Positions 1 through 29,145 of a DNA stretch of 29,145 nucleotides are shown here, in pieces (the first letter of the stretch is position 1; each line of letters opens with the position of its first letter). The notes under the pieces were generated by a model. The model was not told where the DNA came from. It made no database searches and was given only the letters and a program-made list of their open reading frames with translations. The position numbers were made by a program, and so were the translations under genes. The stretch is from positions 1-29,145 of the IMG/VR virus record IMGVR_UViG_3300025707_000026, one strand, 5' to 3'. Source of the stretch: a virus.

Positions 1-109
1 CAGAATTATCCGGAGGCTTCGGAGGTTTGGGTGCCATCGAGGCTGAAATTGCAGCCGTCCCTATGGAAGCTGCCCCCAGGATCAATGCTGTCGTTGCTGA
101 TATACACAT
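1..109 (-). CDS. Small Met-Cys protein with hydrophobic N-terminus, 3' end outside window
   Basis: The frame opens at ATG 109 and is still open at the left edge (36 codons visible). The product begins MCISATTALILGAASIGTA, a hydrophobic segment, followed by a Pro/Lys stretch (PKPPKPPDN). A GGGAGG Shine-Dalgarno sequence lies about 8 bases before the ATG, and the upstream gene stops only a few bases away, so it belongs to the same leftward operon as the terminase. It is the last visible member of a run of tiny proteins with a Met-Cys at or near the N-terminus. The family is not recognised. Position between terL and the expected portal gene suggests a head or tail assembly accessory, but that is inference from location only. 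Confidence 0.6.
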   Translation of the reverse strand, partial: MCISATTALILGAASIGTAAISASMAPKPPKPPDNS

Positions 110-113
110 AGCC

Positions 114-353
114 TTAACCTCCCAGTAATGTTTTGCCGGTTGATAAAGACTGATCGCCAATGCCCTGGGTCCCAGCGAATAAGGTCCCACCGCCACCAAT
201 CCCACCACCACTCCCGGTTTTGCGGGTTGATTGGCTTCGCTTGATATTTGAAGATGGACTCCTGGTCGCTATCTTCACAGGCTGCGGAACATAAGGAGCA
301 GGGGCAGGTCCGCCTCCTCCACCGCACATTAAAATTGGTAATAATTCAAACAT
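114..353 (-). CDS. Small glycine-rich protein, T7 gp7.3-like in style
   Basis: A 79-residue protein starting MFELLPILMCGGGGG, then a Pro/Ala stretch, a basic middle and a Gly-rich end closing with GKTLLGG. GGAGG stands 9 bases before the first ATG, favouring it over the internal Met-Cys at residues 9-10. The C-terminal GK-TLLG pattern recurs in the gene upstream (388-639), so the two look like relatives. Small Gly-rich proteins ending in a GKK-S/T-L pattern occur beside portal genes in T7-like phages (T7 gp7.3, a tail assembly protein). The match here is only stylistic, so function stays open. Confidence 0.6.
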   Translation of the reverse strand: MFELLPILMCGGGGGPAPAPYVPQPVKIATRSPSSNIKRSQSTRKTGSGGGIGGGGTLFAGTQGIGDQSLSTGKTLLGG

Positions 354-387
354 TGATCCGAGCCTCCATGCTCTAGGTTAATGGGCA

Positions 388-639
388 TCATGCCCCTAGT
401 AATGTTTTCTTGCCTAAATTGCCTTCGTTCTTCCCGCCAGCTAATTCCTTACGCCCCCCACCTATAAGACTTCCTCTACGGTCTGCACCTTTATTGCCGG
501 ATGGAGATGTTTGCCTGGTCCCAGATTTAGTCCCAGAACCTGAACCAAACTTCGGTCCGTGTGGTTTCCCGAATAGATAAAACTGACCACCACCAGAATG
601 TTCTCTAACTTCCATCCCTAATAACGCTGGTCCACACAT
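388..639 (-). CDS. Small glycine-rich Met-Cys protein, C-terminus like its neighbour
   Basis: An 83-residue basic, Gly/Ser-rich protein starting MCGPALLGMEV and ending GKKTLLGA. Its ATG overlaps the stop of the 59-aa gene before it (TAATG at 641-637), so translation is probably coupled; GAGG also lies about 9 bases upstream. The low-complexity composition gives no fold prediction by eye. The shared ending with the 114-353 product suggests a duplicated or co-functioning pair. Likely a small virion or assembly factor, by location after terL. Confidence 0.6.
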   Translation of the reverse strand: MCGPALLGMEVREHSGGGQFYLFGKPHGPKFGSGSGTKSGTRQTSPSGNKGADRRGSLIGGGRKELAGGKNEGNLGKKTLLGA

Positions 640-818
640 TATCGTTTACCCTCAAATGGTTCGTCCCAGGGGATGTCTCGCCCTAACGCTAGACCATGCC
701 GACGACATAGCGATCCACCTCCCCAAACCCCTAGACCTCCAGAGCATCTGATTATCTTTACAGCTGCGGTTGGTTTACTCCTTAGAGGTTTCCTCTTTTT
801 CCACAAGCGCATCTTCAT
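639..818 (-). CDS. 59-aa basic protein between terL and the Gly-rich genes
   Basis: This gene is found only by reading the junctions. Its ATG at 818 overlaps the terL stop (TAATG), and its own stop overlaps the next ATG (TAATG at 641-637). Both junctions carry the same AAACGATAATG sequence. The product is 59 residues, with a very basic N-terminus (MKMRLWKKRKPLRSK), a Gly-rich middle containing Cys, and an acidic/aromatic tail (IPWDEPFEGKR). The tight double overlap is the main support; no family is recognised. It fills what would otherwise be a 178-base hole in a packed operon. Confidence 0.6.
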   Translation of the reverse strand: MKMRLWKKRKPLRSKPTAAVKIIRCSGGLGVWGGGSLCRRHGLALGRDIPWDEPFEGKR

Positions 819-2272
819 TATCGTTTCACCGCTAAAGGATCATATTCTCTGCGCTTCCTTGCCATGTCACTTCGCTTGCCAGCCATCCCCTTCGGTGCTA
901 CCGGATAAGCAAAAGTGAGTGCCAGGGCATCTGCCATATCCGGAGAAGCCAAACCACGCTTTTTCATATCCTCTTTCTTTTCAAGCTGTATCTTGTTGGT
1001 AGGAGTGAACCCATATTCAACACCGATCAGATCATCCACTAACTCACGGTCTGTAGGGATCGCGCCACCATCCAGCCAATCCTTCATGTTGCCCCACATC
1101 TCTGCTCTTTTGTTGTTGTACCTGGCATCCTCTGCCTTGCTGCCAAAGTTGACCTCAATGCAATCCACATGGAGTTGCCTTAATCGATCAACAACACCTC
1201 CGCCAACGCCACCGCCGTCTACGAAAACAGCATCCGCCTGGTGCAACCGGACCAACTCCGCTACTCTTGCAGCGAGTTGCATTGTGTCCAGACTTCGGTA
1301 CTTGGTCCATTCAATGGTCCTGGCATCGCGTCCACGCCTAAAACAACAAACTGATTGATCGTCACCAAACCTGGCAACGTCGCAGCCGATAATCAAAGGT
1401 TCTTCCAGGTAACACTTAGCTTCCCGCTCTTTAGCATCGTCTACCAGGTCACCTGATATAAACTGCATGCTTGACGCAGAAGGAAATTCTCCTTTCACTC
1501 GAACTTTTATAAAATCACTCTGTTCCCCAAAATCCTGGACCCATTGCTCCAGCTTGCGTTTGTCTGTCATCTTGCAGCTGCGACTGTCTATTTGCCTGGT
1601 ATTCCAGCGGTGTTTGAACTTGCCGAAACATTCTCGGAATCGCCCGGTGTTCCTGGTAGGATTGCCAAAGGTAAACCACATGGCTCCAGGAGTCGTCATC
1701 GCTCCTTCCGACACATCCCAAATACAATCTGGGATAGAGGATGCCTCATCGTAAATAATCAGGACCTCACCATGTTGACCTGCAAAGGCTTCTGAGTTTC
1801 TTTCACTCCAGGGAATAGCGGATGTATACCAAGTTTCAGGGGATGAAACGTGATAAAACTTAGTCGCGGTCCATTCGAACCAGGACTTGACCATTGACCT
1901 TGAGTGCCAGAGTGCCAGCTCTCGCCAGGTCTTAGTTTGAAGTTGCATCTGGGTGTTGGCCGTAACGATCGCATTTAAATTCTTGCGACAACACATGGCG
2001 TGGAGGACCAACCAAGAAGTCAAGGCTCCTTTGCCACAACCATGCCCCGAAGCCGTGCTGGATTGATACCCAGCACCTTCGCCTTCACGAATATGCCGTC
2101 CAACATCTTCAAGCAACTCCGCTTGCCAGACATCAGGACCGGTATGATCTGCCAGGTCACCCTTCCCCCAGGGAAAAACGTACTTAACGAAACCCAAAGG
2201 ATCGTCGCTAAAAGACGCTATGTCTTCAACCAGGTGATCCGCTGCCGTTTTGTTTTGAGTTTCTACATTCAT
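818..2272 (-). CDS. terL: Terminase large subunit
   Basis: A 484-residue packaging motor and headful/end nuclease. The N-terminal ATPase shows a deviant Walker A, SGHGCGKG (75-82), typical of large terminases, and Walker B LIIYDEAS (171-178, acidic pair D175/E176). The C-terminal RNase H-like nuclease shows GCDVARFGDD (D298), AVFVDGGG (D352) and SPDMADAL (D445/D448), the expected acidic metal ligands. The length is usual for the family. It follows the small terminase after an 89-base gap holding an iteron-like repeat (2281-2345). No convincing Shine-Dalgarno site is seen directly before ATG 2272, so initiation may depend on the leader. It works with TerS and a portal presumably encoded beyond the left edge. 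Confidence 0.96.
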   Translation of the reverse strand: MNVETQNKTAADHLVEDIASFSDDPLGFVKYVFPWGKGDLADHTGPDVWQAELLEDVGRHIREGEGAGYQSSTASGHGCGKGALTSWLVLHAMCCRKNLNAIVTANTQMQLQTKTWRELALWHSRSMVKSWFEWTATKFYHVSSPETWYTSAIPWSERNSEAFAGQHGEVLIIYDEASSIPDCIWDVSEGAMTTPGAMWFTFGNPTRNTGRFRECFGKFKHRWNTRQIDSRSCKMTDKRKLEQWVQDFGEQSDFIKVRVKGEFPSASSMQFISGDLVDDAKEREAKCYLEEPLIIGCDVARFGDDQSVCCFRRGRDARTIEWTKYRSLDTMQLAARVAELVRLHQADAVFVDGGGVGGGVVDRLRQLHVDCIEVNFGSKAEDARYNNKRAEMWGNMKDWLDGGAIPTDRELVDDLIGVEYGFTPTNKIQLEKKEDMKKRGLASPDMADALALTFAYPVAPKGMAGKRSDMARKRREYDPLAVKR

Positions 2273-2280
2273 TTATATTA

Positions 2281-2345
2281 AATCTAATAGGTATTGGTAT
2301 AGGTAATGGTAATGTACCCTTTGGTAAGGGTTCGTAAACCGTTAG
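2281..2345. repeat. Iteron-like repeat, second copy of the sequence inside the replication initiator gene
   Basis: Plus-strand GGTATTGGTATAGGTAATGG followed by TAATG, then CCCTTTGGTAAGGG (a small hairpin). Aligned by eye it matches 10438-10501 at about 55 of 65 positions with one gap. It fills most of the terS-terL intergenic space. The frame used in the initiator gene is not a gene here. A 21-codon open frame crosses it leftwards (2349-2284), with AAGGA too close to its ATG to be convincing. Possible roles are an initiator or terminase recognition site, a regulatory hairpin before terL, or a recombination relic. Confidence 0.7.
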
Positions 2346-2361
2346 ACATTTCCTTTATAAA

Positions 2362-2922
2362 TCAAGCCTCTTCTATTTCCTTCCTTCCGGCCCTTTTTCG
2401 GGCCGCATTTACCTCTAAGATATTCACATGCATGTTTGCTATGTTATTTGTCGTTGTTTCTGGTGAGGTTAATTTGTGCCTCTCATACTCCATTTTAAGA
2501 GCAGCGATCTTAGGATGCATCTTCACCTTGGTTGCCATTCCACCACCGTTTGGTAGTTGGAAAACTGTTACTTCCTGGGCTGCTTTCCAAAACTCCGCAG
2601 GAACCTGGTCAGGAGCTTTAAAAGAAAATTCCCTAGTATTAGGGTCATAGTCCATTCCATCCATTATGTTGCTAGTGGCGAGTGCTTTCACTTCAAGCAT
2701 GGCTCGTTCAGCAGTCATTTCTGTTTTTTCTTCTAATTTTTGAAGTTTTTTGTCAATAATTGCCCTAATGTTAGGGTTTGTTAATAACCTGGAAGCAGTT
2801 ACCCTAGACCCTTTTGGGCTAAACCCCGCACGAACAGCTGCTGCGCTGCCATTCTTATCAACTAGATACTCGACAGCAAACTGTTTTTGTTTAGGTGTTA
2901 ACAATCTCTTCTGTTTTTTCAC
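2362..2922 (-). CDS. terS: Terminase small subunit (Terminase_2 type)
   Basis: A 186-residue DNA-recognition subunit of the packaging machine. The first 60 residues have the family pattern: LTPKQKQFAVEYLVDKN, then SAAAVRAGF, a Ser/Arg-rich turn, and ASRLLTNPNIRAII, a small helix-turn-helix domain. A Lys/Glu-rich oligomerisation helix follows. The start codon is GTG at 2922, overlapping the TGA of the 58-aa gene before it (GTGA), so translation is likely coupled. The first nine residues (MKKQKRLLT) are identical to those of that upstream gene, apparently a duplicated 5' end. Confidence 0.92.
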   Translation of the reverse strand: MKKQKRLLTPKQKQFAVEYLVDKNGSAAAVRAGFSPKGSRVTASRLLTNPNIRAIIDKKLQKLEEKTEMTAERAMLEVKALATSNIMDGMDYDPNTREFSFKAPDQVPAEFWKAAQEVTVFQLPNGGGMATKVKMHPKIAALKMEYERHKLTSPETTTNNIANMHVNILEVNAARKRAGRKEIEEA

Positions 2923-3095
2923 ATTTTTAAACTGGGATAATGTTTATATCCAGGGAAATAACAATTCCCCTCACGATCATAGTGATAAGTTCCACCAGGC
3001 AAAACTGCTTCCGACATGATCGCATCATAAAATCTCATTGCATGGAACACATACATTTTCTGCTTATCTGTTAACAATCTCTTCTGTTTCTTCAT
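2919..3095 (-). CDS. 58-aa protein sharing the TerS N-terminus
   Basis: It opens at ATG 3095 inside the end of the preceding gene (31-base overlap), and its TGA overlaps the GTG start of terS. The product begins MKKQKRLLTDKQKMYVFHAM; the first nine residues equal the TerS start, and the DNA repeat covers about 24 bases. The rest is Tyr/His/Gly-rich (GGTYHYDREGNCYFPGYKHY) and unlike TerS. It may be an independent small protein, a leader coupling terS translation, or a TerS-interacting peptide. Support comes from the exact overlaps and the filled gap; function is unknown. Confidence 0.55.
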   Translation of the reverse strand: MKKQKRLLTDKQKMYVFHAMRFYDAIMSEAVLPGGTYHYDREGNCYFPGYKHYPSLKM

Positions 3096-3324
3096 GTTTC
3101 TCCCACATTAAAACCGGTGTTCTGGGTCCTGCGTACAGACACCCGATATTAAAGTCGTAAAACTCGACCGCTTCATCCTGGTCCATTCCATCGCGCTTCA
3201 TCAAGATATCTATAATCTTATCCGCGCTGTAAACCAGGACCTCTTCCCCATCTTTTGTTGTCTGTCCGGTCACCGCTTCATCCAATCCGTCCAGGACAAT
3301 TGCTCCTTCCGGCGCATCAATCAT
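3064..3324 (-). CDS. Conserved small phage protein of unknown function
   Basis: An 86-residue acidic protein. The pattern VLDGLDEAVTG, then VLVYSADKIIDILMKRDGM, DEAVEFYDFNIGCLYAG and TPVLM is one I recognise from a widespread family of small phage proteins with an assigned domain but no established role. It overlaps the previous gene by 8 bases and the next by 31 bases, in the leftward lysis-to-packaging operon. Confidence 0.75.
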   Translation of the reverse strand: MIDAPEGAIVLDGLDEAVTGQTTKDGEEVLVYSADKIIDILMKRDGMDQDEAVEFYDFNIGCLYAGPRTPVLMWEKHEETEEIVNR

Positions 3325-3529
3325 TTCCTAATATCACCTTCAAATATTGTGACCGTGAATGAACACCACTCAGCTCGCTCTCTACAAAAAACTCTCTATC
3401 CTGTTCATCTAATGCCTTGCGTTCCATGGTTCTTGCTGAATCCTCCTCTTTAGCTATCTTATCCGGTGTTTTTCTCACCCAACAATCTCCGTATCCGTCA
3501 TAAACCATTCTCAACTTCGTGTACTTCAT
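3317..3529 (-). CDS. Hypothetical 70-aa charged protein
   Basis: MKYTKLRMVYDGYGDCWVRK, followed by an acidic/basic helical middle (KEEDSARTMERKALDEQDRE). Its ATG overlaps the stop of a 28-codon Lys-rich frame upstream (ATGA), and its end overlaps the next gene by 8 bases. No family is recognised. The chain of overlaps argues that it is translated. Confidence 0.6.
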   Translation of the reverse strand: MKYTKLRMVYDGYGDCWVRKTPDKIAKEEDSARTMERKALDEQDREFFVESELSGVHSRSQYLKVILGND

Positions 3530-3612
3530 TTCTTTTTAGGCTTCTTGATCTTTCGCTTCTTTGGTTTCGGTTGTCCTATTCCCCCTGGGTACGGCAATCC
3601 ACCTTTAGGCAT
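3526..3612 (-). CDS. 28-aa proline/lysine-rich peptide in an overlapping frame
   Basis: ATG 3612 is preceded by GGAGA at 7 bases, and the TGA overlaps the next ATG (ATGA at 3529-3526). The peptide starts MPKGGLPYPGGIGQPKPKK and ends in a further Lys-rich stretch, strongly basic. Its first 37 bases lie in another frame inside the end of the 3576-3980 gene. Too short for homology judgement; the Shine-Dalgarno site and the coupled stop are the only support. Confidence 0.45.
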   Translation of the reverse strand: MPKGGLPYPGGIGQPKPKKRKIKKPKKK

Positions 3613-3980
3613 GGTTCTATCTCCTTGTAAGTTTTGATATTAAGCCAATGCCATTGAGCCTCACCCTCTCTCTTAAAAAGCATTGGCGTGTTCCTGGTTA
3701 AATATTGCTGCGCAAACATTCCTGCATGCGTCACCCATCTCAATTCTTTTGTACCCACCATCTCCACAACCGCCTGGCAACTAGGCGCGGGTTTCCACTC
3801 CAGAATCGAATAACGGAAAGATATACCTGGAAACGTAACTTCCATTGTGCGATCCGGCCGAGGTTCCCAATTGAGCATCTCCTCAAAAAGAGGTACTTTA
3901 GGTAGTTCATTACTCCTTGCCTCCTTCATCCCCCACATGGCCAGTAAACAGCTGATCGAAACTACGCATATTGCTCGCAT
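3576..3980 (-). CDS. Secreted or periplasmic protein of unknown function
   Basis: From ATG 3980 the product (134 aa) begins MRAICVVSISCLLAMWGMKEARS, a clear signal peptide with a probable cleavage after ARS. The longer frame would start at a TTG (3995). The mature part has Trp-rich short blocks (LNWEPRP, RWVTHAGMF, QWHWLN) and three Cys, which fits an exported protein. The signal-peptide coding stretch lies wholly inside the preceding gene in another frame, as Rz1 lies in Rz. Standing after the spanin-like pair, it may affect the envelope (exclusion or lysis), but no family is recognised and no clear Shine-Dalgarno site fixes the start. Confidence 0.6.
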   Translation of the reverse strand: MRAICVVSISCLLAMWGMKEARSNELPKVPLFEEMLNWEPRPDRTMEVTFPGISFRYSILEWKPAPSCQAVVEMVGTKELRWVTHAGMFAQQYLTRNTPMLFKREGEAQWHWLNIKTYKEIEPCLKVDCRTQGE

Positions 3981-4155
3981 TGCTTTGGTAGTCAATTGGG
4001 GGCCTCTTCTCTATTCGCAAAAGTTTCCCATCCTTGTCGTAAACCTTGCATTCAAAATATTGTTGTTCCGAATCTCTGCATGATCCGACATAAGATTTTG
4101 ATTCAAACAGGTGCAGCGGATACTCGCTTCTCCCATCTGGGCTAGCGAAAATCAT
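3910..4155 (-). CDS. Hypothetical 81-aa protein
   Basis: MIFASPDGRSEYPLHLFESK, then a short beta-rich block with two Cys (SCRDSEQQYFECKVYDKDGKL) that looks like a small extracellular-type fold without its own signal peptide. Its ATG overlaps the stop of the lipoprotein gene (TAATG at 4157-4153). Its last 71 bases overlap the next gene from ATG 3980. No family is recognised. It may be an accessory of the adjoining envelope genes. Confidence 0.55.
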   Translation of the reverse strand: MIFASPDGRSEYPLHLFESKSYVGSCRDSEQQYFECKVYDKDGKLLRIEKRPPIDYQSNASNMRSFDQLFTGHVGDEGGKE

Positions 4156-4439
4156 TACTCATTTAAAATTTTGATCTGCTTTTGGTACTTCATTCTTAAC
4201 CTTTTCTCTTTAACCCAGGCCACTCCGATCTCATGTGCCTGGCACTCCCTGAAATCAAAGAACCCTAATGATTTTTTCGTTATCATTGCGGGCAGCGTAG
4301 ATATTTCTTTCTGGAACAACTCTTTTACACAAGCCGGGTCAGTAGGCTCTGCGTATGTTTCACCTATCCCGATTCGGTTTACGGCGGAGCAAGCTAGGAG
4401 CATCCATAGCCCTAAAAATAGCGTCAGTATCTTGGTCAT
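4155..4439 (-). CDS. Outer-membrane lipoprotein, o-spanin (Rz1-like) candidate
   Basis: A 94-residue protein starting MTKILTLFLGLWMLLACSAV: a signal peptide ending in the lipobox LLAC, so lipidation at Cys17 is expected. The gene begins 80 bases inside the Rz-like gene in another frame, the classic Rz/Rz1 layout, directly after endolysin-type and holin-type genes. It is longer than lambda Rz1 and not Pro-rich, and the mature part ends in basic helices. Disruption of the outer membrane with the Rz-like partner is an inference from lipobox plus architecture. Confidence 0.6.
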   Translation of the reverse strand: MTKILTLFLGLWMLLACSAVNRIGIGETYAEPTDPACVKELFQKEISTLPAMITKKSLGFFDFRECQAHEIGVAWVKEKRLRMKYQKQIKILNE

Positions 4440-4581
4440 GTTCCTTATTCATCTCGTTAATTTTTTTTGATTTCTTCATGTCCGATTCAAGCCCTTCGGC
4501 CTGGGCTGACGTTTTCCCCTGGTAATACATCCACGCTGCACCAGCCCCTAAGACAGAGATCAGCACTAGAGTGGTAATCAT
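4360..4581 (-). CDS. Inner-membrane i-spanin (Rz-like) candidate
   Basis: A 73-residue protein with an N-terminal membrane segment (MITTLVLISVLGAGAAWMYY) and a highly charged helical tail (SDMKKSKKINEMNKEHDQD, then RAMDAPSLLRR). This is the one-anchor plus periplasmic helix plan of Rz spanins, though short. Its ATG overlaps the stop of the holin candidate (ATGA), and a lipoprotein gene starts within it. Function follows from position and topology, not from sequence identity. Confidence 0.6.
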   Translation of the reverse strand: MITTLVLISVLGAGAAWMYYQGKTSAQAEGLESDMKKSKKINEMNKEHDQDTDAIFRAMDAPSLLRRKPNRDR

Positions 4582-4820
4582 TTCACTTTCCCTTTGATCC
4601 GAGCTTCTTCCTCATCCTGATTTTTATTTTTCCCGATGTTCCCAGCCCCAATGTTAGCTAACTTGAGCAAGAAATTAACGCCGACCGTTGCTTTCCCTAG
4701 CCACTTATCATCCAGTTGCGTGGGCGTTATCGCCGTTAATACAGTAAGGCTGGCAATTATTCCTGATATCGCTACCAGGTAATCCGGTGCCTTTGCCATT
4801 AATCCAACTATTAAATCCAT
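4578..4820 (-). CDS. Holin-like membrane protein
   Basis: An 80-residue protein with a hydrophobic segment at residues 15-32 (LVAISGIIASLTVLTAIT). Then comes PTQLDDKWLGKATVGVNFLLKLANIGAGNIG and a charged tail (KNQDEEEARIKGKVK). The order 'TAITPT..DD..LGK......LLANIGKNK' is common in small phage holin-type proteins. It lies between a DUF5675 cell-wall-type gene and the spanin pair, with stop/start overlaps on both sides. It would form the membrane lesion that times lysis. Confidence 0.65.
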   Translation of the reverse strand: MDLIVGLMAKAPDYLVAISGIIASLTVLTAITPTQLDDKWLGKATVGVNFLLKLANIGAGNIGKNKNQDEEEARIKGKVK

Positions 4821-5227
4821 TAGTAAACCTCCGTTATTTGAAGGATGAAATTGTCGTAGCCTTTTGTGCGGGCCAAAAACTCCGCAAACGCGTTACGACT
4901 CGCCTCTACAGTTTCGCCAGGCGAATAAGACTCTCCTAAGAGAATGCACCCGCGTGAATCTTTAATTGAATTTCCTCTATGAAAAAGTATATGGGTTCGC
5001 CCTTCAACCCCAGCCACCTCAAAGGTATCCCCGAACCTGGGGCTTTGTACCCGGACTGCTTCATAAATTCCCGCCGGGATAGAACTGACATTTGGTTCGT
5101 TGTCCTTCCAGGGCAACTCGCAAGTCACGCAAAAAGGTTTCCCTTTATCCAGGACAACACCAAAAGTTCCCCGGTCAGAAGTTGCTACTCGCTTGATTGT
5201 GATTAGCTTTCCGTTTTTCTTTTCCAT
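4820..5227 (-). CDS. DUF5675 family protein, lysis-associated
   Basis: About 135 residues from ATG 5227 (a GTG lies one codon earlier). The family signature is visible: TFGVVLDKGKPFCVTCELPW, then IPAGIYEAVRVQSPRFG, TFEVAGVEGRTHILFHRGN, and SRGCILLG. The His in ILFHRGN and the Cys in RGCILLG are placed like the His and Cys of an L,D-transpeptidase active site. A peptidoglycan role is therefore plausible but not proven for this family. It is the first gene of the leftward lysis cluster, and its stop overlaps the holin ATG (TAATG). No conventional endolysin is seen in the window, so this may be the wall enzyme. Confidence 0.75.
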   Translation of the reverse strand: MEKKNGKLITIKRVATSDRGTFGVVLDKGKPFCVTCELPWKDNEPNVSSIPAGIYEAVRVQSPRFGDTFEVAGVEGRTHILFHRGNSIKDSRGCILLGESYSPGETVEASRNAFAEFLARTKGYDNFILQITEVY

Positions 5228-5285
5228 CACTTAACAAAGTATCCTAATTGTTCATCGTGGAACAGACAATGGAACCGGCCAATCG

Positions 5286-5311
5286 CATTGGGCCACTTCA
5301 TTGGTCCACTT
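5286..5311. repeat. Tandem 13-base repeat upstream of the lysis cluster
   Basis: CATTGGGCCACTT is followed at once by CATTGGTCCACTT (12 of 13 identical), then CAT. A near-palindrome, GGCCAAT-CGC-ATTGGGCC, overlaps the first unit. It lies 60-85 bases before the first lysis gene, where an activator site would be expected; a regulator binding site is inference. Confidence 0.6.
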
Positions 5312-5530
5312 CATAAACCGGAAATGAAAACCTTTTTTTAAATCCGATTAAATTTTATCCGCTTTAATTTTTTTTTATCTTGCTCTTCAGAGCTTGAAGT
5401 GAATGTTTCCCCTGGTGTTTTGTTAGTCGATGCCCCCGATCGCCGCGTCCCCTCGGTGTCAAGCTTTTTTTTTATCTGCCTCTCAGAACCTCATGCGGCT
5501 AAAACCCTTGCCTATACTGGCCGAAACTGG

Positions 5531-5557
5531 TTTACCGAAAAAGCCATTTGGTATAAT
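5531..5557 (+). promoter_or_regulatory. Sigma70-type promoter for the rightward pair
   Basis: Consensus TATAAT at 5552-5557 with TTTACC at 5531-5536 (15-base spacer, slightly short). It stands about 50 bases before the strong Shine-Dalgarno site of the 5610 gene and is the only good rightward promoter near these two genes. Confidence 0.6.
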
Positions 5558-5609
5558 GGGGGTGTAAGTGAAAAATTGTTCTTTAACATTTAAAGAAGGA
5601 GGGCTGGTT

Positions 5610-5804
5610 ATGACCAGACAAGAGTTTGATCTAGTTGTCGGGCGGTTGGAAGTTCTGTTTGAAAGGCCGTGTCCCACTTGGCTAAAAGAAGAAAGATGGG
5701 AAACCTGGAAAAACAGATCAAAAGATAATTTATTGGATTCAATCGTCATAGACCCAAAGTTAACCCCTGAACCAAACGTGGGCTGGGTCTTTAACGACAT
5801 CTAA
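5610..5804 (+). CDS. MTRQE-family small protein, rightward paralogue
   Basis: A 64-residue protein starting MTRQEFDLVVGRLEVLFERP. ATG 5610 is chosen over an upstream in-frame GTG because AAGGAGGG stands 7-8 bases before it. It is clearly related to the leftward gene 6298-6534. Both have MTRQE-(F/Y)-D-x2-VG-x2-E, then an EE-x-WE-x2-K block and DLL (here DNLL). The role is unknown; small acidic/aromatic proteins of this type in early regions are often host-takeover or regulatory factors, which is speculation here. It has its own promoter against the surrounding transcription direction. Confidence 0.7.
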   Translation: MTRQEFDLVVGRLEVLFERPCPTWLKEERWETWKNRSKDNLLDSIVIDPKLTPEPNVGWVFNDI

Positions 5805-5811
5805 AACCATC

Positions 5812-5839
5812 GGGGCTGATCCCTTCGGGGTGAAGCCCC
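5812..5839 (+). other. Stable RNA hairpin between the two rightward genes
   Basis: GGGGCT (5812-5817) pairs with AGCCCC (5834-5839). An inner CCC-TTCG-GGG helix with a UUCG-type tetraloop sits at 5821-5830. No T-tract follows, so it is not a classic terminator. It lies 27 bases before the start of the next gene and may stabilise mRNA or set relative expression. Confidence 0.6.
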
Positions 5840-5865
5840 AAACCATCAAACTAAGGAGAAAAATT

Positions 5866-6057
5866 ATGGCGAGTTTACTAAACAAGGCAGAAACAAAAAG
5901 ACTCATTTTGCTTGTAGCTCATGAGCATCAATTGGAAAGATTCCATAAATACGAAAGAGTGTCGCAAGCCGCGATCGATCACCTTGAAGCTAAACACTTG
6001 ATGGCGATCAAAGAGTTGGTTGGTTCCCAACGCAGAGGGGTAACCGTTAAGCCATAG
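5866..6057 (+). CDS. Conserved small basic phage protein (MASLLNK type)
   Basis: A 63-residue protein starting MASLLNKAETKRLILLVAHE; ATG 5866 follows AAGGAG by 7 bases. The pattern 'LLNK....K..IL..A......F....RVS....DHLEA......' matches a family of tiny phage proteins with a conserved RVS-DxLE core; no role is established. The C-terminus (GSQRRGVTVKP) is basic. It is the second gene of the rightward pair, separated by a hairpin. Confidence 0.65.
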   Translation: MASLLNKAETKRLILLVAHEHQLERFHKYERVSQAAIDHLEAKHLMAIKELVGSQRRGVTVKP

Positions 6058-6079
6058 CGAAACGCTAGAAGGGGGGGCC

Positions 6080-6298
6080 TCATTCTTGTTTAAGGTAATG
6101 GCGGTTTCTGACCGATCGCATCAGCGTATCGTAATTTGGGACATACAGCTTTTCCCTGCTAAACCTTTTAGATAAGAGCAAAACAATTTCTTTGCCTTCG
6201 GGAAAATTCTCCGCGATCTCTCGCCAGATACTAGGTTCGCCTGTTTTTAATAACCCTGGAATGTCTTCAACCTTGAAATCTTTTTCTATTTCATCCAT
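6080..6298 (-). CDS. Small protein resembling the Mor N-terminal domain
   Basis: A 72-residue protein. The stretch SIWREIAENFPEGKEIVLLLSKRFSREKLYVPN recalls the dimerisation half of Mor-type middle-gene activators (helices followed by a 'LYVP' strand), but the C-terminal helix-turn-helix of Mor is absent or very reduced (SVRNRHYLKQE). Its ATG overlaps the stop of the gene before (TGATG). It could be a truncated regulator or an unrelated small protein. The resemblance is by eye and weak. Confidence 0.4.
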   Translation of the reverse strand: MDEIEKDFKVEDIPGLLKTGEPSIWREIAENFPEGKEIVLLLSKRFSREKLYVPNYDTLMRSVRNRHYLKQE

Positions 6299-6534
6299 CA
6301 GTTTAATTCCTCCGGTCTGGGTTGTTTTCCTCTAAGGTTCTCCGCTGGGTATTCTTCCGCTGGAGATTCTTCAAAATTCTCCAAAGTCCCTTTAAGATAG
6401 GCAAATGATAGCTCTGTCAAAAGATCGTCCGGGGTCACCGTTTTATAAAATTCCCAATTTTCTTCTCGCTTCCCATCCATCTCCATGCCCAACTCAAAAG
6501 CTCCAACAATCTGGTCATATTCCTGCCTGGTCAT
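6298..6534 (-). CDS. MTRQE-family small protein, leftward paralogue
   Basis: A 78-residue acidic protein starting MTRQEYDQIVGAFELGME, with an ending rich in Glu and Pro. It shares its N-terminal half with the 64-aa product of 5610-5804 on the other strand. Its ATG overlaps the RusA stop (ATGA), placing it in the early leftward operon. The family is unknown. Confidence 0.65.
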   Translation of the reverse strand: MTRQEYDQIVGAFELGMEMDGKREENWEFYKTVTPDDLLTELSFAYLKGTLENFEESPAEEYPAENLRGKQPRPEELN

Positions 6535-6902
6535 ATCTTTCTCTCCTTAATCTCGATCACCACCATGCCTTCGGGGACCGCTGGTCCGCGAGCGATCATA
6601 ATCTTATCCACCTGGCAATCGTCCTGGTAAACACCAGCTTGCTGCAAGCTATCCAGCAAAGCCTTTTGGATATTATCCAGGTCGCGTCTGCGCCGATCCG
6701 GCGGGTACGCCTGAATATCGATCTCTACCCTGGCTGTTCCGAACCCTTCAATCTTTCTACGCTTTAATTCCCAGCCAACGGTATCCGCGTAAGCGACCGC
6801 TTTCTTTGCCTTGAATATCACGGCCCTTTTACCCTTGCCATTAATCCGGTAAAGACTATTGACGCTAGGCGGCCAGGGTAGAACTAGCTTAATCTCTCTC
6901 AC
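6531..6902 (-). CDS. rusA: RusA-type Holliday junction resolvase
   Basis: A 123-residue endonuclease that cleaves four-way junctions made during recombination or packaging. Seen: LPWPPSVNSLYR near the N-terminus; then PPDRRRRDLDNIQKALLDSL, with D74 and D76 of the metal site and the conserved Lys (K80); and GVYQDDCQVD with D95. These correspond to the Asp triad and Lys of E. coli RusA, and the length is typical. The start is GTG 6902, overlapping the previous gene by 14 bases. It works with the Sak3 and SSB genes of the same operon. Confidence 0.93.
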   Translation of the reverse strand: MREIKLVLPWPPSVNSLYRINGKGKRAVIFKAKKAVAYADTVGWELKRRKIEGFGTARVEIDIQAYPPDRRRRDLDNIQKALLDSLQQAGVYQDDCQVDKIMIARGPAVPEGMVVIEIKERKI

Positions 6903-7119
6903 TTGAACTCACCCCAATAACATCCAACCTCTCTCGAAACTCCTCCCATTCAGCCAGCTTCTCCCAACTTTCAGTCAAAGCCTCAACTATCGTTGCCAGG
7001 TCAGCCCTGCGGACAAGAACCCCCTCACCAGGCCTCCCATCATGCAACTTGTAATTAACCCTAATGACCGCTTCAGTGGCATCGCTCAATGGTAAATTCA
7101 ATTTAATCTGCTTCTTCAT
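6889..7119 (-). CDS. Hypothetical 76-aa protein
   Basis: The start is placed at ATG 7119 (MKKQIKLNLPLSDATEAVIR) because AGGGAG lies 6-7 bases before it, and a longer version would overlap the previous gene out of frame. The C-terminal half is helical and acidic (VEALTESWEKLAEWEEFRERL). No family is recognised. Overlaps on both sides (17 bases with the previous gene, 14 with rusA) indicate a translated member of the early operon. Confidence 0.6.
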   Translation of the reverse strand: MKKQIKLNLPLSDATEAVIRVNYKLHDGRPGEGVLVRRADLATIVEALTESWEKLAEWEEFRERLDVIGVSSSERD

Positions 7120-7321
7120 CTGCTTCTCCCTTCGGGCCATACAATTCACGAACCAGGCCAACCATTTCAGCGCAAAACTCCGGATGTGTATCGGGGCTAA
7201 AAGACCTACACCTACTCTTACCCCGACCTGGAATCGTACAGAACTGAATAAAATAAGCTGTATGCGGACTTTCCACAATCCGGACTATAAACCTATCTTT
7301 ACGCTTTTTAGGCTTCCACAT
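7103..7321 (-). CDS. Hypothetical 72-aa protein
   Basis: The start is taken at ATG 7321 (MWKPKKRKDRFIVRIVESP), 10 bases after GGAG and overlapping the end of the previous gene by 14 bases. A longer reading from 7390 would add a Gly/Met-rich segment encoded in the previous gene's frame shadow. The middle has RGKSRCRSFSPDTHPEFC, and the tail is acidic. Family unknown. Confidence 0.55.
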   Translation of the reverse strand: MWKPKKRKDRFIVRIVESPHTAYFIQFCTIPGRGKSRCRSFSPDTHPEFCAEMVGLVRELYGPKGEADEEAD

Positions 7322-7598
7322 TTCCGACTCGCTCCGCAATGGTCCAGTAGTTCCGCCCATCGGTCCCATGGTCCAGGTCCCTGGGGTCATGGAGTGAGCG
7401 GACCATCTTAACTACATTCATATTCAAAGCAGCAAGCTGGCCCAACTCTTCTGGAGTCGGCTGCCGCGATCCGCACTTTTGCAGCATGAACGTAAATTGC
7501 TCCCATTGGATTTTCCCAATAGTCCTCCACATCGGACCCATCGGGCCATACTTTTCCCCGCGTTCATCTAATACCTTTTTATCGTTTGTCGTTATCAT
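7308..7598 (-). CDS. DUF6378-like phage protein
   Basis: From ATG 7598 (MITTNDKKVLDERGEKYGP) about 96 residues; an ATG at 7625 has no Shine-Dalgarno sequence. The arrangement 'VLDERGEKYG' near the start, a Trp/Phe helix, then 'LAALNMNVVKMVRSLHDPRDLDHGTDGRNYWTIAE' fits a common phage family (DUF6378): a helical protein with DERG-x-x-YG, a conserved K-(I/M)-x-R, and a D-x2-D-x3-Y or -W-x2-(I/A) block. Role unknown. It is the first gene after the att region. Confidence 0.6.
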   Translation of the reverse strand: MITTNDKKVLDERGEKYGPMGPMWRTIGKIQWEQFTFMLQKCGSRQPTPEELGQLAALNMNVVKMVRSLHDPRDLDHGTDGRNYWTIAERVGNVEA

Positions 7599-7640
7599 GT
7601 TAATATCCAATAAGTCCCCAAACATAGGGGGGTATATTTC

Positions 7641-7777
7641 TTGACGGTTGGGTTAACTTATTGGGAAGAGAGAGGTTGAAGGACTGACTTGGCTAATGTT
7701 ACTTTCCTCTCACGCCGGAAACAGGGGTTCGATTCCCCTTGGGGCTACTTGTTTTCAATAAGTTACAACACCGTCAA
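7641..7777. repeat. Imperfect inverted repeat flanking the attachment core
   Basis: The left arm 7641-7663 begins TTGACGGTTGGG and ends TAACTTATTG. The right arm 7756-7777, read on the minus strand, begins TTGACGGTGTTG and ends TAACTTATTG. About 19 of 22 positions agree apart from one inserted base. The arms flank the tRNA-derived core, as integrase arm-type (P/P') sites do in lambda-like attP regions. Binding by the adjacent integrase is inference. Confidence 0.65.
7707..7750 (+). other. attP: attP core: 3' half of a tRNA-Glu gene
   Basis: From 7707: anticodon loop CTCTCAC (anticodon CTC, 7709-7711), 3' anticodon stem GCCGG, a four-base variable region AAAC, T-arm AGGGG-TTCGATT-CCCCT (7723-7739), then acceptor strand TGGGGCT and A (7740-7747). 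The spacing equals E. coli tRNA-Glu. The bases before 7707 do not pair with GCCGG, and no AGCCCCA or GGCCCCA 5' acceptor strand lies upstream, so this is only a half tRNA. That is the usual phage-borne piece that rebuilds the host tRNA after integration. It lies 50 bases past the integrase stop. Confidence 0.8.
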
Positions 7778-7800
7778 AATATTGTTCGTAAAAAAAGGGG

Positions 7801-8721
7801 TCAAACATCGAATACCCCCACTGCTTTTCGTAACGCTTTTGGTTTTACCCTGGCATAAAATTCCATCGTTACCCTGATAGAGCTATGCCCAAGCAAAGCC
7901 GAGATAACTTCTATGTCCACCCCATGCTCCAAGAGATAACAAGCCGCTGTATGTCGTAGCTTGTGGAAGCTGAACCAGGGATAACCTGCCCTGGTAAACG
8001 CTCGACTTACTGCGATTGAAAGAGCCTGTTTAGATGATGGCAGTTTAAACAACAAAGCATCATCCAATGGCCATGGCACCTGGTTAAATACCTGGGCCAA
8101 CTTATTCGAAATCGGGACTACCATTGGCTTTGGTATTTTGTTTAGCGTGAACCGCACCTCTCGGCGTTTTAAATCTACATCCTTCCTGGTCAACCCAAGA
8201 ATATTCCCTCGACGCATTCCAGTATAGAGAGCCACCTTGCATGGCAGCCTGTACGGCTCATACACATGACTATCTATAACCGCGAGGATTTCCTCCACCT
8301 CCAGGATTTGACCTGCGTGAAACCTCTTCCCTGGATTCTTGAACCGAACATTCGGGAGCTTATACGATGGATCCCCCAGCCGGAGCAACTTTGCAAATAA
8401 CCGTAGTTCTTTCTTCCCGGTAGACTTTACCTTCTGGCATGATATCCGCTCCGCATATTCCTTGGAACGATCCACCGCTTCCGCCAGGGTAAGACTCCCG
8501 AACTCAGGCGCAATGTATTTCCGCAAGATAGACTCCTCTCTATCACTGACCCCATCTTTCTTTAACTTTCTAATAAGAGTCGAAACCCTTACATTCTTGC
8601 GATAGGCCCCCCTTTCCATTTCAATTTTTAATTCATCTAATAGCTTTTTTACACGCTGACTCGGCATATCCATACCCTCCATCCTAGTCAGCCCTTCAGC
8701 TATTGATCTTAGCATATTCAT
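7801..8721 (-). CDS. int: Tyrosine recombinase integrase
   Basis: A 306-residue site-specific recombinase for integration and excision. An N-terminal SAM-like core-binding region is followed by the catalytic domain: R170 in LYTGMRRGN, K195 in TLNKIPKP, H253 and R256 in SFHKLRHTA, H279 in LLGHSS, and the nucleophile Y289 in MEFYARV. All six catalytic positions are present. The gene sits in the early operon directly beside the tRNA-Glu-like core and its inverted arms, so the target is probably a host tRNA-Glu gene. The N-terminus is short for a heterobivalent integrase; arm binding would rest on the first 50 residues. Confidence 0.95.
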   Translation of the reverse strand: MNMLRSIAEGLTRMEGMDMPSQRVKKLLDELKIEMERGAYRKNVRVSTLIRKLKKDGVSDREESILRKYIAPEFGSLTLAEAVDRSKEYAERISCQKVKSTGKKELRLFAKLLRLGDPSYKLPNVRFKNPGKRFHAGQILEVEEILAVIDSHVYEPYRLPCKVALYTGMRRGNILGLTRKDVDLKRREVRFTLNKIPKPMVVPISNKLAQVFNQVPWPLDDALLFKLPSSKQALSIAVSRAFTRAGYPWFSFHKLRHTAACYLLEHGVDIEVISALLGHSSIRVTMEFYARVKPKALRKAVGVFDV

Positions 8722-8725
8722 TCAA

Positions 8726-9145
8726 TCACCGTTTACGTCCATTTCTGCATTGTTTGCTGCAATACACCCTATCCTTACGCGCAGCCATAAACTTGACATT
8801 ACATTCCTGGCAAGTTGCTTCTGTTTTTACCGTCAATTTCTTTCTTCGGGAAATAGCGCGTTGCCTATCTAGGCGTTTCCCCTGGCATTCGGGAGAGCAA
8901 GTCTTGCGCCGAGGGTCTTCGACTATCACCTTACATCCCTTCTCCGCGCATTTCTTTAAGTCCGCCCCAACGCGGTGATACTTAACCCCAGGATTACTCT
9001 TGAGTATGCTCCCTGGGTTCGCGCTACGGTTTGGGTCCCCCCTAAACACAGCCCAGTGTATTTGTGAACACTTTTTCGCAGATATTTTTTTCTTGTATTT
9101 TAGCTCGCCGTCTTTATCCGGCTTGAATATCTTTACTCCGAACAC
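8726..9145 (-). CDS. Protein with two zinc-finger clusters
   Basis: A 139-residue basic protein. The N-terminal half (MFGVKIFKPDKDGELKYKKK) is followed by two Cys clusters: CAEKGC with CSPEC, and CQEC with CSKQC. Each is of the C-x2-4-C...C-x3-C type. Such fingers occur in phage DNA-binding and nuclease-associated proteins, but no HNH or other catalytic motif is visible. The start is GTG 9145, overlapping the previous TAG (TAGTG), with GGGGAG 6 bases upstream. It is followed by the integrase and could assist DNA recognition; that is a guess. Confidence 0.65.
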   Translation of the reverse strand: MFGVKIFKPDKDGELKYKKKISAKKCSQIHWAVFRGDPNRSANPGSILKSNPGVKYHRVGADLKKCAEKGCKVIVEDPRRKTCSPECQGKRLDRQRAISRRKKLTVKTEATCQECNVKFMAARKDRVYCSKQCRNGRKR

Positions 9146-9663
9146 TAAATTCTCCCCTTTAAACTAAATTTTTTAAATTCCGGGTCGTCCTGACTCATGG
9201 CATAACAATCCCCCATTTTCTTGCCGTTTTTATCCTTAAGATTTTTAATCTGCTCTTCAACCAAAAGAGATTCCTTGTCGCCAAATCCGGCTAATCGATA
9301 CCGTGGAAATTCGCCGGTGAATAAAACGTAAAAATCGCAAGGCTTGTTTTTCTTATGCAACCCAGCAAGAAGAAGCCCATTTTCATATTTAGTGACTTTA
9401 ACGTCGTAGGTCCGACCGCGGCGCGTCACCCCATCGGCATCCCCCACAACCCCACTAAGGTCCGGATACAAGTTGAATATTCTGGCAAAAAGTAACTCGC
9501 CAGCGAACCCTTCCCGGTCTGTCGCTTCGCAGGACTGCCCTCCTTTTTTCTGGTCCAGAGTCCCTTTTTTTCGCGCATTCGCATACCGCAGCTTCCCCAC
9601 ATACTTGGCAACAAACTGCTCGGCTTCGGTTAATTCAAAAATCATTGGTAATTCAAGAAGCAT
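9145..9663 (-). CDS. PD-(D/E)XK-like nuclease candidate
   Basis: A 172-residue protein. After an N-terminal helical part comes REGFAGELLFARIF (conserved Glu), then GDADGVTRRGRTYDVKVTK, with an Asp followed by D-V-K as in the PD-(D/E)XK core, and strands CDFYVLFTGE and RYRLAGFG. This helix/strand order suits a small restriction-like or resolvase-like nuclease fold. Catalysis is inferred from the motif spacing. Its ATG overlaps the stop of the preceding replication gene (TAATG). Confidence 0.6.
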   Translation of the reverse strand: MLLELPMIFELTEAEQFVAKYVGKLRYANARKKGTLDQKKGGQSCEATDREGFAGELLFARIFNLYPDLSGVVGDADGVTRRGRTYDVKVTKYENGLLLAGLHKKNKPCDFYVLFTGEFPRYRLAGFGDKESLLVEEQIKNLKDKNGKKMGDCYAMSQDDPEFKKFSLKGRI

Positions 9664-10055
9664 TATTTAAAAACCCCCCTGATAAGTTCCCTGGTTTTCT
9701 GCCTATTAGCCTCGGCCTCCTCTGGGGTCCCGCCCCAGGAAGCTAACGCTTTTTTGTCCTCATCCTCCTCGCGATTCTCCGCCAGTAAAATCTGATTCTT
9801 AAAAGCTGTAATCTTCTTATCCTCGGCTATCTCCTTGGCTGCTTTGATAATCATCGCCGGAACATTGTCCGTATCCCAGAATTTAGTTTCATCCTGGGTG
9901 AGTCGCAGAACCGCAGCCCCAACCTGGGCGGCTGTTAACTCTTTAGCCTTAATCGCTTTGTGCCAATACACTAACTCCCATTCATCTTTTTGCGGCAACC
10001 CAAAGGCATACAGGGCCGCTAGTTGCTCAAGAAATTCATCGTAAGTTATGGTCAT
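9663..10055 (-). CDS. Helicase-loader-like replication protein
   Basis: A 130-residue, largely helical protein: FLEQLAALYAFG, then WELVYWHKAIKAKELTAAQ, and AVLRLTQDETKFWDTDNVPAMI. The layout resembles the N-terminal domain of small phage helicase loaders such as SPP1 G39P: a helical domain of about 65 residues, with the 'Y-x-x-x-(L/I)....V..AV..L' pattern, ahead of a disordered tail. It is coupled (ATGA) to the initiator gene upstream, as loader genes usually are. It would deliver a host DnaB-type helicase to the origin. Similarity is judged by eye. Confidence 0.55.
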   Translation of the reverse strand: MTITYDEFLEQLAALYAFGLPQKDEWELVYWHKAIKAKELTAAQVGAAVLRLTQDETKFWDTDNVPAMIIKAAKEIAEDKKITAFKNQILLAENREEDEDKKALASWGGTPEEAEANRQKTRELIRGVFK

Positions 10056-10891
10056 ACGCCATTCTCCATGAGTTTGGTTTGTTCTTCCTGGACAGGCTTC
10101 CGCGCCAAAAGCCGCTCTATTTGCCTACGCTTGGCCGAGCCGGATGTTTCTTTTTTCTCCACCTGCGGTTTCGCGTTACGGTAGCCATCAAACTTCTTCG
10201 GTTGAAACAAGGTCCTGGGCTGTAGATACTGATTCATCTTCGCATCGCCCTTCCATTGCGCCACCTTGTTATCGATCACCAGCTTGCAATCGTCCACCGT
10301 GTAGCCTTCATCCAACCTGGCACGGATGTTCACTTTGTTAGCTTCAACAAACTTAAAATCCTTGTCAGCCTTGGCATTTAGATCCGCAATGATTTCTAAA
10401 ATTTCCGGCTCAAATTTCCCTTCATTCTTTTTATTAGAATCTAAAGGTGTTGGTAATGGTAATGGTAATGAACCCTTTGCTAAGGGTTTGGTAACGGTTA
10501 GGAATATGTCTTTAAAACAAGGGTATACATCTAAAAATAGATTCCAGAGCGGAGTCTTATTTGTCTGGTTAAATTCGTTAAGAATCCCTCTTTCCACCTT
10601 CGCCGGATTTCCACCAGGGTGATATACCCTGGCATTTTTAACGAACACCATTTCGTTTTCGAAATCATAAAACACGTTCTTCAAAGAACCGTTAGAGAAT
10701 AGTTTTTTAACCGTTCCGGAAGGGATCGCTGTTTCATGGACAATCGTGGCGAATGGAAGTTCGTAGACCCCGGAGTTATTAATATGTTTGTTAGTGATTA
10801 AATATAGGAATAAAAATTTACTGTCTTTTGATGCTGCTAGAACGTCTTTGTCGTTCCAAAGTTTAGTTTGAACGGTCCTATAATTTGACAT
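10052..10891 (-). CDS. Replication initiator (O-like) with Phg_2220_C-type C-terminus
   Basis: A 279-residue protein. Residues 1-110 form a winged-helix initiator domain (KLWNDKDVLAASKDSKFLFL, then NKHINNSGVYELPFATIVHE). A Pro/Leu-rich linker follows (PLAKGSLPLPLPTPL). Residues 165-240 match the phage conserved C-terminal domain (ILEIIADLN, YLQPRTLFQPKKFDGY). The linker is encoded by GGTAAT repeats on the plus strand, so the origin may lie inside the gene as in lambda O. It would bind the origin and recruit the loader encoded just downstream. The gene follows ssb closely. Confidence 0.8.
   Translation of the reverse strand: MSNYRTVQTKLWNDKDVLAASKDSKFLFLYLITNKHINNSGVYELPFATIVHETAIPSGTVKKLFSNGSLKNVFYDFENEMVFVKNARVYHPGGNPAKVERGILNEFNQTNKTPLWNLFLDVYPCFKDIFLTVTKPLAKGSLPLPLPTPLDSNKKNEGKFEPEILEIIADLNAKADKDFKFVEANKVNIRARLDEGYTVDDCKLVIDNKVAQWKGDAKMNQYLQPRTLFQPKKFDGYRNAKPQVEKKETSGSAKRRQIERLLARKPVQEEQTKLMENGV
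10438..10501. repeat. Iteron array, putative replication origin inside the initiator gene
   Basis: Plus strand: GGTGTTGGTAATGGTAATGG and a further TAATG, a 6-base periodic GGTAAT run, then CCCTTTGCTAAGGG (a hairpin) and GGTAACGGTTAG. It encodes the Pro/Leu linker of the initiator. Origins made of iterons inside initiator genes are known in lambdoid phages. A second copy at about 85 percent identity lies at 2281-2345 in non-coding DNA, which argues for a role of the DNA itself. Confidence 0.6.
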
Positions 10892-10910
10892 GTAAATCCC
10901 TTGAGTTTAG

Positions 10911-11282
10911 TTAGAAAGGACAATCTTCTTCGCCGAGAGATGGCTCTTCATGATCCTCACCTTTAGCTGGCGCGTCCAACACTTCTACTTTGCTAGCCAC
11001 GACCTTATGCTTGGACTTTTTTTCTCCCGCGTCATTCTCCCATTGCTGGTAGTCTAATCGTCCATCTATGCAGACTGCGGCCCCCTTAGATAAGTTATTA
11101 GCGCAGTTGTCTGCTTCATCTCCCCATACCGTAATATCTACAAAGCAGGTACTCTTTCCTCCGCCTTTTGTGGGGCGGTTAATAGCTAACCCAAACTCGC
11201 CGACCTTTAAACCTGATTTTGTTTTTTTAACATCGATATCCCTGGTTACATTCCCTACTAAAAAAACTCGATTAAAATTCAT
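10911..11282 (-). CDS. ssb: Single-stranded DNA-binding protein
   Basis: A 123-residue OB-fold protein: MNFNRVFLVGNVTRDIDVKK, GEFGLAINRP, CFVDITVWGDEADNCANNLSKG, IDGRLDYQQWEN. It ends in an acidic tail EPSLGEEDCPF, matching the partner-binding DD-x-PF end of bacterial SSB. It protects single strands and recruits recombination and replication enzymes. Its ATG overlaps the previous stop (ATGA), and it sits between the annealing-protein and initiator genes. Confidence 0.94.
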   Translation of the reverse strand: MNFNRVFLVGNVTRDIDVKKTKSGLKVGEFGLAINRPTKGGGKSTCFVDITVWGDEADNCANNLSKGAAVCIDGRLDYQQWENDAGEKKSKHKVVASKVEVLDAPAKGEDHEEPSLGEEDCPF

Positions 11283-11956
11283 TTTGCCCCCTTAAAATTT
11301 ATTTTCTCAGTTGATATAATTTTAAAGCCCTTTAAAGGCTTCCCACCTGTCTTAATAGCTTTAGCTCTAGCGTTATTTATGATCGCTTCCCTATGAGCCT
11401 TAGTTGAAGGGACCAAAAACTCACGGTCCACCTCATCAATGTCCTCGATCGTTACAATATAGTCCGGCTTGAAACTGGACCTCGATCGTAGCTCTTGAGT
11501 CGGCTGCGCATGGAAGGGCGTTTCTGTTTTCATTTCTCGAACCGCATCGATCGCTTCCTGGGGAACTCCCTCTTCGGCTAATTCGAATGCAGCCAGGTCA
11601 GCTTCCTCAATCTGCTTTTGATGCTCCGCCTCTTGACGGTCACGTTCCAACCGTTCACGCTTTGACCTGTACTCGATCAGCAATCCACCTAATTTTTCTA
11701 GTCCGGCCTTGACAGGATCAAGCATGCTTTTTTCTTTGCGCTTCAAAAGGACATGATTCTGATGGGCCATATGGATAAGCGGCCTCCAGTAATCCTCGAT
11801 GCCTTTCTCCAGCGACTTAACCTCTTCGGCTTTTTGCATGGCCGCGTTGTATTCGTCGTCGTTCTGGATCAGCATCACGCAATCCAACTCAACCCACTCG
11901 GCCCTTTTTTTAAGCTCACCTTCCAGCGTATTAGTTTTAACTTGAAGTTGGGTCAT
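11279..11956 (-). CDS. Coiled-coil protein of the recombination module
   Basis: A 225-residue protein with a long charged coiled coil (about 30-135: EEVKSLEKGIEDYW, EYRSKRERLERDRQEAEHQK). Its C-terminal block, VDREFLVPSTKAHREAIIN and KGFKIISTEKINF, is typical of a phage protein often encoded beside annealing proteins (PRxYLVPD-type ending). The exact role is not established; a scaffold or annealing/exonuclease partner is plausible. Start and stop overlap both neighbours (ATGA). Confidence 0.65.
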   Translation of the reverse strand: MTQLQVKTNTLEGELKKRAEWVELDCVMLIQNDDEYNAAMQKAEEVKSLEKGIEDYWRPLIHMAHQNHVLLKRKEKSMLDPVKAGLEKLGGLLIEYRSKRERLERDRQEAEHQKQIEEADLAAFELAEEGVPQEAIDAVREMKTETPFHAQPTQELRSRSSFKPDYIVTIEDIDEVDREFLVPSTKAHREAIINNARAKAIKTGGKPLKGFKIISTEKINFKGAK

Positions 11957-12753
11957 TGGATTCGCCCCACTTCTTTATTGCGCTTTTGTTCCTGGCCGAG
12001 CCTGGTAATCTCTGACTTAAAAAATCCAAGTCGTTCTTCTGGAACATCCGCATAGCTTTTATATCCATGCCCTTTTAATAAAACGACGGCATCTGTTTCC
12101 TTAACGCCCTCGCGCTTACAATGCGCCACGAACACAGGCTTGATGGATTTCTTTTTCGGGCGTGAGATTGCAGGAATTTTCTGATCGCCAAGCGCATCGG
12201 CAGCTGCTTTAAGTGCGACAGAGGCGACCGAGGGGAGTGCAGTAGGAGGAGAATCCACGCTAGCACCCTTGGCCTCCGCCCTCGGTTTTACCTCCGGATC
12301 TGCGCAGTCTTCGGGGTAGGTTACGTTTTCGTAAACACGCATACCAAGCCCAACATGGGCTATCGTTTTGACATAACATCTTTTGATTGCGGTGTTAATG
12401 TCCATTTGGTTTGGGTTGACGATGCACTGGTTTGCATAGTTTGTGACCGGTAAGGTTTCTACCCTGGTAACAGTTTCATCCTTACTTGCTACAGTTATCT
12501 CGGTCCCGACAACAAACCCTTTAACTGCTTCACTACTTATCCCTAGGTCCATCTCTTCCTGGCCCAAAACACGCCAGGTTGTCTTCGGGTAGTTCTGGAG
12601 CAAAATCCGGAACGCAACCGACCACTTGAGATAATCGTACTGATTCCCAGGGCTACCTTTTTTCTCCACATGCGCCGTGACATCAATGTCGTACAGCGTT
12701 TCAAAGATTCCTTTTTTCTCTACAGTTTTTTTCTCTACAGTTTTTTTAGTCAT
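11953..12753 (-). CDS. Sak3/DUF1071-type single-strand annealing protein
   Basis: A 266-residue protein from ATG 12753, chosen because AAGGAG stands 7 bases before it; a longer frame to 12867 would cover the 53-aa gene. The annealing domain (15-165) shows GIFETLYDIDVTAHVEKKG, YDYLKWSVAFRILLQNYP and MDINTAIKRCYVKTIAHVGLG, the signature of DUF1071 (Sak3) recombinases. The C-terminal part resembles a small helical binding domain (CKREGVKETDAVVLLKGHGY). Residues 5-14 are a duplicated TVEKK, encoded by a 15-base tandem repeat. With SSB and RusA it makes a complete recombination set. Confidence 0.85.
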   Translation of the reverse strand: MTKKTVEKKTVEKKGIFETLYDIDVTAHVEKKGSPGNQYDYLKWSVAFRILLQNYPKTTWRVLGQEEMDLGISSEAVKGFVVGTEITVASKDETVTRVETLPVTNYANQCIVNPNQMDINTAIKRCYVKTIAHVGLGMRVYENVTYPEDCADPEVKPRAEAKGASVDSPPTALPSVASVALKAAADALGDQKIPAISRPKKKSIKPVFVAHCKREGVKETDAVVLLKGHGYKSYADVPEERLGFFKSEITRLGQEQKRNKEVGRIQ

Positions 12754-12763
12754 TTTCCTCTCC

Positions 12764-12925
12764 TTAGATAAAGTCTTTATCTTTGCAGCCAGGGAACTCT
12801 TCATCAGCCGGGTCCTGTTCTGGCCCGGAGATGCGGCGGCAGTAGTCACCGCAAAATTCTTCCTCATGCTCCCCCAGTTCGCACCCGCACCCTTCGCAAT
12901 AATCGCTCTTCTTCCAGATGCTCAT
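12764..12925 (-). CDS. 53-aa Cys-rich acidic protein
   Basis: Found by reading the junction: ATG 12925 overlaps the previous stop (TAATG), with GGAG 6 bases upstream; TAA at 12766-12764. The product is MSIWKKSDYCEGCGCELGEH followed by EEEFCGDYCRR, so five Cys lie between residues 10 and 29 in a zinc-knuckle arrangement, then an acidic tail with one more Cys. The gene fills the space before the annealing protein, whose start follows at 10 bases. Likely a small zinc-binding accessory; role unknown. Confidence 0.65.
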   Translation of the reverse strand: MSIWKKSDYCEGCGCELGEHEEEFCGDYCRRISGPEQDPADEEFPGCKDKDFI

Positions 12926-13200
12926 TAGTAACTCCTATCCCATTCACGGTTAACTGCATCAGTTGGCATATAATCGGAGTAAGGTGTTTCAGACATCTCC
13001 CCTTCAAACTCCTTTATCCCGGTTATGCAGTCCGAGCAAAGACCTCCCATCCAACTCTCATAAGCAACCTCGTTTCCGGTATCTGATAAAGTTACTGTCG
13101 GTCGGCCTTGGTCGCGATGGAAACGAATACCTGGGTTCTTTTTTGCGACTTCGTTTTTACAATTTCTCTCGGTACATTTTTCTTTTCGGTTATTAGGCAT
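12925..13200 (-). CDS. First early-operon protein, Cys-containing, 91 aa
   Basis: The start is placed at ATG 13200 (MPNNRKEKCTERNCKNEVAK), 8 bases after GGAGG. An in-frame ATG at 13347 would add 49 residues encoded across the leader hairpin and promoter and is less likely. Cys pairs CTERNC and CSDC could bind zinc. The C-terminus is acidic and Tyr-rich. As the first gene after the repressor-controlled promoter it is in the position of Cro/N-like early regulators, but no such fold is visible. Confidence 0.6.
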   Translation of the reverse strand: MPNNRKEKCTERNCKNEVAKKNPGIRFHRDQGRPTVTLSDTGNEVAYESWMGGLCSDCITGIKEFEGEMSETPYSDYMPTDAVNREWDRSY

Positions 13201-13213
13201 ATCTCTGTCCTCC

Positions 13214-13272
13214 AAATAAAAAGAAGCTCCCCACCTGTCACCACTGGAAATGGAAGGTAGATGAGGAGCCTC
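13214..13272 (-). terminator. Leader terminator/attenuator of the early operon
   Basis: On the minus strand GAGGCTCC (13272-13265) pairs with GGAGCTTC (13230-13223), 8 pairs including one G-U. It is followed at once by TTTTTATTT (13222-13214). The 34-base loop can form further pairs (ACCT with AGGT). The T-tract ends just before the GGAGG of the first early gene. A terminator between promoter and first gene implies attenuation or antitermination. Confidence 0.65.
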
Positions 13273-13316
13273 AGAGCAAGGCGTAAAATCGATAAGAAAA
13301 TTCCTACCAATTTGCC

Positions 13317-13344
13317 TTGACTTATGATTGTGTTTGGGTATATA
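13317..13344 (+). promoter_or_regulatory. Rightward promoter for the repressor gene
   Basis: TTGACT (13317-13322), 16-base spacer, TATATA (13339-13344). Transcription would start near 13351, about 20-70 bases before both operators and the repressor start. The repressor would therefore block its own message downstream of initiation or at the promoter edge (autoregulation, inference). Confidence 0.6.
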
Positions 13345-13368
13345 CATTGATTATTCCAGTGATGATTT

Positions 13369-13385
13369 TGTCAACCTAAATGACA
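13369..13385. promoter_or_regulatory. Operator 1, TGTCA-N7-TGACA
   Basis: TGTCA (13369-13373), 7 bases, TGACA (13381-13385). Its left half-site is TTGACA on the minus strand (13374-13369), a consensus -35 box for leftward transcription. The spacing and arms equal operator 2; the centres are 39 bases apart, close to four helical turns. Confidence 0.7.
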
Positions 13386-13413
13386 CGTTAGTCCTTTTAC
13401 AGGACTTTGTCAA
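13385..13413 (-). promoter_or_regulatory. Leftward early promoter overlapping the operators
   Basis: Minus-strand TTGACA (13413-13408) and TAACGT (13390-13385) with a 17-base spacer. A second possible leftward -35 TTGACA (13374-13369) has a weaker TAATCA at 15 bases. Both -35 boxes are half-sites of the paired operators, so bound repressor would shut the early operon. Confidence 0.5.
13390..13406. promoter_or_regulatory. Palindrome between the two operators
   Basis: AGTCCT-TTTAC-AGGACT, a perfect 6-base inverted repeat lying exactly between the operators and inside the spacer of the leftward promoter. The sequence differs from the operator arms, so it could be a site for another regulator or an mRNA hairpin covering the AGGA before the repressor start. 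Confidence 0.55.
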
Positions 13414-13424
13414 GTGAAATGACA
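13408..13424. promoter_or_regulatory. Operator 2, TGTCA-N7-TGACA, over the repressor start codon
   Basis: TGTCA (13408-13412), 7 bases, TGACA (13420-13424). The right arm includes the T and G of the ATG at 13419. It matches operator 1 in arms and spacing, with 3 of 7 centre bases shared. This fits direct autoregulation. Confidence 0.7.
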
Positions 13425-13748
13425 AGGAATAATAAAGTAATCGCAGAAGCCCTCGCGAAGAGTGGTTTAAAGCAGATCGAGTTCGCTGAACGTATCGGCG
13501 TGAGTCGCTCGCACCTATCCGCTATTTGCCTGGGACAGGGCAACGCGTCCGATCAGTTGACTGAACTTGTCAAGATGAAATTTGCAACGGTAATAAAAAC
13601 TGAAAACGACAAGGAGGAGGAAGAAATGTACCGACATAAATTTGAAGAAGCGCAGCAACGGATTATTGAACTGCTAGAAGAGAACGCCGCGTTAAAGGAA
13701 TTAGCCACAAAAAAAGATGGCCCTACCCGCAAAGCCAACGGAAGCTAA
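13419..13748 (+). CDS. XRE-family repressor with C-terminal coiled coil
   Basis: From ATG 13419, 109 residues (a TTG at 13407 is the alternative). Residues 5-60 form a helix-turn-helix: VIAEALAKSGLKQIEFAERI followed by GVSRSHLSAICLGQGNASDQ. The rest is a Glu-rich coiled coil (HKFEEAQQRIIELLEENAAL) ending KKDGPTRKANGS; no peptidase domain is present, so SOS self-cleavage of the LexA type is not expected. The gene faces the early operon, with two matched operators at and before its start: the lysogeny switch. No clear Shine-Dalgarno site precedes ATG. The 3' end carries a terminator for opposing transcription. Confidence 0.85.
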   Translation: MTRNNKVIAEALAKSGLKQIEFAERIGVSRSHLSAICLGQGNASDQLTELVKMKFATVIKTENDKEEEEMYRHKFEEAQQRIIELLEENAALKELATKKDGPTRKANGS

Positions 13749-13758
13749 CGGCTAGGGC
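13709..13758 (-). terminator. Terminator of the late leftward operon, inside the repressor 3' end
   Basis: On the minus strand the composite stem AGCC/GGCT (13753-13750 with 13736-13733) continues into GCCCT/AGGGC (13758-13754 with 13724-13720), with an unpaired stretch on one side. It is followed by CATCTTTTTTT (T7 at 13715-13709). It would stop late transcripts from entering the switch region. Confidence 0.5.
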
Positions 13759-13858
13759 AGTTACAAAGAATGCTTCCTGGATTTGTTTTAAGACAAAAAA
13801 AGTACGGACCACCCCATGCAATCGTGAGTGTTTTCACATCAAGAATACAGTCATGGAC

Positions 13859-13987
13859 CTATGCACGCCAGAGCAGCGTCAAAAAACACAACACCAAAAA
13901 TCCCCCTAGAATACGCCTTGGGATTATCGCGGCAGCTGCGAGCTTGAAAATGAAATCCGCACCAATACTGGGCGAGCGGGTCGTCAA
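13859..13987 (-). CDS. Possible 42-aa membrane peptide (TTG start)
   Basis: An open frame from TTG 13987 to TAG: it starts MTTRSPSIGADFIFKLAAAA and continues with IIPRRILGGFLVLCFLTLLW. Two hydrophobic segments are separated by Arg-Arg. It follows the 13998-14195 gene by 10 bases and ends before the late terminator. No strong Shine-Dalgarno site; support is the topology and the otherwise empty 240 bases. Could be a chance frame. Confidence 0.3.
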   Translation of the reverse strand: MTTRSPSIGADFIFKLAAAAIIPRRILGGFLVLCFLTLLWRA

Positions 13988-13997
13988 AAAACCAACT

Positions 13998-14195
13998 CTA
14001 TTTCTTATTCAAAATGTGAGTGAGTATCATGTCAGTCGTCCGTTCCAAAGGCTCCAGGTCATCCTTGGTCACGACCACCTTTTCCAGCGCAGAAATTCTA
14101 TCCGACAGAACGTCGTGATTTTTGAAGATTCGCTTTGTAATAAACCCGCCGACCAGGGCGATCGCGGCAACTAGCAATTCGGTGAACTTGTCCAT
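13998..14195 (-). CDS. Small membrane protein with coiled coil (XhlA-like plan)
   Basis: From ATG 14195, one base after the previous stop (TAG-T-ATG), 65 residues: a membrane segment (MDKFTELLVAAIALVGGFIT), then a heptad-like tail (VLSDRISALEKVVVTKDDLE, MILTHILNKK). Single-anchor coiled-coil proteins of this size accompany holins in many phages; a lysis or membrane-associated role is inference. The longer frame from 14255 overlaps the previous gene and is less likely. Confidence 0.55.
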   Translation of the reverse strand: MDKFTELLVAAIALVGGFITKRIFKNHDVLSDRISALEKVVVTKDDLEPLERTTDMILTHILNKK

Positions 14196-14196
14196 A

Positions 14197-14511
14197 CTAT
14201 TTTTTCTTTCCGTTTGGGTTCCTTGAAATTCTTTTTTCATCCGGCTGAAGGCCATAACGAACCCTAAGTAATGTATCGAGCCTGATTAGATCCCCTTGGG
14301 CTTGCGTCGTCTTATCGATCAGCGAAATAATTATTCCTTTAAGGTCCTGAATGTCGCTCTCTGTCTGCGCCTGGGCCTCAGTTATTTTTAAAACAATTGA
14401 GGTCAGGATGTACCGGATCAACCACCAGCCGCCAGCCCCCATCGCAATCGCCGTGGCCATAGGGATTCCAACTGACTCGATGAAGCCAGAGAGTTCATTC
14501 GCGCTGTCCAC
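14197..14511 (-). CDS. Membrane-anchored coiled-coil protein
   Basis: The start is taken at GTG 14511 because AGAGGGAG lies just upstream; a GTG at 14532 is possible. About 104 residues: a membrane segment (ATAIAMGAGGWWLIRYILTSIV), then a long helix (ITEAQAQTESDIQDLKGIII, TQAQGDLIRLDTLLRVRYG) and a basic tail. This type of protein recurs in phages beside lysis or tail genes, without a firm function. It forms a pair with the following gene of similar plan. Confidence 0.6.
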   Translation of the reverse strand: MDSANELSGFIESVGIPMATAIAMGAGGWWLIRYILTSIVLKITEAQAQTESDIQDLKGIIISLIDKTTQAQGDLIRLDTLLRVRYGLQPDEKRISRNPNGKKK

Positions 14512-14686
14512 ATGGCTCCCTCTTCTTCGCACAAAATTTACTTAGCCCACAAGTCGGACAAACTGGATAAAAATAACCACATATATGGATCATGTATAGC
14601 GCATCTCTTTCGATATATTTATACTTGCAGTGACCGCAAATCGTCTGGTTAGAGCCGGTCGATTGTTTATGGGCGATTGTTTCCAC
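14495..14686 (-). CDS. 63-aa zinc-ribbon protein
   Basis: Starts at GTG 14686. CGHCKYKYIERDALYMIHIC is followed by YFYPVCPTCGLSKFC: C-x2-C and C-x2-C pairs about 25 residues apart, plus extra Cys, as in small zinc ribbons. It overlaps the next gene by 17 bases. Function unknown; it may bind nucleic acid or a protein partner. Confidence 0.55.
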   Translation of the reverse strand: METIAHKQSTGSNQTICGHCKYKYIERDALYMIHICGYFYPVCPTCGLSKFCAKKREPCGQRE

Positions 14687-14692
14687 TTCATT

Positions 14693-14806
14693 TCATTCTT
14701 TCTTTATTTTATTTCCAAGAGTTCTAATAAGCTCTTTAAACAGTTCAATCAACTTATCCAGCTTCTTGCTGATGTTCTGCAATAATATTTCTTTAAGGTC
14801 TGGCAT
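14693..14806 (-). CDS. Possible 37-aa amphipathic helical peptide
   Basis: ATG 14806 to TGA 14693: MPDLKEILLQNISKKLDKLI, continuing as a Leu/Lys helix. The stop is 6 bases before the zinc-ribbon GTG. No Shine-Dalgarno site is seen. The regular heptad pattern and tight placement are the only support. Confidence 0.35.
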   Translation of the reverse strand: MPDLKEILLQNISKKLDKLIELFKELIRTLGNKIKKE

Positions 14807-14810
14807 TCAT

Positions 14811-14882
14811 TCAGTATTGCGAGGGGAGAAGAAAATACATCCCACCCAGTAATATTGCTATGTAAATAAGTAGTCTAAACAA
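14811..14882 (-). CDS. Possible 23-aa membrane peptide (TTG start)
   Basis: TTG 14882 overlaps the end of the oxygenase gene, with GGGGG about 7 bases upstream. The product is about 23 residues, starting MFRLLIYIAILLGGMYFLLP, a single membrane span. The TGA is followed 4 bases later by the next ATG. Tiny single-span phage peptides exist, but chance cannot be excluded. Confidence 0.3.
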   Translation of the reverse strand: MFRLLIYIAILLGGMYFLLPSQY

Positions 14883-15432
14883 AAGCTGGCCCCCAAAGCC
14901 ATAGCACTAATGAATAACGAACCCCTCTAGTAACTGGACAAACTCTATGCCAATCACGCGAATCGAAACATATAACACTACCTTGTTGCCTTTTGCTTGG
15001 AGCATCTGGTTTTGCCGGACCGTTAAAAAATTCTAAATCCCCTCCATCATAACTTTCAGGGTCGCTTAAATTGGCCACTAATGTTATCTTCCTATCTGTT
15101 CTATCTGGGTTAGTTGGGACGCTATCCTTATGCCAGTCATAAAATCCGCCTTTATTGTATTTTGTGAATTGCGGGACATCGGATCCCACGCTTCGCTGGT
15201 AATTAAAAACACTGTATCTAAACTTCGTATCATTAGCTTCAAGCAGAAACTGGAATAACGATCTACTTAATATGCCGTGTTCTCTAACCCAATGTATTTG
15301 ACAAGCCCTTAGTTTTTCATTCCCAGGGTGTTCCCCAGCTTCTCCGTTCCCTAACTCCAAATCTTTATATTGTTCAATGATAGATTCACATTCATTCAAA
15401 CTAATCCCATTATCCCAAAGAAGAGTAGCCAT
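14875..15432 (-). CDS. 2-oxoglutarate/Fe(II)-dependent oxygenase (PKHD-like), third of three
   Basis: A 185-residue double-stranded beta-helix dioxygenase. Iron ligands H101 and D103 are seen in GGFYDWHKD and H162 in SRDWHRV; R172 (RGVRYSLVLW) would bind 2-oxoglutarate. DGGDLEFF and the GSVICFDS strand precede the distal His as in PKHD-type hydroxylases. It couples 2-oxoglutarate decarboxylation to hydroxylation of an unknown substrate. Its ATG lies two bases after the stop of the second oxygenase. Lying in the late operon behind the fibre genes, it may modify virion proteins or host targets (inference). Confidence 0.88.
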   Translation of the reverse strand: MATLLWDNGISLNECESIIEQYKDLELGNGEAGEHPGNEKLRACQIHWVREHGILSRSLFQFLLEANDTKFRYSVFNYQRSVGSDVPQFTKYNKGGFYDWHKDSVPTNPDRTDRKITLVANLSDPESYDGGDLEFFNGPAKPDAPSKRQQGSVICFDSRDWHRVCPVTRGVRYSLVLWLWGPAFV

Positions 15433-15433
15433 A

Positions 15434-15991
15434 TTAATTTGTAAAACTCCACCAGCCAGTAGCTATATATTTTTCCGTGCTTAACGGAGGGTTCCCCCGA
15501 TGAGTATGCGTAAAAGCCGCTGGGAATATAACAACATCCCCTTTGCACGGTCTTATTCTTTTATGATAATAAAGAAATTCTGTTTCCCCTTCTCCTTCTG
15601 GCATATCGTTTAAATAAATAGCCCACACCAAAACTCTGGTAGCAAGATTAAAATCCCCATCCTCGCAATGCCAATTATAAAACCCGCCTCCTATGGGTGT
15701 TTTTTGTAATTTTATACGCCAACTTGAGTAATTCATGGTCCCTAATGAGGCACTATATTTATTTCTATATTCCGTTGAAGCTCGCTCTAAAACAGAATTT
15801 GTTTCGTTGGTCAGAAGTAAAGGATGATCTTCAATCTGGTCTAATAATATTTGGAAATCTACCCTAAGAGGGCTACAAAACCGATACTCTTCCTTTTTGC
15901 CATTTAAAGTATGTTCAAATAAATTAATAAGGTCATCGCAAAATCTATCCGGGGCGTATTTTTTATATATTCCTATAAAATCGTCTGCCAT
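15434..15991 (-). CDS. 2-oxoglutarate/Fe(II)-dependent oxygenase, second of three
   Basis: 185 residues from ATG 15991, which overlaps the stop of the first oxygenase (TAATG). The core reads GGGFYNWHCEDGDF (H108, E110 as an H-x-E variant of H-x-D), WAIYLNDMPEGEGETEF, KGDVVIFPAAF, then THTHRGN with the distal His (H162 or H164). Then comes EKYIATGWW, whose Lys would take the usual Arg/Lys place for 2-oxoglutarate. This order is typical of 2OG oxygenases in marine phages. It is only distantly similar to its neighbours, so not a recent duplicate. Confidence 0.87.
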   Translation of the reverse strand: MADDFIGIYKKYAPDRFCDDLINLFEHTLNGKKEEYRFCSPLRVDFQILLDQIEDHPLLLTNETNSVLERASTEYRNKYSASLGTMNYSSWRIKLQKTPIGGGFYNWHCEDGDFNLATRVLVWAIYLNDMPEGEGETEFLYYHKRIRPCKGDVVIFPAAFTHTHRGNPPLSTEKYIATGWWSFTN

Positions 15992-16662
15992 TAGTTGCAA
16001 TTGTAATCGTCTTTTAATTTAAACCCGGCAAACCACGGAGGTAACCCTAAAAACGGTCTACCATCGTATTTATTTTTTTCTGCCCCATCTAATGAAGCAT
16101 CGTTGTAGTGCAAAAATACTTGACCACAACTCTCCCCATTAAATTTCTCACGCCAATGCTCCATTTTTTCTCCTTCGTATATCAACATATCACCAGGCTC
16201 TAATAATACTTCTAAACCCTCTTCCTCTTGTTCCCCAGAAGGCTCTAAGAATATAGACCAAGGATCACCTCCTAAATTTAAAGTGGCAGAAACCTCACAA
16301 CTGTATCTATCCTTGTGTCTTACAAGCTCATCACCATTTTTATAGAGCCTAGCAAAGCTATAAGTTGGGCTTAATTTCATTGACAGTTCTTTTTCTAAAA
16401 TTGGTTGTACCTTTAACAATAAAGTTTCCATTCCTATATCGCCATAATGACTATATGTGTCTGGTGCTTGTGGATCATTCCACATTCCCCATGCCGTTTC
16501 GTTCTTTGGGATGTACCCAGTATCAACAAGTAATTTCGTTACTTTTCTTTTAGTGCGAAAATAATCATAACAAAACCCGACTAGCTCTTTTGATATAGCG
16601 TTCCTTATGACTTTATACACATCACTCTTTGGGGATAGCTTTTTTAATAGCTTTAATGGCAT
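15991..16662 (-). CDS. 2-oxoglutarate/Fe(II)-dependent oxygenase, first of three
   Basis: A 223-residue protein. The core is YSFARLYKNGDELVRHKDR (H116, D118), ATLNLGG, PWSIFLEP, LLEPGDMLIYEGEKMEHWRE (H169), and GQVFLHYND. The pattern 'YKNGDELVRHKDR..CE.SATLNL' is that of a cyanophage/marine-phage oxygenase family. The gene starts 41 bases inside the end of the preceding fibre-associated gene. Iron ligands are complete; the 2-oxoglutarate-binding residue is not certain by eye. Confidence 0.87.
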   Translation of the reverse strand: MPLKLLKKLSPKSDVYKVIRNAISKELVGFCYDYFRTKRKVTKLLVDTGYIPKNETAWGMWNDPQAPDTYSHYGDIGMETLLLKVQPILEKELSMKLSPTYSFARLYKNGDELVRHKDRYSCEVSATLNLGGDPWSIFLEPSGEQEEEGLEVLLEPGDMLIYEGEKMEHWREKFNGESCGQVFLHYNDASLDGAEKNKYDGRPFLGLPPWFAGFKLKDDYNCN

Positions 16663-17035
16663 CTACCCACGTTGTGGTATCATTCACTTTGTCATCGTAT
16701 ATCATCTCAAATTGATTGTTGAGCTTACCGTATTCCTCTGCTCTTTTGTCAGCATAGGTCATGGCATCAGTTCTCTTTTTTTTAGCCGCCGCTTCCTCTG
16801 CCACAACCTTTGCTTCGGCATCGACTTTCGTTTGGTTATGTTTTTCTACTAGCGATTCGAGTTCAGGGAATTTTGTAATGTCCTTATTAGGCGAACCATC
16901 TTTATATTCTATCTGCCCCTTAGAACCGTCCCATTGGATAGCCCAAATATTATCATCTAAGCCTAAGTCAAATTCGGCAACCTCTCCATCTAGGACCATT
17001 TTATTATCTTCTGCTACTAATGTGACCACGCTCAT
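16622..17035 (-). CDS. Tail-fibre-associated/DUF4376-like protein
   Basis: A 137-residue protein. The N-terminal part is a small beta unit (NIWAIQWDGSKGQIEYKDG). An Ala/Lys helix follows (AKVVAEEAAAKKKRTDAMTY), then DKRAEEYGKLNNQFEMIYDD and DAIKAIKKAIPKE. The 'Y-x-x-x-x-x-Q-x-(D/E)-x-(I/L)-(W/Y)...I(K)A(V/I)K..(I/Y)PK' ending is common in marine-phage proteins downstream of fibre genes, often called fibre assembly or DUF4376-like. A fibre chaperone is plausible. ATGA overlap with the gene before. Confidence 0.65.
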   Translation of the reverse strand: MSVVTLVAEDNKMVLDGEVAEFDLGLDDNIWAIQWDGSKGQIEYKDGSPNKDITKFPELESLVEKHNQTKVDAEAKVVAEEAAAKKKRTDAMTYADKRAEEYGKLNNQFEMIYDDKVNDTTTWVDAIKAIKKAIPKE

Positions 17036-17334
17036 TGTTTGTTCTCCAAAAGATTGTTTCGGTTTTCTACCAATGCATTAAAAACTTTCTGCCCCTTAAC
17101 TGTTTCATTTCTAAAAGATTCGATGGCACTTGTTTGCCCTCTATTTGTCTGACTCATTTCAATTTGCAACATAGGCAGCCACGACATAGCACACGCCCAA
17201 TCTTCGATTTGCTCCTCCGACTGGGGGTTTTTACCAACAACCTTTGTATACCAAGCACAACGGTTAATTTTCCCATCTTTAACTTCCTCACACGTTGAAC
17301 CTAATGGGCAAGTGTTTTCAATCTCCAGACTCAT
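17032..17334 (-). CDS. Conserved Cys-containing marine-phage protein
   Basis: A 100-residue protein with CPLGSTCEEV, RCAWYTKVVGKNPQSEEQIE, and DWACAMSWLPMLQIEMSQTN then RGQTSAIESFRNE. Four Cys (positions 9, 14, 26 and 48) in this order recall a small conserved protein found beside fibre genes in marine phages (CAWYT-x-(L/V)-x-G-x-NPQ); its role is not established. Metal binding through the Cys is possible. Confidence 0.65.
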   Translation of the reverse strand: MSLEIENTCPLGSTCEEVKDGKINRCAWYTKVVGKNPQSEEQIEDWACAMSWLPMLQIEMSQTNRGQTSAIESFRNETVKGQKVFNALVENRNNLLENKQ

Positions 17335-17338
17335 ATAA

Positions 17339-18241
17339 TTAATCTTTCGATGCTATAATCACATCCAGATACGCAGGGGCCGTAATAGAACCAGATGTGG
17401 AGTGACTATGCGAAGCACTAGAACCCTTGCTCCCGGTATTGCTGCCATAGGTACTCGTAACTCTCGGTTGTATCCACGGATTCCCTGTCGCTGATGGGCC
17501 TGATGGTGCAGTGTAAGAGTGAGTGTGGCTCGGCATTTCGCTTTCAGTCAATGTATGTGATCCAGCCGCTAAATTATGAGCAGGACTAGAAACAACTGCC
17601 GTACCACCAGTTCCACCACCAGTTCCTGAAACCACTCGTAACATTTTATCGTTGTGAGTGGTGTTTTGTGTCCACCCTGTAGGAGCGGATGCTTGGAAAA
17701 ATGCGACTATCGTTCCTGAGGGCATTCCGCTTGCTGGTAAATTTGTAAGTTGGCTACCATCAACCGCTGGTATTTTTGCAGTGCCATCAAGTTTTAAAAT
17801 TTGGTTTGCACTTGTGCCAGTATCGACAATTGCCGATGTTCCTAAACCAAGAGAGGTTCGCCCAGTTGCTGCGGTTAATCCAGTTGCTCCCCCATCCCAC
17901 TTGTTTCTGTCCGTATAGGCAGTGTCCCAATTAGAAGTTGACAGCCCATGACTCGCTATACTTGTGACCGCACCTGATAATTTTGAAGTTGCTATAGCGG
18001 CTGAAGCACCAACATCAGCGTTTACTATATCTACTAATTTGCTTTGTGCTATTGCAGCGGAAGCATCAATATCAGCGTTTACTATTGAGCCTGACTTAAC
18101 CGATGGGAAACCTCCAGCCGTACTACCATCATGGACAACCACTACATCTTTATCCGTATCCACCGTTACTTCTCGTACCGCTCCTGTAAAGGATGAATGC
18201 TCAGAGGTCGTTCCACCCCTTAGCTGTAATTTTTTAGCCAT
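17339..18241 (-). CDS. Tail-collar fibre protein with Mtd-like N-terminus
   Basis: A 300-residue fibre. The N-terminus LQLRGGTTSEHSSFTGAVRE, with VVVHDGSTAGGFP, matches the virion-attachment domain of Mtd-type tropism proteins. The middle has repeats (NADIDASAAIAQSKLVDIVN, NADVGASAAIATSKL). From about 170 comes a collar domain, GTIVAFFQASAPTGWTQNT. The tip carries His-x-His pairs (PSHTHSYT, ASHSHSTSG) that bind metal in T4 gp12-type fibres. Probably the distal receptor-binding subunit attached to the T7-like fibre, whose stop overlaps its ATG (TAATG). Confidence 0.85.
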   Translation of the reverse strand: MAKKLQLRGGTTSEHSSFTGAVREVTVDTDKDVVVVHDGSTAGGFPSVKSGSIVNADIDASAAIAQSKLVDIVNADVGASAAIATSKLSGAVTSIASHGLSTSNWDTAYTDRNKWDGGATGLTAATGRTSLGLGTSAIVDTGTSANQILKLDGTAKIPAVDGSQLTNLPASGMPSGTIVAFFQASAPTGWTQNTTHNDKMLRVVSGTGGGTGGTAVVSSPAHNLAAGSHTLTESEMPSHTHSYTAPSGPSATGNPWIQPRVTSTYGSNTGSKGSSASHSHSTSGSITAPAYLDVIIASKD

Positions 18242-20259
18242 TAGGAAAGACCTCCAAAATCAATTTGTAAGTTAGCACCAGAAACAGTGCCAGTATTAGT
18301 TATGTTATTCGATTGACAATCAAGCGACCCTCCCAACTGGGGCGAGGTATCCGAAACGACATCAGCTATCCCAGCGGATATGCTAGCGAATATAGAACCA
18401 GTGTAATATTTCAAAACATTACCTGTTTCGTCATACCACAAATCTCCTGCACTCGGAGAGCCTGGGGCTGATGAGGCAATCGTATATTCATCGCTATATC
18501 GGTTAATGCTGGCCTCGTTGGTAGCAGCCGTTGTGACATTCGCTGAAATCCCAGCCACGGTCGTTACGTTGGCACTAATCCCTGCAACCGTTGTTACGTT
18601 AGCCGATATCCCTGCCACTGTATTAACACTTGCTATGTCATCAGCTACGTCTGTAATATTATTACCAGATGACGTTGTAACTGCATCAGCAATAGAGCCT
18701 AAGTCCTCTTCATAAACCAACTCACCAGCAACAATATTGATGTTTGTCTGATTTTCCGCTGATGGAGCGGTTGATTGCCAAGCTGATCCATAACTCTTCA
18801 ACTCATTCAAGGATGTATCAAAATATAAATCACCTGCATCGTTGTCTGATACAGGAGCAGATGAAGCGACTCTATATCGTTCAGCGAAACTATTTACTCC
18901 TGTAATATTTGTTGCGGTAGTATTCACGTTGGCAATTGACCCTGACACGGTATTTATATTGGCAATTGACCCTGAACAGTTGTCCATAGCTGTTACATTA
19001 CCAGCCGTCCCAAGCGTATTCATATCAGCCACTACGTCAGCAGTCCCAAGGGTGTTCATATCGGTCACCACGTCAGCTGTACCAAGGGTATTCATGTCTG
19101 CGACAACATCGGCTGTGCCTAAAGTATTCATATCAGCAACTACATCCGCCGTACCGAGTGTATTCATGTCTGTGACAACGTCCGCTGTGCCAAGTGTATT
19201 CATATCGGCAACTACATCTGCGGTTCCGAGCGTGTTCATGTCCGCAACAACGTCAGCCGTACCAAGCGTGTTTAAGTCGGCTACTACGTCAGCAGTACCC
19301 AGGGTATTCATATCGGCAACCGCGTCACTTGTACCGAGTAATGCCATCGCCGCTACATTTGCTGATGTGCCAAGTAAATCCATATCGGTAACAACAGCAC
19401 TAGCGGCTAACGTATTAATGTTTGTTTGGTCTGAACTGGTAGGAGTGGTTCTAAGCCAGGTCGTCGTACCCAGGTCATAGACCATCATCACGTTATTTGA
19501 GGTATTGAAATAAAGGCAGCCATCTACTAGGGCAGCCCCATCATTATCAACGCTAGGATCGGAAGACTTCGCCCCCAGGAACCGATCATCGAAAAGATCG
19601 TAACTGGCCGCTGCCGCTGCCGCGCTGGTCGAACTGGCACTCGCCGAAGTCGAACTTGCACTCGCGCTGGTACTAGCCGCTGCCGCCGAACTCGCAGCCG
19701 CCGCAGATGAGGCAGCTACCGTAGCAACCTGGTCAACATAGTCATCAACTGATACGCCGACATCACCGTCTGAATCAAAGACAATAGCCTTGTTAGCTCT
19801 TAATGTATTTGAGGTTAGTTCTACCGAGGTCCCGGCAGAATCTGAAACTGGTATTTGAATGGATCGGCTGACTTTTTCATCAGCCCTTCTGGCGAGAATA
19901 GTGCTTCTATCTAACGCATCTTCAATAACATTTGGGAAGAACCCACCACCGGACACAAGGTCAGTCCCTTGCGTATACGCTGGTTCGTTAAGTATGGTTA
20001 GTTTTTCGCCAACCGCGATTGGACTCCATGCACCGGTCGTCGTAATCGATCCCCCAGGATTGTTATCCTGGTCAGCGTTTAGACTGACAGTATAGTCGGT
20101 CGTTAATGTCTTGGTTGATTCAACGCCAGATGAGTTGGTGAATACGACCGCCAGGTCTGAGCCGGTCGAACTAAATACTTTATAGGTAAATGCGAATGTC
20201 GTTGTGGAAGCGTTCCCTGCAAATGGTCCCGCTTTAATACTTTCAGTGGATATCGTCAC
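18241..20259 (-). CDS. T7-type tail fibre protein with tandem repeats
   Basis: 672 residues from GTG 20259, chosen because GGAGG lies 6 bases upstream (an ATG at 20289 lacks one). Residues 1-140 match the T7 gp17 N-terminal tail-attachment domain: TTTFAFTYKVF, TLTTDYTVSL, IAVGEKLTILNEPAYTQ, NVIEDALDRSTILARRADEK. An Ala/Ser coiled stretch follows, then eleven 12-residue repeats (291-422), a block repeating VAGISANVTT three times, and two SAP..NDAGDLYFDTS/SAGDLWYDET modules. No C-terminal receptor domain is seen, so the collar fibre encoded next probably forms the tip. Confidence 0.88.
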   Translation of the reverse strand: MTISTESIKAGPFAGNASTTTFAFTYKVFSSTGSDLAVVFTNSSGVESTKTLTTDYTVSLNADQDNNPGGSITTTGAWSPIAVGEKLTILNEPAYTQGTDLVSGGGFFPNVIEDALDRSTILARRADEKVSRSIQIPVSDSAGTSVELTSNTLRANKAIVFDSDGDVGVSVDDYVDQVATVAASSAAAASSAAAASTSASASSTSASASSTSAAAAAASYDLFDDRFLGAKSSDPSVDNDGAALVDGCLYFNTSNNVMMVYDLGTTTWLRTTPTSSDQTNINTLAASAVVTDMDLLGTSANVAAMALLGTSDAVADMNTLGTADVVADLNTLGTADVVADMNTLGTADVVADMNTLGTADVVTDMNTLGTADVVADMNTLGTADVVADMNTLGTADVVTDMNTLGTADVVADMNTLGTAGNVTAMDNCSGSIANINTVSGSIANVNTTATNITGVNSFAERYRVASSAPVSDNDAGDLYFDTSLNELKSYGSAWQSTAPSAENQTNINIVAGELVYEEDLGSIADAVTTSSGNNITDVADDIASVNTVAGISANVTTVAGISANVTTVAGISANVTTAATNEASINRYSDEYTIASSAPGSPSAGDLWYDETGNVLKYYTGSIFASISAGIADVVSDTSPQLGGSLDCQSNNITNTGTVSGANLQIDFGGLS
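18994..19389. repeat. Eleven tandem 36-base repeats in the fibre gene
   Basis: Units encode ADMNTLGTADVV. Nine are close copies (A/T at position 1, M/L at 3, one ending GNV); the two at the upstream end are degenerate (TDMDLLGTSANV, AAMALLGTSDAV). The protein repeat is nearly perfect while third codon positions differ freely between units. That indicates an old array kept by selection on the protein, not a recent slippage expansion. Confidence 0.9.
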
Positions 20260-20311
20260 GTTAAGCCTCCATGCTTGTAAGACCGGCATCTAGCCAGAAT
20301 ACTACCTTCAG

Positions 20312-20338
20312 TTTATAGGATATTTGTTAATGTGTCAA
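20312..20338 (-). promoter_or_regulatory. Promoter between the giant gene and the fibre gene
   Basis: Minus-strand TTGACA (20338-20333), 15-base spacer, TATAAA (20317-20312), in the only sizeable gap of the late operon. It would give the fibres, oxygenases and small membrane genes their own transcript in addition to read-through. Confidence 0.5.
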
Positions 20339-20346
20339 TTTACAAC

Positions 20347-23300
20347 CTATTGTTTTGAGTACCCAAATAATGGGGCTGTTACCTTATCTGTTTTCCCTTC
20401 TGCCAGGTCTAAGCTGCCCCAGATCAAACGCTCAACCTGGACCGCTGGCCAATGGAAAAACACGCCGCCTGTTTTATTAGCAGCCTTCCATAACTTCTCA
20501 TCATTCTCCATTTGTCCCACTTGCGTAGCGAATTTCCCTGCTTCTGCAATCCCCCTCATACCCGCTGGTCCCTGATACTGGGAGAACCCTTGAGCCATCC
20601 CGACAAACTCTCGGCCTATGAAAATTCCGCTCAATGGATATGCGATATGATCCCTCACGATCTTGTCGCGCATACATGCCCAATCCTTGCCATCGTCACA
20701 TTCTCCCCTTAACAACGCCCCCCTGACATATTCTTCGATGAGGATAGGGAAAGTGTAGAGCAAAAGAAAGTCAACCCCCAGGCGAGCGATTGAAGTAGGG
20801 CTTTTAAAGTTAGTCCCTTTAATACTGTCTGTAGAGAGGTTATAGGTTGTTTGGAAATAGGACATGAAATTAGTCCATAGCTTTTTCAAAGGACCGCCTC
20901 GCTGAATGCTTGCCAAATCCTTAATGTGTCCTGACCCCTGGGAATCGATCACCGCCTGATCTGCCATCGCGATCGAGTCCTGCTCGCTGGCATTCTCTGC
21001 CTGGGCTTTTTCATAAGCCCCAAGCCAGGTCGGGATATCTGCCATCAACTGCGCTTTAGCGATCAGGTAAAAGAAAGTATCATCTATCGGCCCTCTCACC
21101 TTACTGACAAAACCAGTACCGGCAATCTTGTTACGAATTTCGTTGATCTCTCGATTCATCGTCTTGCCGCGTAGGCGCATGAAAGAACTATGTTCGTACA
21201 TGAATTTAACCGTACCATCCATCGCCGCTGCCCCACTAAAAAACCTCAACATGGCTTTTGCCACATAGATAGGACCGACTCGGACCATCGACTGAGTAAG
21301 TCCCAGCGGTTGCAGCAAAGAAGTCCCAAGGTTCCATCCCATAGCTGCTATAGACATACCCTGCCGGAGCCAGTTCATTGCTTTTTCATGGGTTTGTACG
21401 GAAGGAACATCGCCAGCTGCGATATCGATAACTGTATTTTTTAACGCCTTATAAGTCGCTGCTCCATAATGTGCCGTGATCGCATCCACCATATCCTGAT
21501 GCCCCAGGATTTTATTGGTATCGATCAACCATTCATGCCAGGCAAGATCATGGATTACCTGGTGAACATGCGAAAAGATAACTCCGAAATCAGCCTTTAT
21601 TTTAATATTAACTTCGCCCTCCGCCCTAGCCTTCGTATGTCCTCGCGCTGTCGTAGCCCTGCCAGCGGCACCTAATTTCGCCTGGTCAGCTGCCGTCTTA
21701 GCCAGGTTGTCAAACGCGATATTGCTTTCATCTTGGTCGAATGTGATAGGGAAGTATCCGCCTCTGATTTGCCCTACAGCGGTGCCTGTATTGACCGGTA
21801 ATGCTTCTACTTTTTCCGGAGCTACCCCTGTAACCCTTCGTTCTTTTGCCTCGATCAAAGCCCAGTATTCTTCGATGTAATCCCACATCCCCTGGACAAA
21901 CGTCCAATCCCTTTCATCAAGAGTGGAAAGGATATGGTTCTCAACCTCGGACGCGGACAGGCCATACCCATCGGTCACCCTGGCACGGTTGGTTTCGTTC
22001 CCCCAGTTCAAAGCAATCATAATACGCTCTTGCTTTGACAGGCTAATATCGATATCAGGCACATACTCCAACTTATACAAACCGCCCTTTAGGGTAGTAA
22101 ACTCCAGGGTGTTATAAACGCTAAACAACTCACCGAGCTTGATGTTCGCCTTTTCCTGCATCTCGGCTTGCCAATCCGCCTGGGCATTCATCTTCTTAGT
22201 TACAAACTGCCAGAATGGACCGTTTTTTAAACCATCAAAAACACGCCCGATATTCCCGAATTTACGGTGTTCTGCCATGAAACTCAGCTTGTCTTTTTTC
22301 CATTGGTCCTGGGGGTTGTTTAACCCTAATCGTTTGTCTGAATCTTTGATCTTTTTCTTTTTAGCGGTCGCGTTGATTGTAAGCGTAATCTCATTGACCG
22401 CTGCTTGCACATCGCGTTTTTCCTGTTCCAGGAGAAGTTCGTTCTTGAGTCTTCCCAAGTGATCGATATTTTTTATGGTATCGTACAACCCTCTAAATTC
22501 ATCCATCGGGACCTGTCGATAATGCGTGAGTTCAATCTCGCCCAGGAGCCTTGGGTCTATATTAGGATTATTCCCTTTTGCTAGTTCTGCCTGTACCCAT
22601 TGAGATAGCGTTTCTCTACGTTTCAGGGCCTTCTGCGTGACGCTTTTTCGAATATCAAATTTCCCCAGGAGTCGGTCGATCTCGATCATGTATTCTGGAT
22701 CAATAGCTTTCCTGGCCCCCTTGCTATCCAGCCTGTTAAAGAAACGGACATTCCTGTCTACCTCTTCAAGAGCCTTGGACGCTACTTTTGCAAAGTGATG
22801 ATTTAATACCGCAGCCCTTTTGTGGTCGGTAGCCTCATCTAAATTACCGCGCTTGAGAGCATTCTCTGCTAACCGGTTAGCCCTGGCTTCCGCAGCTGCG
22901 AACTGACTCGGTTTAATATCCATGATTTTCATCCTGCCGATTTTCTCTTCCGCCCAGGCTCGCGCAGCCTTCATCAAAACATTTCCTTTACCGACTCTCT
23001 TGGCCAATGCGCTTAACTCTGCATGCACCGCCTTGGTCCTGGCTTCGTTATGAAGAGCTTCATCAACCGCCTTGTCTATGCTTGCGCGGTCGCCCAGGGT
23101 GCCAAATAGTTCCAGCATCCTGCGGTCGGTTTCTTCCTCGATCGCATCTCTCATCGGTTTCGCTTTAACCAGGGCATGTATCATTTCGTCTGCCGAGGAA
23201 TACCCAGCCAGGTCTTTAAGCAGGTTTACATTAATAGCGTCTTCCGAGTCGGAGATTAAGCCCCAGCGTCCTTTTGGCAGCGTCTTCCAAATAGCTTCCT

Positions 23301-26300
23301 CTTCGTTGCCGAATGTATCGATTAGACTCTGGATAGAAATCTTTTGATGTGGCGCGTCTTCCAGTTTGCCTTGCTGCCCTTCCTCCTGGGCGAATTTAAA
23401 GTAATTATCTTCATACGCTTCCGATGCTTCGTACTGATCGTTTTTTACGGAGTTATGTTTTCTGCCGGAGATTTCATCAACGAAAAGGGCTTCAAATACA
23501 TGCGGCTCGTACTTACCGTCTTGACCGAGGGGGTGCAAGTATCCGTACTGCACAAGCTGCGTTCCCATATCATCGATACTTAACCCATCTTTTGTCCTGG
23601 CAACCTTGCGGAAAGTACCGTATTCGGTTTTCTTATCTACGCCCCATTGGGTATACAGTTCATCCTGTTTAATCCCGCCTAGTTTCCCAATAGCTACAAA
23701 TAAGGAATCTACCTCTGGGGTAACATCTGTTTTATGGCTTTTAGTGGTTTTTTTCTTATCAACCGGCTGCCGTAACCAGGCAACCAATTTGTATTCTTGC
23801 TTCTCTGCGACCGTTTGTTCTGCTTCATTCTTGACCGCTTCTCTTTGATCTCTAACTTCTCGTTTCTTTTCTAGCAGGATACGGTTAGTCCCGATGCGGA
23901 GCCATTTCATATTATCCAGGCTTTTAGTCCGCAGTTTCTCATCCGCTTCTTCTACATCGTTAGTCACCGCTCGCTGGTACTCTAGCCACCGGTCAGGGTC
24001 CATCTTGATAACCTCGTTATTCTCAAACAGAGGTTTCATCCTGTTTATTTCCCTGGCGTTTGCGATCTCCTCATCGGTTGCCAGCATACGGTCGAACACT
24101 TCCCTCACTTCGTCACTAAGATTAACCTTCAGACCACTTCGAATCGTTGTGTATATCTGCTTCATCCATGCGGCAAAACTTCGGAATATTCCTTGGAGTT
24201 CCAGGGTAGGGGCGTTGCCTTCAAATAGGTATGCTTCAAACGCCCTGGCCACTTTCTCATGTCCGGTACGGCGTTCCTCTAAAGTCATATTGTTCCAGGC
24301 TGCCAGATCAAGTTTTTCTCCGCCGACAAACTTGAGCAGTTTGTCCATATCATCTTTGATTTTCTGCGGTGCGTTAGGCTGGTTTGCCAGGTAGCGTAGT
24401 TGTTCGTAAAAGAAATGACCAAGTTCATGGAGATAAGTGGATAGATCAGCGTTTTCCAGGAGCAAAATAACATTATCCCCTTTGCTGATATCCGGACCAA
24501 ACTGCAAGGCCCCTCGCTTTAACCCCTGTTTCTCCTGGAATAGGGCAATCCTTTTTGTTTTACCTTCTTCATCGGTTAGAGCCTCGCGAACCTGGTCAAG
24601 ATCAAAGCCTGGTTGAAAACCCCTGGTATATTCTTCGGGCGTGAGATCACCAGCTGGATCGATCTTCGCATTCTTGACCCCTAGCTTTTTCAAAACATCT
24701 TTAGCGACACTCGGTAATATCTTGTCGTAATAATCTTTCATGCCATCAGTCGCAACCTGGACCTCTATGCCGGACAACGCTTTATCGTTTGCTTCTAGGT
24801 CCTCTATAACAGAACCTGTCTTTCGTTCTAGTTGGCTTATTTTTTTAACTGCCCTAGTTTCCATCAGCATAGCTTCTTTTTTCTCCGCCTCTAACTTGTC
24901 TACGGACTTAGCTAATGCAAAAACTTCTTCCCTGCTCACCTCTGGATACCCATCTAGAAAACTCATAAAGTTCTCAAAATAAGTTTCTGCCTTTTCCCCT
25001 CGACTCGCTCCCAAACTCTTTATACGGTTTCTCTGACTTTCCGGTATTCTATTCGCTTCTGGATACCCAATTTTTCTCTCAAACTTTTCAAACAGAGGAG
25101 GAATGGAAAGATCAGCAGCCCTATACTTTTCTTGTGCTTCCTTCCGATCAAACTTTGCTTTCTCAAACTTAGCTATAACTCTCGGCGATGGCGGTTCAGA
25201 CCGGATCAATCGGGCTGCCGCGTCCCCTCCGATATACTTCGGCAGATCAACTTCCTCGACATGGTCCGCTATCTCGACAAATTCCTTTTCTCCTCGCGGC
25301 CTGGCTCTTAGGACCTTGGTATCAGGGTTCCAGATAATGCCGGAGATGAATCGCTCCATCTCATACCTGGTATCTTGTTGGATCCCACTTGTCCATTCGA
25401 TACGATCGAAACCATTACTGATCGCATGATGGATCATCCGCTTGAGTGCCAAGGCGGTATAGTCCTTAGTTTCATCTACAAATGGGGCTGGCGGTGCATC
25501 TGACTCGCGCCTCGCATCTGCCCAATCGGATTGTAGTTCTTGGATGTAAAGAACCCTGGCTGCCTTTGCGTCGGAACCTTCCAAATCTTTTAATTTTCCT
25601 TGGACTACCGCCGATTTTTTATGTACAACCTCTAGAGCCTCGGTTTCTGGCGCATACAAGGTTCGCATTATTTCTGGAGTAGCCCCATACATTTTTTTGC
25701 GGATTACTGTTAATGCGTCGTCCGCTTTCTTCCACTCGGCCTGGGCTGCATCGAGTTCGGCTTTCTTTTCTTTGTCCAGGATAATACGCTCCCCGACTCT
25801 TTCATCCGCTCTGACATGCACCAGGATATTAGGATTAGGGAAATGGGAATCGTGTTTAAATTCTTTAGCAGGAGGATTAAAGAAGCGAGTGCCATGGGTT
25901 TCCTTCAATGATGGGATTTCGGCTACATAAAAATATCTCTCTGCATGGCGGTAGTAGTAATGCATCTCCTCCTTGGTAAAAATATCGCTATTAGACTTTA
26001 GGGCAAGGAAGTTTGCGGTCCCAGCATTGACCTTGAAATCAGATAGCCAGGCTGCCACTCGCTGCGATTGGTTCCCCCCTCCTGGCGCGTCCTTCGCTTT
26101 CATCTCTGCCCATTTTACAATCTTTTCTCTCAACGCGAGAGCTTCGGCTGGTACTGTAAGTGCCGCCATCTTATTTCCCGGCAGCGTGATTAACCACTCG
26201 ACATAATCCTTGCCGCCTTCATGCATCCAGTTGGTGAACTTGGTAACTCCTTCTGAGTTGTCTTTGATCTGGTTACGGTTGTCTAAGAACTCCGCTTCCG

Positions 26301-29145
26301 CTTGTTCCCTGGCCTTGCGTTTCATCTCCCTAATTTTTATCCATATAGGGTTTGTTAATTCCTCTCCGAATAAAGGTACATGTGTTTCATATGCCAATAT
26401 CTCTTTTTCGACAAAGCTATACTCCTCATCCACCAAATCTATGACTGCGAAATTTTGCTCATCCTCCATCAGCATGGCAACCCTCGCCCCTGTATTGTAG
26501 TCCGCGTATATCCGTGTTCCGTCCGATGGATCGGTTTCTGCGTAGAGTTCTATAGGGTCCGCTCCTGCTTTAAGTTTTTTTCTATTTGCTTCGGCCCGAT
26601 CATATTGGAGGTCGTATCTAAGGTCGTCCATCCTCTCAGCAATAATCTCCTTGGACCGCTCGTCAACCAAACGATCAATCTCTTCCAGCTTCTCTGTATA
26701 CCAGGCGAACTCGCTGCCATCCTGCGGAATCCCATTGGTAACATCAACCAACTTGACTCCGTTATCGTTGAGGTATTGTTTGATCTGGTCATGGGTAAAC
26801 TTAGGCTGCTTCATCTTGCGGACTTTATCTAACTCCGCTTGAGCTTCGTCTAGTTTATTTTGGCGGAACGCCAACGTCAAAGCTGTGGACGGCATCTCCA
26901 AATTTTCTTGTGCCGACTTAACTTTATTTTCAGCTTCTGTAATTAAATATTTTCTATGGTCAAGGGCTAGATAGTTTTCCAGGCCGGTAGCCGCAATTTC
27001 TCCAGCCTTAACTTTAGGGAGTTTGCGAATAATGTTTAACCATTCTTCGGCTGACTTGGGTTGGGCCTTGCTAGGCTTGAGGTTGTGGACTGCGTCTGCG
27101 AGAGTAGAGTAATGCCAAGTTGGGTTTACTTCTTCGGCAACTTCGTCTTGGTAGAGTTCTTGTGGTCCCTCTATCTTTTTCTCTACCTGGAAAGGAGCTT
27201 GTCCTTTCATCGGCGCAAGTTTCTGCGGTTGCGTGTAAGGCTTTACACTTTCAATTTCCCATACATGGGTTTCTTTGCGGCTGCCGAAATCAAACTCTGA
27301 TCCCTTTTCAACCTGATGCTGTTTACGGAGTTTGTTAAATTCTTTTGCGGTTTTAACCTGGCGAGAACCCTTGAACACTACCTCTCCAAGGGCTTCATTG
27401 TTTTCATTCTTTAAGACGATAGGTACGCCTATATGCTTTGCTGGGATTGCTCTGCCCCTGACTTCCAGCGTCTTACCGCCGGATATAATCTTTTCATCCC
27501 AAGGGCCACGGATGAATAGTTTTGTTATTTCTCCTTTTTCGTTCCAGGGGATTTCTGCTGCTTGGCTTCCCAATCCGCTAGTCCCTGGTCGGCTTCCGCC
27601 TCGTTCTTCTGCATCACCTGTAACTGGACCATTTGCTTCGCGGTCAATTTCGCCTTTTGTGTCGGGTCCAAGGTCTGTCCGTATATTGCGCTTCCCTTCA
27701 TATAAAGCTCTGATAAGACCTGCGTACTCGTCTTCATTTATCTCACCTCTCTGTTTAGCTTTCTTTAAGTCCTTCTCAGCGCGTTTTAAAAATTCATCTA
27801 CGCCCTTGCGTGTTTGTTCTTCCGAGCCGTTAGCCTGGCGAATCTGACTTATTATCTTGCGAACATTCTCAGATTTATTCTTACCGAAAAAACATCCAGC
27901 CGCGCCAAGCATATCACATGCCCCACAAGTCCACAATCCTTTGGTCCCAGGCTTTAAAGCGATAATGTCAACGTAGTGTGTATCCCTCTTAGTTTTTAGT
28001 TTCCCCCCATCAACCGGACAAAGTTTCTGCGTCATCTCGTTGAATACCGTAGGGAATCTCTCTTTAACCTCGGCCCTGGATACTGAGTTTTTCCCCTGGT
28101 TAATGGGGAGGTAAACAGCTACCCTGTCATTGATCTCCGCTATCTGCGATTCTGTCATCCCCTTCCCGATAACAACGGCCAGTTGCAAATCAGGATTTTC
28201 CATCGCCAGGTCAAAGTTGGTTTCATCAATAGAAAGCATCTTGAGGTTAAAGTCGCTTACCTTGCGTAATAAGTCTGGGCGTTTAGAAAATATCTGCATC
28301 CTGACTCCACGCCGATTCATCTCTTGTATCAAGACCAACTGCGCTTCAGAGAGATCGCCTTTATCATTAATCCTTAACGCTAATCCATCTTCATGCTGGT
28401 CGGTTGCTTCAAACATTTCGAACAGTCTATCCGCTAAAACATCCTTATGGTTCTCCGCCGCCCACTCTGTAAACTCTGCCTTGATTAATTCGGTAGGTCG
28501 CGCATTAGCGTCCGCTGCGTAGCAGAACTTAGCGCAATTCTTACTGGGGTTGCAGTTCTTAAAAGAACCAGAAATATCTAGTTCCGCCTTACGGTTGTCG
28601 CCGATAAAAGTATAACCCTTGACTCTCTTCTCGACCTGCTTGGGATCACCTGTCAAGAAATCCTTTATAATGGAGTAACGCCCCAGCTTATCCTTGCCCC
28701 ACAACTTACTGTTAAGGAGTTCATCAACATTGCGGCCTTCCATCGAGCGGAAGAATATTTCTCTAATAGTAACACCGCGAACCGCTGCGGCAGCCCAAAG
28801 CGTACCGGCATGCGCTTTTATGTTCTTTTTAAACATGGTCCGCTCGGCCCTGTTCATCCTGCCCACGCCCTCTTTCAAAGCCTCGTTGACCTCTGGATAA
28901 ATTGTATCCATGCTCCCTGTTTGTTCTGATACTGTAGGAGGCTTCGGCTTCTTAGCTTTCTTTTTCCCTGGTTCCGATTGGTAAAGCTCTTCAGTTTTAT
29001 CTACTCCAAATATTTCTTCGGGGGTTGGGAGAGAGGCGAATATCTCATCTTCAGACATTTGCTCTAAAATATTAGGACTAGCAGGATCGAACTTTTTAGC
29101 AAAGATGGATTTGATTTGTTCTGGATGGAAGGCGTTGAAAGTTAA
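20347..29145 (-). CDS. Giant polyvalent (ejected internal virion) protein, N-terminus outside window
   Basis: The frame is open to the right edge: 29 codons precede the first ATG in the window (29058), including FHPEQIKSIFAKKFDPASPN. That resembles the IKS...FDP..P.I motif common in phage polyvalent proteins, so the true start is outside. Numbering from ATG 29058 (2,903 aa): about 150-400, a GP88-like Cys domain (C169-x5-C175-x3-C179, C378/C381/C389); 510-605, an ASCH domain (GGKTLEVRGRAIP); 650-1500, the polyvalent block with EEWLNIIRKLP, ILVHVRADER, LYIQELQSDW and RIEWTSGIQQ; near 1545, LHELGHFFYE, an HExxH metallopeptidase-like motif; long coiled coils; from about 2480, a conserved C-terminal LPD-like region with hydrophobic segments. 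It sits before a gp17-like fibre gene, the place of T7 gp16, so it is probably packaged and injected. Confidence 0.85.
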   Translation of the reverse strand, partial: LTFNAFHPEQIKSIFAKKFDPASPNILEQMSEDEIFASLPTPEEIFGVDKTEELYQSEPGKKKAKKPKPPTVSEQTGSMDTIYPEVNEALKEGVGRMNRAERTMFKKNIKAHAGTLWAAAAVRGVTIREIFFRSMEGRNVDELLNSKLWGKDKLGRYSIIKDFLTGDPKQVEKRVKGYTFIGDNRKAELDISGSFKNCNPSKNCAKFCYAADANARPTELIKAEFTEWAAENHKDVLADRLFEMFEATDQHEDGLALRINDKGDLSEAQLVLIQEMNRRGVRMQIFSKRPDLLRKVSDFNLKMLSIDETNFDLAMENPDLQLAVVIGKGMTESQIAEINDRVAVYLPINQGKNSVSRAEVKERFPTVFNEMTQKLCPVDGGKLKTKRDTHYVDIIALKPGTKGLWTCGACDMLGAAGCFFGKNKSENVRKIISQIRQANGSEEQTRKGVDEFLKRAEKDLKKAKQRGEINEDEYAGLIRALYEGKRNIRTDLGPDTKGEIDREANGPVTGDAEERGGSRPGTSGLGSQAAEIPWNEKGEITKLFIRGPWDEKIISGGKTLEVRGRAIPAKHIGVPIVLKNENNEALGEVVFKGSRQVKTAKEFNKLRKQHQVEKGSEFDFGSRKETHVWEIESVKPYTQPQKLAPMKGQAPFQVEKKIEGPQELYQDEVAEEVNPTWHYSTLADAVHNLKPSKAQPKSAEEWLNIIRKLPKVKAGEIAATGLENYLALDHRKYLITEAENKVKSAQENLEMPSTALTLAFRQNKLDEAQAELDKVRKMKQPKFTHDQIKQYLNDNGVKLVDVTNGIPQDGSEFAWYTEKLEEIDRLVDERSKEIIAERMDDLRYDLQYDRAEANRKKLKAGADPIELYAETDPSDGTRIYADYNTGARVAMLMEDEQNFAVIDLVDEEYSFVEKEILAYETHVPLFGEELTNPIWIKIREMKRKAREQAEAEFLDNRNQIKDNSEGVTKFTNWMHEGGKDYVEWLITLPGNKMAALTVPAEALALREKIVKWAEMKAKDAPGGGNQSQRVAAWLSDFKVNAGTANFLALKSNSDIFTKEEMHYYYRHAERYFYVAEIPSLKETHGTRFFNPPAKEFKHDSHFPNPNILVHVRADERVGERIILDKEKKAELDAAQAEWKKADDALTVIRKKMYGATPEIMRTLYAPETEALEVVHKKSAVVQGKLKDLEGSDAKAARVLYIQELQSDWADARRESDAPPAPFVDETKDYTALALKRMIHHAISNGFDRIEWTSGIQQDTRYEMERFISGIIWNPDTKVLRARPRGEKEFVEIADHVEEVDLPKYIGGDAAARLIRSEPPSPRVIAKFEKAKFDRKEAQEKYRAADLSIPPLFEKFERKIGYPEANRIPESQRNRIKSLGASRGEKAETYFENFMSFLDGYPEVSREEVFALAKSVDKLEAEKKEAMLMETRAVKKISQLERKTGSVIEDLEANDKALSGIEVQVATDGMKDYYDKILPSVAKDVLKKLGVKNAKIDPAGDLTPEEYTRGFQPGFDLDQVREALTDEEGKTKRIALFQEKQGLKRGALQFGPDISKGDNVILLLENADLSTYLHELGHFFYEQLRYLANQPNAPQKIKDDMDKLLKFVGGEKLDLAAWNNMTLEERRTGHEKVARAFEAYLFEGNAPTLELQGIFRSFAAWMKQIYTTIRSGLKVNLSDEVREVFDRMLATDEEIANAREINRMKPLFENNEVIKMDPDRWLEYQRAVTNDVEEADEKLRTKSLDNMKWLRIGTNRILLEKKREVRDQREAVKNEAEQTVAEKQEYKLVAWLRQPVDKKKTTKSHKTDVTPEVDSLFVAIGKLGGIKQDELYTQWGVDKKTEYGTFRKVARTKDGLSIDDMGTQLVQYGYLHPLGQDGKYEPHVFEALFVDEISGRKHNSVKNDQYEASEAYEDNYFKFAQEEGQQGKLEDAPHQKISIQSLIDTFGNEEEAIWKTLPKGRWGLISDSEDAINVNLLKDLAGYSSADEMIHALVKAKPMRDAIEEETDRRMLELFGTLGDRASIDKAVDEALHNEARTKAVHAELSALAKRVGKGNVLMKAARAWAEEKIGRMKIMDIKPSQFAAAEARANRLAENALKRGNLDEATDHKRAAVLNHHFAKVASKALEEVDRNVRFFNRLDSKGARKAIDPEYMIEIDRLLGKFDIRKSVTQKALKRRETLSQWVQAELAKGNNPNIDPRLLGEIELTHYRQVPMDEFRGLYDTIKNIDHLGRLKNELLLEQEKRDVQAAVNEITLTINATAKKKKIKDSDKRLGLNNPQDQWKKDKLSFMAEHRKFGNIGRVFDGLKNGPFWQFVTKKMNAQADWQAEMQEKANIKLGELFSVYNTLEFTTLKGGLYKLEYVPDIDISLSKQERIMIALNWGNETNRARVTDGYGLSASEVENHILSTLDERDWTFVQGMWDYIEEYWALIEAKERRVTGVAPEKVEALPVNTGTAVGQIRGGYFPITFDQDESNIAFDNLAKTAADQAKLGAAGRATTARGHTKARAEGEVNIKIKADFGVIFSHVHQVIHDLAWHEWLIDTNKILGHQDMVDAITAHYGAATYKALKNTVIDIAAGDVPSVQTHEKAMNWLRQGMSIAAMGWNLGTSLLQPLGLTQSMVRVGPIYVAKAMLRFFSGAAAMDGTVKFMYEHSSFMRLRGKTMNREINEIRNKIAGTGFVSKVRGPIDDTFFYLIAKAQLMADIPTWLGAYEKAQAENASEQDSIAMADQAVIDSQGSGHIKDLASIQRGGPLKKLWTNFMSYFQTTYNLSTDSIKGTNFKSPTSIARLGVDFLLLYTFPILIEEYVRGALLRGECDDGKDWACMRDKIVRDHIAYPLSGIFIGREFVGMAQGFSQYQGPAGMRGIAEAGKFATQVGQMENDEKLWKAANKTGGVFFHWPAVQVERLIWGSLDLAEGKTDKVTAPLFGYSKQ

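Follow-up and report, generated by a model that had tools for sequence, protein, structure and literature searches.

Why should part of a replication initiator gene be repeated as DNA between the two terminase genes of the same phage? The question was raised by a viral sequence of 29,145 nt (IMG/VR record IMGVR_UViG_3300025707_000026, positions 1 to 29,145), here called the window. An earlier reading of the sequence, the original prediction, had noted about 55 matching positions between the two places, with a GGTAAT periodicity and a hairpin, and had suggested a replication-type element at the packaging genes.

Genes and matching stretches

The two stretches are indeed similar. When 2281-2345 and 10438-10501 were globally aligned, exactly 55 positions were identical, with 9 mismatches and one 1-base gap, and the GGTAAT periodicity was found in the sequence. 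A longer ungapped match (2272-2345 and 10428-10501) was 78% identical over 74 nt, and within-genome comparison gave a gapped match of the two copies covering 105 nt with 79% identity (E=1.1e-16). When the initiator gene was compared with the rest of the window, the next-best match after this one had an E value of only 0.23. The score of the pair was 103, against 35 for the best of 2000 shuffles of one copy.

Profile matches gave terS, terL and the initiator gene the same identities as previously proposed (Table 1). One copy is coding and belongs to the linker of the initiator (the in-gene copy), while the other is non-coding and is situated wholly inside the 89 nt that separate terS from terL (the gap copy), as had been stated. 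All three genes are on the minus strand, and both sites are therefore best read on that strand, as was done throughout. The copies have the same orientation and, following transcription, the gap copy comes 8.1 kb after the in-gene copy.

The initiator scored 90.7 bits against PF09524, where the curated cut-off is 27, which places it in the Phg_2220_C / DnaD-like family. No sequence match to solved structures was found for it, and a Pfam search of the gene after the initiator (9663-10055) for a G39P-like helicase loader was negative. Besides the resolvase, SSB and annealing protein genes in Table 1, a weak exonuclease-like match was seen at 11279-11956.

Several other features of the window were recorded. 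The stretch AGGGGTTCGATTCCCCTTGGGGCTA at 7723-7747, beside an integrase gene (7801-8721), resembles a tRNA 3' end and is a candidate attachment site; ARAGORN recognized no whole tRNA at this place. A 2OG-Fe(II) oxygenase gene (14875-15432) is followed by two similar-looking genes (15434-16000 and 15991-16662), the assignment covering the first only. A tail fibre gene at 18949-19416 contains 36-nt tandem repeats (LED-repeat-like), and an ORF of 2903 amino acids occupies the end of the window (20347-29058).

Table 1. Features of the window discussed in the text
Feature	Position	Strand	Basis
terL, terminase large subunit	818..2272	-	phrog_2, phrog_5902; PF17289 weak
Gap copy, AT-rich tail (AGATTTAATATAA), candidate unwinding element	2271..2289	-	direct reading, geometry table
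terS-terL intergenic gap, 89 nt, holding the second copy	2273..2361	-	ORF limits
Gap copy, four TACC (GGTA on +) at 6-nt spacing (2308, 2302, 2296, 2290)	2290..2311	-	direct reading, geometry table
Gap copy, three 7-nt cores 11 nt apart (AACGGTT 2337-2343, AACCCTT 2326-2332, AAGGGTA 2315-2321)	2315..2343	-	direct reading, geometry table
terS, terminase small subunit, Terminase_2-type	2362..2922	-	PF03592 E=1.2e-27
RusA-like Holliday junction resolvase	6531..6902	-	PF05866 E=3e-16, phrog_34
Replication initiator, DnaD-like N-terminus, Phg_2220_C	10052..10891	-	PF09524 E=6e-26; phrog_1701, phrog_428
In-gene copy, AT-rich tail	10424..10451	-	geometry table
In-gene copy, three TACC at 6-nt spacing, encoding the PLPLPTP linker	10452..10467	-	direct reading, geometry table
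In-gene copy, three cores 11 nt apart (AACCGTT 10493-10499, AACCCTT 10482-10488, AAGGGTT 10471-10477)	10471..10499	-	direct reading, geometry table
Extra core pair (AACGGTT), 22 nt apart, initiator codons ~59-68	10687..10715	-	sequence reading
SSB	10911..11282	-	PF00436 E=8e-28
Sak single-strand annealing protein	11953..12867	-	PF06378 E=3e-32

Layout of the two copies

Both copies were found to have a common layout on the minus strand, consisting of 7-base cores of the form AASSSTT at 11-nt steps, TACC at 6-nt steps and an AT-rich tail. The core variants were AACGGTT, AACCGTT, AACCCTT and AAGGGTT, and in both copies the first TACC starts 10 nt past the last core. The tails hold AGATTTAA-like words, and that of the gap copy extends into the ATG of terL.

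The copies are not equally equipped. The initiator gene carries an extra pair of cores (10687 and 10709) about 200 nt upstream of the linker cluster, at positions kept in L003, L089 and L151 (compared sequences carry an L number), while the gap copy is without such a pair and its third core deviates (AAGGGTA). With fewer cores and this deviation, the gap copy could bind the initiator without firing. In the initiator genes of L096 and L124, too, the part encoding the N-terminal domain has a further core cluster, near codons 59-68.

Constraint on the DNA

The original prediction took conservation to be at the level of DNA, and this was borne out. Synonymous change in codons 121-160 of the initiator gene was about a third to a half of that in the rest of the gene, namely 3/29 vs 61/197, 5/23 vs 89/173 and 5/23 vs 78/170 in three comparisons, not wholly independent of one another (p = 0.014, 0.006 and 0.022). 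The reduction indicates that the in-gene copy is under DNA-level constraint. The gap copies kept the origin anatomy and had no common reading frame. Conservation of a peptide was considered for the gap, since a linker-like frame is readable in the window (LTVYEPLPKGTLPLPIPIP) and in L015; it was ruled out by L002 and L005, which are without a start or a shared frame, the 7-nt period of L005 breaking the frame.

A strict pattern of the element (AASSSTTNNNNAASSSTWCWWTACC) occurred once in 385 alphaproteobacterial genomes, and the single occurrence was in an initiator gene on a contig of an Emcibacteraceae MAG. At this frequency the pattern is not one that chance readily produces; as to the type of initiator, the contig gives no more than a hint of Alphaproteobacteria. 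Looser arrays, with AACSGTT at 11-nt steps, were seen in 78 stretches of viral contigs from diverse phages (L091-L167), and 6-nt repeats, which vary in sequence, come after many of these arrays. Judged by this recurrence, AACSGTT arrays with 6-nt repeats appear to be a widespread origin-like design. In contigs that were scanned whole, such an array was usually confined to a single place or split into two clusters some 200 nt from each other.

Occurrence in related phages

Close relatives were obtained from IMG/VR by a terL search, and their terS-terL gaps were read directly. Five distinct gap elements were recognized, represented by the window and L001, by L002-L004, by L005, by L006 (with L159) and by L015. 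One geometry was common to 13 elements, including these 5 from terS-terL gaps: core spacing was 11 nt, rarely 12, the distance from the last core to the first TACC was 10 nt (11 in L005), the TACC period was 6 nt (7 in L005) and the tail was AT-rich (74-89%). The bases themselves vary, with AACGGTTACTAAACCGTT in L002-L003, AACGGTTGGTCAACCGTTGGTC in L015 and CTACTACC in L005, while L006 has four cores at 11-nt steps; local scores of gap copies between lineages were 50-102, vs 184 for identity. The position within the gap varies as well. In L015 the element comes right after terS, with two small ORFs and about 500 nt between it and terL, and in L006 a small ORF separates it from terS while the element adjoins terL, which indicates that it is tied to the gap and not to one gene edge. 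The form of the element was kept in L015, where TerS is only 36% identical.

Both sites were visible in three contigs, the window, L003 and L015, and all three carried both copies, the sample being small and of shared ancestry. In each, the sole strong match of the initiator gene elsewhere was the terS-terL gap (E=1e-16, 5e-12 and 2e-14, respectively); in 11 comparison genomes or genome parts the echo of the initiator was no better than ~1e-3. The own-genome pairing of the copies was the best of six possible pairings by a small margin only, a no more than suggestive sign that the copies of one genome evolve together.

The original prediction had named relatives lacking the second copy as evidence against it, and here the outcome was divided: the copy was kept in five divergent lineages and was absent from L008, L017, L168, L169 and L151. 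In L008 and L017, with related terS and terL, the gap is filled by an ORF, and the replication proteins are of the Lin1244_N and DUF1376 types with linker repeats of their own. L168, L169 and L151 have the same initiator type with other terminases, and their whole contigs hold the in-gene array only; terS and terL of L168 overlap. In L007, L009 and L010 the gap between terS and terL is 0. Five INPHARED phages with distantly related Phg_2220_C-like initiators gave no echo. L168, L169, L151 and the five INPHARED phages thus contradict any general rule by which a second copy always accompanies this type of initiator, and the second copy is not essential to the initiator type, since initiators of the same type do without it beside other terminases. 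Several of the relative contigs are fragments, and absences weigh less than presences. A search with a TerS profile gave no additional gap element, nor did a prophage search in one scan of bacterial genomes. On the terL tree the presence of the element needs two changes, and one old gain with a loss suffices. Judged by this distribution, the gap element goes with the initiator and not with TerS.

Possible functions of the gap element

From its layout and distribution we regard the gap element as an initiator-linked, origin-like DNA element. With moderate confidence we take it further to be a second, non-coding origin-like site that is bound by the phage's own initiator and works late, as has been proposed for SPP1. 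The initiator would bind the cores at the two sites. Of these, the in-gene copy, with its extra upstream cores, would be the early theta origin; the gap copy would come into play afterwards, either starting replication a second time or halting a fork that runs into bound initiator, or both. A fork stalled at the gap copy could then be cut and restarted by recombination with RusA, Sak and SSB, so that theta circles are changed into concatemers, which are what the terminase encoded beside the gap copy works on. Genes that such a theta-to-sigma switch could use, namely RusA, Sak and SSB, were all found in the window, and their presence makes this route fit the phage. The replication-type element foreseen at the packaging genes thus held up in its origin anatomy, across five lineages, while its variants as a packaging site or as a regulator of terL fared worse.

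Regulation of terL is an unlikely alternative, in which initiator bound at the gap would repress or delay terL and the late genes until the level of free initiator drops. In the window, L002-L005 and L006 the element does come to a few bases from the start of terL, where a good ribosome-binding site could not be made out. The position upstream of terL is not fixed, however, given the two small ORFs that intervene in L015, and no sigma-70 promoter was detected in the gap of the window, none scoring above shuffles. In addition, a simple operator would not need the kept 6-nt repeats and the AT-rich tail.

That TerS, alone or with the initiator, reads the element as pac seems decidedly improbable. 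The element adjoins terS, the pac of SPP1 overlaps the start of gene 1 (PMC6316719), and ICP1 pac is close to a proposed rolling-circle origin (PMC7145576). Against this, the site does not track TerS among relatives, its form being kept in L015, at the low TerS identity given above, and the gap being missing in L007, where TerS is 67% identical; furthermore, the same element is found inside the initiator gene, where a packaging role is not expected. We give equally little credit to a combined late origin and packaging start, in which initiator at the gap site would act directly with the terminase. If true, the same DNA would end circle replication, start concatemers and mark the packaging start.

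As an observation separate from the element, part of the terS 5' end recurs upstream of the gene (3050-3099 vs 2877-2926, 80% over 50 nt), and an ORF at 2919-3095 on the minus strand starts with MKKQKRLLT, as terS does. The duplicated 5' end is a candidate place for pac, because the pac of SPP1 overlaps the terS start.

Passive duplication, by which the in-gene origin got into the gap through an accident of recombination and merely persists there, has a slim chance. It would agree with the small number of lineages, most terminase relatives being without the element, and the terL tree is compatible with one old gain plus a loss. Diverged non-coding DNA is, however, unlikely to keep the 11-nt spacing, the 10-nt phase and the repeat period, and the gap is otherwise closed in relatives such as L007, L009 and L010.

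An RNA feature (terminator, leader or small RNA) is largely refuted and hardly credible, for although the hairpin of the original prediction exists as the inverted repeat CCCTTTnnTAAGGG, with a short AACCCTT/AAGGGTT stem, and the L006 gap element folds better than most shuffles (z=-2.2), the other four gap elements gave z of -0.05 to -1.2, so that folding lends no support to a conserved RNA hairpin, a terminator scan of the gap was negative, and the stems, which pair differently between lineages, arise as a by-product of neighbouring near-palindromic cores.

Comparison with other phages

The reading that we favour, a second origin-like site bound by the phage's own initiator, can be set beside four known systems. 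In phage lambda, ori consists of iterons and AT-rich DNA inside gene O, between the two domains of the initiator. The in-gene copy resembles it in having iterons and AT-rich DNA within the initiator gene, and differs in iteron sequence and length; lambda is not known to have a second copy at the terminase genes.

Francisella phage KIRK has a Phg_2220_C replication protein with iterons nearby in AT-rich DNA (PMC7924643). It is thus similar in having an initiator of the same Pfam C-terminal family and iterons in AT-rich DNA; unlike here, no second copy at the terminase genes is described in the accessible part of that source. For Vibrio phage ICP1, a late rolling-circle origin near pac has been proposed from read coverage (PMC7145576). 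This parallels the gap site in placing a proposed late origin close to the packaging site, while no sequence copy of an early origin is described in the accessible part of that source. ICP1 offers an independent hint that a late origin may lie close to pac.

The closest likeness is to SPP1, which has two similarly organised origins, with oriL in gene 38 and oriR in a non-coding part of the late region. Its origin-binding protein gp38 binds both, a fork block at oriR has been proposed as the trigger of the switch, and the model of the switch uses a resolvase, an exonuclease, an annealase and SSB (PMC6316719, PMC3485210). Similarly, in the window one origin-like array (10424-10499) lies within the initiator gene and a second, similar site (2271-2343) in non-coding late-region DNA, with direct repeats and an AT-rich part at both, and genes for an annealase, SSB and a Holliday resolvase are present in the genome. 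The likeness is one of site layout and of recombination genes and does not extend to a demonstrated relationship of initiator family or repeats; binding is proven for SPP1 and predicted here. Furthermore, oriR of SPP1 is 12-13 kb away, in a segment that holds the moron genes 8-10, rather than in a gap between the terminase genes. A second origin-like site beside late genes is already known from SPP1, here at a different genome position; the gap element is most likely a second initiator-bound, origin-like site of the oriL/oriR kind, set apart by its unusual and suggestive placement between terS and terL. The passage from circle replication to packaged concatemers is still largely a model from SPP1, lambda and few others. 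A short copy of an in-gene origin between the terminase genes of several lineages offers a clean test object for it, with two sites, one initiator and one position linking replication to packaging.
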